Assembly (NCBI GenBank): GCA_030430205.1 | Contig: JAUIGE010000016.1 | Coordinates: forward strand, 62,001-126,000 | Direction of reading: 5' to 3' | Origin: Bacteroidia bacterium | Lineage (GTDB): Bacteria; Bacteroidota; Bacteroidia; J057 | Length of the DNA stretch: 64,000 nucleotides | Program-made: the position numbers and the translations under genes | Shown: positions 1 to 64,000 of the stretch, one piece after another | How the letters are laid out: the number at the start of each line of letters is the position of its first letter | Position numbering within the stretch: position 1 is the stretch's first letter | The notes under the pieces: model-generated | Databases searched by the model: none | What the model saw: only the letters and a program-made list of their open reading frames with translations | What the model was told of the DNA's origin: nothing

Positions 1-228
1 AAAGACCGATATCATGAGCATATCATGACGGGATTGAGGCGGGTCGAGGGGATTGATCTGGCGGAAATAAAGGCGCTTTTCAATATAGATATGCAAAAAA
101 ACTTTGCATCAGAGCTGGAAGGGCTGCTTCGCAGAAAGCAGATGTGGATGCAAGGAAACCGGCTTGGCTTTGAGCCGGAGGGATGGATTATTTCGGATGA
201 GATCATCAGTCGGTTTTTCATAGATTGA
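1..228 (+). CDS. hemW: HemW-family radical SAM heme chaperone, C-terminal fragment
   Basis: The reading frame is open from base 1 and stops at 228, so this is the last 75 residues of a gene that begins outside the window. It carries the C-terminal signature of HemW (the oxygen-independent coproporphyrinogen oxidase-like family), namely H-E-H-I-M-T-G-L-R-R followed by E-G-I-D-L and then a winged-helix-like segment ending in a 'sdeIisrf' motif. In this family the radical SAM domain lies upstream and is not visible here. HemW proteins insert heme into target enzymes and, despite their frequent annotation, are not coproporphyrinogen dehydrogenases. The assignment rests on this short tail only, so subfamily certainty is moderate. 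The next gene on the same strand starts 80 bases further on. Confidence 0.75.
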   Translation, partial: KDRYHEHIMTGLRRVEGIDLAEIKALFNIDMQKNFASELEGLLRRKQMWMQGNRLGFEPEGWIISDEIISRFFID

Positions 229-307
229 AATCTAGCCGCCTGCAAACCAGCACATCTGCAAATTTTCCCTATCTTTGCGCAAATTTTGAGGAACCCATGT
301 TCCTATC

Positions 308-1465
308 ATGACTATGGCAAACGAGCAAACACTCAACCTCTCCTATCTGGTCGCAGTCGTGCGACGGTATTTCTGGTATCTGGTCCTGGTGGTCGGGCTG
401 GCAGGCCTGCTGGCAATTGTTTTCACCATGCCCAGCTTTTACCCGCCGGAATACCGCTCCAGCACCGTGATTTTCCCCACCAACCCGGAGCGCTTTGATG
501 GAGTAGGGCTTTTTGATGAAGAGCCTACCCTATACCTCTACGGCGATGGCAAATCAGTAGAAAAGCTGATTAATATCGCCACCTCCGAGGAGGTGATGCT
601 GCGGGTACTGGATTCATTGAATCTTTGGGCTGCCTATGGCATTGACCCCAATGATACAGCTTCTGCACCCAAGTACAAGGCAAACCGGATCTACAGCGAC
701 ATCATGCGTGTGGTGAAAGTAGGTGGAAATGGGGTGGAAATATCTGCGCTGGATGTGAATCCACGCCGTGCTGCTGCCATCGTCAACCTGGTGGTTTATC
801 TGACAGATAAAATCAACCGGGACATGCTCAACACCAACAAATCACGCATCCTGAGCATTTATGAGGGGAGTTTGGAGAAATTGAAAGACCAAATGGGCTT
901 TTATGCCGACAGCGCCAGCAAGGTACGTTTGCAATATTTTGTCTTTGAAAATCAGGGCCAGACAGAGATGGTGGTAGGCGAAGTGCTGAGGGCACAGTCG
1001 GATCTGGCTGCTGCCAACGCCAGGCTGAAGTCTGTCAAAAGCCGCTTTGGCGCCGCCTCCGAGAAGGCAAAAGATGCCCAAATGGAAGTCGCCATGGCTG
1101 AAGGTCGAGTCTACGCAGTCACCAAACAGTCAAGCGGCACGCCCATCAACCTGGAAACCTTTGCCTACGGCATAGACCGCATCACCGCTTTGGGAGACAT
1201 CAGCTACCGTCTCGCAAGCAAAGTGAAAGAGGTTCAAGCCAAAATAGAATATTTGAACATGATGGACACGGGCGAATTCAGCACCATCCTGATTGTAGAA
1301 GATGCCAAACCCGCCGACCGCAAATCGCGGCCTATCCGATGGATCATCCTGGCTGCCAGCATCATGATAAGTGGGCTGGTGAGCCTGATCGCTGTGGTCC
1401 TGATAGATTTTTTGACGAAAAAAGCTGATACAGAAACCCCATCAGATACAGAAACCAAATCATAG
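308..1465 (+). CDS. Wzz/GNVR-type polysaccharide chain-length determinant protein
   Basis: This 385-residue inner-membrane protein has the architecture of a polysaccharide co-polymerase. A short cytosolic N-terminus leads into a membrane segment (about residues 20-42, YFWYLVLVVGLAGLLAIVF). A long, mostly helical periplasmic region (about 45-345) with coiled-coil character follows, then a second membrane segment (about 348-372) and a short charged cytosolic tail. No Walker motifs or tyrosine-rich tail are present, so it is a Wzz-like protein without a fused kinase. Such proteins set the length of O-antigen or capsule chains together with a Wzy polymerase, but no polysaccharide genes are visible nearby, so the substrate is unknown. 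It ends 5 bases before cmk and probably shares its transcript. Confidence 0.75.
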   Translation: MTMANEQTLNLSYLVAVVRRYFWYLVLVVGLAGLLAIVFTMPSFYPPEYRSSTVIFPTNPERFDGVGLFDEEPTLYLYGDGKSVEKLINIATSEEVMLRVLDSLNLWAAYGIDPNDTASAPKYKANRIYSDIMRVVKVGGNGVEISALDVNPRRAAAIVNLVVYLTDKINRDMLNTNKSRILSIYEGSLEKLKDQMGFYADSASKVRLQYFVFENQGQTEMVVGEVLRAQSDLAAANARLKSVKSRFGAASEKAKDAQMEVAMAEGRVYAVTKQSSGTPINLETFAYGIDRITALGDISYRLASKVKEVQAKIEYLNMMDTGEFSTILIVEDAKPADRKSRPIRWIILAASIMISGLVSLIAVVLIDFLTKKADTETPSDTETKS

Positions 1466-1470
1466 CCCCC

Positions 1471-2154
1471 TTGGGAAAGATTAATATTGCAATAGACGGA
1501 TTTGCCGGTTGCGGCAAAAGTACGACCGCCAAAGAGGTGGCGCGCCGATTTGGCTACCTATATATAGATACCGGCGCGATGTACCGGGCAGTGACCCTTC
1601 ACTTCCTGAAAGAGCAAATTCCTTTTGAAAAGGATACAGAGGCATTGACAAAGTCCCTCCAAAAGCTCGAAATCGACTTTGTCAATGGACAAGCCAATGG
1701 CAAGAGGACTGTGACCCTCAACGGTCAGGCCGTCGAAAAGGAGATTCGTTCTCCTGAAGTGAATGCGGCTGTGAGCCCTGTGGCGACGCTGGTCTCTGTC
1801 CGCCATGCCCTCGTGGCCCAACAGCAACGCATGGCCTTGCGTAAAGGCGTAGTGATGGATGGCCGTGACATCGGCACGGTGGTGCTGCCGGACGCAGAGT
1901 TGAAAGTCTTTATGACTGCCAATATGGACATCAGGGCAGAGAGGAGGCTGGCAGAAATGCAGCGAAAAGGCATGACAGCTACGCTGGAAGAGGTAAAAGA
2001 AAACCTGATTTTGCGGGACAAAATAGATTCTACCCGCGCTGAAGGGCCTTTGAGAAAGGCCTATGATGCCATCGAAATTGATACGAGCTACCTGAAAATC
2101 GAAGATCAAATTGAAATAGTAGTAGATTTAGCAAAGAAATTGATATCAGCCTAA
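1471..2154 (+). CDS. cmk: (d)CMP kinase
   Basis: This 227-residue protein has the full cytidylate kinase layout: a P-loop at residues 10-18 (G-F-A-G-C-G-K-S-T), the D-T-G-A-M-Y-R nucleoside-binding motif shortly after, the conserved G-R-D-I-G-T motif in the middle, and an R-A-E-R-R lid region. Cytidylate kinase phosphorylates CMP and dCMP in the cytosol to feed pyrimidine nucleotide pools. Length is normal for the family. The start is TTG at 1471, because the P-loop sits only 9 residues in and no ATG or GTG fits. ispH follows 42 bases downstream, an arrangement often seen in Bacteroidota. Confidence 0.95.
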   Translation: MGKINIAIDGFAGCGKSTTAKEVARRFGYLYIDTGAMYRAVTLHFLKEQIPFEKDTEALTKSLQKLEIDFVNGQANGKRTVTLNGQAVEKEIRSPEVNAAVSPVATLVSVRHALVAQQQRMALRKGVVMDGRDIGTVVLPDAELKVFMTANMDIRAERRLAEMQRKGMTATLEEVKENLILRDKIDSTRAEGPLRKAYDAIEIDTSYLKIEDQIEIVVDLAKKLISA

Positions 2155-2196
2155 CCCATCAGTTTTCCTTTTTCATATTTTTAAACAAAGGCATGT

Positions 2197-3042
2197 ATGT
2201 TGGTAGAAATTGATAAAAATTCAGGCTTTTGCTTCGGCGTAGTATATGCGATCGAGATGGCAGAAGATTTTCTGGATGAAAACGGAAGTTTGTATTGTTT
2301 GGGTGATATCGTTCACAACGATAAGGAGGTGAACCGCCTCCAGGCCAAAGGCCTGCAAATCATTGACCACGAGCAGCTCAAAGAGCTGCATGATGCCACG
2401 GTCCTCATCCGTGCGCATGGCGAGCCGCCCGAGACCTATCGCATCGCGATGGAAAACAACCTGGAGCTCGTAGACGCCTCCTGTCCCGTAGTTCTCAAAC
2501 TACAAAACCGTGTCCGCAACGCATACGATGAAGATCGCCAGATCGTCATCCTCGGCAAAAAAGGCCATGCCGAAGTCAACGGCCTCATCGGCCAGACTCA
2601 GCAGGACGCCATCGTCATCACCACCGAAGAAGATGTCGAAAAACTGGAGCTCGACAAGCCCATTTCACTCTTTAGCCAGACCACCAAAAGCACCCAGCTT
2701 TTGTACCGCATCAAAGAGCGCTTCGAAGAAAAAGGCGTCGACTTCAAATTCAACGACACGATCTGCCGTCAGGTGAGCAACCGCGAGCCCGAGCTCCGCA
2801 AATTTTCCGAACGCCATGATGTGATCGTTTTTGTCTCCGGCAAAAAAAGCTCCAATGGCAAAGCCCTTTACGGCACCTGCAAGGAAGTCAACCCTCATAG
2901 CTACTTCATTTCCAGCAAGGAAGAACTCGACCAGAGCTGGTTTGCAGGCATGAATTCCGTAGGAATCTGCGGGGCGACATCGACGCCCATGTGGCTGATG
3001 GAGGAGATCGCGGGAGCGATCGGGGAAGTGGCCGTGGTGTAG
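2197..3042 (+). CDS. ispH: 4-hydroxy-3-methylbut-2-enyl diphosphate reductase
   Basis: IspH (LytB) performs the last step of the methylerythritol phosphate pathway, reducing HMBPP to IPP and DMAPP with a 4Fe-4S cluster. The three cluster cysteines are visible: C12 in F-C-F-G-V, C96 in D-A-S-C-P-V-V, and C190 in N-D-T-I-C. The substrate-binding histidines H40, H74 and H124, and the acidic residue after H124 (K-G-H-A-E), are in place. At 281 residues it has typical length and looks fully functional. Its presence implies that isoprenoids are made by the MEP route. It is co-directional with cmk, and a T-rich tract follows the stop codon. Confidence 0.95.
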   Translation: MLVEIDKNSGFCFGVVYAIEMAEDFLDENGSLYCLGDIVHNDKEVNRLQAKGLQIIDHEQLKELHDATVLIRAHGEPPETYRIAMENNLELVDASCPVVLKLQNRVRNAYDEDRQIVILGKKGHAEVNGLIGQTQQDAIVITTEEDVEKLELDKPISLFSQTTKSTQLLYRIKERFEEKGVDFKFNDTICRQVSNREPELRKFSERHDVIVFVSGKKSSNGKALYGTCKEVNPHSYFISSKEELDQSWFAGMNSVGICGATSTPMWLMEEIAGAIGEVAVV

Positions 3043-3074
3043 GAGAAACCTATTTTTTTTAATAACTTGAAGCT

Positions 3075-3653
3075 ATGACAGCTTTTACCATCCATATACC
3101 GCAATCATGGAGAATGACAGATGAGATGCTGTATGACTTCTGTATCGCGAACCGGGATAAAGTGGTTGAGCGTGATGCTAACAGACAGATTATCATTATG
3201 GCACCTGTAGGCGGTTTATCAAGCTATTACAATGGAGAATTAACCACTGATCTGGTTTTATGGAATAGAAAGAATCAATTAGGAATCACATTTGACTCTT
3301 CAGGCGGTTTTTTTCTCCCTGACGGATCTATGAGGTCTCCTGATGCAGCCTGGATTTCAAATGAAAAATGGGAAAAACTGTCCGAAGTTGAAAGGACAAA
3401 ATTCCCTCCCTTATGCCCTGATTTTGTAATTGAGCTAAGGTCGAAAACAGATCGATTGGGCGAATTGCAATCCAAAATGGAAGAATGGATGGCAAATGGT
3501 TGTCAGTTAGCATGGTTGATTGATCCTGCAAACGAGCAGGTCTTTGTTTTTCGAAAAGGGAAGAAGGTGGAGCAAGTTTCAGGTTTTGATCGCTTACTTT
3601 CCGGAGAAGAGGTTTTGCGTGGCTTTGAACTGGATTTGAGGAGGTATCGGTAA
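3075..3653 (+). CDS. Uma2-family (DUF820) putative restriction-endonuclease-fold protein
   Basis: This 192-residue protein matches the Uma2 family, which has a PD-(D/E)XK restriction-endonuclease-like fold. Visible motifs are S-P-D-A-A-W near the middle, P-D-F-V-I-E-L-R-S about 25 residues later, and K-M-x-E-W near residue 135 followed by A-W-L-I-D-P. The D...E-x-(R/K) arrangement supports an intact metal-binding site. Uma2 proteins are very abundant in cyanobacteria and scattered in Bacteroidota; their biological role and targets are not established. The gene is more AT-rich than cmk/ispH and lies next to an antitoxin-like small gene, suggesting a small accessory patch. Confidence 0.8.
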   Translation: MTAFTIHIPQSWRMTDEMLYDFCIANRDKVVERDANRQIIIMAPVGGLSSYYNGELTTDLVLWNRKNQLGITFDSSGGFFLPDGSMRSPDAAWISNEKWEKLSEVERTKFPPLCPDFVIELRSKTDRLGELQSKMEEWMANGCQLAWLIDPANEQVFVFRKGKKVEQVSGFDRLLSGEEVLRGFELDLRRYR

Positions 3654-3905
3654 GTCAGAAATATGTGAAAAAAGCCCCTCTGAAATCACACGGAACTACG
3701 CCCAATTGGAATTGGAAATTCCATTTCCTCCTATTACAAAATAAGCCGTGCCGCCAGGCACAAAAACCCAATGGTGGGAGGCATTTCCGAATGCCGACCA
3801 ATCATTTAGCTCTTTATCAAATTCCTTTTTATTCCGTATCTTAGAGATATAAATGGGAAACATTTTGGAGCCTATATTCCTTGTACAAATTAGAATTTAA
3901 AGTTT

Positions 3906-4121
3906 ATGTTGACTATAGAACGGACAGATCAGGAAATAATCATACGCCTTCCTTTAGATTTAGAGGTGATGGATATCCAACGCATGCTGGACTATTTATC
4001 CTATAAAAAAGCGATTAAAGATAGCCAAGCTAAGCAGGAACAAATAGACCAATTGGCGAAAGATGCCCAAAAAGGTTGGTGGGAAAAGAATAAAGGAAGG
4101 TTTCCAGGATTAGTTGATTGA
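3906..4121 (+). CDS. Small antitoxin-like protein of unknown function
   Basis: This is a 71-residue, highly charged protein. It has a short beta-like start (E-I-I-I-R-L-P) and then a helical, Lys/Gln-rich segment with a leucine-tyrosine core (M-L-D-Y-L-S-Y-K), ending in a W-W-E-K-N-K-G-R-F tail. The pattern recalls the short orphan antitoxin-like proteins common in Bacteroidota and cyanobacteria, but I cannot name a family securely. No toxin gene lies directly downstream: the next gene is convergent and its 3' end overlaps this one by 92 bases. The 250 bases upstream hold no gene. They include an imperfect palindrome near 3705-3730, and much of the stretch is AT-rich. Confidence 0.55.
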   Translation: MLTIERTDQEIIIRLPLDLEVMDIQRMLDYLSYKKAIKDSQAKQEQIDQLAKDAQKGWWEKNKGRFPGLVD

Positions 4122-4878
4122 AAAGCCCTTTTTGATGAAAATACTGCCCATCTTCTGCCTTTGAGAGATAAAGGATGACGTAGGGATAATTTTCAAAAGC
4201 AGGACGACCGTAGTGGTCATATGCAATAAACTCAATGGTATCAAGCTGGAGATCATTAAAAACGGGCTGGATGACCTGGTAGGTAGCTCTGAAAGCCCGG
4301 TCCATCACAACACTTGTATGTTTTATGATTTCATTGGTTAAAGAATCGATTGTGTAAAAACTGTTATTTTCATTTGGGTCAAATTCATTGACAGAAATCT
4401 TTTTGCCAATAAAAGCGAACAGATTTTTCTCTATATCCTCCTCATAAAATTTTCTTTTCCCCTTCTTAAAAAAGCCAGTTTTCCGCGTTTCAATCAGGAT
4501 AAGGCCATTTGCGGCACGACTCCCCAATAAGGCGACAGCTCTTGCATCATCTTTCGGAAAAACCTGAATATTGGCAATGTTTTTAACCTGATACGCATTG
4601 AGTTCATCCATGCTTATCCGCCTCCCATCAAGCGAAATCGCTGTCATGGGGTTGGGAGTGAAAGAAGAAAAGGAGGGTGGCATGCCTCTGTGCTGGGTCG
4701 TATCCCAGATGTAGGAGGGCATGACATCGGTCGTTGAGTCGGGTAGGTAACCGATTTCATATCGGATGATGGAATCCACGAGTACTCTCAAATCAGAGAA
4801 GGTCTCGGTTTGCTGGGCAATGGATGCATGCATAATGATCCATGCAAGAGGGAACAGAATGAGTTTCTTGGGGGTCAT
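4030..4878 (-). CDS. Secreted protein with TonB-plug-like segment
   Basis: This 282-residue protein (ATG at 4878) begins with a signal peptide, M-T-P-K-K-L-I-L-F followed by a hydrophobic core and A-S-I-A-Q. An in-frame ATG seven codons upstream would put hydrophobic residues before the basic n-region, so I prefer the internal start. About 80-115 residues in, the sequence runs D-D-A-R-A-V-A-L-L-G-S-R-A-A-N-G-L-I-L-I and then E-T-R-K. This closely matches the end of the plug domain in SusC/TonB-dependent receptors (typically D-A-S-A-x-A-L-Y-G-S-R-G-A-N-G-V-I). No beta-barrel follows. It may be a stand-alone plug-like accessory or signalling protein. Its C-terminal coding region overlaps the convergent small gene by 92 bases. 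Confidence 0.65.
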   Translation of the reverse strand: MTPKKLILFPLAWIIMHASIAQQTETFSDLRVLVDSIIRYEIGYLPDSTTDVMPSYIWDTTQHRGMPPSFSSFTPNPMTAISLDGRRISMDELNAYQVKNIANIQVFPKDDARAVALLGSRAANGLILIETRKTGFFKKGKRKFYEEDIEKNLFAFIGKKISVNEFDPNENNSFYTIDSLTNEIIKHTSVVMDRAFRATYQVIQPVFNDLQLDTIEFIAYDHYGRPAFENYPYVILYLSKAEDGQYFHQKGLFNQLILETFLYSFPTNLFGHLSPIGLFVPA

Positions 4879-5052
4879 AACAACAACCGAAATATACATA
4901 TATTTTATCGCAATTCATGAGGAAGACTCCCCCCCCTAATTCATTGATTAGGAGTCTTTTAAAATTATAAAATAATTTTCTCCTAACTTGCCATTTCAAT
5001 TAGATTTACGCCTATCTTACGCGGCTTTTTTAAACCCCTTTTATACAAACGA

Positions 5053-6114
5053 ATGAACATTAGAGATTCTGTCCTAAGTTCGGAAAACAAGGTGTCCAAG
5101 GACACCTTAAAACTAAGCGCCTACGTCAAAGACAGCAGCCATCCGCTCATCGATCGGCTGGAATCATTTGAAGACATCATGAGTCTTGAGATCGGCGATA
5201 CCAGCATGAGCCGGTCCCGAAGTTTGGAGCGGGACTATGACCTCCGTCAGGTATACCTGAAGTTTGAGGGAGATAATCCCACCGGCACCCAAAAGGACCG
5301 CATCGGCTTCGCCCAGGTCTACGACGCCCTGCGTCGTGGCTATGACACCCTGAGTCTTGCCACCTGTGGCAACTATGGCGCCTCGGTAGCCCTGGCTACC
5401 AACCTGGCGGGCCTGAAATGCAACATTTACATTCCCAAAAACTACCATACAGAAAGATTGGGAGAGATGGAAAAGCTGGGAGCGAACATCTTTCGTCTGG
5501 GAGATTCCTACGAAGAAGCGGTCATGAAAAGCAGCGAAGCCGCTGTGGAAAACGAATGGTACGACGCCAATCCCGGAGGCGAAAATACCAGCCTGCAGAT
5601 CACCTCTTACAGCCAGATTGCCTACGAAATTTATGACCAGCTGAGAGACGCGCCAAAGTTCTGCGCCGTGCCTGTCTCCAATGGGACCCTGCTCGCAGGG
5701 ATTTACAGGGGCTTTGTGTCGCTGCACAAAAGAGGCAAAACATCGCGCATTCCCCGCTTTATCGCGGGTTCTTCGGTATTCAAGAATCCGATCGTCTATT
5801 CCTACAACAAAAAACTGGAGAAATGTGTCGACCTGAATCCTGCGATGATCAAGGAGACAAAAATCAATGAACCGCTTATCAACTGGCACAGCTTCGATGG
5901 AGAAGAAGCGCTCTACGCTCTCCAGCAATCCAATGGATTGGCATACAATATCAGCGATCAGAAAATGAAGAAAATGGCGGCTTATCTCGCCAAACGGGAA
6001 TCCATGAAGGTGCTTCCGGCCTCTACGGCGGGACTTTTGGGGCTTTTGGCTTGTCATGAGGCTGAGCCTCTGGAGCCGGATCGCTTTGTCGTGATCCTTA
6101 CGTCTAAAAATTGA
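5053..6114 (+). CDS. Threonine-synthase-like PLP-dependent enzyme (fold type II)
   Basis: This 353-residue protein belongs to the tryptophan synthase beta/threonine synthase superfamily. The PLP lysine is K81 in N-P-T-G-T-Q-K-D-R, the substrate/phosphate loop is T-C-G-N-Y-G-A-S (104-111), and the PLP-ring contact appears as the late P-A-S-T-A-G segment. It would act in the cytosol on a serine-, homoserine-phosphate- or threonine-like amino acid. It is not next to homoserine kinase or aspartokinase. Instead it opens a five-gene run with DUF1611, MurL-like, creatininase and epimerase genes, so it may make or degrade a specialised amino acid in that pathway rather than ordinary threonine. A spacer of 67 bases separates it from the next gene. 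Confidence 0.8.
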   Translation: MNIRDSVLSSENKVSKDTLKLSAYVKDSSHPLIDRLESFEDIMSLEIGDTSMSRSRSLERDYDLRQVYLKFEGDNPTGTQKDRIGFAQVYDALRRGYDTLSLATCGNYGASVALATNLAGLKCNIYIPKNYHTERLGEMEKLGANIFRLGDSYEEAVMKSSEAAVENEWYDANPGGENTSLQITSYSQIAYEIYDQLRDAPKFCAVPVSNGTLLAGIYRGFVSLHKRGKTSRIPRFIAGSSVFKNPIVYSYNKKLEKCVDLNPAMIKETKINEPLINWHSFDGEEALYALQQSNGLAYNISDQKMKKMAAYLAKRESMKVLPASTAGLLGLLACHEAEPLEPDRFVVILTSKN

Positions 6115-6181
6115 TGTGATGAAAGGTCATCCGATTTGTAAATTGTCAATCGCCTTCTGTAAAAAATAAAAGCGAAGAATT

Positions 6182-7255
6182 ATGAAAAAAATACTCGACG
6201 GCAATGCCCTGGTTTATTGTCAGGACGCCTTCAATACGCCCAACGGAAAAACGGCCCATGGCCTGGTACGGTTCACACACAGATACAATGTGCTCGGCGT
6301 TTTAGATTCAACTTATGCGGGGCAGGATAGCGGAATGGTACTGGATGGAAAAGCCAATGGCATTCCGATATATGCCACTTTTGAAGAGGCTATGACCTCT
6401 TTTGCAGCACAGGACATCGACCTGTCCTACTTTGTGATCGGCCTCGCGCCTGACGGCGGCAGGCTGCCGGCTCCCGCCAAAGCTGTCGTGCGCAAGGCGC
6501 TCGAAAACGGCCTGCATGTAGACTCCGGTCTGCACGACTTCCTTTCCAAAGATCCGGAAATCCTCGCTTTGGCACATGCCAAAAACCTCCAGATCAGAGA
6601 CGTCAGGATGACGCCTGACAGGGACAAACTGCATTTTTTCACAGGAGACATAGAGCAGGTAAAATGCCTCAAACTGGCTGTATTGGGCACAGACTCCGCC
6701 ATCGGCAAGCGCACCACTTCCTGGCTGATCGTGCATGGGCTGGAAGCGAAAGGCAAAAAAGCACAGATGGTCGGCACAGGCCAGACCGCCTGGATGCAGG
6801 GCGCCAAGTACTCCATGATCATGGACAGCTGCATCAATGATTTTGTCTCGGGAGAGATCGAGCATGCGGTCGTCAGCGCCTGGAAAAACGAGCAGCCCGA
6901 TGTCATCGTCATCGAAGGGCAAGGCAGCCTGATGAATCCCGCCTATCCGGGCGGTTTTGAGATTCTGGCCGCCGGGCGGCCTGACTACGTCATCCTGCAA
7001 CATGCCCCCAAAAGGGTAGAATACGACGGCTTTCCCGGATACATACTCCATGATCTGGAAACCCAGATCAACGCTATCAAAGTCATTTCAGGCAAAGAAG
7101 TCATCGCTATCACCCTCAATCATGAGGAGATGACAGAAGATGAAATCCTGCCCGCATGTGAAAAAATAACCGCAGAGACAGGACTTCCCTGTTTTGATGT
7201 CCTGGCCCATGGGGCGGATGGATTGGTTAATCTCCTTATTCAAAAACTGCTATAA
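6182..7255 (+). CDS. DUF1611-family protein (DgcN-like)
   Basis: This 357-residue protein is a DUF1611 member with an N-terminal Rossmann-like region and a C-terminal P-loop-like region. The second part has V-L-G-T-D-S-A-I-G-K-R-T-T at about residues 175-187 and the family's I-E-G-Q-G-S-L-M-N-P-A-Y-P-G motif at about 245-258. Some DUF1611 proteins (DgcN) have been described as N-acetylating D-glutamate in a catabolic route whose second enzyme, DgcA, is an enolase-superfamily racemase. A suitable enolase-superfamily gene is present three genes downstream here. Whether this member uses D-glutamate or another D-amino acid or peptide is inference. Its TAA stop overlaps the next ATG by one base, so the pair is translationally coupled. 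Confidence 0.8.
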   Translation: MKKILDGNALVYCQDAFNTPNGKTAHGLVRFTHRYNVLGVLDSTYAGQDSGMVLDGKANGIPIYATFEEAMTSFAAQDIDLSYFVIGLAPDGGRLPAPAKAVVRKALENGLHVDSGLHDFLSKDPEILALAHAKNLQIRDVRMTPDRDKLHFFTGDIEQVKCLKLAVLGTDSAIGKRTTSWLIVHGLEAKGKKAQMVGTGQTAWMQGAKYSMIMDSCINDFVSGEIEHAVVSAWKNEQPDVIVIEGQGSLMNPAYPGGFEILAAGRPDYVILQHAPKRVEYDGFPGYILHDLETQINAIKVISGKEVIAITLNHEEMTEDEILPACEKITAETGLPCFDVLAHGADGLVNLLIQKLL

Positions 7256-8763
7256 TGGGCGTTTCGCTAGAAGATTTTGTTGTTTTTCATAGCCTGCGGG
7301 TTCATGAAATTTCGGTACAGCCGAAACAGGTAAAAGCAAGCTACAGCTTGCACAAGAAGGATGGAGAGATCGTGAGCAGCGAGCTCATCTACTCTTATGA
7401 AGAAGCTGTTTTTCAGCCCAAAAGCTGGGAAAGTATGAACATGGCTTCCATGATGGTGGCGCAGGTCGCGATGAATTATGGGCTTTTCTGCGAAAAAATC
7501 ATTTTCGAAGGGCTGTATGAGCCGGTAGATCAGCGCTTTATCATGGACATGACGGAGAATACAAGCCGCGAAATTTATGTCCATAAACTGCTCAATCCGA
7601 CGGAATTTTTGATCCCGCCCTTTAACCAACTGCAAACGGAAAGGAAGAAACGCTTCACTTTTGCGCAGATTGAGTTTGAGACAGAAAGCTTTAAGCATCT
7701 TCAAAAGTCAGCAGTTGTTTCTACCCCTGATGAAGACAAATACGCGATCCTGAGCAGCGGCGGCAAAGACAGTTTGCTGAGCTACGGATTGCTGAATGAG
7801 CATTTTGAGGCGCATCCCATCTATGTCAATGAATCCGGCAGACATTGGTTTACGGCTTACAATGCCTACCATTATTTCAAGGAAAAAGAACCGCTGACGG
7901 GCAAAGTTTGGTGCAATAGCGACCGGGTGTTCAACTGGATGGTGAAGCACATGTCTTTCATCAAGCCCAATTTTCAGAACATCCGTTCCGATCAATACCC
8001 CATCCGTCTGTGGACGGTGAGCGTCTTTCTCTGGGGGGTGCTCCCGCTTGCCCGCAAGCGCAATATCAAAAACATCATCATCGGCAATGAGTACGATACT
8101 TCGCTGAAGCTTCAGCATGACGGCATCCGGCATTATGCGGGTCTTTATGACCAAAGCAAATATTTTGACAATGCCCACAGCCGCTATTACCAGAAGAAAG
8201 CCTGGGGCGTGTTGCAGTTTTCGCTTTTGCGTTCGCTGTCTGAATTGTTGATTCTGAAGATTTTGGTGAAAAGGTATCCCGAGCTGCAGGCGCAGCAGGT
8301 GTCCTGTCACGCCAGCCACAAAGAAGGCGAGCGCATGCTCCCTTGCGGCAATTGCGAGAAGTGCCGACGCATCGTCGGCATGCTCAAGGCACTCGACGAG
8401 GATCCCGGGAGATGCGGCTACACAGCCGAGCAGATACAGCAATGCCTCAAGGCATTGGAGACCAAAAAAGTCAAGCAATTGGGCTCTGACGCCCAGCAGC
8501 TCTATTATATGCTCAGCCAAAAAGGGCTGATCACGGTCGGACCGGAAAACCGCAAAATGCTCAAAGAAAACAAAGAGATTTTGGGTCAAAGGTTTGATGC
8601 AGAAAAAAGCAATATGGAAGATTTGCCAATGTACATCCGCAAGCCTTTAATGGATATTTATGCGCAATACTCACATGGCGCTTTCAACCTGAGTTTTCGG
8701 GAATGGTTGCCCTATGAGTTGAGTCAGGACGATTTTCAACTTCCTTATGTGTTAAACAAGTAA
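7255..8763 (+). CDS. PP-loop protein resembling MurL peptidyl-glutamate epimerase
   Basis: This 502-residue protein contains an ATP-pyrophosphatase (PP-loop) signature, S-S-G-G-K-D-S at residues 167-173. It also has G-N-E-Y-D-T-S (277-283), F-S-L-L-R-S-L-S-E-L (322-331), a cysteine at 351 and a C-x2-C-x2-C cluster (C364, C367, C370). In order and spacing these recall MurL, the ATP-dependent enzyme of Xanthomonas that epimerises the terminal L-Glu of UDP-MurNAc-L-Ala-L-Glu. I match this from memory, not by alignment. The N-terminal 150 residues are a separate beta-rich region. Adjacent epimerase and D-glutamate-related genes fit a glutamyl-epimerising role. No MurD2-type ligase is visible here, so the substrate may differ from that of Xanthomonas MurL. 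Confidence 0.65.
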   Translation: MGVSLEDFVVFHSLRVHEISVQPKQVKASYSLHKKDGEIVSSELIYSYEEAVFQPKSWESMNMASMMVAQVAMNYGLFCEKIIFEGLYEPVDQRFIMDMTENTSREIYVHKLLNPTEFLIPPFNQLQTERKKRFTFAQIEFETESFKHLQKSAVVSTPDEDKYAILSSGGKDSLLSYGLLNEHFEAHPIYVNESGRHWFTAYNAYHYFKEKEPLTGKVWCNSDRVFNWMVKHMSFIKPNFQNIRSDQYPIRLWTVSVFLWGVLPLARKRNIKNIIIGNEYDTSLKLQHDGIRHYAGLYDQSKYFDNAHSRYYQKKAWGVLQFSLLRSLSELLILKILVKRYPELQAQQVSCHASHKEGERMLPCGNCEKCRRIVGMLKALDEDPGRCGYTAEQIQQCLKALETKKVKQLGSDAQQLYYMLSQKGLITVGPENRKMLKENKEILGQRFDAEKSNMEDLPMYIRKPLMDIYAQYSHGAFNLSFREWLPYELSQDDFQLPYVLNK

Positions 8764-8771
8764 AAAATACA

Positions 8772-9563
8772 ATGAACAATACAGAATCTTTTTTTTGGGA
8801 ATCCCTGACCTGGGAAGAGCTCGAAGAGCGCTTGAAAATAGTCGACACGGCTATCCTGCCTTGTGGAGCCATTGAGCAACATGGCAGGCACCTGCCTGTA
8901 GATATCGACTACTTCGATGCGGTCTACCTGGCCCGCAAAGTGGCCGAAGCCTGTAGCGAGCCCAAGCCCTTTGTGCTGCCGCCCATCCCCTATGGCGTTT
9001 CCTACCACCATGAAGATTTCAAAGGCACGCTCAGCGTCACCAACAATGCCCTTTCGGCTTTTGTCTATGACATCGGTATGGGCCTCGCCCGCAACGGCAT
9101 CAAAAAACTCATCATCCTCAACGGCCATGGCGACAATGCGCCTACCCTGCACTATGCCGCGCAGATGATCAACAGAGATGCGAAAATCTTTGTCTGTGTA
9201 GACACAGGCGAGACCAGCGATGTGGACATCAGCCACCTGATCACCACCCCCAACGACATCCATGCCGGAGAGATCGAGACCAGTACCACCCTGGCCATCC
9301 GCCCGGAAATGGTCAAAATGGATAAAGCTGTCAATGAGACCCTGGCATTTGGAAGCAAATTTCTGGATTTTGACTACGACCAATCTGTCAACTGGTACGT
9401 CAGAACCAGCAAAATATCCGAGAGCGGTGTCATGGGAGATGCCACCAAAGCTACAGCGGATAAGGGCATGAAAATGTGGGAAATCATGATTCAGCAGTTG
9501 GTGAAATTTGTTGAATCCATCAAGGCCAGTGACCTCGAAGACCTCTACCAAAAACGGTATTGA
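8772..9563 (+). CDS. Creatininase-family metal-dependent amidohydrolase
   Basis: This 263-residue protein shows the creatininase fold motifs: G-A-I-E-Q-H-G (33-39) followed by L-P-V-D-I-D (41-46), N-G-H-G-D-N (117-122) and H-A-G-E-I-E-T-S (164-171). These supply the Glu/His/Asp/His/Glu ligands for a two-metal site, so it should be catalytically competent. Family members hydrolyse cyclic or linear amides (creatinine, the mycofactocin precursor peptide, formamide intermediates). It begins 8 bases after the MurL-like gene and ends 3 bases before the epimerase gene, so its substrate is probably an amide or short peptide of the same pathway. Use on creatinine is unlikely from context. Confidence 0.85.
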   Translation: MNNTESFFWESLTWEELEERLKIVDTAILPCGAIEQHGRHLPVDIDYFDAVYLARKVAEACSEPKPFVLPPIPYGVSYHHEDFKGTLSVTNNALSAFVYDIGMGLARNGIKKLIILNGHGDNAPTLHYAAQMINRDAKIFVCVDTGETSDVDISHLITTPNDIHAGEIETSTTLAIRPEMVKMDKAVNETLAFGSKFLDFDYDQSVNWYVRTSKISESGVMGDATKATADKGMKMWEIMIQQLVKFVESIKASDLEDLYQKRY

Positions 9564-9566
9564 TCC

Positions 9567-10613
9567 ATGAAAATCCGCTCGATTGATTACGAAAGGCTGG
9601 ATTTGCAATTGTCAGAGCCCTACACCATTGCCTATGAGACCATAGACAGGGCCACCAATTTCATCCTGAAACTCCATACCGATGATGGCATCACAGGCTA
9701 TGGCTGCGCTGCACCCGACATTGTCATCACCCATGAGACTGCGGAGGAGGTAGAACTCGCTATCAATCAAAAGATTATCCCTGCATTGATGGGGCAAAAT
9801 CCTTTTCATTACGCAAGGATTTTGAGTGAATTGAGGCCCGAAATCAAGTCCTCTGCCCTTTCCATGGTGGATATTGCGCTTTTTGATTTGATGGCAAAAA
9901 AGGCGGATGTGCCTGTTTATGAGTTGCTGGGCGGCTATCGCCATAAAATCGCGACCAGCATCACCATCGGCATACTGCCGATGGACAAGACCCTGCGCAA
10001 AGCGCAGGAATTCATCGCTCTGGGCTTTGAGATCATCAAACTCAAAGGCGGCCTCGATGTAGAGGGAGACATCGAAAAGATCAAAGCCATCCGAAAGAAA
10101 TATCCGAAGCTTACGCTGAGGTTTGATGGCAACCAGGGCTATGACCTGGAAACGGCTTTATACTTTATCCAGGAGACCGAAAAGTATAAAATCGAAATCC
10201 TGGAGCAACCCACCCATACGCAGGATGAAAGCCTGATGGGCGTTCTCAACAAGCAGACAAGCATGCCCATCATGGCGGATGAAAGCCTCAAAACGCTGGG
10301 AGATGCCTTTCGCCTCACCAGCAAAGGCTATTCCGATATGATCAATATCAAGATCATGAAAGTCGGCGGCCTGCTTCAGGCGCAGCACATCAATTCCGTC
10401 GCCAAATCAGCTCAAAATGAGGTTATGGTCGGCTGCCTCGACGAGTGCGGCCTGGGCATTTCCGCAGGCTTGCATTTCGCCCTCAGCAGACCCAATATTG
10501 AATTTGCCGATCTGGATGGGCATCTCGACCTGATTGATGATCCCTTCCATGACTTGTTTGTATTGGAAAAAGGCTACCTGATTCCCAATGGGAAGATTGG
10601 GATTGGGAGATAG
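9567..10613 (+). CDS. Dipeptide-epimerase-type enolase superfamily enzyme (DgcA/YcjG-like)
   Basis: This 348-residue protein has the mandelate racemase/MLE layout. It has an N-terminal capping domain and a barrel with K-L-K (K158, K160), metal ligands D187 (R-F-D-G-N), E213 (L-E-Q-P) and D238 (A-D-E-S), and the second-face lysine K262 (N-I-K). The D238-to-K262 spacing of 24 matches the Ala-Glu epimerases, in which two lysines on opposite faces carry out 1,1-proton transfer. Known functions in this group include L-Ala-D/L-Glu epimerase (murein peptide recycling) and N-acetyl-D-glutamate racemase (DgcA). It is the last gene of the five-gene run. Which substrate applies cannot be read from sequence alone. 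Confidence 0.85.
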   Translation: MKIRSIDYERLDLQLSEPYTIAYETIDRATNFILKLHTDDGITGYGCAAPDIVITHETAEEVELAINQKIIPALMGQNPFHYARILSELRPEIKSSALSMVDIALFDLMAKKADVPVYELLGGYRHKIATSITIGILPMDKTLRKAQEFIALGFEIIKLKGGLDVEGDIEKIKAIRKKYPKLTLRFDGNQGYDLETALYFIQETEKYKIEILEQPTHTQDESLMGVLNKQTSMPIMADESLKTLGDAFRLTSKGYSDMINIKIMKVGGLLQAQHINSVAKSAQNEVMVGCLDECGLGISAGLHFALSRPNIEFADLDGHLDLIDDPFHDLFVLEKGYLIPNGKIGIGR

Positions 10614-10709
10614 GGGGTAGCTGAGCGTCATTTCGTTGCAAAAAATGAAGCCTTCATAGCATAGTCCCAAATCTGTCCGAGACTCCCCAAAACTTTCGTA
10701 TTTTGCGGC

Positions 10710-11759
10710 GTGAAGCTACAGATGCCACATAGAAACTTGCTGCTGGGGCACAGCCTTTTTTGGCTGGGCTATATGGGGTTGTTGTTGGGATTTTATTCTA
10801 ATTTCCCTTCACAGCTCGATTTGGTGGTCGAAAGGCTGATCCCTGCGATCATCTTTCAGGTGATATTTGCTTACCTGAATATCGGTCTGTTTATTCCCCG
10901 TCTGCTGCAGCGGAAAAAATACATTTTTTACTTTCTGACAGCCATTGCCTGCATCAGCCTGCTGCTGACGATCCGCTTCCAACTGGTCGAATGGCTCTTT
11001 GAGCCGGAGATGCCTTCCTACTCCCCCCGTCCACGGACGCCAGACCGACTCCCCCCATCGCTCATCCGGCGAAATGCCGGACCTTTTTTCAGCATGCTCA
11101 CCATCTGGGGCTTCAGCACAGGTTATGCCTTTTTCCGCAATTGGATGAACAGCCAGCAGGAAACCACAGAGCTGCGACAGCAGCAGCTCTCAGCGGAATT
11201 GAAATTCCTCAAAAACCAGATCAACCCGCATTTCCTTTTCAATACCCTCAACAACCTCTATACGCTCTGCTATATGAAGGATGACCGCGCCGCGCCCATG
11301 GTGGTCAAGTTGTCCGAAATGATGCGCTACATGCTGAAGCCAACGCCCGAGGAAGGCTTGCCTATACAGGATGAAATTGCTTTTTTGCAAAACTTTATCC
11401 AGCTCCAAAAGTTGAAGACGGATGACGAGCGGGAAGTGATTTTTGAAGTGGAAGGCATCACCGGAGAACACGCTATCCCTCCTTTGCTGCTGCTCAATTT
11501 CTTCGAAAACAGCTTTAAACACGGCGATTGGGAGAAAAATCCCAAAGGCTGGATCAGAGCAAGCCTGCGCGGCAATGGCAAAAATGGCTTTGATTTCCGC
11601 ATTGAAAACAGTGTCAAAGCTTCTACTCCCACCAATTGGGAAAAAGGGATAGGGCTGAAAAATGCAGAAAGAAGGTTAGCTTTGCTGTATCCGGAAAGCC
11701 ATCGGCTGAGTATTCAGCATCTTGGAGAGAGCTTTTTGGTGGAGTTGAGGATTGGATGA
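10710..11759 (+). CDS. LytS/YehU-type sensor histidine kinase
   Basis: This 349-residue membrane kinase belongs to the His_kinase (LytS) family. It has four predicted membrane segments in the first 145 residues, then a short coiled linker (Q-Q-E-T-T-E-L-R-Q-Q-Q), and the phosphoacceptor motif I-N-P-H-F-L-F-N with H174. A GHKL ATPase domain follows, with an N-box-like L-L-N-F-F-E-N-S-F-K-H and a G-I-G-L-K-N late G-box. Such kinases in Bacteroidota normally pair with a LytTR response regulator, but none is adjacent here. The start is GTG at 10710, with an in-frame ATG four codons later as an alternative. A heptanucleotide repeat begins within a few bases of the stop codon. Confidence 0.9.
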   Translation: MKLQMPHRNLLLGHSLFWLGYMGLLLGFYSNFPSQLDLVVERLIPAIIFQVIFAYLNIGLFIPRLLQRKKYIFYFLTAIACISLLLTIRFQLVEWLFEPEMPSYSPRPRTPDRLPPSLIRRNAGPFFSMLTIWGFSTGYAFFRNWMNSQQETTELRQQQLSAELKFLKNQINPHFLFNTLNNLYTLCYMKDDRAAPMVVKLSEMMRYMLKPTPEEGLPIQDEIAFLQNFIQLQKLKTDDEREVIFEVEGITGEHAIPPLLLLNFFENSFKHGDWEKNPKGWIRASLRGNGKNGFDFRIENSVKASTPTNWEKGIGLKNAERRLALLYPESHRLSIQHLGESFLVELRIG

Positions 11760-11763
11760 GTAG

Positions 11764-11812
11764 AATAGAGAATAGAGAATAGAGAATAGAGAATAGAGAA
11801 TAGAGAATAGAG
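11764..11812. repeat. Heptanucleotide tandem repeat, seven copies of AATAGAG
   Basis: Seven perfect, contiguous copies of the 7-base unit AATAGAG begin 4 bases after the kinase stop codon. Because 7 is not a multiple of 3, the array is read in all frames and produces misleading low-complexity reading frames on the minus strand. The same unit in another phase (GAGAATA) recurs at 16442-16462 after a variant array. Confidence 0.97.
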
Positions 11813-11819
11813 ACTCGGA

Positions 11820-11882
11820 ACCCGAAACCCGAAACCCAAAACACGAAACCCAAAACACGAAACCCAAAACACGAAACCCAAA
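11820..11882. repeat. Second heptamer array (ACCCGAA/ACCCAAA/ACACGAA)
   Basis: Nine contiguous 7-base units follow the AATAGAG array. Two are ACCCGAA, then ACCCAAA and ACACGAA alternate to form a 14-base repeat present three and a half times. The array ends 15 bases before the M16 peptidase ATG, in the place where a leader or ribosome-binding site would be. A looser version of the same CCGAAACT-like sequence lies before the HIT gene near 38331-38365. Confidence 0.95.
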
Positions 11883-11897
11883 ACAAGAATTCCCCCC

Positions 11898-13139
11898 ATG
11901 TCAAAAATAGATTTTCAGCATTTTACCCTCGATAACGGCCTCAAAGTAGTCGTGCACGAAGATCATTCGGTGCCTAAGGCTGTGGTGGATGTGATTTACC
12001 GCGTGGGGTCCAAAGATGAGGAGCCCCATCGTACGGGCTTTGCCCATTTGTTTGAGCACCTGATGTTCAGGGGTAGCAAAAATATTCCTTCCTACGATAG
12101 CCCCTTGCAGCGGGCTGGTGGCCAAAACAATGCCTTTACGACGGCAGATGTGACCAATTACTACCTGAGCATTCCTTCGGATATGCTGGAAACAGGATTC
12201 TGGCTGGAGTCTGACCGCATGCTGGAATTGGCGCTGACGCAGGAAAGCCTGGACAAAGAAAAGGGCGTTGTGATTGAAGAATTCAAGCAGCGCTACCTCA
12301 ACCAGCCTTATGGCGATGCGCATTTGCATCTCCGTGGCCTGCATTTTCAAAAGCATCCCTATCACTGGCCGACCATCGGCAAGGAAATGTCCCACATCTC
12401 GGATGCTACGCTGGAGGATGTAAAAGAATTCTTTTACGGCTACTACGCTCCCAATAATGCGACGCTGATCGTCGCAGGAGATGTCTCATACGAGCAGGTC
12501 CGCAGCCTTGCGGAGAAGTGGTTTGGGCCGATCCCGAGCAGGAACCTCAAGAAGCATGCGCTTCCTCAGGAGCCACCGCAGACGGAGGCGCGCAGCCTTA
12601 CCGTACATGGCGATGTGCCATTTCCGGCTGTGTACAAGATGTTTCACATCCCGCCTCACAATGAGCGCGGCTATTATATCGCTGATATCATCACAGATAT
12701 CCTTGCCAATGGCCGCAATGCGCGGCTCTTCCGCAGGCTTGTCAGGGAGCAACAGCTTGCTTCTTCCATCTCGGCATATCCCTGGATGATGCATGATCCC
12801 GGTGCGCTTTCCCTGGATGGCCGCATCGCGGCCAACTCGAGCATAGAAGCTTATGAAGCTGCGCTTCAGGCGGAGATCGACGATCTGCAAAACCTGACCG
12901 AAAGCGACCTCAATCGCATCAAAACCAAGCTGGAAGCCATCTTCATGCTTAACCAAACCACCATCCTCAACAAAGCCATGGGCCTTGCCCTTTCAGATGC
13001 TTTGGGGGATATTGACCTTGTAAATACCACTCCTGAGATATACCAATCCATTACGCTGGAGGAAGTGAAAAATACTGCGAAACACATTTTTGACCCCAGC
13101 AATTGTTCCACTCTTTATTATTTACCGGCGGAAAAATGA
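11898..13139 (+). CDS. M16-family zinc peptidase, catalytic subunit
   Basis: This 413-residue protein has the inverted zinc motif of M16 (pitrilysin/PqqL/mitochondrial processing peptidase beta) enzymes: H50-L-F-E53-H54, with the third ligand in the V-I-E-E-F segment near 127. The second, inactive M16 half follows. No signal peptide is evident at the chosen ATG. Its stop codon overlaps the start of the S9 peptidase by 4 bases (ATGA). A second M16-like gene without the zinc site follows the S9 gene. Two-gene active/inactive M16 pairs form heterodimers that degrade peptides, so a clamshell heterodimer is likely here. Confidence 0.9.
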   Translation: MSKIDFQHFTLDNGLKVVVHEDHSVPKAVVDVIYRVGSKDEEPHRTGFAHLFEHLMFRGSKNIPSYDSPLQRAGGQNNAFTTADVTNYYLSIPSDMLETGFWLESDRMLELALTQESLDKEKGVVIEEFKQRYLNQPYGDAHLHLRGLHFQKHPYHWPTIGKEMSHISDATLEDVKEFFYGYYAPNNATLIVAGDVSYEQVRSLAEKWFGPIPSRNLKKHALPQEPPQTEARSLTVHGDVPFPAVYKMFHIPPHNERGYYIADIITDILANGRNARLFRRLVREQQLASSISAYPWMMHDPGALSLDGRIAANSSIEAYEAALQAEIDDLQNLTESDLNRIKTKLEAIFMLNQTTILNKAMGLALSDALGDIDLVNTTPEIYQSITLEEVKNTAKHIFDPSNCSTLYYLPAEK

Positions 13140-15040
13140 AAAAAACGATAGGTTTACTCCTCCTTCCCCTGCTTTTCTTTGCCTGTGCTGATGATGCATC
13201 CGGTGATGCTGAAAAAGCCAGAAACGTCTCCCAATACACCATTGAGCAGTTTGTTGATAACAAACAAATTTTTGGAGGTTCCTTTTTCCCGGATGAGCAA
13301 TCTATGCTCGTTACCAGCAACCAGACAGGCATTTTGAATGCTTTCCGCATGGCTTTGCCGGGGGGCGAATTGACGCCTTTGACACATTCAGATTCCACCT
13401 CTATTTTGGGCGTAAGCGTTTTTCCTGAGGATAACCGCTTTATGGTAAGTAAGGACGTCGGCGGGGATGGAAATGAAATTTCCCATCTCTTCATAGTCGA
13501 AGAGGATGGAAGCATGCAGGATATCATCAAAAGTCCTGAGGCAAGGGGAGGTTTGTTTCGCTGGGCCAGTGATAGCAAAAGCTTTTTCTATACCTCCACC
13601 GAGCGTGATCCGCGCTATGCCGATGTATACAAAATGAGCCTGGATGGCTATCAATCAGAAATGGTGTACAAAAATGATGAGGGAATGGACCTGACCGCTA
13701 TTTCGGATGATGAAAAATTTTATGCCCTTGTTCGGGCCATTACCACAAGTACAAATGATATGTTTTTGTATGATGTGGAAAAAGGGGAACGCCTCCAGCT
13801 TTCGCCAGAAAACAGCAAATACAGCTACAACCCGCAGTTTTTTGATCATAAAGGCGAATACCTGTATTACCTCACCAATGAAGGAGGAGAATTCAATTAC
13901 CTGAACCGTTACAAGCTTGCTGATGGCAGCACAGAAAAAGTACATGAGTACAGTTGGGATATCATGCTGGCTTATGAGTCTTATCAGGGCCGCTATCAGA
14001 TCATTGGGATCAATGAAGATGGGCATACAGCTGTCAAAATTTTTGACATGGAAAAAGGAGGAAAAGAAGTTCTTTTCCCTACCGAGCTGAATGGACAGAT
14101 TTCAGGTATCAGCGTTTCACGCTCTGAGAAGTTGATGCGATTCAACGTCTCCAACGCAAAGTCACCATCCAATATGTACCTCTACAATATGGAAAGTGGC
14201 AAATTGAGCCAGCTTACCCGCACCCTCAATCCGGAGATAAAAGAAGACGATCTGGTAGAAGGAAAAGTCATCCGCTACCCCTCTTTTGATGGGCTGGACA
14301 TCCCGGCGATCTATTACAAACCCCACCAGGCTTCTGCCTCCAACCAGGTGCCCGCTCTTGTCTGGGTACATGGCGGCCCCGGCGGGCAGTCCCGCATTGG
14401 CTATTCAGGTCTTATTCAATACCTGGTAAACCATGGTTATGCCGTTTTGGCGGTCAATAATCGGGGTAGCAGTGGTTATGGAAAGACATTTTATGAAATG
14501 GATAACCGGAATCACGGCGAAGCCGATCTCGATGATTGCGTCTGGGGAAAGAAGTTTTTGGCATCACAGGCAGGCATAGACTCCAGCAAAATAGGCATCA
14601 TCGGCGGCTCCTACGGAGGCTATATGACCATGGCTGCCATGGCTTTCCGCCCGAAAGAATTTCAGGTAGGGGTAGATATTTTTGGCGTTACCAATTGGCT
14701 GAGAACCCTGCGGAGCACCCCGCCATGGTGGGCATCTTTCAGAGATGCGCTTTTCGAAGAGATGGGAGACCCTTATTCTGAAGACTCCGTCCGCTTGTAC
14801 AATATCTCCCCTCTTTTCCACGCCGACAAAATCCAAAACCCTATCATGGTTTTGCAGGGAGCAAATGACCCCCGTGTCCTCCAACCGGAGTCAGATGAGA
14901 TGGTGGAAGCAGCCCGGAAAAACAATGTGCCCGTAGAATATGTCTTGTTTGAAGACGAAGGGCACGGTTTCCAGAAAAAAGAAAATCAGATCAAAGGCTA
15001 TAGTAAAATCCTGGAGTTTCTGGATGAGTATTTGAAGTAG
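13136..15040 (+). CDS. S9 prolyl-oligopeptidase-family lipoprotein peptidase
   Basis: This 634-residue protein starts at the ATG that overlaps the M16 stop. That start gives a lipoprotein signal, with a basic M-K-K, a hydrophobic stretch and a lipobox ending at C17. Residues about 40-370 form a beta-propeller with repeated strand blocks. The C-terminal alpha/beta hydrolase has nucleophile S492 in G-G-S-Y-G-G-Y, D578 in G-A-N-D-P-R and H610 in E-G-H-G-F. This is the acylaminoacyl-peptidase/dipeptidyl-peptidase-like group that trims short peptides, here probably tethered to a membrane facing the periplasm. It sits between the two M16 genes, suggesting joint peptide degradation. Confidence 0.9.
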   Translation: MKKTIGLLLLPLLFFACADDASGDAEKARNVSQYTIEQFVDNKQIFGGSFFPDEQSMLVTSNQTGILNAFRMALPGGELTPLTHSDSTSILGVSVFPEDNRFMVSKDVGGDGNEISHLFIVEEDGSMQDIIKSPEARGGLFRWASDSKSFFYTSTERDPRYADVYKMSLDGYQSEMVYKNDEGMDLTAISDDEKFYALVRAITTSTNDMFLYDVEKGERLQLSPENSKYSYNPQFFDHKGEYLYYLTNEGGEFNYLNRYKLADGSTEKVHEYSWDIMLAYESYQGRYQIIGINEDGHTAVKIFDMEKGGKEVLFPTELNGQISGISVSRSEKLMRFNVSNAKSPSNMYLYNMESGKLSQLTRTLNPEIKEDDLVEGKVIRYPSFDGLDIPAIYYKPHQASASNQVPALVWVHGGPGGQSRIGYSGLIQYLVNHGYAVLAVNNRGSSGYGKTFYEMDNRNHGEADLDDCVWGKKFLASQAGIDSSKIGIIGGSYGGYMTMAAMAFRPKEFQVGVDIFGVTNWLRTLRSTPPWWASFRDALFEEMGDPYSEDSVRLYNISPLFHADKIQNPIMVLQGANDPRVLQPESDEMVEAARKNNVPVEYVLFEDEGHGFQKKENQIKGYSKILEFLDEYLK

Positions 15041-15105
15041 GGGGGCGAGAGGCGGGACAAGAGACAATTGAATATTGATTTGTAAAAAACGAAGAACGAA
15101 AACGA

Positions 15106-16392
15106 ATGCTTGATAGAACAAAAGCTCCTGAAGCGTCCATGCTTTCCCCACGCCCGCTGCCGGGCTTCAAAACGGTTGCGCTCAGCAATGGCACGCCTGT
15201 GCATTTGTTGCAATATGGCTCGGTGGAAGTGGCTGAAATACAGGTTGTATTCAGGACAGGCACAGCCTATCAGGACAAGATCGGGCAAGCCCGATATACA
15301 GCTTCCAATATGGGAGAGGCTACCGCCTCTTTCAACAACCAGCAGCTCGCTGAGCGCCTCGACGACTACGGCGCCTGGATCAGCAATGATACGGCTCAGG
15401 AGTTCATTTCGATGAACCTGACAAGCCTGGACCGCCACCTGCCGCATACGCTGCCGCTGTTGCAGGAAGTCCTGATGGCACCTGCCTTTCCGGAGGAAGA
15501 ATTCAACAATATGAAGACCCGCAACCTGCAGCGATTGCAGGTGGAGTCCAAACGCAAAAGCTACCTCGCCCGCAGGCAATTCGGGCATCTGTTGTTTGGC
15601 CCCGACAACCCCTACGGGGCGCATCTCGGACCGGATGAACTCCAGCAGCTGGAGTTGGCAGATATCAAAGCTTTTTACCAAAAGCATCTGCAAGCCGGAA
15701 ACTGGTTTATCACGGTTGTTGGGAAATTTGACGAGGAAAAGGTCTTGAAGCAACTCGATGAACTGCTCGGCAAGCAGCAGCTTGAAGATAAATCGGGATT
15801 GATCTCCCGGGCTGTCACAGCAACTGACTTATTGGGGCAGGGTCGCCACCTGATTCATGAAGAAGGCATGCAGTCTGCCTTATGTGTAGGCCATATTGGC
15901 TTTAACCGAAAGCATCCTGATTTTGATGGAATGAGCTTCGTAAACACGCTTTTGGGAGGCTTTTTTGGCTCTCGCCTGATGAAAAACATCCGGGAAGACA
16001 AAGGCTATACCTACGGTATCCGCTCAGCCTGGGTCTCGGGCAAGCACAAAGGCTACATGATCATCAGCAGTGAAGTCGGCAATGAATATGCAGAAAGTGC
16101 AGTGGAGGAAATTCGCAAGGAAATGAACAAGTTGCGGACTGAATTATGTACAGAGGATGAATTGAATCTGGTGAAAAACTATATGCTGGGCAGCAGCATC
16201 AGCCAGCGTGAAACGCCTTTCCAAATGGGAAGCCTGATTCGCTTTGCCATCATCCAGGAGCTCAGTTTTGATGCATTGAACCAAAAACACCCCAAAATCC
16301 TTAGCCTGACTTCCCATGATGTGCTCAGGCTCGCAAACCATCATTTTCAGCCTGATAATCTGCTGGAGGTGATTTGTGGGAATCCGGTTTAG
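15106..16392 (+). CDS. M16-family peptidase-like protein, non-catalytic subunit
   Basis: This 428-residue protein is homologous across its length to M16 peptidases, but where the catalytic partner has H-L-F-E-H it reads R63-Y-T-A66-S67, so all three key residues are lost. The glycine-rich N-terminal core and the C-terminal R-x-x-x-G-Y-T-Y-G-I motif, conserved in non-catalytic (alpha-type) subunits, are present. It most likely pairs with the active M16 protein encoded upstream. Two other features in the spacer upstream are a 65-base gap and no strong terminator. A 70-base heptamer array starts directly after its stop codon. Confidence 0.85.
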   Translation: MLDRTKAPEASMLSPRPLPGFKTVALSNGTPVHLLQYGSVEVAEIQVVFRTGTAYQDKIGQARYTASNMGEATASFNNQQLAERLDDYGAWISNDTAQEFISMNLTSLDRHLPHTLPLLQEVLMAPAFPEEEFNNMKTRNLQRLQVESKRKSYLARRQFGHLLFGPDNPYGAHLGPDELQQLELADIKAFYQKHLQAGNWFITVVGKFDEEKVLKQLDELLGKQQLEDKSGLISRAVTATDLLGQGRHLIHEEGMQSALCVGHIGFNRKHPDFDGMSFVNTLLGGFFGSRLMKNIREDKGYTYGIRSAWVSGKHKGYMIISSEVGNEYAESAVEEIRKEMNKLRTELCTEDELNLVKNYMLGSSISQRETPFQMGSLIRFAIIQELSFDALNQKHPKILSLTSHDVLRLANHHFQPDNLLEVICGNPV

Positions 16393-16462
16393 GAGAGCAG
16401 AGAGCAGAGAGCAGAGAGCAGAGAGCAGAGAGCAGAGAGCAGAGAATAGAGAATAGAGAATA
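16393..16462. repeat. Heptanucleotide tandem repeat: GAGAGCA x7 then GAGAATA x3
   Basis: Ten contiguous 7-base units start at the first base after the M16-like stop codon. Seven are GAGAGCA and three are GAGAATA. The last unit is 14 bases before the next ATG, so the array fills the intergenic space. The unit family (GAGARYA) is shared with the arrays at 11764 and 17507. Confidence 0.97.
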
Positions 16463-16476
16463 GAGAAAGTACAAGA

Positions 16477-16920
16477 ATGATTGATAAGTTATCCATAGAA
16501 GTAAAGGCGCCTAAATTCATCGAAGATGAAAAAGGGGAATTGGCTGGTCAGATTTTGCTGAGCGCTGGATCAGACCTGGAGATTGATCGATTGATTGTCG
16601 GTCTGGACGCATTATTTCCTTATCCTGAGAAGGAAAAGTTTAACCAAAAACGCGCCCTGCGCGTCGGTGAAGAAGTGGCCGCCACGGCCATTTTGCTTGC
16701 ATCCGGCGAAACAAAGGAAATTCCCTTTGCAATACCCTACAAGCTCAAAGCGAAGGAAAAAAAAGACCCCATGTTCCAGAAGACTGGAAAATGGGGTGAA
16801 AAAATGCAGTCGATCAACGAGTATATGGTTCATTCAGGGGCCAAATACCAGTTGGTGATTCGCATCAAACTGGCCGATGGCACGACCTTCCGGGAATATG
16901 TGCAAATGCGATTTGCCTAA
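16477..16920 (+). CDS. Hypothetical protein with possible arrestin-like (Spo0M-like) fold
   Basis: This 147-residue soluble protein is rich in beta strands. It opens with I-D-K-L-S-I-E-V-K-A-P-K, then a G-E-L-A-G-Q-I-L-L-S segment, and later K-E-I-P-F-A-I-P-Y and Y-Q-L-V-I-R-I-K-L-A-D-G strands. The order of strands, with a 'preserve-P' type turn in the second half, looks like one lobe of an arrestin/Spo0M fold, but no catalytic residue or definite family signature is visible. No signal peptide or membrane segment is present. Its stop overlaps the convergent Dps-like gene by 3-4 bases. Function unknown. Confidence 0.6.
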   Translation: MIDKLSIEVKAPKFIEDEKGELAGQILLSAGSDLEIDRLIVGLDALFPYPEKEKFNQKRALRVGEEVAATAILLASGETKEIPFAIPYKLKAKEKKDPMFQKTGKWGEKMQSINEYMVHSGAKYQLVIRIKLADGTTFREYVQMRFA

Positions 16921-17408
16921 TTGTTCATCGCAGCACGCATCGAGCTAAAAATCCAAATATTGTAGTTCAAAAATTTGCCCAATTCTCCCAGGAGAACGAT
17001 CGTATTTTGATCCTTATAGCTGCTGGCAACTTGAAAAACCTCCCTTATCTGGTGGATAAGGGCATGGGTATCCTGAATCAATTGCATCAGCAAATCATTG
17101 TAGCTTTCGAAAGAAAACTTCAACACTTCCAGCTTCGCTTTGACCAAAGCTTCACTCACCGTTGAAGTCGGCGAGTAGCCCAACTGCAGGATACGCTCCG
17201 CAATGATGTCGCTGGAAGCATCGGTGCTTCCATACAATTCCCCCAACTGATCATCGAGGTCAAAAAAGACGCGCGTGCGGTGATTCCACTGCATTTTGCG
17301 CAGGTTTTGCTGGTATATATGGTAATCCGCCAGCAACAAATCCAGGCCGTTGGAGACTTGCTCTGCTGCTTCGGGAGTAAGACCGCCCTGATAAGGTATA
17401 GGATTCAT
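16917..17408 (-). CDS. Dps/ferritin-like protein with altered ferroxidase site
   Basis: This 163-residue protein has the Dps layout: L-L-A-D-Y-H-I-Y-Q-Q-N-L-R near the N-terminus, a W-N motif (41-42), F-F-D-L-D-D (48-53) and S-D-I-I-A-E-R-I (66-73) followed by L-G-Y-S-P. In canonical Dps the ferroxidase ligands are His of H-W-N, His of F-F-x-L-H, and Asp/Glu of D-x-x-A-E. Here the two histidines are replaced by Q40 and D52, while D67 and E71 remain. Iron oxidation may therefore be weak or lost, leaving a DNA-binding, structural or other role. Its ATG is at 17408 and the gene stands alone on its strand. Confidence 0.75.
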   Translation of the reverse strand: MNPIPYQGGLTPEAAEQVSNGLDLLLADYHIYQQNLRKMQWNHRTRVFFDLDDQLGELYGSTDASSDIIAERILQLGYSPTSTVSEALVKAKLEVLKFSFESYNDLLMQLIQDTHALIHQIREVFQVASSYKDQNTIVLLGELGKFLNYNIWIFSSMRAAMNN

Positions 17409-17506
17409 GGTTTTATGGCTTTAAAGTACGCTTTCTCATGGGCCAAAATCATGCCTTGGGGCAATGCCTGCCATGCTGGCGGATTTGGCTGTTAATATGG
17501 CAGGGG

Positions 17507-17534
17507 GAGAGCAGAGAACAGAGAGCAGAGAACA
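17507..17534. repeat. Short heptamer array GAGAGCA/GAGAACA
   Basis: Four contiguous 7-base units alternate GAGAGCA and GAGAACA. They lie between the start of the Dps-like gene (read leftward from 17408) and the end of the large T9SS gene (stop at 17542). This is the third location of the same unit family in 6 kb. Confidence 0.93.
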
Positions 17535-17541
17535 GAGACTT

Positions 17542-20280
17542 TTACTTTTTTACTAAAAAGCGTTCTATCCGATTCGCTTTTCCATTGCCGAGCTTTAAGA
17601 AATAAAGGCCATAGGGCAGTTGTAGCTGGAAATCCTTTTCGATTTTTCCGGAAAAAGGCTGCACGATTTCCTGGTACAGGCTGCGGCCTGTGATGTCTAC
17701 GATCTCTATTTCCAGGTGCTCAAATGTCATTTGAGCCAGTTGCAGACGGAAATTTCCGTCATTGGGGTTGGGGAAAAGCTGGACTTCCAGCGCATCAAGC
17801 TGCGCTTTCTCCACGGAGGCGGCGACCTCCGCGAGATCACTCACCCAGAGTCCGCGACCAAAGGTCGCGGCGTAGAGCTTGCCTTCGGCCTGATGGATCG
17901 CCAATTCGCTGATCACCACATTGGGCAGATCGTCGCTATACAGCGTCCACTGGCTGCTGCTATCGCTATGATAATAAACCCCCACATCCATCCCGACATA
18001 GACGGTATTCTCCCTGTTGCCAGGCTCATGGATGATGCAGTTGGCAGAGACATTGGGGAGATTTTTGGAAATATTCTGCCAGCTATTGCCGCCATTGCTG
18101 CTGTGAAAAACTTTCACCCCAGCCTCAAAGCCTTTGACGGCGATCCAGATACGCATGGGATCATCATCATCTACCGTGAGGTAAGTGAAATAGAGCGAAT
18201 CCGGCAAACCTGCCGTGATTTGGGTCCAGTTTTGTCCGCCATTGGTGGTGCGAAATATTTCACTGGCTTGGTTGTAGCTGTGGTAAATGCGCTTGGCGAC
18301 ATAGATCGTCTGGGGATCGCTGGGCGCGACTGCAAGCGCAGAGGCGGGAGAAGCCACATTTGCATTGGGCATCAAGGGAAAGTTGGAAATCATATTCCAG
18401 CTGTTACCTGTATCACTGCTCGTCCATACCTGACCAAAGCCTGCAATCAGGCTCGATGGGTCATTGGGCATTTGCTGAAAAGGCGTTGTCCATTCGCCAT
18501 TATCCCCAAACCCCCACAGGATGTCTGCTGAAATATGATCATACCAGCTGCCGCCATTGGTGGTGCGGTACAGGCTGCCATATTGGGAAGAACTGTACAT
18601 AATATTCGGATCGGTAGGATGCAGGGCGCACTCCATGCCATCCCCAAAGGTGCCCTGTACCCAATTGCCGTTTTGATTTTTAAAGGAAGTTCCGTTGTCC
18701 TGAGCGCCTGCGATAGCCATATCGGGATTGCCTTCGCTGAGTCCTACGCGGTAAAAAGAGCGTACCTGGAGCCCATTGCTGATGTCCTCCCATGTCGTAG
18801 GCCATTCGTAGTTCGGGTCGGTTTGGGCATCCACCCATGAACCCATTTTCAACTCACGGGTACGCACCACACCCCCGTCATTGCACAGGTAAAATTGCCG
18901 ATCGAGTGGATTATAACTGAGAAAATGCTGATCGGCATGTACGCTCTCGCCAAAGGTATTTTGCCAGTAAGAAATGCCATCCCATTGGCTTCCGCCATTG
19001 GTCGAACCCCAGATATTGATGCCGCCGGCATATATTTTATCTCTGTCGGCCGGGTCTACCAACAAGACCAGATCATAGGTTCCCTGGCCACCGGGGCCGT
19101 CTGTGCCATCCGACCAGGAGAGGATATTGACGCCATTTTGGTTATAAGACGACTGCAGGGTCCAGGACTGACCCGCGTCAGTAGAGCGGTAAAGCCCATA
19201 AAATCCCCTGTCAATCGCACAAGCGATTGCATATACATAATTGGGATCGCTGGCCGAAACGGCCAGTTCCACCCGCTGCACATCCCTGGCGGGGATGTTG
19301 GTATTGAGCACGGTCCAGTTCTCGCCGAAATCGCTGGATTTCAGGATGGCAGCGCCACCGCTTTGCAGGTTGTGCAGGTAAGCGCTGGAAGCGTAGAGGA
19401 CATCCGGATTGCCCGGATCGCGCTCTATGTCCCATATCAGGCTGTCGAGCTTGCTTACCCAATTGAGGCCGCCATCATAGGATTTGCGCAAGCCAAAAAT
19501 TCCTGCTGCGACCAACTCATCCGAATCATTCGCATCAATGAAAACGCGGCGCGTCAGCGAGCCATCCTTCTCGGTTTGTTGAAAGTTCAGGCCTGTGGCC
19601 TGCCAGTTCTGGCCACCATCCACCGTTTTGTAAACGCCTATGCCATAATGTGTGTGGCGATTTCTGTCGTCCAGATCCAGGGCAATAGCCATATATCCAT
19701 AATCCCCCACGGAGACATACATGGTATCGGGATGTTTGGGGTCAACGGCTATATCGCTTATCCGAAGGATGGGCAATTCATCGGTCAGCGGCAGCCAGCT
19801 TTGGCCATGATTGATGGTTTTCCAAACGCCGCCCTGCGCTACGCCTACCCAAAAGGTATTGCTGTCACTGGGGTGAAAGGTAAGGGTATTGATGCGGCCC
19901 ATGCCGTAGATGCTGTAAGGGTCTGTGCGTATCGGCAGATTGCTGGGGCCGATGGGGGACCAGTTGGCCTGACGGCCCGTTTGCGGGCCTTGCTTCAGCC
20001 TGCTGATGCGGATGGCCTCCTCGAAGAGGATATTTGAATGGGGAACACTGCCGTCGCCATTGAGGCGACTTTCGACCTCCTGCGCCCAGCGGGCGTACCA
20101 CTTCCAACCCTTCTCCTGCCGGAGGTCGTGGCTGAAAGCCCAATTGTGATACTGAGCCTGCAAATCAATGAATTTGCCTTTGTTTTCGCCCGGAAGGGCG
20201 ATGGGTTCTGGATTAAACTGAGCGGGGAGCAATTCAAATAACAGTATCCAGCTGAAGAATAAGCTAATGGTTCGAAGCAT
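17542..20280 (-). CDS. Secreted sortilin/BNR-repeat propeller protein with T9SS sorting domain
   Basis: This 912-residue secreted protein has a signal peptide (M-L-R-T-I-S-L-F-F-S-W-I-L-L-F ... P-A-Q). Multiple BNR/Asp-box-type repeats follow (for example S-T-D-A-G-Q-S-W-T, T-T-N-G-G-Q-N-W, S-S-N-G-G-N-S-W), as in VPS10/sortilin-like beta-propellers. The last 80 residues form a type A T9SS sorting domain: L-F-P-N-P-N-D-G-N-F near the start, G-R-S-L-Y mid-domain, and a K-K end. It is expected to be exported through the outer membrane and anchored or released. Similar proteins are common in Saprospiria; substrate or ligand is unknown. The gene is transcribed leftward with no obvious operon partner. 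Confidence 0.85.
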   Translation of the reverse strand: MLRTISLFFSWILLFELLPAQFNPEPIALPGENKGKFIDLQAQYHNWAFSHDLRQEKGWKWYARWAQEVESRLNGDGSVPHSNILFEEAIRISRLKQGPQTGRQANWSPIGPSNLPIRTDPYSIYGMGRINTLTFHPSDSNTFWVGVAQGGVWKTINHGQSWLPLTDELPILRISDIAVDPKHPDTMYVSVGDYGYMAIALDLDDRNRHTHYGIGVYKTVDGGQNWQATGLNFQQTEKDGSLTRRVFIDANDSDELVAAGIFGLRKSYDGGLNWVSKLDSLIWDIERDPGNPDVLYASSAYLHNLQSGGAAILKSSDFGENWTVLNTNIPARDVQRVELAVSASDPNYVYAIACAIDRGFYGLYRSTDAGQSWTLQSSYNQNGVNILSWSDGTDGPGGQGTYDLVLLVDPADRDKIYAGGINIWGSTNGGSQWDGISYWQNTFGESVHADQHFLSYNPLDRQFYLCNDGGVVRTRELKMGSWVDAQTDPNYEWPTTWEDISNGLQVRSFYRVGLSEGNPDMAIAGAQDNGTSFKNQNGNWVQGTFGDGMECALHPTDPNIMYSSSQYGSLYRTTNGGSWYDHISADILWGFGDNGEWTTPFQQMPNDPSSLIAGFGQVWTSSDTGNSWNMISNFPLMPNANVASPASALAVAPSDPQTIYVAKRIYHSYNQASEIFRTTNGGQNWTQITAGLPDSLYFTYLTVDDDDPMRIWIAVKGFEAGVKVFHSSNGGNSWQNISKNLPNVSANCIIHEPGNRENTVYVGMDVGVYYHSDSSSQWTLYSDDLPNVVISELAIHQAEGKLYAATFGRGLWVSDLAEVAASVEKAQLDALEVQLFPNPNDGNFRLQLAQMTFEHLEIEIVDITGRSLYQEIVQPFSGKIEKDFQLQLPYGLYFLKLGNGKANRIERFLVKK

Positions 20281-20366
20281 AATTTTTTTTACATAAAACG
20301 ATCTTCCAACAAAAAAGGAAGTTATCTCTTAACTTGCAGAATCAAAATCAGCTTCGCATTTCACAG

Positions 20367-21416
20367 ATGAAAAATATTAACATGCTTATTTCCGGGTTAT
20401 TTTTGAGCTTATCAGCTCCTTTATTCGCCCAAAGCCTAGAGCAGGCATTTCTCCCTGATTCAGATCAGGGCGAAATCGTCTCGCATCAATATTTCACCCT
20501 TTCTTATCTCGAAACCCATGAGCAGGCTCAGTGGGTTGCCTACAGCCTCAGCGCCCAGGATTTGGCGGGCTATATCAGTCGCAGCGACGACTACCGCGAA
20601 GATCCTGCTGTGAAAAGCGGCTCCGCTTTGCTCGATGACTACCGCAACTCCGGCTACGACCGGGGCCATCTGGCACCCGCCGGTGACATGAAGCGCAGCT
20701 TCGAGGCGATGAGTGAGAGCTTTTTGCTCTCCAATATGAGCCCTCAGCTCAACGCCTTTAATGGGGGGGTATGGAACCGCCTGGAGAACGAGGTGCGCAG
20801 CCAGGCGCAGCGGCTCGGGATACTCTATGTCGTGACAGGCCCTGTCTTTGATGGCGCGCAGCGCGAGGCAATAGGGCAGAGCAAAGTCAGCGTTCCCAGG
20901 GCTTTTTACAAGGTGCTGTATGCACCTCAGCAGCAGGAAGCCATTGCTTTTTTGCTGCCTCATGCAGCTTCCAGGCAGGATTTGGGAGATTTTATTGTCA
21001 GCATAGATTCAGTGGAACAAATTACCGGAATTGATTTCTGGGCCATTTTGGATGATTCTCTGGAGGAAAAGCTGGAAACCTTTGCTGATCCATCAGCCTG
21101 GTATACAGAGCCTTTGATCAGACTCAGTGATTTGGAAAAAAATGAAGGCAAAAGCATCAAAGTATGTGCAGAAGTGGCAGGGACTTTTTACAATCAAAAA
21201 AGCGAGCAAAAACCCACTTTCCTCAATTTGGAAAAGCCTTACCCCAACCAGAGCCTGACAGTTATGATTGAGGAAAAATACCGGGCTCAATTTCCTGAGG
21301 CACCGGAAAAATACTATTTGAACAAACACATTTGTGTCACTGGGAAAGTGGAATTTTATCGGGACAGACCTGAGATTAAGGTAAAAGGGCCGGATCAGAT
21401 TGAAGTTTTGAAATAA
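20367..21416 (+). CDS. Secreted DNA/RNA non-specific endonuclease with C-terminal OB-like domain
   Basis: This 349-residue protein starts at ATG 20367, which gives a clean signal peptide ending in P-L-F-A-Q. A TTG 33 bases upstream would add eleven poorly suited residues. The nuclease core is the His-Me finger type, with D-R-G-H-L-A-P at 98-104 and H101 as the general base. N-M-S-P-Q-L-N-A-F-N-G-G-V-W-N then supplies the metal Asn and the W-N-x-L-E helix. Residues about 250-349 form an extra beta-rich module that looks like an OB-fold (S-I-K-V-C-A-E-V-A-G ... I-C-V-T-G-K-V). It probably degrades extracellular or periplasmic nucleic acid. A long palindrome follows the stop codon. Confidence 0.9.
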   Translation: MKNINMLISGLFLSLSAPLFAQSLEQAFLPDSDQGEIVSHQYFTLSYLETHEQAQWVAYSLSAQDLAGYISRSDDYREDPAVKSGSALLDDYRNSGYDRGHLAPAGDMKRSFEAMSESFLLSNMSPQLNAFNGGVWNRLENEVRSQAQRLGILYVVTGPVFDGAQREAIGQSKVSVPRAFYKVLYAPQQQEAIAFLLPHAASRQDLGDFIVSIDSVEQITGIDFWAILDDSLEEKLETFADPSAWYTEPLIRLSDLEKNEGKSIKVCAEVAGTFYNQKSEQKPTFLNLEKPYPNQSLTVMIEEKYRAQFPEAPEKYYLNKHICVTGKVEFYRDRPEIKVKGPDQIEVLK

Positions 21417-21419
21417 AAT

Positions 21420-21466
21420 AAATAATAGCTTTACTAAACTTTTAAAGTTTAGTAAAGCTATTATTT
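21420..21466. terminator. 47-base near-perfect palindrome (two 23-base arms), likely terminator
   Basis: Left arm 21420-21442 and right arm 21444-21466 are exact reverse complements around a single central base. When folded as RNA the inner A/T pairs would open to a loop of about 7 bases. It begins 4 bases after the nuclease stop and ends 8 bases before the next ATG. The arms are AT-rich and no long U-tract follows, so it could equally be a processing or protein-binding site. Confidence 0.6.
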
Positions 21467-21474
21467 ATAAAACC

Positions 21475-21969
21475 ATGCGAAGCATATTCATCCTCCTCGC
21501 GATCTTACTCACAGCCTGCCAGCAGGCTGGCACGGGAAAGCAGGAGCCCGAACAGCAAAAGCTGTTGGAACTGGGGCGGCAGGAAGTCTTGAGACAAAGC
21601 ATCCAACGCTTCAATGAGGCTTTCCTCAGTGTAGACCGCGAAGCCCTCGACAGCATGACCACAGCTAATTATCTGCATACCAATGGCAGTTTCCCACCTA
21701 TCAGCAAAGACATCTGGTTGCAATTTTTGGATAGGAGGCGGCAAATGATCGCGGACAGCAGTTTGCAGATCGCTGCTTATGAAATGGACGAAATGGAAAT
21801 CCAATTTCATGATGATGCCGCCTGGGTAAGCGGCCTGATCCGCACCAAAGGTCTGCGGGATAGCGTCGCCTTTGATGACGAGATACGGGTATCTCACCTT
21901 TGGGTGTGGGAGAATGGCTGCTGGAAACGGGCTGCCTTTCAGGACGCGAAGCGTCTACCGCTGGAATAA
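21475..21969 (+). CDS. NTF2-like (DUF4440/SnoaL-type) lipoprotein
   Basis: This 164-residue protein has a lipoprotein signal with lipobox L-L-T-A-C (C15). The mature region matches the NTF2-like cone fold: an initial helix with F-N-E-A-F-L-S-V-D-R-E-A-L, then L-H-T-N-G, a middle F-L-D-R-R-R helix, and strands that contain W-V-S-G-L-I-R-T-K-G and H-L-W-V-W-E-N-G-C-W-K. DUF4440 proteins bind small molecules or act as enzymes of uncertain activity; no catalytic residue can be named here. The last 15 bases overlap the end of the convergent serine hydrolase gene. Confidence 0.75.
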   Translation: MRSIFILLAILLTACQQAGTGKQEPEQQKLLELGRQEVLRQSIQRFNEAFLSVDREALDSMTTANYLHTNGSFPPISKDIWLQFLDRRRQMIADSSLQIAAYEMDEMEIQFHDDAAWVSGLIRTKGLRDSVAFDDEIRVSHLWVWENGCWKRAAFQDAKRLPLE

Positions 21970-23247
21970 AAGCTCATACATCACCTCATGGATGGAGGGC
22001 CTGATATTCAGCTGATAAATCCCTCTCTGCCCTCGGGTCGGATAGACCCGATTGGACAAAAAAACAAAAATCAACTCCTTTTCAGGATCTACCCAGCACA
22101 TGGTCCCGGTATAGCCGGAATGGCCGTAGCTGCTCATGCTCGCTGAAGGCGCGGCATAGCCTCTTTCCGGCTCGGAAAGGCGCGGCTTGTCAAAGCCCAA
22201 TGCCCGCCGGTTTCCGGCGTATTGATAGGCGCTGAAGGTCTTCAGCGTGCTGTCCTGCAAAAAATGATACGCGCCATAGCTGCCGCCATTCAGATAGAGC
22301 TGAAGCAGCCTGGCCAGGTCAAGCGAATTGCCAAAAAGGCCAGCATTGCCCGAAACGCCGCCCATCATGGCGGCCCCTTCATCATGCACGCTGCCGTGCA
22401 GCAGTTGGTAGCGAAAGAAACTGTCCCGCTCTGTCGGGACGATTTGGCTTGCTGGAAATTTTTCCAAAGGATGGAAACAGAGGCTATGGGCTCCTATCGG
22501 GAGGTAGAGAGAATCGCGGAGGTAACTTTCAAAAGGCAGGCCTGTTTGCTGCCGGATGATTTCAGGGAAAAGGTAAAAGGCGAGCCCGGAGTAGACATAG
22601 CCCTGCCGGGGCTTGAGCCAGGAGCGCCTGATGCGCTTGTAGATTTGCGCCTGGTAGTCTGTGCGCAGCCACAGGCTGTCTGTCAGTCGGATGCTGAAGG
22701 CATCCGAAGAATCTGTGCGGATAGCTCTGGGGCGAAAGCTGCCATTTCGCTTTTTCTCCCGCTCATAATAGGTGATGTAGGGCTGCAGCCCTGCCTGATG
22801 CGCGAGCACCTCGCGGACCGTGATATGGCGCTTCCGATTTCTGGAAAAATCGGGCCAATAGACCGCCATGGGCGTGTCGAGCCTGAGTTGGCCTTGCTCG
22901 TAGAGCTTCATGAGCGCGGGCGTAGCCGCGCTGACCTTGGTAAGGGAGGCGAGATCGTAGAGATCGCCCCGGCGGACAGGCCTTTGTTGCTCGTAGGTGT
23001 GAAAGCCGTAGGCCTTATGGAAAAAAATCCGGCCGCGATGTGCGGCAAGAACCTGGCAGCCAGGAAAAGCGCCTTCTTCCATGCCTCGGATTACGATGGA
23101 ATCAACCTTTTTATGCAAAAGAAGGCTGTCTACCCCCAGTTCTATGGGGGAGATATAGCAGAGTGTATCTGCCAGATGCTGGCCTGAAAGTGGGCTTTTC
23201 CCAAAGCTTATCAGGAAGAGAAAACATACCAAAATCTGATTTTTCAT
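21955..23247 (-). CDS. Secreted beta-lactamase-fold serine hydrolase
   Basis: This 430-residue protein starts at ATG 23247, which gives a signal peptide (M-K-N-Q-I-L-V-C-F-L-F). A start 14 codons upstream would spoil the signal. The catalytic S-x-x-K is S101-L-T-K104, the second motif is Y219-S-G (most relatives have Y-S-N or Y-A-N), and the third is a late H-S-G. It belongs to the penicillin-binding-protein/class C beta-lactamase superfamily, which includes D-aminopeptidases, esterases and the C-terminal domain of Bacteroidota GH3-like wall hydrolases. It may act on cell-wall peptides. It is divergent from the GHL10 gene, with 62 bases between the start codons. Confidence 0.85.
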   Translation of the reverse strand: MKNQILVCFLFLISFGKSPLSGQHLADTLCYISPIELGVDSLLLHKKVDSIVIRGMEEGAFPGCQVLAAHRGRIFFHKAYGFHTYEQQRPVRRGDLYDLASLTKVSAATPALMKLYEQGQLRLDTPMAVYWPDFSRNRKRHITVREVLAHQAGLQPYITYYEREKKRNGSFRPRAIRTDSSDAFSIRLTDSLWLRTDYQAQIYKRIRRSWLKPRQGYVYSGLAFYLFPEIIRQQTGLPFESYLRDSLYLPIGAHSLCFHPLEKFPASQIVPTERDSFFRYQLLHGSVHDEGAAMMGGVSGNAGLFGNSLDLARLLQLYLNGGSYGAYHFLQDSTLKTFSAYQYAGNRRALGFDKPRLSEPERGYAAPSASMSSYGHSGYTGTMCWVDPEKELIFVFLSNRVYPTRGQRGIYQLNIRPSIHEVMYELLFQR

Positions 23248-23309
23248 CACTTTTGTTTTTCCTTCGGTTAACTTTAACTTAATTCGCAAGGAATAGCGCT
23301 GGAAAGTCC

Positions 23310-24830
23310 ATGAGAAAATTATTTCTTTTTGTCTTAATTCTTTTTTCCATTTCTCAAAATTTCTCCCAGGAATATCCTAAACGGGAAATGCGGGCGGCAT
23401 GGGTGGTTACTGTTTTTAATACAGACTGGCCTTCCGGCCCGACCCTTTCCAGTGAACAAAGTAAGCAGGAACTGATTAATTTGATTGAATCTTTGCACAA
23501 GCTGCACCTCAATGCAGTGATTTTGCAGGTTCGACCTGCCGGTGATGCCTTTTATGATTCTTCTTTTGAACCCTGGTCTTATTGGTTAACAGGTAAACAG
23601 GGACAGGTTCCGGCGCCTTATTTTGACCCCCTTCAAACGGCCATAGAAACTTGCCACGCCTATGGAATGGAGCTCCATGCCTGGTTTAACCCTTTTCGGG
23701 CAGACCTGCTCGGGGCTGATACGGTATATCGTCATCCGAACCATATCACCCAAATGCAGCCCGAATGGCTGCTGAAATACGGCACACGCCTGTATTTTGA
23801 CCCGGGAAGGCCGGAAGTCCGGCGGCATGTGACAGACATCATCATGGATGTGGTCAACCGCTATGACATAGATGCGGTGCATATAGATGATTATTTTTAT
23901 CCGTATCGGATACCCAAACAGGAATTTCCTGATTCCATCAGCTATGGCTTGTATGGCATGGGCATGCCGCGGGAGGATTGGCGCAGACAAAATGTAGATC
24001 GTTTTGTAGAAATGCTGCATGACGATATTCGACTTTCCCGCCCTCATCTCAAGATTGGAATTAGCCCTTTTGGCGTTTGGCGCAATGGAGACAAAGACCC
24101 TCAGGGTTCAGCGACCAAAGCGGGGCAGACATCCTATGATGATCTGTATGCCGATGTGCGGAGGTGGGCCATGAAGGGATGGCTGGATTATATCGCGCCA
24201 CAGCTGTATTTTTCCATCGGCTATGAGCCGGCTGATTACCAGGAACTGGCAAATTGGTGGAGCCGCAATGCCTTTGGCAAGCATGTCTATATCGGCCAAA
24301 GCCTTTACAAGGTCAACAACAACCATGACACCAACTGGGAAGATCCCAGCCAGGTGACGCGCCAGTTGCAAATCAACAGGCAACTCCCTGAGGTGCAGGG
24401 GAATATGCACTACAGTGCAAGGTATTTCTATTTGAATCCCCTCGGAATCACGGATTCCTTTCGCCAAAAGCTTTATCCTTATAAAGCCTTACCTCCCGTG
24501 ATGGACTGGCTGGACAGCGACCCGCCGGTATCGCCCATCAAGCCTAAAGTGCGGTCTTCCAGGAAAGGCTTACAGATCAGCTGGGATATGGTGCCCGAAG
24601 AAACAGCTTATCTGGCGATTTACCGTTTTCCCAAAAAAGAAGTGGGGCTGAGGTCTAATATGGAATCGCTCAGAGAAGTGATCGCTTCAGACAAAAAGGT
24701 ATGGGTAGATGGTGAAACGGAGTTTTTAAAGCGTTATACCTACGTTATCACTGCGCTGGATAAGCATTTTAATGAAAGCAAAGCTGCACCCAGTGCGAGG
24801 CGGAGACGGTGGAGTAGGGGAAAACCCTAA
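23310..24830 (+). CDS. Family 10-like (GHL10/DUF187) glycosyl hydrolase
   Basis: This 506-residue secreted protein has a signal peptide (M-R-K-L-F-L-F-V-L-I-L-F) followed by the GHL10 core: E-M-R-A-A-W-V-V-T-V near 30-40, I-L-Q-V-R-P-A-G-D-A, H-A-W-F-N-P-F, D-A-V-H-I-D-D-Y-F-Y-P-Y and W-L-D-Y-I-A-P-Q-L-Y. The D-D-Y-F-Y-P-Y region and the Q-L-Y region line the active site in this family. The E. coli member DigH cleaves peptide-stripped peptidoglycan glycans. A fibronectin-III-like region occupies about residues 400-500. Together with the divergent serine hydrolase it suggests cell-wall remodelling; the glycan is inferred. Confidence 0.85.
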   Translation: MRKLFLFVLILFSISQNFSQEYPKREMRAAWVVTVFNTDWPSGPTLSSEQSKQELINLIESLHKLHLNAVILQVRPAGDAFYDSSFEPWSYWLTGKQGQVPAPYFDPLQTAIETCHAYGMELHAWFNPFRADLLGADTVYRHPNHITQMQPEWLLKYGTRLYFDPGRPEVRRHVTDIIMDVVNRYDIDAVHIDDYFYPYRIPKQEFPDSISYGLYGMGMPREDWRRQNVDRFVEMLHDDIRLSRPHLKIGISPFGVWRNGDKDPQGSATKAGQTSYDDLYADVRRWAMKGWLDYIAPQLYFSIGYEPADYQELANWWSRNAFGKHVYIGQSLYKVNNNHDTNWEDPSQVTRQLQINRQLPEVQGNMHYSARYFYLNPLGITDSFRQKLYPYKALPPVMDWLDSDPPVSPIKPKVRSSRKGLQISWDMVPEETAYLAIYRFPKKEVGLRSNMESLREVIASDKKVWVDGETEFLKRYTYVITALDKHFNESKAAPSARRRRWSRGKP

Positions 24831-24924
24831 TTTTTTTTCAAAAAAATGCCCATATTCCGCTAAATTCTCATATTATTATTAGGGATTAATTAAGTTGAGA
24901 AAAGGATATTATTCACAAGAAAAC

Positions 24925-25698
24925 ATGATGCGTTTACCAAAAAGCTTTTGCCTGTTCAGCTTCTTTCTGCTTTTCTCTTTCTTTGCTTCCAAAGCCCAGA
25001 CTTCCCTGAATCAAAGTTTGAGCTATACGGAGTTTTTACAACAATGTATAGAGTTCAAGAAAAGGCCGTTTAACGAAAGGCAAGAGGTCTGGGTGTTTCA
25101 TTTTTGGGCCAGTTGGAGTGGCCCTTCCCAAAGCCAGATTCCGGCTTTGTATAGCTTATTACAGGATTTTAAAGGCAAGCCGGTCCGCATGATCAGCATT
25201 TCAGTGGATAAATTGCCCAGCAACTGGATTTCAGCCTTGCGCAAGCATAATATGCCCTGGGAACAGGTAAATGTGCCCCGGGAGGATGATTATGCTTTTT
25301 TGAAACGGGCGTTTCAGCACAACAGCTTTCCCGCACTTTTTGTCCTTGATCCCAACGGGCTTGTCCGCAGGCTACCTGATGTAAAGGATGTGCGCTCTTT
25401 TTTGGATGCTGTAGCTACGCGTATGCCCGATAAGCCCTATTATGCTTTTCCCCAGGACTCTCCATCTAGCTCTACCGATCCGGCTTTTCCCGATCCGGGC
25501 TCTCCTACAGATGTGCCTGTGACTGATCCCGCTGGCCCTGGATCTGGCGAATGGATCATCCATACGGTTGAGAGTGGTGAGACCCTTTATGGCATTTACC
25601 GGAAATATGGCGTTTCTGTAGATGAAATAAAAAACCTGAATGGCTTGACAAGCAACGCCATTCAGGTCGGGCAAAAGCTGAAGATTAAGCGGAAGTAG
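24925..25698 (+). CDS. Secreted thioredoxin-fold/LysM fusion lacking the CxxC motif
   Basis: This 257-residue protein (start ATG 24925 or 24928) has a signal peptide ending S-K-A-Q. Residues about 40-170 look like a TlpA-type thioredoxin domain, with V-F-H-F-W-A-S-W-S-G-P-S where most relatives have W-C-x-x-C. Both cysteines are serines (S65, S68), and later S-F-P-A-L-F-V keeps the cis-proline. After a Pro/Ser/Asp-rich linker (about 175-205), a LysM domain ends the protein (H-T-V-E-S-G-E-T-L-Y-G-I ... L-N-G-L). LysM binds peptidoglycan, so this may be a wall-anchored, redox-inactive chaperone or scaffold. An upstream TTG start would lack a good signal peptide. Confidence 0.8.
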   Translation: MMRLPKSFCLFSFFLLFSFFASKAQTSLNQSLSYTEFLQQCIEFKKRPFNERQEVWVFHFWASWSGPSQSQIPALYSLLQDFKGKPVRMISISVDKLPSNWISALRKHNMPWEQVNVPREDDYAFLKRAFQHNSFPALFVLDPNGLVRRLPDVKDVRSFLDAVATRMPDKPYYAFPQDSPSSSTDPAFPDPGSPTDVPVTDPAGPGSGEWIIHTVESGETLYGIYRKYGVSVDEIKNLNGLTSNAIQVGQKLKIKRK

Positions 25699-25726
25699 GC
25701 TAAAATCTTCTATTCCTGCATTTTTT

Positions 25727-26563
25727 CTAAAAATTCTTTCTGCTCTGTTTTTTGCCAGTGCCGTATCTGCGCGCATAATCCTGTGCTTCGGGAATCAGCT
25801 CTTGTAGTTTGGAGCTGCGCTTGGCCGGGTCAGGGTGGGTGCTGAGAAACTCAGGAGGACGCGCACCGCCGCCCGCATTCATGCGGTCCCAGAAAGGGGA
25901 AGCCTCAGTCGGGTCATAGCCCGCCATGGCCATCAGGTACAAGCCGATTTCATCGGCTTCGGACTCATGCTTTCTGCTGAAAGGCAGAATCGCGCCGATA
26001 TTGGCTCCCAGGCCGTAGGCTCCGTTGAAGATGGCCTGCGTATCCTCAGGCTTGTTTTTGACAGCTTCGTTCAGGGCCATGCCGCCCAATTGTACGATGA
26101 GTCCCTGACTCATGCGCTCGTTGCCGTGATGGGCGAGGGCATGGGCGACCTCATGCCCCATGACGACGGCCAGGCCGTCTGTGTTTTTGGCGATGCCGAG
26201 CAAGCCCGTATAAACGACGATTTTGCCGCCGGGCATCGCCCAGGCGTTGACGGTCGCGTCTTCGACCAGATTGATTTCCCATTTGTAATCAGCCAACTTT
26301 TTTTCCCAGCCTTTGGCTTTGTAGTATTTCTCCACCGCCAGGCGGATGTTGTTGCCTACTTCTTTGACCATGGCGGTTTGGTTTGCATTGCTGCTGACAG
26401 GATTTGCCTGCAAAAAAGTATTGTATTCCGTCAGCGCCATCTCTGTGAGCATGGTCTCAGGAAGCAGCTTGGACTGCTTGCGGCCGGTAAATGGAACTGT
26501 GGCGCAGGCCATCAAAATGGCACTGAGCAAACTGATAGCTATAATTTTTTGTGTGTTGTTCAT
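25727..26563 (-). CDS. M48-family metalloprotease lipoprotein
   Basis: This 278-residue protein starts at ATG 26563 and has a lipobox ending at C20 (A-I-L-M-A-C). The zinc motif is H137-E-V-A-H141 followed by A-L-A-H-H, and the third ligand lies in H-E-S-E-A-D-E-I-G-L near residue 200. W-A-M-P-G-G-K-I-V-V-Y-T is the conserved M48C strand. It is a periplasm-facing membrane-tethered protease of the BepA/Oma1-like group, which in other bacteria degrades misassembled outer-membrane proteins. The upstream alternative start adds 19 residues that disrupt the lipoprotein signal. It is convergent with the Trx/LysM gene, with a 28-base gap. Confidence 0.92.
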   Translation of the reverse strand: MNNTQKIIAISLLSAILMACATVPFTGRKQSKLLPETMLTEMALTEYNTFLQANPVSSNANQTAMVKEVGNNIRLAVEKYYKAKGWEKKLADYKWEINLVEDATVNAWAMPGGKIVVYTGLLGIAKNTDGLAVVMGHEVAHALAHHGNERMSQGLIVQLGGMALNEAVKNKPEDTQAIFNGAYGLGANIGAILPFSRKHESEADEIGLYLMAMAGYDPTEASPFWDRMNAGGGARPPEFLSTHPDPAKRSSKLQELIPEAQDYARRYGTGKKQSRKNF

Positions 26564-26717
26564 GATTTGTGTTTTGGTAAGCATTCTTTTTTCTTGACAG
26601 AAAACGTATAGTTGGGTCACAAATATATCTGTCTGAACCTATTTTTTCTTTTTATTCTAAGCCTCTTCTTAAATTTTAGCTACGTTAGTAAGTCAAAGTT
26701 GTGAAAAAGACCCGGGT

Positions 26718-26806
26718 CAAAGTGTGTAATAAAAAAATAGAAATGTTGGTATATTTTATGTATATTCGATCATAAGGAAAGTTTAGATAATCCCAAAGTG
26801 TGTAAT
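26718..26806. promoter_or_regulatory. Two copies of a 13-base direct repeat in a divergent promoter region
   Basis: CAAAGTGTGTAAT occurs exactly at 26718-26730 and 26794-26806, 76 bases apart. The stretch of about 320 bases between the M48 ATG (26563) and the next small gene (26885) has no other coding signal. Repeats of this kind in a divergent region could be operators, but no regulator gene is adjacent. Confidence 0.35.
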
Positions 26807-26884
26807 TGAACTGTTCTTCTGTATTATTTGCCGGGTATGTTCTTTTGTTAATTGTTAATGTGTTCTAATCTATAATTCTTTACC

Positions 26885-27073
26885 ATGGAGTTACTTATTG
26901 CTTTTTTAATGACACTTTTCAGCTTTCATGGGGATGCTACTTATCATCAACCATCCAATCACGGTGGATCTACGATCTCGTCAGATTTTCAGGGACGCCC
27001 TGATCCCGGCAAAGTGGATGGACCTATCATTGTAATTGAAGATATTCATTTCAGGCCTCCCAAAACTGAGTGA
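26885..27073 (+). CDS. Small hypothetical protein, possibly secreted
   Basis: A 62-residue reading frame begins with a short hydrophobic stretch (M-E-L-L-I-A-F-L-M-T-L-F-S-F) that could be a signal sequence. It continues with a Gly/Asp/Pro-rich segment (H-G-G-S-T-I-S-S-D-F-Q-G-R-P-D-P-G-K) and ends in a charged P-P-K-T-E. No family is recognisable. A well-formed bidirectional terminator 30 bases downstream supports a real transcription unit, but coding status is uncertain. Confidence 0.4.
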   Translation: MELLIAFLMTLFSFHGDATYHQPSNHGGSTISSDFQGRPDPGKVDGPIIVIEDIHFRPPKTE

Positions 27074-27103
27074 TCGCACAAAGAAAATCAAAAGCTGAGA
27101 ACC

Positions 27104-27138
27104 AAAAGGCACGCTTATCGGGAGATAACGTGCCTTTT
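27104..27138. terminator. Bidirectional intrinsic terminator
   Basis: The arms AAAAGGCACG and CGTGCCTTTT pair, with an inner TTATC/GATAA stem that extends the hairpin and one bulged base. The flanking A and T runs give a U-tract on either strand. It lies between the small + strand gene and the convergent minus-strand helical-repeat gene. Confidence 0.85.
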
Positions 27139-27153
27139 GCTATGGGATAGGTT

Positions 27154-28596
27154 TTATTCCTGCACTTTTTCCAAAATCCAGTCTTCCAGCTTGACCAATT
27201 CGGTACTGGAATAAGGCGAAGCGGAGGTCTGCGCCCCTTGTTTTTGGATAAAGCTTGCCGCCTTTTCGAAGTCATATTCATGCTTGTACCAGTGCATGAG
27301 TAGCTGTACCAACTGGTATGGGCGGGTTAATTTGTCATTTTTGCGGGTACGCTTCACGAATTGCCGCATATTGAGGATTTTGGTGTCCAATAAATCATCG
27401 TGATGCAGTTCAAATAAAATCATGATTTCCAGAAGCCGGATGTACACATTCATCCCATATTTATCAGCCAATAGGGGAGTGGTATCATTCAATTTTTGAT
27501 AGGCTTGCTGAAAGGATTTTTGCACAAAAAAGAGGCAGGCTTCAAAATAATGCAGATTGGCGGCAATGGTTTTAGATGCCTCAAATTGTGGATGCTTCTG
27601 CGCCTGTAGAATCAATTCAGCAGCTTTCTCAAAATTTTTGGCATAATACTCTACCAGAAAACTTAACTCAAGCCCCCGCAGGTAATTGAGTTCGTCTTTT
27701 TGGTGCATGTTGCGCATTTCCTGCGCAGACTTGCGCGAGGCGTCCAAATGCCCCAGCATAAGGCTCACCTGTGCAAGTTGGGAGTAGGCAATGGCCACCC
27801 GTTGGGGAGTATATTGGGAAGGCGTATGCTGAATCAGATCAAGGTATTTTTGACAAAACTCATAAGCCGGACCGGCTTGTTCGGTTACCTGGTAAAAATA
27901 AATTTCACTGAGGAAGTAGACATATTTTGCCGAAGGATGATCGGTAATCGTAACTATCTCGCCTATGCGGTCCACATTCAGGCGGACTTCTTCCAGGGCC
28001 GTAGGGTCCAATGTGCGGCTGTTTAACAAATTTTTGATAGAATAATGTAAAATCTGTGCCTCTGCCACCAGGCTGCGGACTTGATTCAAATGCAAAAGCA
28101 TTTCGGTCTTTTTTTCGAAATCTTTTACAGAACTTTTGATATTCTGAAAGCGGTAAAGCAAGAGTTCTGCCTGAAAGCGCTCTTCCTCAAGGTCATACTT
28201 TTTGGCACTGGAAATCACTTGTAGCAGGAGATTCTTGCCATTTTGATATGCCCCCCTTCCGATCAGGATGACACTCTGCAAAAGCTTTTTGCGGGATTGC
28301 AAAAGGGTGTTGACGGCCTCGGATTCGTAGCCAGTCAGACTTTTGTCTTCTAGCAGTATATTCTCCATCATTCGCTTGAGGCGGGATTTGCTCACCCGAA
28401 AGGTATTGTCGGGATCCTTATCATATAGTTTTTGAGAATAAAAACTTTCCTCCTCCTCATCGTACCGTGTAACCAAATCAAAGAGGGTCCCTACCTTTTC
28501 GAAGGTAAAGGCAGTATGGGTTATCTGGTGCTTAATCTTTCTCTTTTCTTGATTCCTAAGCTTTCTATAGACATCATAAATCAACTTCATATTCAA
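27154..28596 (-). CDS. Helical-repeat (TPR-like) cytosolic protein of unknown function
   Basis: This 480-residue protein has no signal peptide. Its predicted composition is almost wholly helical. The N-terminal 90 residues read like a short regulatory region (K-L-R-N-Q-E-K-R-K-I, then S-K-S-R-L-K-R-M-M-E-N-I-L-L). The remainder contains tandem helix pairs, for example I-A-Y-S-Q-L-A-Q-V-S-L-M-L-G-H-L and A-N-L-H-Y-F-E-A-C-L-F, as in TPR solenoids. Length and organisation resemble the protein at 55406-56863, suggesting one divergent family. Such proteins are frequent in Saprospiria and their role is unknown. Its promoter region is shared with the TonB operon. Confidence 0.6.
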   Translation of the reverse strand: MNMKLIYDVYRKLRNQEKRKIKHQITHTAFTFEKVGTLFDLVTRYDEEEESFYSQKLYDKDPDNTFRVSKSRLKRMMENILLEDKSLTGYESEAVNTLLQSRKKLLQSVILIGRGAYQNGKNLLLQVISSAKKYDLEEERFQAELLLYRFQNIKSSVKDFEKKTEMLLHLNQVRSLVAEAQILHYSIKNLLNSRTLDPTALEEVRLNVDRIGEIVTITDHPSAKYVYFLSEIYFYQVTEQAGPAYEFCQKYLDLIQHTPSQYTPQRVAIAYSQLAQVSLMLGHLDASRKSAQEMRNMHQKDELNYLRGLELSFLVEYYAKNFEKAAELILQAQKHPQFEASKTIAANLHYFEACLFFVQKSFQQAYQKLNDTTPLLADKYGMNVYIRLLEIMILFELHHDDLLDTKILNMRQFVKRTRKNDKLTRPYQLVQLLMHWYKHEYDFEKAASFIQKQGAQTSASPYSSTELVKLEDWILEKVQE

Positions 28597-28690
28597 AATG
28601 AATAAAAATGTGGAGATGAAAGCTCAATATCTTTAAAAAAATGTGTAATCCAATGATAATTTTTGGGGTGTTTATGAGCTAAAGTCTGAA

Positions 28691-28698
28691 TACCTTTG
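28691..28698 (+). promoter_or_regulatory. Possible Bacteroidota -7 promoter element (TAnnTTTG)
   Basis: TACCTTTG matches the Bacteroidota TAnnTTTG element and lies 132 bases before the TonB-receptor ATG. A TTTG at 28662-28665 is present upstream, but the spacing of 25 bases is longer than the usual 19-21, so the call is tentative. The rest of the 233-base divergent region is AT-rich with no gene. Confidence 0.3.
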
Positions 28699-28829
28699 AA
28701 ATTGATAAAAAAGCCTTTTGCGTTTTAGGCGTTTTTAACCCTTTTTTGGAATTATGTAAAGGGAAGTGCTATTTTTATCAATTGAACTTAATTTTTTTTC
28801 GCGCAAAAATTCTTTAGCCTATACAACAT

Positions 28830-31800
28830 ATGTTACACCGAATTTTTAGTTTGTTTATTCTCTCTCTCCTGGCAACCTCTTCTGTATGGGGTCAGGACGG
28901 GAAAATTTCCGGTAAAATCACTGATGAGGCCGGAGATCCGCTAGCTTTTGCAACTGTAGTTGTCTATGATGGAGATAACTTTGTCAACGGAGGAAGATCC
29001 GATGATGAAGGGAACTACTCCATTAACCCTATAGAAGCGGGTACTTACGCTGTAGTGGCTAAGTACCTGACAGGCGAGCGAAGAATCGAAAATGTCCGGG
29101 TTAACCCTGGACAGACGCGATTTCTGGACATCTCTTTCAAAGATGATGAGTTGGCAGCAACCACCAAAGAGGTTGTGATCACAACCTTTACCATTCCGGT
29201 CTTTGAAAAAGACGCCCCTTCAGGCCAGACCATTGGCGGGGATGAGGTGAAGAACATAGGTACACGAAGTACCTATTCGCTTGCCGCTATCACCCCGGGT
29301 GTTTATCAGTCTGATGAAGGATCATCCACGATTCAGATTCGGGGTGCCCGATCCAATGCCACAGTCTATTATATAGATGGGCAAAAAATCCGGGGTAGTT
29401 CCAACCTGCCGCAGGCTGCGATTGCGAGCATGCAGGTGATCACAGGCGGTACGCCTGCTGAGTTTGGGGACTTCACAGGAGGGGTGGTATCTATTATCAC
29501 AGCTAAACCCGCCTCTAAATTTACAGGAAGTGGCGAGATCGTTACCAGTGAATACCTGGATCAGTTTGGCACCAACCTGGCCGCTCTTAGCTTTACGGGT
29601 CCTTTGCTGACCCGTAAGAAAGATTTTGGCGGAGATATCGTCAAGGTTCCCGTTTTGGGCTATTTCATCGCCGGAGAGCTTGAGTATAACAGGGACAGAA
29701 GTCCGGCTATTTCTTCTATCGGCCTCTCTCGCCTGAAGCCGGAAATCCTGGCTGATTTGGAGCAAAATCCTTTGGAATTGACTTCCTCCGGAAACACTTT
29801 CATCAGCCGTGGCAATTTCATCACCAATGATGATTTGGAGCAATTTACTTTCAAAGACAACCTTGAGCAACGCGTCAAAGTACTGGCTCGTGTTGACTTT
29901 CAACCAACAGACAATATACTGTTGAAGCTGGGAGGTAACCTGGAGCTTAGTAACCAGGATGTTTGGAGCAGAGGAAATATGCTTTTTTCTCCTAATGGCA
30001 ACTCTAACTTTCGCTCAAACCTTTATCGTGGCTGGGCGCGTTTCCAGCAGAGTTTCAAGGGAGATGACAATTCTCTGTTGAAAAACCTGTTTTACCAGAT
30101 ACAGGGTGACTACTCCCTCTATCAGCGTATCCAGCAGCATGAGGATTTCCTCAATAACTATTTCGATTATGGGTATGTAGGCAAATTTACCTATGACAGG
30201 GTTCCTTTTTATGTGTACAATTCCAATCCACTGGACGAAGTTTCTTCCAGTCCTTATTGGCAGACAGCCGGTTATGGTTTTACCAACCTGCAGTTTGATC
30301 CTTCTGAGACACGTAACCCTATCCTGGCAAACTACAATACCCAGATTTTCAACCATGTTGAAAATATAGGCCTTCCCAATCCATTTCCTACTTTGCTGGC
30401 TCCAGATCCTGTCATCAACAACCTGCAAAGCCTGCAAAACCTTGCCTTTGTGCAAGGAATCAGAAACGGAAGCGGCGCTCCTGGCATTTATGGTATGTTC
30501 AGTGGTATTGGAAACCAGATGGGTTCCTTCCAGCAGTTTGACTTCTCCCAGTTTCGTCTGACAGGTCAGGCTACAGCGGAGATCAAAGGCCATAACATCA
30601 AAGCGGGTTTTGAATTTGAGCAGCGTACCGAGCGCAACTTCACCATAGGGGCTCGTTCTTTATGGCCATTTATGCGTCAGTACGCTAACTTCCACTTTGC
30701 TAACAGCCTGGAAGATGATCCTTCTACCTATGAGTATGTATTCAGTGAAGATGGCATCTTCCAGGATACAGTGATGATTCCTAACCTTTACAATGGTGAA
30801 GAGCAAACCACTTTTGACAAAAACCTGCGTGCTAAACTAGGGCTGCCAATGGATGGAACAGACTATATCAATATTGATGAGTACTCTCCTGATTTTTATT
30901 CACTGGATATGTTTAGTGCAGATGAGTTGCTCAATGATGGAAATGGTATCATTACCTATTATGGTTACACCTATCTGGGTGAGAAAATGGAAGATCGGGT
31001 AGATGCAGGTCAGTTTTTCGACGACCCTATCAATCGCCCGATGAATGCTTACCAGCCTACTTATCTCTCAGGATTTATCCAGGATAAGTTTGAGTTTGAA
31101 GATATCCTCTTCAACCTGGGATTGCGTGTTGACCGTTTTGATGCAAACCAGCCGATCCTGAAGGATCCTTACTCTTTGCATCCTACTTTTAGTGCCGGAG
31201 AGACAGCCAACCTGCTGGGGATCAGCCTGCCCAATGGCGCCAGCAATGATTGGGTAGCTTATGTGGATGATGCTTCCAGCCCCAGCAATATCATTGGGTA
31301 TCGCGATGGCGAAATCTGGTATGACGCAAATGGCGCACCTACCACTTCCAACAATATTGCTACTTCTTCTGGTGGTCGCCCCAAGCCACACACCCGTGAC
31401 GATAAGGTCTCTTTGGAGTCTTTTAAAGATTATGAGCCACAGACAGTATTTATGCCACGTGTATCTTTCTCTTTCCCGATTTCTGATGTAGCGCTTTTCT
31501 TTGCACACTATGATGTGCTTGCTCAGCGCCCGGGACAGAGCCTGGCATTTTTGCCTTCCTCTTTGGCTGGACAGATTTCTCAGTACGCGTTTTTGGAAAA
31601 CAACCCAACTGTAGGCGTGGGTAACCCCGCTTTGCGTCCAGAGATCACGATCGACTATGAGGTGGGATTCCGCCAGCGTATCGGTGACCGGATGGCACTT
31701 TCTGTGCAGGCATTCTACCGCGAATTCAAAGACATGATTCGTTTCCGAAGATTTCAGAATGCATATCCATTTACCTATGATACCAATGATAACCTGGACT

Positions 31801-32549
31801 ACGCTACCGTCAAAGGTCTTACCATGAGCTATGACATGCGCCGTACTGGCAACCTGCAACTTCGTGCTTCTTATACATTGCAATATGCAAATACCACCGG
31901 TGTTACCGGTAATGCTTCACGTAACCTGAGTAACCAACTCGAAGGTTCAAGCACCTTGCGTGTGCCCTTCCCATCCAGTATTGACCAGCGCCATAGAGTT
32001 GTAGGCGTAATTGACTACCGCTATGGAGGGTCCAATATGGGACCAAGTTTTTCTTTGGGAGGAAAGGAAATCCACCTATTCAAAGATGCAGGAGCTAACC
32101 TGACCATGAACTTAGGCTCAGGTACACCCTATTCTCAGAGCTTGTTTTCTGTACCTACTGCTGTAGGGGGTACTCCTATCGTAGAGAACCTGCAAGGAAC
32201 ACTCAATGGCAAGCGCTTGCCAGCGACATTCCGTGGAGACTTACGCATTGACAAAGGCTTTAACTTTGGCGGCAAAGAAAGCGACGACGGCAGCAAAAGC
32301 CGTATGTATGGAGTTAACTTTTACCTGCTGGTCCTCAATTTGTTCAATACCCAAAATGTATTAAGTGTCTATCGTTATACAGGCTTGCCTGATGATGATG
32401 GCTACCTTGCAAGTGATGTTGGACAGCAATACGTTTCCTTTCAGGTTAGTCCTCAGTCGTTTCTTGATCTGTACAATATCTCAGTGAATGATCCTTTCAA
32501 CATTTCACGCCCTCGTACATTGCGCCTTGGACTTAACTTTAATTTTTAA
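28830..32549 (+). CDS. TonB-dependent receptor with carboxypeptidase-regulatory-like domain
   Basis: This 1,239-residue outer-membrane receptor has a signal peptide ending S-S-V-W-G-Q. An N-terminal CarboxypepD_reg-like domain follows (about 24-105, starting K-I-S-G-K-I-T-D-E-A-G-D-P-L). The plug (about 130-235) has the V-K-N-I-G-T-R-S-T motif and later T-P-A-E-F-G-D-F-T-G-G-V, and the rest is a long beta-barrel that ends in the aromatic-terminated strand L-R-L-G-L-N-F-N-F. Proteins of this type import large substrates using TonB energy. The next two genes encode a secreted T9SS protein and a PorV-like barrel, so substrate capture may involve them. No SusD homologue is present, so a classical glycan SusCD pair is unlikely. 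Confidence 0.92.
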   Translation: MLHRIFSLFILSLLATSSVWGQDGKISGKITDEAGDPLAFATVVVYDGDNFVNGGRSDDEGNYSINPIEAGTYAVVAKYLTGERRIENVRVNPGQTRFLDISFKDDELAATTKEVVITTFTIPVFEKDAPSGQTIGGDEVKNIGTRSTYSLAAITPGVYQSDEGSSTIQIRGARSNATVYYIDGQKIRGSSNLPQAAIASMQVITGGTPAEFGDFTGGVVSIITAKPASKFTGSGEIVTSEYLDQFGTNLAALSFTGPLLTRKKDFGGDIVKVPVLGYFIAGELEYNRDRSPAISSIGLSRLKPEILADLEQNPLELTSSGNTFISRGNFITNDDLEQFTFKDNLEQRVKVLARVDFQPTDNILLKLGGNLELSNQDVWSRGNMLFSPNGNSNFRSNLYRGWARFQQSFKGDDNSLLKNLFYQIQGDYSLYQRIQQHEDFLNNYFDYGYVGKFTYDRVPFYVYNSNPLDEVSSSPYWQTAGYGFTNLQFDPSETRNPILANYNTQIFNHVENIGLPNPFPTLLAPDPVINNLQSLQNLAFVQGIRNGSGAPGIYGMFSGIGNQMGSFQQFDFSQFRLTGQATAEIKGHNIKAGFEFEQRTERNFTIGARSLWPFMRQYANFHFANSLEDDPSTYEYVFSEDGIFQDTVMIPNLYNGEEQTTFDKNLRAKLGLPMDGTDYINIDEYSPDFYSLDMFSADELLNDGNGIITYYGYTYLGEKMEDRVDAGQFFDDPINRPMNAYQPTYLSGFIQDKFEFEDILFNLGLRVDRFDANQPILKDPYSLHPTFSAGETANLLGISLPNGASNDWVAYVDDASSPSNIIGYRDGEIWYDANGAPTTSNNIATSSGGRPKPHTRDDKVSLESFKDYEPQTVFMPRVSFSFPISDVALFFAHYDVLAQRPGQSLAFLPSSLAGQISQYAFLENNPTVGVGNPALRPEITIDYEVGFRQRIGDRMALSVQAFYREFKDMIRFRRFQNAYPFTYDTNDNLDYATVKGLTMSYDMRRTGNLQLRASYTLQYANTTGVTGNASRNLSNQLEGSSTLRVPFPSSIDQRHRVVGVIDYRYGGSNMGPSFSLGGKEIHLFKDAGANLTMNLGSGTPYSQSLFSVPTAVGGTPIVENLQGTLNGKRLPATFRGDLRIDKGFNFGGKESDDGSKSRMYGVNFYLLVLNLFNTQNVLSVYRYTGLPDDDGYLASDVGQQYVSFQVSPQSFLDLYNISVNDPFNISRPRTLRLGLNFNF

Positions 32550-32572
32550 TTTTTCGAAAAACAGATTACAAA

Positions 32573-35500
32573 ATGAAAACCAGTAATATCAGCAAGGTAG
32601 TTTTGACCCTGTTTTTGGTAGCTACAACACTGGGAATGTGGGCTCGGGAACCTGTGGGGGTTAAGAAAAAAACCACTTCAGGCTTGCGTACAGCGGCTCC
32701 TTGTTTGCCGCCTACAGCCAGCGCTCAGTTGGATATCAACAACATCCGGACCCTCCTGCATAATGGAGGTGACTATTGGTGGGACCTGGTAGGTGACCCC
32801 CGCTATGAAGTACCCAAGGGTAGTGGTAAGCACTCCCTCTTTGCAGGCTCTCTGTGGATTGGTGGCATCGACAAAACAGGTCAGTTGAGGGTTGCTTCTC
32901 AAACTTACCGCCAGTCAGGCTATGACTTTTGGCCTGGTCCCCTTACCGAGGGAGATGCTTTTACAGAAGAAGAAACCTGTAAACGTTTTGATAAGATGTA
33001 CAAGATCAACAAAACGGAAATAGACGAATTCCGTGCAGATTTTGCGGAAGATGGAGTAGTTGATCTGGCCCAATATCCTAATGTAGAAAGCTGGCCTACC
33101 GGCACCAAAGGACTCACCAATGCCAATGGTGAAGTTGTGCAGGCCACACTTCCCAATGGAGAGGTATTATACCTTGCCCCATGGGTTGAAGTCGGAGGAG
33201 ATGAATTTACCTACGAACCAGAAGAAGGGGACTATCCGGATGTAGATGGTGACCAGGCTATCTGGTGGGTAATAAATGACAAAGGAGATATCCATACAGA
33301 GACTGGCGGAGAGCCTATTGGTGTTGAAATACACATGATGGCTTTTGCCTTTACGACCTCCAATGCTGTCAACAACATGACATTTTACAATCAGGTAGCT
33401 ATCAACCGTTCCAACCTGACCCTGACGGATGCTTATATCGGTCAATGGGTTGACCCGGACGTTGGTTTTTTCCGTGATGACTATGTCGGTTGTGATACTG
33501 TCCTGGGATTGGGTATCTGTTACAATGGAGACAGTGATGACGAAGGCGCTACAGGCTATGGCCTCAATCCTCCCGCTGTAGGCGTTGACTTCTTCCAGGG
33601 ACCTTTGGCAGACTCAGATGATGGTGTTGATAATGACAAAGATGGTATGGTGGATGAGGAAGGTGAAACCATCATCATGTCAAAGTTTGTGTATTATAAT
33701 AACGACTTCTCTCTGACAGGAAACCCCACAGTAGCAACTCACTACTATGGCTACCTGACAGGATTTTGGAAAGACGGTACAGGTATCGTCGATAACTACC
33801 GTGATGGACAAGGAACGGGTAATGGCTACGCTCCCTCGGATGCAGGTACTCCATCCAACTTTATGTTTTCCGGAAACGCATGTGAAGGAAAAGGTTGGAC
33901 AGAGAAAAATGCCGGAAACCCACCCGCTGACCGCCGATTTATTCAGTCTGCGGGTCCATTTACCCTACAGCCTGGTGCTGTAAACCAGATTGTAACAGGT
34001 GTGGTATGGGCAAGGGGATTTTTCCAAAGTGAAATTGGTTCTGTATGTGAAATTCTGAAAGCTGACCGGGTAGCTCAGGCACTGTTCGATAGCGGATTTA
34101 CTTTGCTTGACGGACCTGATGCACCAGAAATCAGCGTTTCTGAGCTGGACCGTGAGCTTGTTATCAGTTGGGGCTATGGCGAGGCTTCGCGCTCAGTACG
34201 TAACAACTACAATGAAAGCTACATACAGGCTGACCCCGTATTGAAAGCGAATGGCGTAGAAGATTCAACTTTTGAATTCCAGGGGTACGTGGTTTATCAA
34301 TTGTCCGACCAAACTGTAAGTGCAAGTGAGCTCAATGATCCTGACCGTGCACGTGTTGTAACCCAGTGTGATATTCAGGACGGTGTAGGTACTATTGTCA
34401 ACCGTTTTGAGCAAATTGTAGAAGGCCGTTCTCAGCCTTTGACCATAGAAGAAGTGATGGTGCAGGGTGCAGACAATGGTATTTTCAACTCTATCAGAGT
34501 CACTGAAGACTTATTCTCTTCGGGTGATGATAAGCGTTTGAAAAACTATACGACCTACTACTATACTGTCATTGCCTATGCTTATAATGATACAGCATCT
34601 GATGGAAGGTTTTATGTGCCTGGAAACCGCTTTTTCACAGTAATTCCATCCTTGCCGCATAAAACAGATTTTGAAAATAAAGGAATGGTGCTCAACTCTG
34701 CCTATGGACAGGAGATTCCTGTGACCATGGTTGGAGGAGTAGGAAATGGTGGCAGATTTGTTGAATTGGATTCTCTCGCTGAAGAAGAAATCCTGGAAGC
34801 ACCTTATAAGGTAGATGACATTACCTATAAGTCTGGTTCCGGCCCCATCATCGTGAAAGTAGTTGACCCCAAATTGGTAAAAGGAAGTTATTACCAGGTG
34901 AAGGTCGTAAGTCGTAAATTTTATGAAGCGAAAGTAATCGGGAGCAATGTTTGCGGTCCTGTGATAGATTCTACGTTTGTGGAATGGGAGTTATATGAGA
35001 GCGACAATGAGAATGGCCCATTTGGTGGTGACCCTCTATACGTCTCCACTTTTATTGAGCGTACTCAACAACGCCAAAATAGCCAGGGGGTATGTGTCTC
35101 CAATAAATTGGCAGCCCGTCCTACTCCTTTGGTAGGAACAGAACGCCTCATTGAAAATCACGGTATTTCTATTGCCGTGAAAAATGTTGTGGCTGCGGGT
35201 GATACATTAGACTTTCAGTCTGGTGTGATCGGAGGCAGAATGACTTTCGATGATATCAGTTCTCCCTGGTTAAGTGGCTTGCCTGATAATGATGAATTTG
35301 CAGCAGGTGTCTGGAACTGGATGTACGATGGTGCATCTGAGTCCGATGGAGCCTCAGGCCCGCCTCGTGCCTTCAAGCGATTCAAAATATATGATCGCGA
35401 AAAAGATTTTACCTCTATGGTAAACGGCTGGGGGCCTTTCTGTCTGGCACGTCCATTTAATAACAATGACATTGCCGGAGGGCAAATCGGACCGGGTGTA

Positions 35501-36583
35501 CAAATCGGTCAGAGTAGCTCTATTCCTTACCCCAATGCATTCATGAATGCAAGTCGCTTTTTGGCTCTTAATGAGTTGCCAGATGTGGATATCGTCTTTA
35601 CAAATGACCGTGATAAGTGGTCCAGGTGTATGGTCGTAGAAACCAGCCCTAACTCAGGATTAGGTACAGGTGCATGGCCACTTTCTGGAAAATGGGCCAA
35701 TAATGTGGACAAAGATGGAAACGGCTCCAGCAAAGACTCTACCAACCATGGTTTTAGCTGGTTCCCCGGTTATGCGATCAATGTAAATACTGGAGAGCGC
35801 CTGAATATCTTCTTTGGAGAAAGCACCTGGGATATCCAAAACAGAGGCAATGATATGATCTTCAATCCTACTTCTGACTTCGGTCGTAACCTGGATGCCG
35901 CTGGCGGAAGACATTATGTCTATGTTACTAATCAGAAGTATGATGAGTTTGCCTATCTGAAAGATACACTTACCAACGTTACTGCTATACCTAGTTCCAC
36001 TAACCAAAGTGTAGGTTTGGGTAGATTCCCAGGGGAGAAAAACCTGGCATCGGTTTACCAGTATGTCGCATGGGTAGGTGTACCGATGGCAAGGAGTGGA
36101 TATGATTACATCAACCATCCTGATTTGATTCCTTCTGAAACACGGATTTCTCTAAGGGTAAAACAACCGTTTGGCTCCCGTAAAGGGCAAGGTGATGTGC
36201 CTACTTTCAATTTTAATACAGATGCATTTGCAGCTGCTAAGCAAGAAATAGAAGTGGCTAAAACTGCTTTGGATAACATCCTTGCAGTACCGAATCCTTA
36301 TTATGGGTATTCAGATTATGAATCTGGACAGCTTTCCAACGTAGTGAAGTTTACCAACCTGCCACAGAGGTGTAAAATCAGTGTCTACACCATCAATGGT
36401 CAATTGGTACAGACTTTTAACAAAGACTCTGATTCTCCAGAGCAGCGCTGGGATTTGAAAAACCTGGGAGGAATCCCGGTAGCCAGTGGTGCATACATCG
36501 TTCATATCGATGGATACGATCTGGGTGAAAAAGTGGTGAAGGTGTTTGTCGTTATGCGCCAAACGGATTTGAATTCATTCTAA
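32573..36583 (+). CDS. Large secreted protein partner of the TonB receptor
   Basis: This 1,336-residue protein has a signal peptide (about residues 1-24). It contains long beta-rich regions and a calcium-binding-like segment, D-D-G-V-D-N-D-K-D-G-M-V-D-E-E (around residue 345). Fibronectin-like regions lie near 510-700. The C-terminal 90 residues resemble a T9SS/FlgD-like Ig module, P-N-P-Y-Y-G-Y-S-D-Y-E then I-S-V-Y-T-I-N-G-Q-L-V and G-A-Y-I-V-H-I-D-G. The gene begins 24 bases after the TonB-receptor stop, so the two are co-transcribed. A secreted protein always encoded between a receptor and a PorV-type barrel suggests a surface complex, but its ligand is not visible. The final residues extend beyond a typical sorting domain. 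Confidence 0.75.
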   Translation: MKTSNISKVVLTLFLVATTLGMWAREPVGVKKKTTSGLRTAAPCLPPTASAQLDINNIRTLLHNGGDYWWDLVGDPRYEVPKGSGKHSLFAGSLWIGGIDKTGQLRVASQTYRQSGYDFWPGPLTEGDAFTEEETCKRFDKMYKINKTEIDEFRADFAEDGVVDLAQYPNVESWPTGTKGLTNANGEVVQATLPNGEVLYLAPWVEVGGDEFTYEPEEGDYPDVDGDQAIWWVINDKGDIHTETGGEPIGVEIHMMAFAFTTSNAVNNMTFYNQVAINRSNLTLTDAYIGQWVDPDVGFFRDDYVGCDTVLGLGICYNGDSDDEGATGYGLNPPAVGVDFFQGPLADSDDGVDNDKDGMVDEEGETIIMSKFVYYNNDFSLTGNPTVATHYYGYLTGFWKDGTGIVDNYRDGQGTGNGYAPSDAGTPSNFMFSGNACEGKGWTEKNAGNPPADRRFIQSAGPFTLQPGAVNQIVTGVVWARGFFQSEIGSVCEILKADRVAQALFDSGFTLLDGPDAPEISVSELDRELVISWGYGEASRSVRNNYNESYIQADPVLKANGVEDSTFEFQGYVVYQLSDQTVSASELNDPDRARVVTQCDIQDGVGTIVNRFEQIVEGRSQPLTIEEVMVQGADNGIFNSIRVTEDLFSSGDDKRLKNYTTYYYTVIAYAYNDTASDGRFYVPGNRFFTVIPSLPHKTDFENKGMVLNSAYGQEIPVTMVGGVGNGGRFVELDSLAEEEILEAPYKVDDITYKSGSGPIIVKVVDPKLVKGSYYQVKVVSRKFYEAKVIGSNVCGPVIDSTFVEWELYESDNENGPFGGDPLYVSTFIERTQQRQNSQGVCVSNKLAARPTPLVGTERLIENHGISIAVKNVVAAGDTLDFQSGVIGGRMTFDDISSPWLSGLPDNDEFAAGVWNWMYDGASESDGASGPPRAFKRFKIYDREKDFTSMVNGWGPFCLARPFNNNDIAGGQIGPGVQIGQSSSIPYPNAFMNASRFLALNELPDVDIVFTNDRDKWSRCMVVETSPNSGLGTGAWPLSGKWANNVDKDGNGSSKDSTNHGFSWFPGYAINVNTGERLNIFFGESTWDIQNRGNDMIFNPTSDFGRNLDAAGGRHYVYVTNQKYDEFAYLKDTLTNVTAIPSSTNQSVGLGRFPGEKNLASVYQYVAWVGVPMARSGYDYINHPDLIPSETRISLRVKQPFGSRKGQGDVPTFNFNTDAFAAAKQEIEVAKTALDNILAVPNPYYGYSDYESGQLSNVVKFTNLPQRCKISVYTINGQLVQTFNKDSDSPEQRWDLKNLGGIPVASGAYIVHIDGYDLGEKVVKVFVVMRQTDLNSF

Positions 36584-36592
36584 TAGAAATAT

Positions 36593-36624
36593 GTGTGGAG
36601 GATCCAATCCCGGATTCTCCACAC
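36593..36624 (+). terminator. Hairpin with T-rich tail inside the TonB operon (attenuator-like)
   Basis: Arms GTGTGGAGGATCC and GGATTCTCCACAC pair with one mismatch around a short loop, followed by TTTAATTTTTT. It lies between the large secreted protein (stop at 36583) and the PorV-like ATG at 36644. It can act as a partial terminator that reduces the last gene's expression. It also argues against a GTG start at 36593, which would lie within the stem. Confidence 0.65.
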
Positions 36625-36643
36625 TTTAATTTTTTGGTTTATC

Positions 36644-37708
36644 ATGAAGAAACTTTTCCTTTTTATAGCTATTTGCCTGGTTAGTATTTTTACCGTCCAT
36701 GCACAGCCGGAAGGAGTAGGCCAGACAGGTGGCATGCAGCTCCTTTTTAATACATGGGGCCAGAGTTCAGGCTTTATGGGGATTAATGTGGCTAATTCCA
36801 CCGGCATTGAAAGTTCTGCCATCAACCCAGCTGGCCTCGGAGCTGCTAATGGGACAGAGTTGGTCTTTGCTCAAACCCAATGGCTTATCGGATCAGGCAT
36901 CCGTGGAAACAGCTTTGGCTTTTCCCAGACCCTGGGTAGCGGTTCTGTTTTGGGTCTATGTGTCAACTCTTTGAGTATGGGAGACTTTGTCCGTACAACG
37001 GTCAATAATCCAGACGGGACACTCGGTACTTTCAGTCCTACGATGCTCAATATTGGCGCCTCTTATTCCAAGAAGTTTACCGACCATATCTATGTCGGTA
37101 CTACTATACGGATGGTCAGCGAATCTACTCCTGAAGTAAGAACTTCGGGCGTTTCTTTTGATGCAGGAATCCAGTATCGTTCTGGGGTTAAGGACAAAAT
37201 GAAATTGGGCATTTCCCTTCGAAATGTAGGACCTACCCTCAAGTATGGTGGCGATGGCCTTGCCTTCCGTGTGTTGCTCAGATCTCGTAATTCTTTTGAC
37301 AGTGGAGTAGAAATCCCTACTGCCGAGTTTGAGTTGCCCGTGGTGCTTACCATGGGCGGTTCCTATGACTTTCTCATTGGAGAAAGTAATACCATTTCTC
37401 TTTTGGGAACGTACTTTTCCAATTCTTTTTATTGGAACCAGGGTGGATTGGGTATTCAGTACAAATACAAAGATTATTTTATGGTGAGAGGCGCTTACCT
37501 CCTTGAGCAGGCAGATCTTGACGGAAGCCTTTCATTTGATGCACATACAGGACTAGCTGTAGGTGCTACCATCCAGGCGCCTTTTAAGGCTGGAATGAAA
37601 AATGATGAAGGTGGTGATGCTTTTAGTATATTTGCCCTTGATATTTCCTATCGCACCACAAATCCTTTTGGCGGAACCCTTACCATAGGTGCCCGTATAG
37701 ATTTGTAA
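36644..37708 (+). CDS. PorV/PorQ-family outer-membrane beta-barrel protein
   Basis: This 354-residue protein starts at ATG 36644 and has a signal peptide (M-K-K-L-F-L-F-I-A-I-C-L). The mature part is a 14-strand-type barrel with PorV/PorQ motifs: G-G-M-Q-L-L-F-N near the start, N-P-A-G-L-G (the conserved 'iNPAgl'), and repeated amphipathic strands such as T-M-L-N-I-G-A-S-Y-S-K and T-I-R-M-V-S-E. PorV binds T9SS cargo signals and hands them to the sortase. A copy beside its own secreted protein and TonB receptor could be a dedicated shuttle. It is not adjacent to core T9SS genes, so a general T9SS role is less certain. Confidence 0.75.
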   Translation: MKKLFLFIAICLVSIFTVHAQPEGVGQTGGMQLLFNTWGQSSGFMGINVANSTGIESSAINPAGLGAANGTELVFAQTQWLIGSGIRGNSFGFSQTLGSGSVLGLCVNSLSMGDFVRTTVNNPDGTLGTFSPTMLNIGASYSKKFTDHIYVGTTIRMVSESTPEVRTSGVSFDAGIQYRSGVKDKMKLGISLRNVGPTLKYGGDGLAFRVLLRSRNSFDSGVEIPTAEFELPVVLTMGGSYDFLIGESNTISLLGTYFSNSFYWNQGGLGIQYKYKDYFMVRGAYLLEQADLDGSLSFDAHTGLAVGATIQAPFKAGMKNDEGGDAFSIFALDISYRTTNPFGGTLTIGARIDL

Positions 37709-37741
37709 TTCGAGAGAAAATCATTTAAATTGATAACATAG

Positions 37742-37769
37742 AGTTGGGTTGGTCTTGACCAACCCAACT
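37742..37769 (+). terminator. Intrinsic terminator after the TonB/PorV operon
   Basis: A perfect 12-base stem (AGTTGGGTTGGT/ACCAACCCAACT) with loop CTTG is followed by a T-rich tail (TATTTATT). It closes the three-gene operon 33 bases after its last stop codon. Confidence 0.85.
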
Positions 37770-37849
37770 TATTTATTAAGCTTATTGGCGTTCCGAAAGG
37801 GATTCCAATACGTTTTTTTTTACTGTTTTTTAACCTAAGAAGACTTATT

Positions 37850-38329
37850 ATGAGTGAAATTAAGTATTTTACTAAAGAAAGATTGGAGGAGTTGAAGAAG
37901 GAATTGGACGAACTGAAATACAAAGGTCGAAAAGAGATATCCAGACAAATTCAGGAAGCCAGAGAGATGGGAGACCTCAGTGAGAATGCTGAATATGATG
38001 CAGCAAAAGATGCTCAAGGTCTCATGGAAGCTAAAATAGCTCAACTCGAAGACATTGTGGCTCGCTCCAGAATCATAGATACTTCCAATATGGACACGGA
38101 TAAGGTATATCTTATGAGTACCGTAAAGGTGAAAAACCTGGCTATGAAAAAAGTTTTTACCTATACCATCGTAACAGAAGAGGAAGCTGATTTAAAGCAA
38201 AATAAAATTTCTTCGAAATCTCCCGTCGGGGCAGGCCTTTTAGGCAGAGCTGTAGGCGAAATCGCCGAGGTCGAATTGCCAAATGGGCGCATCCTCAAGT
38301 TGGAAGTGATGGAAATAACAATTGTATAA
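37850..38329 (+). CDS. greA: Transcription elongation factor GreA
   Basis: This 159-residue protein has the N-terminal GreA coiled coil with R-E-M-G-D-L-S-E-N-A-E-Y and the acidic loop tip residues, and a C-terminal FKBP-like domain with S-P-V-G-A-G-L-L-G-R-A-V-G-E. GreA rescues backtracked RNA polymerase by stimulating cleavage of the nascent RNA. Length is normal. It is followed at 44 bases by a HIT gene, a common Bacteroidota neighbour. Confidence 0.95.
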   Translation: MSEIKYFTKERLEELKKELDELKYKGRKEISRQIQEAREMGDLSENAEYDAAKDAQGLMEAKIAQLEDIVARSRIIDTSNMDTDKVYLMSTVKVKNLAMKKVFTYTIVTEEEADLKQNKISSKSPVGAGLLGRAVGEIAEVELPNGRILKLEVMEITIV

Positions 38330-38373
38330 GAAACTCGAAACCCCGAACTCGTTACCCGAAACTCCTAATTCCC

Positions 38374-38766
38374 ATGGCTTCCATCTTTACCAAAATTGTC
38401 AAAGGCGAGATTCCCTGCTACAGAGTAGCTGAGACTGATGATTTTCTCGCATTTTTGGACATTCGCCCCCGAACAAAAGGCCACACCCTCGTCATTACCA
38501 AGACAGAAATAAACTACCTCTTCGATCTAAGCGATGAGCTGTATATGGGGCTCCACCTATTTGCAAAAGAAATCGCCAGAGCCATAGAAAAAACCGTTGA
38601 TTGTGAGCGTATAGCCACGGCCGTAGTCGGCCTGGAAGTGCCTCATTGCCATCTTCATCTGATACCCGTCAGACAAATCTCAGATTTTTCCTTCGAGCGG
38701 CCCCCGCTGACATTGTCTGATGAAGAGATGGCTTCCCTGGCGGAGGCCATTCGAAAAAACCTGTAA
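38374..38766 (+). CDS. HIT-family nucleotide hydrolase
   Basis: This 130-residue protein contains the histidine triad H91-C-H93-L-H95 with L-I-P after it, and the N-terminal I-F-T-K-I-V-K-G-E-I-P-C motif of Hint-type HIT proteins. These hydrolyse nucleoside phosphoramidates and similar adenylylated compounds. The start ATG is at 38374. A loose array of CGAAACCCC-like units precedes it, resembling the heptamers at 11820. It is probably co-transcribed with greA. Confidence 0.92.
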   Translation: MASIFTKIVKGEIPCYRVAETDDFLAFLDIRPRTKGHTLVITKTEINYLFDLSDELYMGLHLFAKEIARAIEKTVDCERIATAVVGLEVPHCHLHLIPVRQISDFSFERPPLTLSDEEMASLAEAIRKNL

Positions 38767-38870
38767 GAACCTACCTCATTGCATGATTTGCCTTCTTTTT
38801 CCTGGAAAAGAAGTTGATGTTCTATTCTTCAGCAATTTCTGCTGCTTATATTTAGGGGAATCAGATCCTT

Positions 38871-41063
38871 ATGAACAATCACATACGAATCTTTCCCCTT
38901 ATCTTTTTCTTCCTGACAGGATTTCTAGCTGCCCAAAATTCCTATTGGGATTATTACACTTATAGCGAGCAAATCGCTGCATTACAGATGGACGGAGACT
39001 ACATTTGGGCAGCTACTCAGGGTGGGCTCGTCCAGGTAAATCGCTCATCCCTGGAGTCTATTGTTTGCCACAGGGGAAATTCTGGGCTCCCTTCACATCA
39101 GGTAACGCATCTGGCAAAAAAAACAAATGGCAAAATATACGCCAGCGCAGGGGGGCGTATAGTCAATATTTCGCTGACAGAGATGCGCTTACTCTCTAAA
39201 GAACAGGAAGGAATACCTGCCCGAGGTTTTGATGGAAATATGTGGATTGCAGGCAAAAACAGCATCTGGAAGCAAAATCCCCATGGAAGGTGGTGGGTGT
39301 GGGATTCAATAACGGCCTTACCCGAGGAGGCCAGTCACTATCTGTTGAGCGACTTCGTGCTGGACCCTTATAATGAAGAAATTTGGCTTACGGCCTGGAC
39401 ATTCGGAGTTTTTCGTGTCTTTCATTTTGATGGAGAAAATTGGGAAAGCTTTGGACACGAAAACAGCCCGCTTCCTTTTGAATCTCCCGGCAATAATAAA
39501 TTGCTTTTTGATCAGCGAGGCGACCTTTGGGTAGCTACCAAAAGTGGGCTTTTTACCTACAATGGAAGGGATTGGAAGCAGCTTATTGTTTCACCCGATT
39601 TGGGAAACGTTTTTTCGTGTACCGCCATCTATTTGGATGCCGAAAAACGTATCTGGATCGCAGTAAAACGTGATTGGCAAGCGCAGACGCGCCTCTTTCG
39701 CAAAAAGGTGGATACATGGGAAGAATTCCCGTTGGCTGAAGAAATTTCCCAAATAAATGACATCGCCCTTTCACAAAATGAAATCTGGCTTGCAACCGAA
39801 GGCCAGGGCTTGTTTTTGCAACGCCCAGGCGAAGCCTGGCAGCAACTTTTTATCTCGAATTCACCGCTTCCGGGCAACTGGATTACAGCCTTAAGCTGGG
39901 ATGAGCAGGAAGAAAAAATATGGGTAGCAGCACAGGATCAGCTTGCTCGGGAGGGGAAGTTGTTTTTTGTAGAAAATGGGACACTTTTTCCCGAAGCTAT
40001 TCCGCCCACTTATCAGATTAAACAAATCATCAGAGAAAAAAATGGCCCCTTATGGGTATTAGGAAGTGACGCTCTTTTTGTAAAAGAGGACCAATCCTGG
40101 CGGCATTTTGATCCGGGAACCGGGCGCATACAGGCGCAGTATATCGAGCGACTTTCATTTGATCATGAAGGTAAATTGTGGATGATCCATGATGATGAAC
40201 TCATCATTCGGGATTCGATAGGACAATACACCTACCTGAGCGGTAGTGATGTAAAGCAAAATACAGCTATGTATCAGCTTTTTAACCATCCTTCACGCAA
40301 TGAAGCCTGGATTGGCGGCTTTTCGGAATTCTCCCATTTCGATGGCAGTACCTGGAAACGATCAGAGGAGATTTTGGGCGAAAAAGTCGTCATGAATGAT
40401 GCCCTGGCGGATAGCATGGGAGTGGTGTGGTTTGCTACGAATAAGGGCTTTCTGCGATATGATGGGCTTAAATATGAATGGTATAGTCCTTTCCCAAGGG
40501 AAATAATCGATTTTAAATCGATTACCCAAAGCCCTGACGGCACTATTTTATTGTCAAATGGTAAAGCTATTTGGAGGTATACTACACCCACGGGTTGGCC
40601 AAATGGTTTTACGGGTGGTTGGGATGCAGGCAGGGCTGAAATACTGCAAGCAGATGATGAGGGAAATGTATGGATTGCCTCACATGGTTTGGGGGTAAGC
40701 AATGGCTATAAAGTACGAAACTATGATTTTCTCCCCTGGACGGAAGCCCATGAAATAGGCATAGGTGGATATTTGGACAGCGGTGAAAATATGATTTTCC
40801 CTAATCCTGTTTCACAATATGGAGACCTTTTTATTTACATGGAAGGAATCGAATTTGACAGGGTACAATTGGTGGATATGCAGGGAAAAGAAGTCTTGTA
40901 TAAAGAGTTTCAGCAGGCCCCAAATTTTTACAAACTAAGCCTTATGATTTCTATTCCTGAATCCTATTCTACAAACCATAGTACAGGCATGTATATTCTG
41001 CATGTCTTTAATGGAAAACAGCTACTATTGACGAAAAAGGTTTTGATTTTGGGGCATAAGTGA
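38871..41063 (+). CDS. Secreted propeller protein (two-component-regulator propeller) with T9SS sorting domain
   Basis: This 730-residue protein has a signal peptide (M-N-N-H-I-R-I-F-P-L-I-F-F-F). It then has repeated propeller blades of the Reg_prop type, each with a D-x-x-G-x-x-W-x-A/G-T pattern (D-G-D-Y-I-W-A-A-T-Q-G-G-L, D-Q-R-G-D-L-W-V-A-T-K-S-G-L, D-S-M-G-V-V-W-F-A-T-N-K-G-F). Blade spacing suggests two propellers. Unlike hybrid sensor proteins, no membrane segment or kinase follows. Instead the last 90 residues are a T9SS type A sorting domain (N-M-I-F-P-N-P-V-S ... I-L-G-H-K). It is a surface-exposed ligand-binding protein of unknown target. Confidence 0.82.
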   Translation: MNNHIRIFPLIFFFLTGFLAAQNSYWDYYTYSEQIAALQMDGDYIWAATQGGLVQVNRSSLESIVCHRGNSGLPSHQVTHLAKKTNGKIYASAGGRIVNISLTEMRLLSKEQEGIPARGFDGNMWIAGKNSIWKQNPHGRWWVWDSITALPEEASHYLLSDFVLDPYNEEIWLTAWTFGVFRVFHFDGENWESFGHENSPLPFESPGNNKLLFDQRGDLWVATKSGLFTYNGRDWKQLIVSPDLGNVFSCTAIYLDAEKRIWIAVKRDWQAQTRLFRKKVDTWEEFPLAEEISQINDIALSQNEIWLATEGQGLFLQRPGEAWQQLFISNSPLPGNWITALSWDEQEEKIWVAAQDQLAREGKLFFVENGTLFPEAIPPTYQIKQIIREKNGPLWVLGSDALFVKEDQSWRHFDPGTGRIQAQYIERLSFDHEGKLWMIHDDELIIRDSIGQYTYLSGSDVKQNTAMYQLFNHPSRNEAWIGGFSEFSHFDGSTWKRSEEILGEKVVMNDALADSMGVVWFATNKGFLRYDGLKYEWYSPFPREIIDFKSITQSPDGTILLSNGKAIWRYTTPTGWPNGFTGGWDAGRAEILQADDEGNVWIASHGLGVSNGYKVRNYDFLPWTEAHEIGIGGYLDSGENMIFPNPVSQYGDLFIYMEGIEFDRVQLVDMQGKEVLYKEFQQAPNFYKLSLMISIPESYSTNHSTGMYILHVFNGKQLLLTKKVLILGHK

Positions 41064-41090
41064 TGATTTCCATGAGCAATGGGAATTCCC

Positions 41091-41109
41091 ATCACCAGGG
41101 GTGATTTTA
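41091..41109 (+). terminator. Short terminator-like hairpin
   Basis: ATCACC and GGTGAT pair around a 3-base loop, followed by four Ts. It lies 28 bases after the propeller-gene stop codon. The stem is short, so efficiency is uncertain. Confidence 0.5.
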
Positions 41110-41162
41110 GTCACAAACTTTGTCGCGGGAGAGCAGTTTATTGAGCCAAAATTTAAAACAAC

Positions 41163-41375
41163 ATGGCTATTACAAAAAACATGAGCAAAACCGACGGGAT
41201 CATTCGACTGATCGTCGCTGTGCTTATCGCAACCCTTTATTTCACAGATGTTATCAGCGGTACGCTGGCGATTGTCCTGGGCGTAGTAGGCCTGATTTTC
41301 GTGGTGACAGGGTTTCTCAACTTTTGCCCATTATATGCAGCTTTTGGTTTGAGAACCAACAAGAAGTCTGCTTAG
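41163..41375 (+). CDS. DUF2892-family small membrane protein
   Basis: This 70-residue protein has two membrane helices (about residues 13-34 and 36-56) and a C-P-L-Y motif near 55-58 (F-C-P-L-Y-A-A-F-G). This is the DUF2892 pattern, in which the region after the second helix is cysteine-containing and the family is often fused to rhodanese domains. The function is not known; links to sulfur transfer are suggested by those fusions. Start codon ATG at 41163. It is convergent with the MscS gene. Confidence 0.85.
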   Translation: MAITKNMSKTDGIIRLIVAVLIATLYFTDVISGTLAIVLGVVGLIFVVTGFLNFCPLYAAFGLRTNKKSA

Positions 41376-41390
41376 GGGAATAAAAAACAG

Positions 41391-41428
41391 GTAAACCGTT
41401 TGGGTACCAAATACCTATTGCGGTTTAC
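41391..41428. terminator. Bidirectional terminator overlapping the MscS 3' end
   Basis: GTAAACCG at 41391-41398 pairs with CGGTTTAC at 41421-41428 around a 22-base loop that can fold further. An A-run precedes it and TTTTG follows. The right arm encodes the last residues of the minus-strand MscS protein, so the terminator overlaps its coding end. Confidence 0.6.
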
Positions 41429-42254
41429 TTTTGATATGTATATCGCGCTGCGGGAAAGGGATTTCCACGCCGTATTTGCGGAAGTTTTCCTCAATGTTAT
41501 AGCGGATCTGGCTCTTGACAGGCTCGATGCCAAAATTTTCATTTGACCAAAAGAGCAACTGAAAGTTGAGGGAAGAATCCCCAAAATCCGTAAAACGGAT
41601 TTCCAGTTCCGGCTCATCCAGCACAGCTGGATGTACCTGGGCGGATTCAGTCAGTGCCTGCCTGACTGCTTTGATATTTGAGCCATAGGCTACGCCCACA
41701 TTGATTCTGAATCGTGTCGGGCCATCATTATGGCTCCAGTTAACGACATTTTCTCCCGTCATTTTTGAATTGGGAACGATCACACTGATGCTATCATTGG
41801 TTTCCAGGGTAGTAGCCCTCAGGCCAATCTTTTTTACTTTCCCCACCAAATCTCCCACCTGCATTACATCGGCCTCCTCCAGGCTGCCATCAAAAAGGAT
41901 GATAATCCCACTGAGGAAGTCATTGAATGTGTTTTGAAGGCCAAAACCTATGCCTACAAACAGTGCCGCAGAAGCTCCAATCAGCCAGGAAATCTGAATG
42001 CCCGCTGCTTCTATCGCCAATAAGATAGAAACAGTATATAAAATGTATTTGAGGATCTGACCAAAGGCTTTCATCCTTCCGGGATCCAGGTGAGGCTTGC
42101 GTTTTATCTGCCGTCTGATCAGCCGGGAGATCAATTTGGAAACCAAGCTGGCAAGCAATAGGATGGTAAAGGCAATCAAAAGACTGCCTATGGTTAGGTT
42201 ATATTTCCCAAAAGGGATAAGATTAAGTTCGAGAATTTCCTGAAGACTTTTCAT
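41415..42254 (-). CDS. MscS-family mechanosensitive channel
   Basis: This 279-residue protein has three membrane segments in the first 110 residues. The pore-lining helix TM3 is the glycine/alanine-rich A-A-L-F-V-G-I-G-F-G-L-Q-N, followed by the conserved D-F-L-S-G-I-I-I-L-F-D-G and the beta domain with E-A-D-V-M-Q-V-G and T-T-L-E-T-N-D-S. It is a compact MscS that opens under osmotic downshock. It stands between the DUF2892 gene and the Clp-like cluster. Confidence 0.92.
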   Translation of the reverse strand: MKSLQEILELNLIPFGKYNLTIGSLLIAFTILLLASLVSKLISRLIRRQIKRKPHLDPGRMKAFGQILKYILYTVSILLAIEAAGIQISWLIGASAALFVGIGFGLQNTFNDFLSGIIILFDGSLEEADVMQVGDLVGKVKKIGLRATTLETNDSISVIVPNSKMTGENVVNWSHNDGPTRFRINVGVAYGSNIKAVRQALTESAQVHPAVLDEPELEIRFTDFGDSSLNFQLLFWSNENFGIEPVKSQIRYNIEENFRKYGVEIPFPQRDIHIKSKPQ

Positions 42255-42323
42255 AGGAAATGAGAGATTCGATTTTCATTGGTTTCATCTTCAAATTTGG
42301 CATTTTTTCCCATGAGTTGCACC

Positions 42324-44567
42324 TCATGCGAACACAACTTTCCCCTCAAAATCCACAACCAATTCCTGCGCCTGCAAAGCAGGCTTCTCCACCAGCATCC
42401 GCGCCAAAGGCGCGATAATCAGCCGCTCCACCTCCCGCTGTAGCGGTCGGGCACCGTATTTGGGGTCGAAGCCCTTTTGGGCTATGAAGGCGATGAGCTC
42501 ATCGCTAAAGGAGAGCCTCAGCTTGCGCTGGCGGATGCCATCCCGCTGGGCTATACCTTCCAGCTCTAGCTGGGCGATTTTGTGGATGGTATCGCCATCC
42601 AGCGGCTGAAATACCAGGGACATGTCAATGCGGTTAAAAAATTCAGGGCGGAAAAAATGGCGGATGTCCCGCTCATAATCATCCGGTTGATAGTTGCGAA
42701 ATCCCAGCGAACTACCGCGTTTGCTGCCCAGATTCGAAGTCATGATGATGATCGTATTGCGAAAATCCGTTACCCGGCCGGTATCATCCGCCAGCATGCC
42801 TTCATCCAGAACTGTCAGCAAAGCATCAAAAATCAGCGGATTCGCTTTTTCAATTTCATCCAGCAAAACCACGGAAAAAGGTTTTTCCCGCACCTGACGC
42901 ACCAGTTTTCCTTCCGAACCAATCAGCCGATAAATCTGAGCTGGATGCTGAAATTCGCTCATATCGAGCCGGATAAGTGGCTGGCTGCTTTGGCCCTGCC
43001 CAAAGAAATATCCAGACAAAGCTTTGGCGGTAGCCGTTTTGCCCACGCCGGTAGGACCGGCAAAAAGCAAAGTAGCCACAGGCTTATGCGGGTCATTGAG
43101 GCCCGCCTTAAATACTTTGATGATGGAGCAAAGCCTATCAATGACAGGGTCCTGGCCTTTTATTTTTTCCAGGAAAAAATTGCGCAGGGCTTCGGCCTTC
43201 AGCGGGATTTCATCCCGCAGGAGGAAATCGGGCATGCCCGTCTGGCTCGTAAAAGCCTTGATGACAAAAGCTTTGTCTATGCTGCTTTTTTGTTCCAAAA
43301 GGGCCGCATTCGCGACCTGAGAGAGAAAGCGTACCGCTTTGCCGGGGAAACTCTCGTATCGCAAAAAGCGATCGAGCAGGACATAACTGAGCTCCAGCGC
43401 ATCGCGCTCAAAGGCCAATTCTGCCACCCGACCGATGTGGTCGTTGAAGAGGTCGAAGACCTTGAGGCTGGTAGCCTGATCCATCTCTTTGACCTGTATG
43501 ATCTTAAAATGCTCCGCAAAGCCGGGGAGCAGGCGGCGCATGGCCTCCAATTGTTCGGGCGTCATCTCGCCGATGAGTTGCAACTGTCCCGCGCGGATAA
43601 AAGGCAGCAGAAATGCTGCCACCGAATCTTCGGGGCCGCTGCCACCGATGGTTACCAGTGTCACGAAATTTTCGAGCCACAGAAAGCCTCTGGCTTGCTC
43701 CAATTCGGTCACGATATGTTCGCAGATTTGCTGCCATTCGCCGAGGTACTTGGCTTTCGCCGTGAGGCGAACGGGCGTGCTGCGCCAGAAGCTGTTTCGC
43801 TCAAAAGGCAGCTGGCTTTTTTGCTTCGAATGCAATTCGCGGATGGCTTCGCGTATGATGGCGCTTTTGCCCACGCCGGCTTTGCCGACGAGCAGGACAT
43901 TGGCGCTTTCTTCGAGCATGATATGCCTGAGGCGATTGACCTCCTTGCTGCGCTCCCAGGCAGCGGGGCTTTGAATGCTGCTTTGGCCTTTGCGGCTTTG
44001 AGGGAGGCGTTCAGCTATGCTGACCAGGTTTTGGAAGTGGGAATAATCAAGCTGAGGCGCTTTTGAACCTTCTTTGGTCTTGGGCACATTCACCTTCAGC
44101 TTTTCCAGCCAGGGTTTTTCAGCGCGTGTATACTGGATTACCTGATCGGGACTCATGCTATAGAAAATGTCCCGCGCAAAATGCTTAACGAGCTTTTCCA
44201 CATCCTTTTCCTGGTAGAAATAAAAACTGCTGTCCAGTAAAGGGAAAAAGCATTCAAAGTAGCCATATTCATTCGGGCCATACACGGCAGTCACCTCCAC
44301 ATCAATCACTTCTTTGATGGGAAAAACCCGGTTGCCATCACTATAATGTGGTCTGACCTCAAGCTTCACGCTTTTCATCTTCGCCGAAGTGATCTCCGGC
44401 TCACTGAATGCATAAGCCTTCAACTTCTTCTCAATATAAGTCCCCAGATCTGCCTTCAGGCTCTGCAGGTCTGGCGAGATGAGCTCCTGCTCAAAACCCA
44501 CCATCCTGCCGAGGATGGCACCTGAAGGTAGTTTTTGACAGACTAAGGGGTATTCGTATATTTTCAT
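42324..44567 (-). CDS. ClpB/ClpA-like double AAA+ ATPase (short form, no release-factor tail)
   Basis: This 747-residue protein has a novel N-terminal domain (about 1-195) in place of the Clp-N repeat, then two AAA+ modules. Module 1 has Walker A G-K-A-G-V-G-K-S (228-235) and a pore-loop-like K-Y-L-G-E-W (273-278). Its Walker B position reads L-W-L-E-N (296-300), without the catalytic D-E. Module 2 has Walker A G-P-T-G-V-G-K-T (504-511), intact Walker B L-L-D-E-I (568-572), sensor T-S-N-L and arginine finger F-N-R-I (R646). The canonical aromatic pore loop of ClpB module 2 (P-P-G-Y-V-G) is deleted: R-L-I-G is followed directly by S-E-G-K-L. No ClpP-binding I-G-F/L loop is evident. It is the last gene of the operon. 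Confidence 0.85.
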   Translation of the reverse strand: MKIYEYPLVCQKLPSGAILGRMVGFEQELISPDLQSLKADLGTYIEKKLKAYAFSEPEITSAKMKSVKLEVRPHYSDGNRVFPIKEVIDVEVTAVYGPNEYGYFECFFPLLDSSFYFYQEKDVEKLVKHFARDIFYSMSPDQVIQYTRAEKPWLEKLKVNVPKTKEGSKAPQLDYSHFQNLVSIAERLPQSRKGQSSIQSPAAWERSKEVNRLRHIMLEESANVLLVGKAGVGKSAIIREAIRELHSKQKSQLPFERNSFWRSTPVRLTAKAKYLGEWQQICEHIVTELEQARGFLWLENFVTLVTIGGSGPEDSVAAFLLPFIRAGQLQLIGEMTPEQLEAMRRLLPGFAEHFKIIQVKEMDQATSLKVFDLFNDHIGRVAELAFERDALELSYVLLDRFLRYESFPGKAVRFLSQVANAALLEQKSSIDKAFVIKAFTSQTGMPDFLLRDEIPLKAEALRNFFLEKIKGQDPVIDRLCSIIKVFKAGLNDPHKPVATLLFAGPTGVGKTATAKALSGYFFGQGQSSQPLIRLDMSEFQHPAQIYRLIGSEGKLVRQVREKPFSVVLLDEIEKANPLIFDALLTVLDEGMLADDTGRVTDFRNTIIIMTSNLGSKRGSSLGFRNYQPDDYERDIRHFFRPEFFNRIDMSLVFQPLDGDTIHKIAQLELEGIAQRDGIRQRKLRLSFSDELIAFIAQKGFDPKYGARPLQREVERLIIAPLARMLVEKPALQAQELVVDFEGKVVFA

Positions 44568-44619
44568 GCCTGGTGTGATTTTGTGGGGGGAAAGTTACGG
44601 GTTTTTTTCGACCCCTATC

Positions 44620-47600
44620 CTAAGACAAACTCCCCCAAAACAGCAACCGCAGCTCCCGCTTCTTCAAATTGGCGGGATTCACCATGCCGGTGCGCAGGTC
44701 GGTCACATTGCCTTTGAGGTGGGAGCGGAGGAGCTGCTTCTTCTTGCGGTTGGCGTGCCAGAGGTGCTTCCAGTTTTGGTCTTCGAAGGTGTAGAGGCGG
44801 ATGCTGTATTTGATGCGGTCCTCGGCGGAATTGTGTGCTTCATCGGGTGTATCTATCAGTTGATAGGCGAAATCGGTGGGGGAGAGCAGGGGCGGTATGC
44901 GGTGGATGCTGCATTCGACAGGGAAAAGCGATTTGTGGCTGAGGAAGAGCAGGTGCACGCCCACCTCCTGCTGGAATAAATCCAGCAAGCCCGGCCCTTC
45001 CAGGGCCAGAAACAAATCATCCTTGCCGTCCACGGCAAGGATCTCCCCAGGATAAATATCCTGGTAAAGCGTAGCCAAAAAGTAGCAGAAGACTTCTTCT
45101 GATGGCAGGAGCCGGTTTTTGGAAACCAGTGGTTTCAGGCGGATCAGCACACGCTCAACACCTTTGTTGAGGTATTTACTGGCGAAATATTCGAGCCAGC
45201 AGATGCTGTGGTGCAATTCGAAGTAGATCGAATTGCTTTCTTCCACGATGCGATCGGCTGCGCCGATCAGGTCCTGCAGGTAATCCTGCACCGCCATCTG
45301 CGAGTACAACTCGCGGAGGAAGCCTTTGTCGCTTTCATCCAGCCCGCGGCTGATGGATTTGGTGCGGAAGTTGGATCCGCTCAGGTTGATGCGTTTGCGG
45401 GTCTGAAAGTCCCATACAATGGTTTTGAGCTGCTCTTCCAGTTCAAAAATCTGCTCCTTCAGGTTGAGCAGGTTTTCCATTTCCGTATCTCCTTCTTCAA
45501 ATACCAGCAGATTCCCTTCCTCTTCCTCCTCTTCTTCTTCCATTTTTTGCAAACTCATTTTCACCCATTTGACCCTTTCCATCAGGCTTTCAAACTGGCT
45601 TTGGCCGATCTCGTCCTGGCTGAAATTTGGCAATTTCCAATCGCCGGGCGGAATATGTTCCAGGCTCACGAGTTGCGGCAACAGCTTTTTATCCTGAAGA
45701 AGCAGGTTGAAAATAACAGGGTTTTGCGGAGGCGTCTCCACCAGCTGCTCTGCGAGCAGCAGCGTCATGTCTTTTTCTATCTGGCGCTTGAGCGCCCTGC
45801 CGCCATATTCGGGATCGAAGCCGCGGGCGGCTATGCGCTCCAAAGCCTCTTTGGTGATGTTGAGGATGGTATGACGGCGGATAAAGCCGTGTCGTTGCAG
45901 CAAATGGTGGATTTGCAGCCAGGCGATCTCGGCTATATGCTTCGCCTCCAGGCGATGAAATATCACGACCTGGTCGATGCGGTTGATGAATTCCGGGCGG
46001 AAAAAGTCCATGACCGCCTTGCGGTAGGTGCTCTCCGCGAGGTCCTCGCGGCCCAGCAGATTGATCTCCTGGCGCACGCGGTCCGCGCCCAGGTTGGAGG
46101 TCATCATGATGACCGTATTGCAAAAGCTCACCGTGCGCCCCAGGGCGTCCGTCAGGCGGCCTTCCCCCAGGACCTGTAGGAGCAGGTTGTGTACATCTGG
46201 ATGCGCCTTTTCGATTTCATCAAACAATAAAACACAATAAGGATTGTAGCGGATCTTGGCGGTCAATTGCCCTTCGGGCTGGCTGAAGTCGCCTACGAGG
46301 CGGTTGACAGCATTGCCATCGATGAATTCATTCATGTCGAAACGCACCAGCCGATCTTCATGTGTGAAGAGGAAATCGGCCAATATTTTGGCCGCATGGG
46401 TCTTGCCGACGCCTGTCGGCCCGATAAATAGAAAAGAGCCAAAGGGGCGATCGGGATCATTCAATTGCGCTTTGAGCGAACTGAGCAGGTCTGTCATGCA
46501 GCTGATGGCCTCGCTTTGACCGATGATATGCTGGTCAAAGTAGCTGCGAAACTCTTCGCTGTTGAGGGCGATTTCGGTATCCGCGATGCGCGGATGCAGA
46601 TGTGTTTGGGCACCAAACTCCCGGATCACATGGTCCGGACTGACAGCCTTATCGCTGTATTTGCTGGCCAGCTGATGCAGGCTGTCGGAAACACGGCCCA
46701 CCAGGGCTTCCTGGCGGAAAAAGCGCTTGTGAAGCTCTACGAGCTTTTTGAGGGCGATATTGTCAATCGCAAAATCGTGTTGCTTCTCCAGCTGCACGCG
46801 CTTGCGTGCGATGATGCGAAGCGCGTCCGCTTCGCGGGGTTCTTGTATGCGCAGGACCTTAAAAAGGTCTGTGAAGGAGCGATCCAATTCGCTGGCGATG
46901 TCCCACTCCTCAGGCGTAGCCTCCAGGATCAGCTGAAGCTGGCGATTTTGCAGGTAGGGCTTGAGCACATCGCTCAGAGTCATGTTGTTTTGAGCAGATT
47001 TTCCGATGCGGAAAAGGGCGATCAGGTTGCTGAAGTAGAGCTTGTCCCGGCGTTGCTTATAAGCATGATGTGGCTTCATCGCATAGCCGATGATGGCTTC
47101 CATGCGCCTTTGCCATGCACCTACCACGCTCATACCGGCGATCACCCGAGAGGGATCTATATGCCAGATGTCGTCCAGCAAATGGTAGTCCTTTTCCTTA
47201 TTTGCCTCCAGATAGCGTCGGATGGACTCATGCAAGAGGGTGCTTTTTCCCACCTTCCTCGGACCGATGATAACCACAGGGACATGGTCTTTTCCATAGA
47301 TCAATTGCCGCAATTGTTCTACAATTTTATCCGAAAAAAAGGCCTCATGTAGCTCATGCGGGTAAAGGTCGTTGAGATCCTGGCCGACTCTGCGGATTTC
47401 GAATGCGCCGTCAAAGGTGTCGGTTTGACGGAAAAATTGCTTGAAGGCATCTTCCTGGTCGATATCCAGCTTGAGTTGCTCTTGCCTGACGTAGAGGCTG
47501 AGTTCTATATTGGTGCAAAATTCTCTTTTCTCTGCCGCAAACTGCTCCAGGAGAATTTCTCCTTTCTCTTCACTTTTTTGCTGGCGAGGCCAGGCCTGCA

Positions 47601-48000
47601 TGTGCGCAGTGACTTCGTCCACAAGCTGAGAGCGGGAAGGGTCTTTGTGTTGACTGATGAAAAAATAGTTGTGGAGAGAAGGCAGGCAAACGTAGGTATA
47701 GCCCTTCAGCTGAAAGCGAACAACCGTCACCTCGCCGATGAAGTAGCGCCTTCCGTAGGAAAATTCAAGGTTGAAGGTGTCGGAAATGTATTCCGGCAAA
47801 AACTGGTGCCAAAGCAGTTCCTGCCTGCTTTCTTCATTCAGTTTATCTCCTGTAAAGGCCTTTCTCAAGGCTTTCATATACTTGCGCAGCGCATCCTCAT
47901 AGCGCTTGTCTGTGACTACAGGCTCCTCCTGAAACAAGGGCCGGATGAGGTAGCGGTCTTTTTTATGGCGAACCCAGATGGGTGTTTCGAATCTTAGCAT
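44620..48000 (-). CDS. Clp-like AAA+ ATPase fused to a release-factor-like C-terminal module
   Basis: This 1,126-residue protein has an N-terminal domain unlike Clp-N (1-235). A first AAA+ module follows with Walker A G-P-R-K-V-G-K-S (246-253) but a ruined Walker B (L-Y-F-S-N, 321-325). The second has intact G-P-T-G-V-G-K-T (527-534), L-L-F-D-E (591-595) and arginine finger R674. The region normally holding the G-Y-V-G pore loop is replaced by D-F-S-Q-P-E. After a Glu-rich linker and coiled coil (about 815-880), the C-terminus resembles a class I release factor: an E-V-G-V-H segment near 1012-1016 and V-T-D-L-R-T-G-M at 1099-1106, close to RF2's K-D-L-R-T-G. No G-G-Q is present, so peptidyl-tRNA hydrolysis is not expected. 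It is 100 bases downstream of the AlbA_2 gene. Confidence 0.8.
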   Translation of the reverse strand: MLRFETPIWVRHKKDRYLIRPLFQEEPVVTDKRYEDALRKYMKALRKAFTGDKLNEESRQELLWHQFLPEYISDTFNLEFSYGRRYFIGEVTVVRFQLKGYTYVCLPSLHNYFFISQHKDPSRSQLVDEVTAHMQAWPRQQKSEEKGEILLEQFAAEKREFCTNIELSLYVRQEQLKLDIDQEDAFKQFFRQTDTFDGAFEIRRVGQDLNDLYPHELHEAFFSDKIVEQLRQLIYGKDHVPVVIIGPRKVGKSTLLHESIRRYLEANKEKDYHLLDDIWHIDPSRVIAGMSVVGAWQRRMEAIIGYAMKPHHAYKQRRDKLYFSNLIALFRIGKSAQNNMTLSDVLKPYLQNRQLQLILEATPEEWDIASELDRSFTDLFKVLRIQEPREADALRIIARKRVQLEKQHDFAIDNIALKKLVELHKRFFRQEALVGRVSDSLHQLASKYSDKAVSPDHVIREFGAQTHLHPRIADTEIALNSEEFRSYFDQHIIGQSEAISCMTDLLSSLKAQLNDPDRPFGSFLFIGPTGVGKTHAAKILADFLFTHEDRLVRFDMNEFIDGNAVNRLVGDFSQPEGQLTAKIRYNPYCVLLFDEIEKAHPDVHNLLLQVLGEGRLTDALGRTVSFCNTVIMMTSNLGADRVRQEINLLGREDLAESTYRKAVMDFFRPEFINRIDQVVIFHRLEAKHIAEIAWLQIHHLLQRHGFIRRHTILNITKEALERIAARGFDPEYGGRALKRQIEKDMTLLLAEQLVETPPQNPVIFNLLLQDKKLLPQLVSLEHIPPGDWKLPNFSQDEIGQSQFESLMERVKWVKMSLQKMEEEEEEEEGNLLVFEEGDTEMENLLNLKEQIFELEEQLKTIVWDFQTRKRINLSGSNFRTKSISRGLDESDKGFLRELYSQMAVQDYLQDLIGAADRIVEESNSIYFELHHSICWLEYFASKYLNKGVERVLIRLKPLVSKNRLLPSEEVFCYFLATLYQDIYPGEILAVDGKDDLFLALEGPGLLDLFQQEVGVHLLFLSHKSLFPVECSIHRIPPLLSPTDFAYQLIDTPDEAHNSAEDRIKYSIRLYTFEDQNWKHLWHANRKKKQLLRSHLKGNVTDLRTGMVNPANLKKRELRLLFWGSLS

Positions 48001-48100
48001 GGAGAAGATGTATCAAATAACCGTCAAATAAGTAAGTGTCTGATTATTAGTGTGTTACATATATTTTGGTCCTGTTCTGCAATTATCCATCAAATAAACG

Positions 48101-49549
48101 CTATGCCCAAAAAGGAATATATTTCGCATACTTTCTTGAGTTAGTATGTGGATCATCGTCTTTTATCATTCCTGTCTCAAGAGCATCTCTTATAATCCTT
48201 GAAGCTACGGCAGCGTTTCTATTTTCTATACCAAACCGTTGCCTTAATGACTGATTTGTCATTTTTTCATTTGTTATGTATTTTAAACAGCAATGCTGAT
48301 AAGTTGCCCTAACCTTATCCTTTTTATCCATATTCTTAAGTTGCTTGTAAGCATAAAGAATGGCTTTCGTATGTCTTTGTAAAATGAGAAAATCAGGAGC
48401 CGGTAATTGAAAAACTTCTGTTGAAGCGATTACTTTATCTATTCCACTTCCTTTTTCCTCACAAATTCCCAACCTCCTGAGTAAATCCGCCAATTTCTCA
48501 TTTCTGGATTGGTATTCATCAATAAACCTTTCCGGAGTGATTAAAGGCAATCCTGAGTTGGAAATCTCTATTCGATCGCTGTAAATCTCAATGATGGGAA
48601 ATCCTTTTTCCTCAAAATCCTGATGAATGAGAGCATTCGCGACTAATTCCCGAATGGCAATTTCTGGATACATCCGTACTTCCTTTCTAAGAGCCTGACC
48701 AATAACTTCATTAGTCGGTAGCTGGCTATTTATCCAGTTTATTAATCCTATAAAACCGACGGCATATCCATTTTCCCTTATTTCTTCTCTGGTGGTGTGG
48801 AGTTTGTTTTTGCCATCATAAATAATAACCCGAACGGCTTTCCTGTAGAGAGTCGAAAAATCGTTTAGATTTTTAGCAAAAAGTATTGCTCCTAAATGGG
48901 TTATGCTATAGCCTTTCTTTGAAGGAACGATAAACTCCTCAGAGATAAATTTTTCAATTACTCCATCACGGGAACTGGGATAGGGAATTCTCAGAAGCTC
49001 AAAATAGCTTTGAGTGTCTAAAAGGGAGACAACTTTATCTGCTGAAACATCTGGTAGTGCTTTCCTTTTTTCAAATGCTAATGAGGGCCCTCTTTTCCAT
49101 ATTTTTCGTGCTTTTTCAGGAAATTCGTTCAGTTTTCTTGAAATACTGCCCACCCGAATATAAGCCTGGTGTTGGAATTCTACGGGCTGGTTGTGTGTTG
49201 CTGGGATGATAAACATGGATATTCCTTTCGTCTCATATTCAAATTCATAAATCTCAAAATCAATTCTTGGGTTAAGCCTCTGGGCTAACCAATGTTCTAG
49301 TTCTTCTTTGCCTATTTGAGCACTTTTTGCTTTGAATGTAGTTCCTACTATTTGGTGTGTTTGGTCCTCGACTCCAAAAACTAAATAACCATATTCCTGA
49401 TTGTGAATACATGCCCCGTTAGATAAGGCAGAAAGTAACCTGCCAATTTCCTCATGGGAGTGAAAATTATATTTGAATTCAACCCATTCACTTTCCTTGG
49501 GTTGCTTTACGAGGTCTTCTAGTAAGCGATGCAATTGTGCTTCTTTCAT
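48101..49549 (-). CDS. AlbA_2 (Schlafen-type) DNA-binding/GHKL-like regulator
   Basis: This 482-residue protein starts with an AlbA_2 domain (about 15-140, including E-S-E-W-V-E-F-K-Y-N and G-Y-L-V-F-G-V-E-D). A middle HATPase_c_4 region follows, with E-L-V-A-N-A-L-I-H-Q-D-F (about 300) and G-S-G-I-D-K, and then a winged-helix end with V-R-A-T-Y-Q-H and F-G-I-E-N-R-N-A-A-V-A-S-R-I-I. Family members are ATP-binding transcription regulators, several linked to defence islands. The gene is visibly more AT-rich than its Clp-like neighbours. It sits 18 bases after one Clp gene and 100 bases before another, so it interrupts them and may have been inserted. Confidence 0.85.
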   Translation of the reverse strand: MKEAQLHRLLEDLVKQPKESEWVEFKYNFHSHEEIGRLLSALSNGACIHNQEYGYLVFGVEDQTHQIVGTTFKAKSAQIGKEELEHWLAQRLNPRIDFEIYEFEYETKGISMFIIPATHNQPVEFQHQAYIRVGSISRKLNEFPEKARKIWKRGPSLAFEKRKALPDVSADKVVSLLDTQSYFELLRIPYPSSRDGVIEKFISEEFIVPSKKGYSITHLGAILFAKNLNDFSTLYRKAVRVIIYDGKNKLHTTREEIRENGYAVGFIGLINWINSQLPTNEVIGQALRKEVRMYPEIAIRELVANALIHQDFEEKGFPIIEIYSDRIEISNSGLPLITPERFIDEYQSRNEKLADLLRRLGICEEKGSGIDKVIASTEVFQLPAPDFLILQRHTKAILYAYKQLKNMDKKDKVRATYQHCCLKYITNEKMTNQSLRQRFGIENRNAAVASRIIRDALETGMIKDDDPHTNSRKYAKYIPFWA

Positions 49550-49567
49550 ACTCTACCTATAAAAGGA

Positions 49568-52500
49568 TTACGATACAAGATATTCATTCAGTTTCTGCCC
49601 AAACTTCTCTTCGAGCAGGGCAAAAAGGTTTTTGTCAAAGTGCTTGCCCGGCAAAGTGACTTTGTAGTGTGTGTCCTGCAGCCCTTCTGAGGGATGGTAG
49701 CTGCGGCGGAAGTTTTGCTGGGCAAAAAACTTTTGCCTGTGAACGCCATCCGGCGTCTCAAATTCATGTAGCGATCCTTTTTGCATGGCGACAAAATATT
49801 TGTGCGGCACCCGCTTTTTATTGATCCATTTTTGAAAACCTTCCTCTCCCTGTAAATAGAAATAACAGAGATCTCCCTTGATTTCCAATTCTATGCCCAC
49901 CAGGAGATACCTTTCTGGCATCTCCCTGGTTTTCAGGCTTTTGCTTAGGTATTCGGGCTCGCCCGCTTTCGGTTGGCTGTCAAACCATAAGGTATGTGCA
50001 AAGACTTTGAAGCCTTTTTTGGCGATGATTTCGAAGTAGACTTCCGCCAGGTCAAAAAGGCTGTCCTTTGCCCCATAAATCCCCATGCTGCAATGGGAAT
50101 AGGTTTCGCTTTCCAGTTGAATCAACTGCGTCTTAAGCGATGTGATTTCCTTTTTCCAGCCTGAAAATTTTTCCCACTGTGCTTCGGCCTCGCTGGCTTC
50201 CCCGTGAATCATCAGGAAATTGTCCAACTCAATCTGCTCGATGGATCTCAGCGCCTGTTCCATGCGCGCTTTCAGCTCGATGAGCGCCATATATTTCTTG
50301 CTTTTGGCATTGTCCTGCCAAAACTCGCTTTCCTTTTTGCGCTTTTTTAAAGCGCCCAACTCCCGCTCAAAACGATCGAGTTCACTGATCACTTTGGCGT
50401 ACAGATTGGCTTGCATGATGCTGTGGGTCAGGCGCCTCTGTCTGCTGCATTGGTCGACAAATTCACCGATGCGAAGCTCTTCGCCTTCGGCAAGCCGGCT
50501 TTCGAGCAAAGGCGATCCTTTGCGTTTTTGGATATCAAAGATCAGCTTTTGCTGATCGAGGGATACCCGCAACTCCAGCGGCACTTTGTGCTCGTACTGG
50601 TTGAGCTCATGTGCCAAAGGGATGATGAGCCGCTCGCGCAGCGTGCGCTGTAGAAAACGCGCTCCGTAGCGCGCATTGTAGCCTTTTTCGCCCAGAAAAT
50701 CCAGCACCTCTTTCTCTGGCAGAAAATTCACATCTCTTCCCTGGAAGCCTTCACGCTTCATGATATGCAGCAATTCCCTGTCCACAATCTTGCGGATAAC
50801 CTCCCTTTGCAGCGGAGCAAAGGCGATGATGCGATCAAGGCGGTTGAACAGTTCGGGCCGAAAGTGCGCCTGCACGGCTGTGCGAAAATGCTCTGAAGCA
50901 TCGGAAGCCGTAGGATCAGAACTGCCGAAGCCGACGCTGCTCGTCTGAAAGGCGCGCGCGCCGATATTGGAGGTCATGATGATGATGGTGGAGCAAAAAT
51001 CCGCCACGCGCCCGCGCGCGTCCGTCAGTCGGCCTTCTCCCAAAATCTGCAAAAGCAGATCATAAAAGGAAGGATGCACCTTCTCCAACTCATCAAAAAG
51101 GATCACAGAAAATGGATTTTGGCGGACAGTAGCTGTGAGCAGGCCTTCGCCTGAGCCTGTATCGCCCGTGAGGCGCATGACGGCAAGCATGTCGGTATAT
51201 TCGCTCATGTCAAAGCGAATCATTTTGTCGCGATTTCCAAAAAGGAATTGGGCCAGGACTTTGGCCATTTCGGTCTTGCCGACGCCTGTCGGCCCGGCAA
51301 ATAGCAGAGAAGCCAGAGGCTTGCCCCTTTTGATAACGGCCGCTTTGATGGAAAAAAGCAATTCCATCACAGTCTCTATCGCTTCATTTTGCCCATATAT
51401 ATTTTGCTGAAAAAAGCTGTTTACCTCCTCATAATCGAGGGCGAGCTGGTCGTTGACCATGAATTCGGGCAGGCCGGTCTCCTGGCAAAAAGCCTGGTAG
51501 ATATCGGCCTTGCTGATGGAGGCTTGCTCCGTTTTTTTCTTTTCGCTGAAAAGAGATTCGAGAAAGACGAGGGTCTTGCCCGGCAAGCCGGAGTAAGGCG
51601 TAAACCACTGCTGCAGGCGCAGGATTTCGAGGGCGGCATCCTCATCGGATGCAATGCGATGCTTGTGGGCGAGGTATTTGCTTTTTTTCAAAACAATCTC
51701 TTCCAGTTGGGCACGCTCAAGCTGAGGCAGCCGAATCTCCCGAAAGAGGGCGAGAAAGCCCGGCGCGCGCAATTCGATCCGGGCCGCCTCTTCTGGAGTA
51801 CACTCCGTCATGAGGATGATGTCGCCGCGGCTGATGTAGTCGCGCAGGTAGTCGGCGATGGAAAGGCTGTTGCCGACATATTGCCCGACCTCGAAGAGGT
51901 CTATGAGGCGGGGAAAATAGAGGATATCGCCTGCCTCCCGCAGTTCGTTGCAGAGCTGTGCGAGGTAGTCTTCCCAGCTGCCCTGCGCCGTCAGGCGGTG
52001 GATGAGCTGGGCGGCTGTAGCCTTCCAGACTTTCAGCTTATTCAGCTTGTGAATACTGCGGTCCCGGACAAACTGCCGAATAAGCTCCGTTTTCCCTTTT
52101 CCACTGCCCCCCACCACCAAAATGCTTGTAGGCGCTTTGCTTTTCATGGTGGAAACCAGCTGTTCGTATTTTTCTTCCAGACCGATGAGGACATTGTCGC
52201 TTAGCTCAAAGGGCTCCACTACTTTGTTGAGCAGGGCTTCTTCTTTCTCCTGCTGCCATTGCTCCAATTCGCTCATGGTATAGAAGAAAAAATCCGGCGC
52301 ATGGGTATGCACTTTCACCTCGCTAAACCACTGTGTGCTCAGGAGAGAAGGGATAGAGGAAAGCCTTTTTCGGCGAATAAATTCCAGCAGGATGTTGTCG
52401 CGCATGCTTTCGCGCAGCTTTTCCATCTCCCTGCCTACGGCAGTTAAGCCCAGCACAGGCACAAAGCCTGTCCAGTATGCGCCCTCCTCCCTGGGAGGCA

Positions 52501-52795
52501 GAAAAAACATATCAAAGCTAAGCTCCAGGGCGGGGAAGCGCTGGCTGGCAGAGGCATCCACGGGCACCAGCAGGCTTTCATGCTGCACTTCCTGCTGGAT
52601 CAGCAGCTTCAATAGCTCGCTAAAATGCCCTTTCATCAGCAGCTCATGCTGGATAGCATTGGCAAACTGATCCGCAAACTGCTGATGGTCAGTATTGAGC
52701 CGCTGAAGCGCGGGCTTCAGCAAAGGGGAAATAATTTTGCTTCCCGATATGTGCGTGGCCTCGCAAAGGTGGAGGGTGAGGGCTAGTTCTTTCAT
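49568..52795 (-). CDS. Clp-like AAA+ ATPase fused to an RF2-like C-terminal module
   Basis: This 1,075-residue protein has an N-terminal domain (1-220) and then module 1 with Walker A G-G-S-G-K-G-K-T (229-236) and a degraded Walker B (I-L-Y-F-P-R, 291-296). Module 2 has G-P-T-G-V-G-K-T (501-508), I-L-F-D-E (565-569) and arginine finger R652. The G-Y-V-G pore loop is missing (R-L-T-G-D-T-G-S-G-E-G instead). From 800 on, a helical region with S-E-F-W-Q-D (823-828) resembles the RF2 domain 1 'FW' motif. The next part (about 895-1020) resembles the PCRF domain, with Y-F-E-I-I-A-K-K-G-F-K-V and P-D-G-V-H-R. No G-G-Q appears. It is the first of the Clp-like genes and follows the HNH gene by 68 bases. 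Confidence 0.8.
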   Translation of the reverse strand: MKELALTLHLCEATHISGSKIISPLLKPALQRLNTDHQQFADQFANAIQHELLMKGHFSELLKLLIQQEVQHESLLVPVDASASQRFPALELSFDMFFLPPREEGAYWTGFVPVLGLTAVGREMEKLRESMRDNILLEFIRRKRLSSIPSLLSTQWFSEVKVHTHAPDFFFYTMSELEQWQQEKEEALLNKVVEPFELSDNVLIGLEEKYEQLVSTMKSKAPTSILVVGGSGKGKTELIRQFVRDRSIHKLNKLKVWKATAAQLIHRLTAQGSWEDYLAQLCNELREAGDILYFPRLIDLFEVGQYVGNSLSIADYLRDYISRGDIILMTECTPEEAARIELRAPGFLALFREIRLPQLERAQLEEIVLKKSKYLAHKHRIASDEDAALEILRLQQWFTPYSGLPGKTLVFLESLFSEKKKTEQASISKADIYQAFCQETGLPEFMVNDQLALDYEEVNSFFQQNIYGQNEAIETVMELLFSIKAAVIKRGKPLASLLFAGPTGVGKTEMAKVLAQFLFGNRDKMIRFDMSEYTDMLAVMRLTGDTGSGEGLLTATVRQNPFSVILFDELEKVHPSFYDLLLQILGEGRLTDARGRVADFCSTIIIMTSNIGARAFQTSSVGFGSSDPTASDASEHFRTAVQAHFRPELFNRLDRIIAFAPLQREVIRKIVDRELLHIMKREGFQGRDVNFLPEKEVLDFLGEKGYNARYGARFLQRTLRERLIIPLAHELNQYEHKVPLELRVSLDQQKLIFDIQKRKGSPLLESRLAEGEELRIGEFVDQCSRQRRLTHSIMQANLYAKVISELDRFERELGALKKRKKESEFWQDNAKSKKYMALIELKARMEQALRSIEQIELDNFLMIHGEASEAEAQWEKFSGWKKEITSLKTQLIQLESETYSHCSMGIYGAKDSLFDLAEVYFEIIAKKGFKVFAHTLWFDSQPKAGEPEYLSKSLKTREMPERYLLVGIELEIKGDLCYFYLQGEEGFQKWINKKRVPHKYFVAMQKGSLHEFETPDGVHRQKFFAQQNFRRSYHPSEGLQDTHYKVTLPGKHFDKNLFALLEEKFGQKLNEYLVS

Positions 52796-52863
52796 GGAGG
52801 GGGAATGTCTATAGTGTACCCTAAACTAAGAAGCTTTATGGTAATTATCAATGAAATGGGCAG

Positions 52864-53754
52864 TTACCATTCAAGCGCTTCGGGGGCTTGCATGAAAAGA
52901 GCCTGGGTATTTGGTAAATGATCCCGCTGTCTGATGAGTTCTCTCCAAACAGTAGGATGAGGATGATTCCTGATGTCTCGCTGGATATTGGCTTGAATTT
53001 GAGTTTTTTCTTCCTCAAAATCCTTGCTTTTATCTATTTCCGCAAAGTCATCCAGGGGCTCCAATTCGTTGAAATTTTGAGCCTTTTTTACCTTGATATA
53101 GAGTCGGAGTGTGGCTAAAAAAAACTGGGCTGCAGCTTTTCTTGCCTCACGAAGTGCGTTCCTTTTGTTGAGTTGCAATATTTCCAGGGTTCTTGTTGCC
53201 TTCTCAAAGCTTCTGGTTCCTTCCTCTGCTTTTTCCCTGAATAAAAATGTGGGACATCCAGGGGTTAAATCCAGCCAAAGAAAGTCCATGGGATCCTCCT
53301 TTCGGGGATCAAGGAAGGCGGCATCTTCATTGGGCGGAGCTTTGAACTCCCCTCGTGGAGGTTTGACATCCAGTACCTTAGCCGAATTTTCGGGATTAAA
53401 AACAAAGAATTTTTCCTGCTTGTGGGTGCTATTGCATTTTTGACAGGCCAGGAGGTAGTTTTCCCATTTGAAAGCTTTTTTCGGAAATATCTTCTTCGGA
53501 TAAATATGCTCTACATCAGCAGCCTCATTGTTTTCACAATAATTGCAGATTTCTGTTCCAACGCACATTTCCAGTAATGTCTCTTTGATCTCGGCAAAAG
53601 CAGCTTTTGCAGCCGTGGAGCCTTTATTATCCCACAATTGTTTTGCCCTTTTGGCCTGGGCTTCAAAGTCAGGCTTGTTATCAATGTCATTTTGCCTTTG
53701 TTCCAGGAAATCAAGGTTTTCCTGAGATAAGGGTTTAGAGCTTAAGGGTATCAT
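52864..53754 (-). CDS. HNH endonuclease, Septu PtuB-like
   Basis: This 296-residue protein has an HNH core of the PtuB/TIGR02646 type. C70 and C73 form the first zinc half (C-N-Y-C), then V-E-H-I-Y-P-K supplies H83, and N-Y-L-L-A-C-Q-K-C-N (99-108) has C104, C107 and N108. Flanking helices are Lys/Glu-rich. Its ATG overlaps the ATPase gene's 3' end by 20 bases, so translation is coupled. In Septu systems the ATPase (PtuA) and HNH nuclease (PtuB) together restrict phages; this pair fits that description. No retron reverse transcriptase is nearby. Confidence 0.8.
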   Translation of the reverse strand: MIPLSSKPLSQENLDFLEQRQNDIDNKPDFEAQAKRAKQLWDNKGSTAAKAAFAEIKETLLEMCVGTEICNYCENNEAADVEHIYPKKIFPKKAFKWENYLLACQKCNSTHKQEKFFVFNPENSAKVLDVKPPRGEFKAPPNEDAAFLDPRKEDPMDFLWLDLTPGCPTFLFREKAEEGTRSFEKATRTLEILQLNKRNALREARKAAAQFFLATLRLYIKVKKAQNFNELEPLDDFAEIDKSKDFEEEKTQIQANIQRDIRNHPHPTVWRELIRQRDHLPNTQALFMQAPEALEW

Positions 53755-55078
53755 CGGAAATGAAAATTTTCTGTAGATGGGCTTGTTCTTTCTTTTCTTC
53801 GGCGTTGAGCTTCCCGAAAGTGGCTTTCATATTCAGTTTTGAAAGCTTTTCGAGCATTTCCTGGCTTTTGTCACTTCGAGCGATATTTACACCAAAAGCG
53901 TCTGTACTATAAGCGTCGAGCACATTGCCAAAGACCAATTTATCCCTTTCAGCACCCATGATTTGTTCCACCTTTTCATCACTTCCTGGTGCTGGAAGAC
54001 GCCATATAGTTCCTTTTTCTGCCCCACGGCAGATAAGCGGGCTATGGGTAGTGACGATAAATTGTATTTGCGGAAAGTAGCGGGTAAACCACTGCCCGAT
54101 GCGGGTTTGCCAGGTCGGATGGAGGTGGGCATCGACTTCGTCGATGAGGATGACGCCGGGGACGTTGATGAAGGCTTCGCCTTTTTGGATGTGTTCGAAG
54201 ACGGTTTCTGCGCCGTAGGCGGAGATGAGTTGGCGGATGATTTCGAAAGTCATACTGAGGATGGACTGCTGGCCATGGCTAAGCTCTGTTGCTAAAACTA
54301 TTATCCCATTTCCATCCACAAAGAATAAACCCTCTGCACTTATTTTTTCTAAATGAAGATTATGAGGTAATAAATCCCCGTTATTGATAAAGGTGACAAT
54401 ATGGTCTAATAAACTTTTTGCTTCCTTCCTTTTATCTACCAATACCTTTTTATCAATTGACAAATAATTTAGAGAATCTAACCAGCCTAAAACCGATGTA
54501 AGTGCTATATCATCGTTAAAAACCGAAATATGGTTTTCTATTTTAGTATCAGAATGATCCCTTTTATCAAACCACCGGTTTTCTCCCGTGAATCTTCTGG
54601 AAATTCCAAAAGAAGAGTAGCATTGATTAAAATATTCGTTATCCCAAAATGCATTAATTTCATCCGATGGGTCTTTTGCTTCAATCGTCACTTTCTTAAG
54701 TTCTCGGGGGGGGATATTTGAGCCCTTTGCTACGCTAAGTGGATTGAAAGGCTTTTTAACCTCTATGGTTCCCTCAATTTTGGTGTATGTAGCATTTTTG
54801 GGAACGCCTTCATTAATTATCGGGGCCGAGAAAGTTATTTGAATGGTCCCCTTTTCCAGATTTGTATCTTTTCTCAACCAACTTTCCCAATTGTGAATAA
54901 TTTTTTTTGCATCCTCTGGCCCAATCAAAGCTACCGCCACCGACCTCACAAAAGTACTTTTCCCCGCTCCATTATCCCCCAAAATCACATGCCATCCGGC
55001 GTAGCCTTCTTCTGGGAATGTCATCTCCAATGCTTCTATGGAGCGAATATTATTGATACTAATTGAATGTATATACAT
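53735..55078 (-). CDS. AAA/ABC-type ATPase, Septu PtuA-like
   Basis: This 447-residue protein is an OLD/RecF-like ATPase of the AAA_21 kind. It has Walker A G-D-N-G-A-G-K-S-T (34-42), the ABC signature L-S-H-G-Q-Q-S (266-272), Walker B V-I-L-I-D-E (309-314) followed by D-A-H-L-H-P, and an H-loop T-T-H-S-P-L with H345. The insert between Walker A and signature is helical. No TOPRIM nuclease domain is visible, so the partner HNH protein probably supplies the nuclease. The 5' half of the gene is AT-rich compared with the surroundings. It heads a co-directional run of six genes. A MITE-like repeat lies just upstream. Confidence 0.8.
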   Translation of the reverse strand: MYIHSISINNIRSIEALEMTFPEEGYAGWHVILGDNGAGKSTFVRSVAVALIGPEDAKKIIHNWESWLRKDTNLEKGTIQITFSAPIINEGVPKNATYTKIEGTIEVKKPFNPLSVAKGSNIPPRELKKVTIEAKDPSDEINAFWDNEYFNQCYSSFGISRRFTGENRWFDKRDHSDTKIENHISVFNDDIALTSVLGWLDSLNYLSIDKKVLVDKRKEAKSLLDHIVTFINNGDLLPHNLHLEKISAEGLFFVDGNGIIVLATELSHGQQSILSMTFEIIRQLISAYGAETVFEHIQKGEAFINVPGVILIDEVDAHLHPTWQTRIGQWFTRYFPQIQFIVTTHSPLICRGAEKGTIWRLPAPGSDEKVEQIMGAERDKLVFGNVLDAYSTDAFGVNIARSDKSQEMLEKLSKLNMKATFGKLNAEEKKEQAHLQKIFISDDTLKL

Positions 55079-55156
55079 CAGTTTTTCTTTCGAATTGCCT
55101 CAAATGTAATGCGCTGGGTGTTGTTTCTTTTTGCTAAAATTAAAGCAATGCTTTTG

Positions 55157-55304
55157 AGGTGTTACATCCCCCGTCCTGGCCACCGGATCAAGTCCGGCGT
55201 AAACTTCCCTTGAAAGGGGCCTGACGAGAAAAAAAGGAATAAAATTCCTTTATGGCTTACGTCAGCTCCCCTTGAGGGGAGCGTCTCGGACGAGGGGTGT
55301 TACC
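55157..55304. repeat. MITE-like imperfect inverted-repeat element
   Basis: The 327-base gap between the ATPase gene and the helical-repeat gene contains imperfect terminal inverted repeats. GTTACATCCCCCGTCCTGG near 55161 corresponds to the complement of a GTCTCGGACGAGGGGTGTTAC stretch near 55283-55303. Inside are two hairpins, CCCTTGAAAGGGG-like and GCTCCCCTTGAGGGGAGC. Such short non-coding elements are frequent in Bacteroidota intergenic DNA. No transposase is present, so mobility would be in trans. Confidence 0.55.
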
Positions 55305-55405
55305 CAGCATTTTCTTTCTAATCCCAAGTTAAAGCTTTCTTTTTCATTCTAAAAGAACCTTCCCCTTCTTCCCTTCTTTATTCGTAATTCCTTGTTCGTC
55401 ATTCG

Positions 55406-56863
55406 TTATTCGTCAATCTTCCCCATCCTCTCCAATTCCCCCATCAGCCACTCCCGATAGGACAAAGCCTTTGTCCCTGCCACCCGCGCCCGCAGCTTTT
55501 CAAGCTGCTCGTCTCTCCGCTTCGCGGACCAAAGGATGCTGCGCTCCTGCCAGTCAAGCATCGCCTTGAGCAGGCGCACGAAGTTGAGGTGGTCCTGCTT
55601 TTTGGCAGGAGAGATCTCCTTCGCACGGCGAAGGAAGAGCTGAAATGCATTCAGGTGGTAGCGGAGGGCGTCCTCCTCGCCTTCTTCCCAATAGATGCGC
55701 GCCAGCAGGTGGCGGGCGCTGAGGTCGTAGAATACGTCGCTGAAGCTGACTTCATTGAGCTTGCGGATGGCCTGCCGCTTCTGGCCGCTTTCGGACAGGA
55801 AGAGGGCCTCGGCGTAGCCGAGGGCGTTGGTGCGATGGGCGCTGTTGACGAGCGGGCCATAGGAGGCGATGAAGCCTTCGGTCCAGCTGATCTCTTTGAG
55901 GCGAAGCGCCAGGGTGACGATATTTTTGAAATCGCTATGCGCGAGTATGCCCTGTTGCAGGATGATGCCGCTGTCCAATAGCTTTTGGTACAAGCCAAAA
56001 AGGCGCTGCTGGTAAGCTTCTTCGCCCCGGTTGATGCGTCGGATGCAGAAGTTTTGGGCAAATTTATAGGCGGCGCGGGCCTCCGAAGCAGGTAAAAGCG
56101 GTGACACTTCCGCCAGCGTTTGCTCCATCTGCGTGAAAGTGCTGGCATCTGCATGCTGAAAACTGCGGTAGATATGGTAGTAAAGGCGCAAAACAGGAAC
56201 GGCATGGAAAGGCGCATCCTGCTTTTCCATCAGGGATTCGATCTCGGGAAGCAGGTGCAATTGCACTTCTGTGTTGAGCACAAATTTGCGGTTGAAGGCC
56301 TCACAGCTCTCTTTGAGCTTGAGGGAAAGGTAGTAGATGTCAAAAGCGTCGAGCTTTTGCTGAAGGCTTTCATCCGCCTTGCGGCGCTCCTGCAGGCCGT
56401 AGGCCTGGTTGACGAGGTTGGCCAGCTGAAAGCGCTGGCGGTAGTGGATCCAGGAACGATCAGGTTCCTGATCGAGCTGTTGCTGCATGCTTCGGGCTTG
56501 CAGCCCGAAAACGTGCAACTCCTTTCGCTCGACCATTTGCTCCAAAAAGCAAAGCTCTTCCTGAAAACTGTCCCGCATCAGAAACTGATGCGCCAGAAAC
56601 TGCTTCAGCAGGCGGTACAGCAGCGAGAGATCGTCGCGCATGCGCTGGATGCGAAAGGCTTCACCTGGGAATAGTTTTCCGAAAAGGAACTTTTCGTTGA
56701 GTTGGGGTGAGCTATAGTCAGGCGCGTGAGCTAGCAGCAGCTTGAGCAATTTGGGCAAACGCTGATGCTTGTTGAAGTAGGGCGAAGCCACAAAATCGGC
56801 AAATTGCCGTTGCTCAGAAGGGGAAAGCGTTTTTAAAACGCGAAGGAGACGACTGTTTTTCAT
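55406..56863 (-). CDS. Helical-repeat protein of unknown function (Saprospiria-type)
   Basis: This 485-residue cytosolic protein has a short N-terminal part (K-T-L-S-P-S-E-Q-R-Q-F-A-D-F-V) followed by F-N-K-H-Q-R and then R-M-R-D-D-L-S-L-L-Y-R-L-L-K. A long all-helical solenoid with repeated A-R-x-L-L-A-R-I-Y-W-E-E-G-like helix pairs follows. The start S-P-S-E-Q-R-Q-F resembles a family I recall as common in Saprospiria, where it is unnamed. Size and N-terminal layout match the protein at 27154-28596. The gene is GC-rich and stands alone; its divergent neighbour is a secreted protein. Confidence 0.6.
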   Translation of the reverse strand: MKNSRLLRVLKTLSPSEQRQFADFVASPYFNKHQRLPKLLKLLLAHAPDYSSPQLNEKFLFGKLFPGEAFRIQRMRDDLSLLYRLLKQFLAHQFLMRDSFQEELCFLEQMVERKELHVFGLQARSMQQQLDQEPDRSWIHYRQRFQLANLVNQAYGLQERRKADESLQQKLDAFDIYYLSLKLKESCEAFNRKFVLNTEVQLHLLPEIESLMEKQDAPFHAVPVLRLYYHIYRSFQHADASTFTQMEQTLAEVSPLLPASEARAAYKFAQNFCIRRINRGEEAYQQRLFGLYQKLLDSGIILQQGILAHSDFKNIVTLALRLKEISWTEGFIASYGPLVNSAHRTNALGYAEALFLSESGQKRQAIRKLNEVSFSDVFYDLSARHLLARIYWEEGEEDALRYHLNAFQLFLRRAKEISPAKKQDHLNFVRLLKAMLDWQERSILWSAKRRDEQLEKLRARVAGTKALSYREWLMGELERMGKIDE

Positions 56864-57023
56864 TTCTCATAAAATACAAAATAAATTTATGTAAATTGTT
56901 GATATATAGCATACTAATGCCAATAACTATTTTTTGTAAAATCAGAAATAGTCATACTTGAAATTTATGCACGAAGGGATTTTGCCTATTTTTATTCCGA
57001 GAAACAATCCTAATTGCTAGTGT

Positions 57024-59063
57024 ATGAAAAGCTCAGTTATCATTTTTTGTTTATGGGGAGGACTGCTTTTTGGGCCTGGGCTACTGCGGGGCCAGACAAT
57101 CCTTCATGGCACTTTTCCCAATGATACAACCCTCACGGCAGCAGGGAACCCCTATCAGGTGACAGCTGATTTATTTATCCCTGATTCAGTAAGCCTGACG
57201 CTCGGCGCAGGGGTTTGGATGATTTTTGATTCGGCAGTGACGGTTTACCTCGATGGTACACTTCGTGTCTTAGGTACCGCTACGGATTCTGTTTATTTAG
57301 TCGGAAAAAATGGCCCGTTACAAGCCTCAGGACCTAATATAGGAGGTTGGCCAAAAGGTATCTGGGGAGGGATTGTTTCTGATAGTCTTTTTGGAAAGGT
57401 AGAAGCAAATTATATGGTTGCGGCTCATGCCTCTTTTTTTCTCGATCCTCCAGAAATCCTGATCCTAAAAAACAGTTCCTTTTTCCATCATCATCGAGCA
57501 GTGCTTGCGCTTCCGGGAGTCTATGCCCTCATTGAGAGCTGTAAGTTTAATAATTGTGCCTCAGCCGTGGTGGGTACAGGAATAGAAATGAATAACAGCC
57601 TGATTGAGAATTGTACGATGGGGGCATCTGTTTTTAGTTCTACCCTACATAATTGCACCATTCAAAATTGCAGCATCACCGGCCTGGAAATAAGTAATGC
57701 ATTGGGCGGATCAACAGTCTCTAACTCTCATTTTTATGATAATTGGAATGGTCTACGGATCGTGAATTTTGGCCTCCAAATGGGAGGATTGCCCGATACT
57801 ACTTTCCTGATAGGTAACACGATCATGGATAACCAGAACGGTTTGAGATTAGATTATAACGCAGGTTCTAATTTTGAAATCATTGTAACAAACAATGTGA
57901 TTTGTAATCAGACATTTAATGTTCAGTTTTTTGATACACTGCCCTCCCATTTTGAAAATAACTGCTGGTGCTCGGTTGATAGTTTAACAATTTTACAAAC
58001 AATCACATGGTACAATAGCTATCCTCAGAGAATTCCAGCAGTTAATCCTTCTATTTTTATTCCTTTTCAAACAGACTGTATCTCCGGGGAAGTCTATCCC
58101 GGAGACGCCAATCACGACCAGGTCGCGAATTTCCTGGACATCCTGACCATCGGTCAGTATTTCGGCCAGACAGGACCCCCACGCCCCAACGCCAGCCTTA
58201 GCTGGCATGGCCAGCCCGCTCCCAATTGGAGCACCGACCAGGCCACGGGCCACAACCTCAAGCATGCAGATTGCAATGGTGATAGCACCATCGACTGGGC
58301 CGATACCCTGGCAATCCGCCTCAATTATGGCCGCATGCATCGCGCAAGGCGTACAGCATCTGTGAATGGTATTCCCCTCATCCTCCAGGCGCCAGCTGCT
58401 GCTCAGAATCCGGGTGATACGGTCCATTTGCCCATTCTCCTGGGGACGGTAGATACGGTTGCTTACAATGTGTATGGGATCGCTTTTTCCATTCACTACG
58501 ATGCCAGCCAGGTAGTTCCGGTTCCCAGCGTTCATTTTCCCCATTCCTGGTTGGGGATTCCCGGAACCAATATGATTGGCTTTGGGTATGTCGATACCCT
58601 TGCGAGCCGGATTGATGTAGCTTTGGTGGGCACCAATGGGCTGGCCCGTTCGGGCTTTGGGCAGATTGCAGAGCTGGTCGTCGTCATAGACGACGACATC
58701 ACCAAGCGAAATATCCCCTTGCGATTGAGTTTTTCAGATGTCTACGCCATTGATTCTGCCGGAAATCAAATTCCGGTCAGAGATGAGGTCGAACCTACGG
58801 TAGTTGAAGTGGACGAAGGAGGGGATATTGGCTTATTATTTAGGGCATATCCCAACCCCGCCAGTGATTTTGTTATCATTGAGCCCAAGATATCCGTGTC
58901 CTACGGTGTCAGAATGGTGGATATGATGGGAAGAGTTTGGCTTCGACAGAATAACCTCATGGGGAGGCAACGACTCTGTCTGGCACATAAGCCGGGAGGA
59001 TTATACATCCTTCAGTTTCGAACGGGGGGATTTGTGGAGTCGTTTAAGCTTGTTCATCCGTAG
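57024..59063 (+). CDS. Secreted beta-helix protein with dockerin-like, cohesin-like and T9SS domains (copy 1)
   Basis: This 679-residue protein has a signal peptide (M-K-S-S-V-I-I-F-C-L-W-G). It has a right-handed parallel beta-helix (about 85-320, with short repeated N-x-x-I/F turns), then two dockerin-type calcium motifs, G-D-A-N-H-D-Q-V (about 354) and D-C-N-G-D-S-T-I-D (about 413). Next comes a cohesin-like beta-sandwich (about 465-590: Y-N-V-Y-G-I-A-F-S-I-H-Y-D, then Q-I-A-E-L-V-V-V-I-D-D-D). A T9SS sorting domain ends the protein (A-Y-P-N-P-A-S-D-F-V). Dockerin and cohesin modules bind each other, so one protein with both might self-assemble. It is a tandem paralogue of the next gene. 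A clear terminator follows the stop. Confidence 0.75.
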   Translation: MKSSVIIFCLWGGLLFGPGLLRGQTILHGTFPNDTTLTAAGNPYQVTADLFIPDSVSLTLGAGVWMIFDSAVTVYLDGTLRVLGTATDSVYLVGKNGPLQASGPNIGGWPKGIWGGIVSDSLFGKVEANYMVAAHASFFLDPPEILILKNSSFFHHHRAVLALPGVYALIESCKFNNCASAVVGTGIEMNNSLIENCTMGASVFSSTLHNCTIQNCSITGLEISNALGGSTVSNSHFYDNWNGLRIVNFGLQMGGLPDTTFLIGNTIMDNQNGLRLDYNAGSNFEIIVTNNVICNQTFNVQFFDTLPSHFENNCWCSVDSLTILQTITWYNSYPQRIPAVNPSIFIPFQTDCISGEVYPGDANHDQVANFLDILTIGQYFGQTGPPRPNASLSWHGQPAPNWSTDQATGHNLKHADCNGDSTIDWADTLAIRLNYGRMHRARRTASVNGIPLILQAPAAAQNPGDTVHLPILLGTVDTVAYNVYGIAFSIHYDASQVVPVPSVHFPHSWLGIPGTNMIGFGYVDTLASRIDVALVGTNGLARSGFGQIAELVVVIDDDITKRNIPLRLSFSDVYAIDSAGNQIPVRDEVEPTVVEVDEGGDIGLLFRAYPNPASDFVIIEPKISVSYGVRMVDMMGRVWLRQNNLMGRQRLCLAHKPGGLYILQFRTGGFVESFKLVHP

Positions 59064-59072
59064 GGGGAGGAG

Positions 59073-59100
59073 GAGCAGGGAAAACGCCTGCTCTTTTTTC
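59073..59100 (+). terminator. Intrinsic terminator after the first beta-helix gene
   Basis: GAGCAGG and CCTGCTC form a 7-base stem with a 7-base loop, followed by a run of six Ts. It starts 10 bases after the stop codon at 59063. Confidence 0.8.
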
Positions 59101-59207
59101 TCCTCAGGTTATTTAGGATCAAAATATTTTTACTCATGGTAAGCTCAAAGCCCTTTTAAATAATCCATTTTAATCTCTGTTTTAGAGAAGTTCATTCTTT
59201 GTTTGTA

Positions 59208-59242
59208 GGTAAAGGCTCAATAATTTGAGTCTTTGCCTTTTT
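59208..59242 (+). terminator. Second terminator-like hairpin in the spacer
   Basis: A 13-base stem with two G-T pairs (GGTAAAGGCTCAA/TTGAGTCTTTGCC) and a TAAT loop is followed by TTTTT. With the previous terminator it separates the two paralogous genes. The remaining part of the 336-base spacer is AT-rich and shows no gene. Confidence 0.65.
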
Positions 59243-59399
59243 CTCGTAAATAGAGTTATTTATTTTTTTAAAAATCTGTAAATCAATTTATTAGTAAATT
59301 TTACCTCGCTATTTTTTCTCATAAACTATTTTTAGTGAAATTTAATTCCAGCTCTACTCCCTTTAAGTTTGTAAAGTGAAATTTTCAAATCGCTTTACC

Positions 59400-61388
59400 A
59401 TGAAAAAGACAGTTATACTCTTCTCCCTATTTCTTTTCCTTTTTGCTGGAAAAAACCATCTCCAGGCTCAAACGATACTGAGCGACACCCTTTTTGCTGA
59501 TACCACGCTGACCGCCTCGGGCAATCCTTATATGGTAACCACTGTGCTGGTTATTCCCGATTCAGTGATGTTGACAGTAGGGCAGGGGGTAAAAATCATT
59601 TTTAAACCAGCTAGCTTTGTGCGCCTGGAAGGCAGCCTGCGGATAAATGGCACTGCCACAGACTCCGTCTATATGGTGGGGGAAAACGGCGCGCTTGCCG
59701 GAAATACCTTCAACAGGATCTGGGAAGGAATCCGCTTTTATGGCGGAGAATTACACGCCAATTATTTGGTAGGGGCTCATAGCTGGAATTTTTTGACTGA
59801 TTTTCAATCTGCTGATATTCAGGTGAGAAACAGCAGCTTTTTGTACAATGTGGGTGGTGTAGATATCCGAAACGGCGCTTATTTTGACAGCTGTCATTTT
59901 GCTTTTGGCGCGACAGGCCTGCGCATCACTAGCCCCACAGAAGTGCGAAATTCCCTGATCGAGGGCTTATATACAGGAGTGGATGGAACCTATGCCACCG
60001 TGAAAAATAGCGTGATCCGGGACAACCGAATCGGGATGACCTCAAATGGCAGCCGACTGGAAAATTGTATTGTGAGAAATAACCTGAGAGGCGTCCAATT
60101 GGAATACAACGGCCTTGTTCTCCTCAATAAGGATACCTCCTATCTGTTTGATAATCAAATTATTGACAATCAATTCGGCATCTGGATCAGAGATATACAA
60201 TACGACAAAGCCGTCATCGCCAACAATGTGATCTGCAACGATTCCATGAATCTTTCCTTTGGCAATGTGCCCCTGATAGACGTGCGCGACAACTGCTGGT
60301 GCTCTGCTGACAGAAATGAAATCGTGCAGAAAATCGAATGGCTCAATACGACCGCTCCTTTCTCTCCTTATATCTTCGAACCTTTTCAACAGGACTGTAC
60401 CCCAGACGATGTCTGGCCCGGTGACGCCAACCACGACCAGGTCGCGGACATGCGCGACATCCTGGCCATCGGCCAGTTTTTCGGGCAGACGGGCCCCGCC
60501 CGTCCCAACGCCAGCCTCAGCTGGCAAGGCCAGCCCGCCCCGGACTGGGGCACTGCCCAGCCCAATGGCTTCGACATCAAGCATGTCGATTGTGATGGCG
60601 ATAGCAGCATCGCCTGGGCCGATACGCTGGCGATTCGCCAGAATTATGGCCTGAGCCACCGCTCCCGCCGCCCGGCGGCGAGCAACCATGGCGTGCCGCT
60701 TATCCTGCAAGCGCCCGCAACCATGCTTCATCCCGGCGATACCGCCCGCATGCCCATCATCCTGGGGACCATAGACACCATGGCCGTCAATATGTACGGC
60801 ATCGCCTTTTCCATCTATTATGATTCGGCTCAGGTGCTGCCGACGCCCGGCATTCGCTTCCTCAATTCCTGGCTGGGAACACCCGGCACAGACCTGATCA
60901 CCTTTTACCATGTCGATACCCTCGACAGCCGCATAGACATCGCACTGGCGCGCAACAACCAGCTGGCCCGTTCGGGCTATGGGCAGATCGCCGAGCTCAT
61001 CGTCGTCATTGACGACGACATCGCCAAGCGCCAGATACCGCTTGCTTTGAGCATGGCAAATCCTTTTGCCATGGATGAAAATGGCGCAGAGGAGCCGGTG
61101 AAGCTGATTGTAGGGAGCGTGCAGGTGCAAACGGCTTTGCAGGCAGAAATAGCTTCCACTTTCGCTATTTTCCCCAATCCGACCAACGAATTTGTGACCA
61201 TCACTGCTGAGCAGCTTCAGCCTTATGACATCCAGCTTTTTGATGCCCAGGGAAGGCAGATCAAAGCCTGGGAAAAGCTTTTTGGAAAAAATACACTGGA
61301 TGTGGGAGCATTGCCTGAGGGATTTTACCTCATGCGGATTCGTGTAGATGCGGGTACTTTTTTTGAAAAAGTGATTATTCGGAGATAA
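59400..61388 (+). CDS. Secreted beta-helix protein with dockerin-like, cohesin-like and T9SS domains (copy 2)
   Basis: This 662-residue protein starts at ATG 59400, giving a standard signal peptide (M-K-K-T-V-I-L-F). A GTG 24 bases upstream would add a non-signal leader. It has the same order as the preceding gene: a beta-helix (about 70-310), dockerin-like motifs (G-D-A-N-H-D-Q-V-A-D and D-C-D-G-D-S-S-I-A), a cohesin-like domain (V-N-M-Y-G-I-A-F-S-I-Y-Y-D, then G-Q-I-A-E-L-I-V-V-I-D-D-D) and a T9SS type A domain (F-P-N-P-T-N-E-F-V). Identity to copy 1 is highest in the dockerin/cohesin part and lower in the helix, which suggests that the binding surface of the helix has diverged while the assembly part is conserved. 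Confidence 0.75.
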   Translation: MKKTVILFSLFLFLFAGKNHLQAQTILSDTLFADTTLTASGNPYMVTTVLVIPDSVMLTVGQGVKIIFKPASFVRLEGSLRINGTATDSVYMVGENGALAGNTFNRIWEGIRFYGGELHANYLVGAHSWNFLTDFQSADIQVRNSSFLYNVGGVDIRNGAYFDSCHFAFGATGLRITSPTEVRNSLIEGLYTGVDGTYATVKNSVIRDNRIGMTSNGSRLENCIVRNNLRGVQLEYNGLVLLNKDTSYLFDNQIIDNQFGIWIRDIQYDKAVIANNVICNDSMNLSFGNVPLIDVRDNCWCSADRNEIVQKIEWLNTTAPFSPYIFEPFQQDCTPDDVWPGDANHDQVADMRDILAIGQFFGQTGPARPNASLSWQGQPAPDWGTAQPNGFDIKHVDCDGDSSIAWADTLAIRQNYGLSHRSRRPAASNHGVPLILQAPATMLHPGDTARMPIILGTIDTMAVNMYGIAFSIYYDSAQVLPTPGIRFLNSWLGTPGTDLITFYHVDTLDSRIDIALARNNQLARSGYGQIAELIVVIDDDIAKRQIPLALSMANPFAMDENGAEEPVKLIVGSVQVQTALQAEIASTFAIFPNPTNEFVTITAEQLQPYDIQLFDAQGRQIKAWEKLFGKNTLDVGALPEGFYLMRIRVDAGTFFEKVIIRR

Positions 61389-61397
61389 AGCCCTGCT

Positions 61398-62540
61398 TTA
61401 GTCACAAGGCAAAAAGACCCACAGCTCCGGTCGCCCCAGGTTTCCGGGCCCGGCCCGGGAGACAAGGCCGAGGCCGGCCCAGGAGAGAAAGAGCATCATA
61501 TAGGAAGCATTCCATGCGCCCCGGATGTGCTTTTTCATAAAAAGATGTTGCAGGCGTTTTTCGACGGAGGGGATAGCTGAAAAAATCGCTTCGAGCGGAT
61601 TTCGTTTGCAAGGCTGTTCGCCCTGAAGCTTATTGGTGAAGGAGATGGCTTGCTGAAGCTTGAATTCGCAAGCGCCTTTGGCGTGGGTCCAGCTGTCTAC
61701 TTCCATGCTTCCTCTTCTGCTGAGCAGGGCGAGCAGGCCTGTGTGGCCGAGTGTGCAAAAAAGGCTAAACCAAAAGATGGTGTGCAGCAGGCCTGCTACG
61801 CTGGAAAGCGGCTGAGGACTCAGCCAGGCAGCGATGCTAAACCATATCAGGTTCCAGAGGATGGCCGCAAAGAGGCCGCGGCTCCGGCTGCCGGAGATGA
61901 CTGTGCCGAGCCTGCGCGCGCGCAGGGTGCTCATGACTTCGGTGGGTAGGTTCTCCTGCCAATGGGCAGGGATGATGATGCCTTCCCGCCCGGGAGGGCC
62001 AGCTACGCCGCCAGTGAAAGCTTCATCTTCACTCTCCACTGTATGGATGCGCAGGCGGCTGAGTGCGCCATCTTCTATGGGCAATCTGCCCGATTTGACT
62101 CGCCTGAGCGGGGCGAGGAGTTTGGCAAAGAAAAACTGAAATCGCGCCAGCAGAATCATGTGTACGCCTACAAAGGCGATACTGCCCCAAAATCCCAGAT
62201 GCTCCGCTACGCGGAGCAGGGCCAGGCTTGCCAGCCATAAATATGCTGCGTGCAGCAGGCTGCCTCTGCACCACTTGGACAGCCAATTAGTGAAGGTAGA
62301 GGAGGACCGACCATGTTTTTTAGGTAAAAGATATCCGCCCCAAAAGTCAAATGCAAAGCCCAATAGGACATAACAACCCCAAAAGGTCGCCAGGGTGATT
62401 TCGGGACCATGCCCACAGCTCGCAAAGACAGTTCCTCCATCAAGGACAAGCCCCAATATAGATATAGTCGCCCAAAACCCCAGGCTCAGCAAGCCTACCC
62501 GCCAGCGTACACACCCATATATAAAACTGTCATTTGTCAT
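61398..62540 (-). CDS. Polytopic membrane protein, possibly a degenerate M48/M56-like family
   Basis: This 380-residue protein has about six hydrophobic segments (around 15-35, 45-70, 92-112, 115-140, 220-245 and 250-275) and a late seventh near 350. The middle part (about 170-225) has F-T-G-G-V-A-G-P-P-G-R-E-G-I-I-I-P and L-R-A-R-R-L-G-T-V-I-S-G-S-R-S-R-G, resembling the activation or pre-catalytic region of membrane M48/M56 peptidases. No H-E-x-x-H zinc motif is visible where it would be expected, so if homologous it is inactive. No neighbour explains it. It converges with the second beta-helix gene with a gap of 9 bases. Confidence 0.45.
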   Translation of the reverse strand: MTNDSFIYGCVRWRVGLLSLGFWATISILGLVLDGGTVFASCGHGPEITLATFWGCYVLLGFAFDFWGGYLLPKKHGRSSSTFTNWLSKWCRGSLLHAAYLWLASLALLRVAEHLGFWGSIAFVGVHMILLARFQFFFAKLLAPLRRVKSGRLPIEDGALSRLRIHTVESEDEAFTGGVAGPPGREGIIIPAHWQENLPTEVMSTLRARRLGTVISGSRSRGLFAAILWNLIWFSIAAWLSPQPLSSVAGLLHTIFWFSLFCTLGHTGLLALLSRRGSMEVDSWTHAKGACEFKLQQAISFTNKLQGEQPCKRNPLEAIFSAIPSVEKRLQHLFMKKHIRGAWNASYMMLFLSWAGLGLVSRAGPGNLGRPELWVFLPCD

Positions 62541-62666
62541 ATTTAGAAAAGAATAAGCCTGCTTGAGAGAAAATTTTTGGTGGCAAAAGGAAAAACTATT
62601 TTGCTTATGCTTGTGTCAATTTTGACATCTTTGCGTTGTACTAATAGCCTTTTGAATAGCTAAAAT

Positions 62667-63503
62667 ATGAGATTCCCCCTATATAATAGAATTCCTATGC
62701 TAATAACCCTAATCTGGCGGGCTTGTTTGAAAAATGTGAATATTTCGCCTTTCAAGGCAGATTTCATGCCTTTATTATTGCTGGGAGTGGGGCTCATTTT
62801 GGGTACACATGCAGCCATGGGGCAGCGAAATCCCAGCATAGGCCTGAGCGTAGGAGCATCTACTTTATCCGGCAATATGGGCTTTATGTTTGACTCCAGC
62901 CTGGATCCGCCGCACCGTGATTTTGGCTTTTCCGGAGGCCTGACGGCTTTCATACCCCTGGAGATGGACCTGCATCTTACGGTGGGAGCGATTGGGAACT
63001 ATGAGCGCTCACATTTTCATACAGACCTGGGCAATGAGAGAGATATCGTCACGGGTTACTTTCATTATGGATATATGCAATTTCCCATTTTGCTCAACCA
63101 TGCTCCTCTGCATAACAGCAAGCAGTTTTTTGTGATAAAGGAGTTTTTTGGATTTGGGCTGAATGTGGGAAATTATTTTGATGCACCCATTGACACGGAA
63201 TTTGACAATCCACGCTATGCATATCGTACCCTGGTGACTTCCAAATGGGGATTTAACCCTGAATTCATTATCGGCGTGGGCCTTATCAGTCGCCAATTGA
63301 AATTTGGCAGAATACATTACAGCGCAAGCCTGCATATAGATGTGGCCCGAAACCAGAACTTTCAGGCATGGCTGGTGGACCGCGAAAGCAACCAGCAAAG
63401 GTTTGTCGAGTATAGTATGCGAGGGGTAAAAGGGCAATTTAGCCTGACTTATTATCCTTCTTTTCATATCAAAAAGAAGAGTTGCTATCGTTTTGGACGA
63501 TGA
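62667..63503 (+). CDS. Outer-membrane beta-barrel protein
   Basis: This 278-residue protein has a hydrophobic export stretch (M-P-L-L-L-L-G-V-G-L-I-L-G-T-H-A-A-M-G-Q) at residues 34-53, and the mature part begins with P-S-I-G-L-S-V-G-A-S-T-L-S-G. Amphipathic beta strands alternate throughout, in the style of PorT/OmpA-like membrane barrels (G-L-T-A-F-I-P-L, L-H-L-T-V-G-A-I-G, F-S-L-T-Y-Y-P). Starts at residue 1, 11 or 34 are possible. Residue 34 would remove the odd leader but leave few basic residues, so the true start is unclear. Function unknown; it lies beside the next secreted protein. Confidence 0.65.
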   Translation: MRFPLYNRIPMLITLIWRACLKNVNISPFKADFMPLLLLGVGLILGTHAAMGQRNPSIGLSVGASTLSGNMGFMFDSSLDPPHRDFGFSGGLTAFIPLEMDLHLTVGAIGNYERSHFHTDLGNERDIVTGYFHYGYMQFPILLNHAPLHNSKQFFVIKEFFGFGLNVGNYFDAPIDTEFDNPRYAYRTLVTSKWGFNPEFIIGVGLISRQLKFGRIHYSASLHIDVARNQNFQAWLVDRESNQQRFVEYSMRGVKGQFSLTYYPSFHIKKKSCYRFGR

Positions 63504-63597
63504 GGCCAGTAGGCAGTATACGGCTTACTGGAAAATTGCTCAGCATTTTGTAACTTACTATTTGAACGTAAAAACCAAAAGCTGAAATTTCAACCGT

Positions 63598-64000
63598 ATG
63601 CGCCTTACATTGCTGTTAAGCATGTTCCTGGCTTTTGCTGCAATACGCATGCAGGGACAAGTCCAGATTCCTGATATATATGGCTATACATTGAGTCATT
63701 CAGATTCGCTGAATGGGCCAGCTTATCAGTGGGTAGATATTCGCATGCTCGGGAGCCGCGTGCAGGGTCTGGAAGACGACCTTTGGGTGGGGCCCATAGA
63801 TATGGGGATGGATTTTCCCTATTATTGGTATATGCGTAACAAAGTCTGGATCAGCGACAATGGCGTGATCGCCTTTCGGCCCAATCCCGTCATAGCCGAC
63901 CTGAATCCGGTAGGATTTCCCCTGCTGCCGCAGGCAGATGGGCGGGAGGACCTGCTCGCTCCCTTCATGACCGACCTTACCTTCATCGGCACCAATAATC
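63598..64000 (+). CDS. Secreted protein, N-terminal part (truncated by the window)
   Basis: A reading frame starts at ATG 63598 and stays open to the window end (134 codons). It begins with a signal peptide (M-R-L-T-L-L-L-S-M-F-L-A-F-A-A-I-R-M-Q-G) followed by a domain in which W-V-G-P-I-D-M-G-M-D-F-P-Y-Y and V-W-I-S-D-N-G-V-I-A-F are spaced as in the NIDO/gliding-type secreted proteins of Bacteroidota ('GPIxIGFxFxFY...VxISxNGxIxF'). The rest of the gene is outside the window, so T9SS sorting is not visible. Confidence 0.7.
   Translation, partial: MRLTLLLSMFLAFAAIRMQGQVQIPDIYGYTLSHSDSLNGPAYQWVDIRMLGSRVQGLEDDLWVGPIDMGMDFPYYWYMRNKVWISDNGVIAFRPNPVIADLNPVGFPLLPQADGREDLLAPFMTDLTFIGTNN

Follow-up and report, generated by a model that had tools for sequence, protein, structure and literature searches.

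A five-gene operon kept in order across about ten phyla probably encodes an apparently undescribed pathway for a D-form amino-acid compound other than glutamate

A set of five genes is described here which probably encodes a pathway of its own, apparently undescribed, by which a D-form amino-acid compound other than glutamate is made or converted; that the pathway is a dedicated one is suggested by the same five-gene order, which spans about ten phyla. No description of the set was found in the open-access literature, in agreement with an earlier note on this DNA, to whose author the combination was likewise not known. The genes lie in the window, a stretch of 64,000 nucleotides from a Bacteroidia bacterium (GenBank assembly GCA_030430205.1, contig JAUIGE010000016.1) whose genome comprises 7.24 Mb in 80 contigs. 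All five open reading frames proposed in the earlier note as an operon were confirmed on the forward strand (Table 1). The spacing given there, gaps of 3–8 bases and a one-base overlap, is borne out, but a longer gap 3' of g1 had been left unmentioned: from g1 to g5 the intergenic distances are 67, −1, 8 and 3 bases, g2 and g3 having one base in common in the sequence TAATG. For known RNAs, riboswitches included, the region upstream of the operon gave no match above threshold, either here or in seven relatives. Computation established the gene set and how widely it is conserved, the fusion of two of its genes, its modular variants, the catalytic residues that are kept and the pocket residues that are changed.

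Table 1. The five genes of the operon, with positions in the window
Gene and product	Position	Strand	Basis
g1, PLP-dependent enzyme of the PRK06381 'threonine synthase' family, 353 aa	5053..6114	+	PALP E 1e-50; NF004996 398 bits
g2, DUF1611 protein (DgcN-like fold family), 357 aa	6182..7255	+	DUF1611 N and C domains
g3, MurL-like PP-loop protein, 502 aa	7255..8763	+	hhalign to MurL 95.6; SGGKDS loop; C-H-C-C-C zinc-type motif; invariant columns
g4, creatininase-family metal-dependent amidohydrolase, 263 aa	8772..9563	+	PF02633 E 2e-68
g5, predicted enolase-superfamily dipeptide epimerase, acidic substrate pocket, 348 aa	9567..10613	+	MR_MLE domains

Gene order, fusion and partial variants

A scan of genome contigs returned 193 relatives of g3, and the locus counts given here cover the best 80 of these. 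Of the 80 loci, 60 contain the complete set of five genes in unchanged order. The hosts of the best 80 belong to Bacteroidota, Calditrichota, Ignavibacteria/Melioribacteraceae, SAR324, Desulfobacterota and other deltaproteobacteria, Aminicenantes, Acidobacteria, Planctomycetota, KSB1, Zixibacteria, Gemmatimonadota and Latescibacterota. When 395 genomes of the window's phylum were searched with g3, 11 clear homologues were obtained, adjoined by g1, g2 and g4 in all 11 cases and by g5 in 10. Moreover, the protein distances of all gene pairs co-vary (Mantel r 0.68–0.87, the observed value being reached in none of 200 permutations), a co-variation in which shared descent of the hosts and joint transfer of the genes are taken together. 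Since 60 of the 80 g3 relatives keep the five-gene order and the distances co-vary, the operon is real, well beyond chance. It is the whole set that co-occurs; neighbourhoods in which only single genes of it are found together had been named in the earlier note as the pattern that would speak against a common function. The distribution is patchy: of the 13 genomes in the family to which the window belongs, 3 have g3, the other genome of the window's genus lacks it, and no relative of g3 is present in the plasmid collection searched.

The genes of the set also occur in smaller groups. A single open frame covers g3 and g4 in 26 of the 80 loci; it is mostly 774–831 codons long (676 in one case), and its linker varies in sequence. 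Nine other Bacteroidota genomes harbor g1, g2 and g5 without g3 and g4; nitrilase-like and threonine-aldolase-like open reading frames lie near this three-gene variant. The arrangement g1-g3-g4 without local g2 and g5 is found in the loci L014, L068 and L081 and, within the window's own family, in L220, while g5 alone is missing from five loci and g3-g4 is present without g1 in two (L033 and L038). Most of the sampled genomes that have no local g2 encode a more distantly related DUF1611 protein at another site, several of them with a second epimerase next to it. These partial variants and paralogues make two units, g2-g5 and g3-g4, placed around g1 the natural reading of the locus. The association of g1 with g2 is also seen from the side of g1, as PRK06381 proteins above the model's cut-off occur in 16 of 296 Bacteroidota genomes and all 16 adjoin the DUF1611 gene of the set. 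No sixth gene is constant across the loci, although a GNAT-nitrilase protein, CorA, MscS and Usp recur, and the conserved set includes neither a transporter nor a secreted hydrolase or peptidase.

The five proteins and their relatives

The protein with the fewest recognizable relatives is g3, for which no Pfam or NCBIfam model was matched. The MurL equivalog model NF041275 (cut-off 700 bits) gave no match to it at E values up to 10; neither was a match to this model obtained in a search of the host's own genome, in which none of 14 controls matched either, so that this second search proves nothing by itself. Profile comparison was carried out against a MurL reference composed of the annotated murL of Xanthomonas sacchari, which lies beside murD, and three Pseudonocardia homologues. 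It returned an hhalign probability of 95.6 (E 1e-8, 183 columns), to be read next to control values of 95.7 for QueC with QatC, 30 for g3 with QatC, 17 for g3 with QueC and 3 for MurL with QatC. On this result the label 'MurL-like PP-loop' used in the earlier note is valid as a statement of homology. The two proteins share the PP-loop motif GGKDS, an LLRxLSEL motif and a cysteine-rich region of zinc type, whereas identity in the homologous region is about 26%. Judged by its profile, g3 groups with MurL, not with QueC or QatC, and is a distant homologue of MurL rather than MurL itself. MurL has been reported to catalyse an ATP- and Mg2+-dependent one-way epimerisation with release of AMP, for which an acyl-adenylate has been proposed (PMC8788868, PMC5808125).

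The AlphaFold model of g3 (pLDDT 92, pTM 0.92) has as its nearest solved folds QatC (Z 14.1 over 323 residues) and QueC (Z 13.4) in VIA-align, and the nitrile synthetase ArtA is also found among the matches. Because no MurL structure is among the fold matches listed, this comparison does not choose between MurL and QueC/QatC. With QueC, QatC and Cap9 the protein shares the predicted fold, whereas the sequence-profile similarity to QatC and QueC is weak and the partner genes differ. A role in phage defence, as for QatC and Cap9, was considered and rejected, as g3 has no PADLOC match and its likeness to QatC lies in fold and not in sequence.

An indication of the kind of substrate comes from g5, whose best PDB match is 3jva (E 4e-63). 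All eight positions of the catalytic set of dipeptide epimerases are present, namely KxK, the metal ligands D/E/D, a second Lys and DxD; their roles are assumed here to be those of the known enzymes, in which DxD is presumably the binder of the free amine. These residues are common to g5 and to 1jpm, 3jva and 3rit, but g5 differs from them in combining E24, D51 and D298. At the position of Arg24 in the L-Ala-D/L-Glu epimerase of Bacillus subtilis, a residue which we take to bind the Glu side chain of the substrate, Glu is found in 58 of 61 g5 relatives, Asp in two and Gln in one; the Thr51 position is Asp in 57 of the 61, and the Ile298 position is Asp in all of them. The Methylococcus enzyme 3rit, which we understand to act on cationic dipeptides, resembles g5 in its acidic residues E51 and D298, yet keeps R24. 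Among separate epimerases located beside DUF1611 genes elsewhere, position 24 is mostly Lys. As the charge of the pocket is opposite to that of a glutamate-binding pocket, the simplest inference is that the substrate of g5 would be cationic or neutral, and not glutamate.

The other three proteins likewise belong to known families and depart from their characterized members. The NF004996 score of g1 lies above the cut-off of that model (266 bits) and the PLP lysine is kept, but Gln182 replaces Arg160 of the Thermus thermophilus ThrS, a residue (T. thermophilus numbering) presumed to hold the substrate phosphate; in the alignment this replacement is found in 66 of 66 relatives. A canonical ThrC is encoded elsewhere in the genome and, together with the change from Arg160 to Gln182, rules out a housekeeping threonine synthase for g1. 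PDB relatives of g2 are 2g0t, 2obn and 7xrj. With g5 it resembles the DgcN-DgcA pair, a DUF1611 protein and an enolase-superfamily epimerase being adjacent in many genomes. The resemblance ends at the equivalog level, both scores lying far below the cut-offs (153 bits against 480 for g2 with the DgcN model NF041892; 143 against 400 for g5 with the DgcA model NF042940), and the present pair differs further in the acidic pocket of its epimerase and in its linkage to g1 and, in most cases, g3-g4. In g4 the core metal-site residues of the creatininases are conserved (E35, H37, D46 and H119), and the protein scores below the cut-offs for both creatininase (TIGR04448, 111.6 bits against 235) and MftE (TIGR03964, 139.2 against 172). 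Family and metal-site core are thus common to the three, whereas creatininase Glu122 is Asp or Gly in g4, which, unlike creatininase and MftE, is fused to g3 in many genomes.

A possible pathway and its alternatives

The reading we favour, and put at somewhat less than an even chance, is that of a self-contained intracellular pathway built round g1, in which two pairs of enzymes change the stereochemistry of a non-glutamate amino acid, X. The pairs are supported as units by the anatomy of the genes, and it is from the enzyme families that we infer their chemistry, that is, the reactions and the order of the steps, the direction (synthesis or breakdown) and the physiological role. The PLP enzyme g1 would make or consume X, and both pairs would alter its stereochemistry while its amine or its carboxylate is derivatised. 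In the DgcN-DgcA-like pair, g2 may add an acyl or aminoacyl group to the amine of X, after which g5 would epimerise the dipeptide or N-acyl compound so formed at its alpha-carbon by means of two Lys bases and Mg2+. The second pair, g3 and g4, often a single protein, would use ATP: g3 may, in the manner proposed for MurL, adenylate the carboxylate of derivatised X, and the metal-dependent amidohydrolase g4 may open or release the product. In all probability this product is a small amino-acid derivative of D-configuration that would be used inside the cell, perhaps in osmotic or ionic stress. Against such a pathway, two epimerising routes in one operon are possibly redundant, since a simple linear pathway needs one. 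Moreover, g3 may lack the activity of MurL, as the amide- and nitrile-forming QueC/QatC have its fold as well.

The same enzymes could run toward breakdown. A scavenged D-amino acid, for instance one from marine organic matter, or a dipeptide with a D-residue, would be brought to the L-form through g2-g5 (acylation and racemisation) or through g3-g4 (ATP-driven epimerisation and hydrolysis), and g1 would cleave the L-amino acid. Many of the hosts are marine, and the resemblance of g2-g5 to DgcN-DgcA is suggestive, as in marine and trench Bacteroidetes an irreversible pathway that racemises acidic D-amino acids, and the amides of these, has dgcN as its reported key gene (PMC12363236); the nitrilase-like and threonine-aldolase-like frames near the three-gene variant would also fit. 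However, the set has no conserved transporter or secreted peptidase at its side, an epimerase that spends ATP would be costly, and the pocket of g5 is not glutamate-like, so that we hold breakdown to be rather doubtful. Synthesis is slightly preferred, because the conserved set imports and digests nothing and ATP would be spent.

An alternative for the second pair alone is that g3-g4 constitutes a new amidotransferase, in which the PP-loop domain would adenylate a carboxylate, as in QueC and the GMP and NAD synthetases, and the creatininase-type domain would supply ammonia or process the amide; the product would then be C-terminally amidated, or a nitrile, and not an epimer. An amidohydrolase is a common companion of PP-loop amide synthetases (GuaA, AsnB, NadE), an arrangement of which the g3-g4 fusions are reminiscent, and the fold of g3 is closest to QatC and QueC, with ArtA among the matches. 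Against this, g3 belongs by its profile with MurL, an enzyme that forms no amide, and we know of no creatininase that acts as an ammonia donor; an amidotransferase seems unlikely on balance.

A D-glutamate route for a wall peptide, its recycling or a D-Glu-containing peptide, as read in the earlier note, is very improbable: g3 is distantly homologous to MurL and g2-g5 to the DgcN and L-Ala-D/L-Glu epimerase families, but g3 has no MurL equivalog match, the DgcN and DgcA cut-offs are far from reached, Glu replaces Arg24 in nearly all g5 relatives, and the genome encodes MurI, the glutamate racemase (227 bits, cut-off 147), on which ground D-glutamate supply to the wall was rejected. Whether murI and a MurD2 homologue are present had been raised as a check on that reading; besides the presence of murI, no MurD-like protein was found among the flanking genes scanned, and the operon thus differs from MurL systems in having no MurD2 partner, in its MurI-encoding host and in the creatininase-family protein fused or adjacent to g3. 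The broader proposal of the earlier note, one functional unit for amino-acid or peptide stereochemistry, is supported.

Neighbouring genes and implications

Some indication of a physiological role comes from the surroundings of the operon, in which MscS, CorA, Na+/H+ exchangers and Usp are enriched. The 134 immediate neighbours include seven MscS genes, four each of CorA, CN-hydrolases, Na+/H+ exchangers, DUF2807 and DUF2179, and three Usp. Among 128 genes further out MscS occurs two or three times, and CorA, the exchangers and Usp are not among the families with two or more matches. Near and far genes compare as 17 of 132 with at most 6 of 128 (a modest p of 0.016), a test that leaves out two near genes added by hand (one MscS, one nitrilase). 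Among the 28 genomes with counted copies, 5 loci have CorA in the flanks covered where 0.18 would be expected (p about 1e-6), and at least four have MscS where the expectation is 0.9 (a modest p of 0.013). As CorA had been noticed before the counting, as related loci do not count as independent, and as CorA and MscS are frequently neighbours, this enrichment is a lead and not a result; beside the operon in the window itself no such enrichment is seen, the nearest MscS found being 31 kb away. The neighbours favour ion and osmotic functions, and an osmolyte-like product is possible. The fuller proposal, of a D-configured amino-acid solute for osmotic or ionic balance in a multi-phylum, mainly marine and sediment range of hosts, with a new fusion of a MurL-type PP-loop protein and a creatininase-type hydrolase, is a speculative one that we would not expect to hold in all its parts.

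Conservation of the set in order over such a range of phyla implies a definite biochemical job, and automatic annotation would be misled by the labels 'threonine synthase', DUF1611, 'creatininase' and 'L-Ala-D/L-Glu epimerase' that its members attract. The operon is directly testable, since it is present in cultured genera, among them Maribacter, Zeaxanthinibacter, Lewinella and Kordia. If the g3-g4 fusion were indeed an ATP-driven epimerase or an amide-forming enzyme, it would represent a new enzyme architecture for a fold known otherwise from the synthesis of queuosine and of the wall and from defence against phage.

Genes recurring beside the operon

A GNAT-nitrilase fusion protein is recurrently encoded close to the operon at seven loci of differing lineages, namely L026 and L083 (see table) together with L013, L027, L030, L032 and L049. 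A nitrilase-like ORF also lies close to the three-gene g1-g2-g5 variant of the operon in L207-L211, and in two of these loci (L207 and L209) an ORF resembling threonine aldolase is found near the variant.

In Muriicola and Eudoraea (L026, L027 and L030) the operon is split between g2, the DUF1611 gene, and g3, the MurL-like gene, by a block of ~8.2 kb, whose products are two beta-lactamase2-like proteins plus one PPDK_N and one HEAT-repeat protein. Maribacter and a Bacteroidales MAG (L069) also carry this block, there as a flank of the operon.

MurL homologues on plasmids

Three mobilisable Pseudonocardia plasmids (L095, L096 and L097) carry MurL homologues, whose adjoining genes bear no murD annotation; the neighbour is a large WD40-repeat or hypothetical protein.

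Other features of the window

The window contains 7-base tandem repeat arrays, some of them perfect, with differing units (AGAATAG, AACCCGA and GAGAGCA).

Coordinates of genes and repeat arrays
Feature	Location	Strand	Position relative to operon
GNAT-nitrilase fusion gene	L026:13422-14951		
GNAT-nitrilase fusion gene	L083:5691-7250		
Uma2-type putative nuclease gene	window 3075-3653		upstream
MscS-type mechanosensitive channel gene	window 41415-42254	-	~31 kb downstream
7-base tandem repeat array	window 11762-11889		
7-base tandem repeat array	window 16393-16467		
7-base tandem repeat array	window 17507-17538

Follow-up and report, generated by a model that had tools for sequence, protein, structure and literature searches.

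The window, a stretch of 64,000 nucleotides from a Bacteroidia bacterium, holds a run of minus-strand genes that encode, in order, a PtuA-like ATPase, a PtuB-like nuclease, a Clp-like ATPase of 1,075 residues, an SLFN/AlbA_2 protein, and two further Clp-like ATPases of 1,126 and 747 residues, followed by an MscS gene. The three Clp-like genes are referred to below as the trio, and their products by length; the features discussed are collected in Table 1. The PtuA-like and PtuB-like genes are adjacent and each matched its PADLOC profile over the full length, so that the Septu-type pair (52864-55078) is complete. Its position beside the trio does not imply that the trio belongs to Septu.

Table 1. 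Features of the trio locus, with positions numbered along the window
Feature	Position	Strand	Basis or state
747-aa Clp-like ATPase, third member of the unit, without C-terminal module	42324..44567	-	
1,126-aa Clp-like ATPase, C-terminus diverged, possibly RF2-like	44620..48000	-	ORF intact
VTDLRTGM, residues 1099-1106 of the 1,126 protein (RF2 LVKDLRTG)	44683..44706	-	P 0.0009, 0/150 shuffles
GVHLL stretch, residues ~1006-1021 of the 1,126 protein, on RF2 166-182	44938..44985	-	hhalign local P 0.006, 0/150 shuffles
SLFN/AlbA_2 protein with HATPase_c_4, between the 1,075 and 1,126 genes	48101..49549	-	Pfam 2.8e-19
1,075-aa Clp-like ATPase with RF2-like C-terminal module	49568..52795	-	ORF intact
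GVHR, residues 1017-1020 of the 1,075 protein, ~30 residues downstream of the aligned position, no SPF after	49736..49747	-	
RF2-like module, residues ~807-1009 of the 1,075 protein (RF2 domain 1 and first half of domain 2)	49769..50377	-	hhalign
IELEIKGDLCYFYLQGEEGFQK, residues 968-989 of the 1,075 protein	49829..49894	-	PSSM
SEFW motif, residues 823-826 of the 1,075 protein, at the RF2 'DFWDD' position	50318..50329	-	E-F-W invariant in ortholog; PSSM rank
VGF, residues 621-623 of the 1,075 protein, aligned with the ClpC ClpP-docking tripeptide	50927..50935	-	
Septu PtuB-like HNH nuclease, directly upstream of the 1,075 gene	52864..53754	-	PADLOC PtuB1 E 1.5e-83, full length
Septu PtuA-like ATPase	53735..55078	-	PADLOC PtuA1 E 3.9e-135, full length

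Elsewhere in the window, positions 57024-61388 carry a tandem of two related secreted proteins, the first of which combines a right-handed beta-helix with a dockerin-like region and a Por-type sorting tail. Genes for two proteins, of 1,336 and 371 residues, that have no Pfam match at E 0.001 occupy 32573-37708, downstream from a TonB-dependent receptor gene.

The order of the three ATPase genes is kept in one other sampled genome, G012 (contig RFHL01001330, locus L006), where the contig terminates within the trio. The SLFN gene is missing there, and the ATPase genes that would flank it are adjacent, with a gap of 22 bp. Since this gene also has a GC fraction of 0.371, while most of the trio lies at about 0.50-0.53, it is probably a later insertion. 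No further trio member was found in the class, order, phylum and relative samples, which overlap one another. A pattern scan of GTDB contigs, which diverged members escape, returned locus L006 alone, and a search for relatives in viral contigs, plasmids, phages and GTDB genome contigs likewise returned only this locus. A match in another relative, G140, was considered as a further fusion and rejected, the match being to that genome's own prfB gene. Among the samples searched, the trio is thus rare and patchy in distribution, with two genomes known. The orthologs of the 1,075 protein are highly divergent, at 23% identity.

The anatomy of the ATPases was derived by aligning the complete proteins of the window with the ClpC- and ClpB-like proteins of the same genome. 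By this comparison the 1,075, 1,126 and 747 proteins are ClpC-like. Walker A, Walker B and the arginine finger of the second AAA+ module (D2) are intact in all three proteins. The initial annotation had called the 1,075 and 1,126 proteins Clp-type AAA+ ATPases, and this is borne out, as both carry AAA_2 and ClpB_D2-small domains with intact D2 Walker A and B sites. The first module (D1) is degenerate: its Walker A is recognisable, its Walker B is lost (LYFPRL, LYFSNL and LWLENF replace LFIDEL), the Walker B glutamate being missing in all three, and its arginine finger is lost as well. The D2 pore loop GYVG, including its tyrosine, is deleted throughout the trio, and of the three only the 747 protein retains the D1 pore-loop aromatic (KYLG). 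The missing pore-loop tyrosines argue against ordinary threading. The middle domain is absent from all three ATPases, and a Pfam search of their N-terminal domains gave no family. Furthermore, the NCBIfam equivalogs ClpA, ClpB, ClpK, ClpG and TssH gave 190-324 bits and did not reach their cut-offs of 885-1900.

The tripeptide by which ClpC docks on ClpP is represented by VGF in the 1,075 protein and by LGF, also at residues 621-623, in the 747 protein; [LV]GF is absent from the 1,126 protein, the ortholog of the 1,075 protein has AGF, and the genome encodes ClpP. Judged from the aligned sites, this anatomy suggests that the subunits divide the work between them and that the motor is a non-standard one. 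The third ATPase, the degenerate D1 and pore loops, the docking tripeptides, the defence neighbourhood and the conservation of the trio add to what the initial annotation described.

That annotation also proposed class I release-factor-like C-termini for both the 1,075 and the 1,126 protein. For the 1,075 protein the proposal stands. When its C-terminal 320 residues were compared with NCBIfam, prfB was the sole family at E<=10 (E 0.0038), with residues 47-143 of the query on RF2 13-107; the match amounts to 16.3 bits and does not reach the curated cut-off of 370. The same query also matched the true prfB of the relative G140 (E 7e-5, 39% over 84 residues). Pfam scans of the C-termini of the 1,075 and 1,126 proteins gave no PCRF match. 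The PDB was searched by sequence, both with one sequence at a time and with profiles of two rows, and nothing relevant came back.

Profile comparison extended the match. A query profile of two sequences, the 1,075 protein and its ortholog, was aligned by hhalign with a profile built on 28 RF2 sequences of related genomes and gave 181 co-linear columns, query residues 52-254 on RF2 7-202 (P 1.8e-5). The score of 44.7 was reached in none of 200 shuffles (maximum 28.6), and the reversed sequence scored 18.7. The window sequence alone scored 45.2, against at most 24.8 in stretches of real proteins (0/154 reached the score). In HMMER the module scored 15.7 bits against RF2, where the best of 1000 shuffles gave 6.4. 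The RF1 profile was tried as a source of the module and rejected, its HMMER signal being no higher than that of shuffles. The ortholog C-terminus by itself was not above background in the HMMER and real-protein-stretch tests; it keeps E-F-W and G-x-H-R-Q.

The match could in principle have come from coiled coils, a concern addressed by scoring its two halves separately. The helical domain-1 half alone scored 28.1 against a shuffle maximum of 26.4 (n=150), and the non-coiled, helix-free domain-2 half is significant by itself (34.0 against a maximum of 21.2; n=150). Within that half, IELEIKGDLCYFYLQGEEGFQK scored 18.9 bits on RF2 columns 156-177, a value reached at 0 of 75,939 background positions. 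Together the sequence comparisons indicate that the C-terminus of the 1,075 protein is homologous to RF2, and is nearer RF2 than RF1.

The motifs named in the initial annotation lie where it placed them (S-E-F-W at 823 and G-V-H-R at 1017 in the 1,075 protein; G-V-H at 1014 and V-T-D-L-R-T-G-M at 1099 in the 1,126 protein), and it was right that neither protein has GGQ. That tripeptide is absent from both proteins and from the examined parts of their orthologs, and SPF, the stop-codon recognition tripeptide, is absent from the 1,075 and 1,126 proteins too. Because both GGQ and SPF are missing, the 1,075 protein is not a working release factor.

The structural results for the 1,075 module serve as corroboration only. 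A two-sequence AlphaFold model was weak (mean pLDDT 50.6) and places a helical region before a beta-alpha-beta-beta-beta order, the order found in domains 1-2 of RF2. In a Foldseek search with this weak model, RF2 or RF1 chains took ranks 1, 3, 5, 19 and 20, with RF2 at the top (E 0.09). RF2 was second in the VIA list, with 160 residues aligned at rmsd 4.5 and a Z of 11.1, although a Z of 11 is attainable by unrelated helical bundles. The 1,075 protein thus combines a match to the RF2 profile with RF2 as the top Foldseek chain of a weak model. The initial annotation would have been contradicted by a fold unlike that of release factors or by failure to match any profile, and neither was the outcome for this protein.

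For the 1,126 protein the same proposal is only suggestive. Two local windows, listed in Table 1 and picked after the motifs were known, match RF2; G-V-H and V-x-D-L-R-T-G follow the RF2 order, V-x-D-L-R-T-G falling on the RF2 tail, and DLRTG is conserved in the ortholog. The whole C-terminus stayed at chance level against RF2, Pfam and NCBIfam in hhalign and HMMER comparisons judged by shuffles and real-protein stretches. When the GGQ domain was excised from the RF2 profile, a chained alignment scored 37-41 (P ~1e-5), but neighbouring excisions or small shifts of the boundaries abolish it, and this result is not relied on. The model of this C-terminus (pLDDT 37.7) is unusable, and its structural matches were generic helical bundles. 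Homology between the C-termini of the 1,075 and 1,126 proteins was not detectable. From these comparisons the RF2 relationship of the 1,126 C-terminus is suggestive and unproven, and could fall either way. The unusual fusion is real for the 1,075 protein and plausible for the 1,126 protein.

We propose that the 1,075, 1,126 and 747 proteins form a hetero-oligomeric AAA+ complex that docks at the ribosomal A site as a remodelling machine, a reading to which we give an even chance. At the level of sequence it is supported by the RF2 homology of the 1,075 module, by the lack of both GGQ and SPF, by the pattern of ATPase sites and by the conserved trio. The three genes would encode one complex descended from a ClpC-like ancestor, the three ATPases would form one ring, and ATP would be hydrolysed in D2 only, with D1 structural or regulatory. 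The 1,075 subunit would contribute a module derived from RF2 by loss of the catalytic GGQ domain, in which domain 1 and the codon-recognition half of domain 2 remain, and the 1,126 subunit may bear a more diverged version of it. This module would dock the complex in the A site with no need for a stop codon and with no release of the peptide; as the catalytic part is missing, the motor probably docks on ribosomes instead of terminating translation.

Because domain 1 of RF2 lies at the periphery of the A site, an ATPase ring ahead of the module would sit outside, at the factor-binding entrance. A motor at this entrance would act on stalled or damaged translation complexes, its presumed substrates, by remodelling them or clearing them away, and material may be handed to host ClpP via the 747 and 1,075 subunits. 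The machine may act in stress or in phage defence. Counting against the docking proposal are the weak model of the module with its Foldseek E of 0.09, an ortholog C-terminus that by itself stays at background, the missing SPF motif, the lost pore-loop tyrosines, the lack of a Pfam PCRF match and an occurrence known from two genomes only. The fuller version of the proposal, a ribosome-targeting AAA+ machine with a GGQ-less RF2 on one or two of three specialised Clp paralogs that would settle in the A site and spend ATP on dismantling or clearing translation complexes for defence or rescue, is held more tentatively, somewhat below even.

A different use of the same parts would make the trio a defence effector: on phage infection the module would fill the A site, and the ATPases would block or dismantle host or phage-programmed ribosomes, leading to abortive infection. 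The PtuA/PtuB-like genes directly upstream, the SLFN gene inside the unit, the rare and patchy distribution and the loss of GGQ and SPF all fit such a role. Additionally, a ClpB-type ATPase is known from a defence system, Dodola, whose DolB profiles gave matches at E 1e-22 to 1e-31; these are largely confined to the D2 ATPase, a DolA partner was not seen, and the profile includes no release-factor module. However, the Septu neighbours are known from one genome only, the other contig ending within the trio, and the SLFN insert is compositionally foreign, so the neighbourhood may reflect accretion in an island. We regard an effector of this kind as unlikely. The toxin-like mimicry of a release factor suggested in the initial annotation found no specific support beyond the neighbouring defence genes.

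Slightly less likely again is that the RF2-derived module has lost A-site binding and been re-used to bind RNA or protein. The precedent is PrfB3 of plant chloroplasts, an RF2 descendant that has similarly lost both SPF and GGQ and that protects petB mRNA 3' ends (PMC5897788). The high divergence between the orthologs of the 1,075 protein is in keeping with such a change of function, yet nothing specific points to an RNA target, and the retained parts, domain 1 with the first half of domain 2, are those that contact the ribosome. PrfB3 stabilises its mRNA with no ATPase attached.

We hold it improbable that the C-termini bear no relation to release factors, being coiled coils with a small beta domain whose likeness to RF2 is fortuitous and which serve as adaptors or oligomerisation tails. 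Such a reading fits the 1,126 protein well, and also the coiled-coil-type helices of the domain-1 match. Against it stand, for the 1,075 protein, the score of the non-coiled domain-2 part against 150 shuffles and an overall score that no real-protein stretch reached.

The proposed docking machine can be set against the families from which it would be built. The 1,075 module follows RF2 (PrfB) through domain 1 and half-way into domain 2, both in domain order and in sequence, and shares the motifs EFW, GDxxYxYLxGExG and G-V-H-R; unlike RF2, the protein has no GGQ domain and no SPF and is fused to a double AAA+ ATPase. The trio resembles ClpC/ClpA (Hsp100) in its two AAA+ modules, its intact D2 catalytic residues and the [LV]GF tripeptide in two of the three members. 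It departs from ClpC/ClpA in the lost D1 Walker B and arginine finger, the deleted D2 pore-loop tyrosine, the absence of a middle domain, the different N-terminal domains and the presence of three paralogs in one unit.

A comparable recruitment to translation damage in conflicts is that of PrfH, a relative of release factors which acts with RtcB2 to protect against 16S rRNA cleavage (PMC1586002, PMC9223846), and it illustrates that such relatives serve damaged ribosomes in conflict settings (PMC9223846). The 1,075 module shows the reverse of PrfH, which keeps GGQ and has no domain 1; nor is PrfH joined to an AAA+ ATPase. A survey of release-factor evolution makes no mention of Clp or PCRF (PMC6514570), and no description of a fusion between a Clp ATPase and a release factor was found in the open-access literature searched.

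Docking of the module in the A site would mean that the trio couples an AAA+ motor directly to the decoding centre, an arrangement that, to our knowledge, is not known from other systems. A termination factor would then have become a targeting device through the loss of its catalytic domain. The trio also offers a test case for hetero-oligomeric Clp rings in which D1 is silenced and the canonical pore loops are missing.
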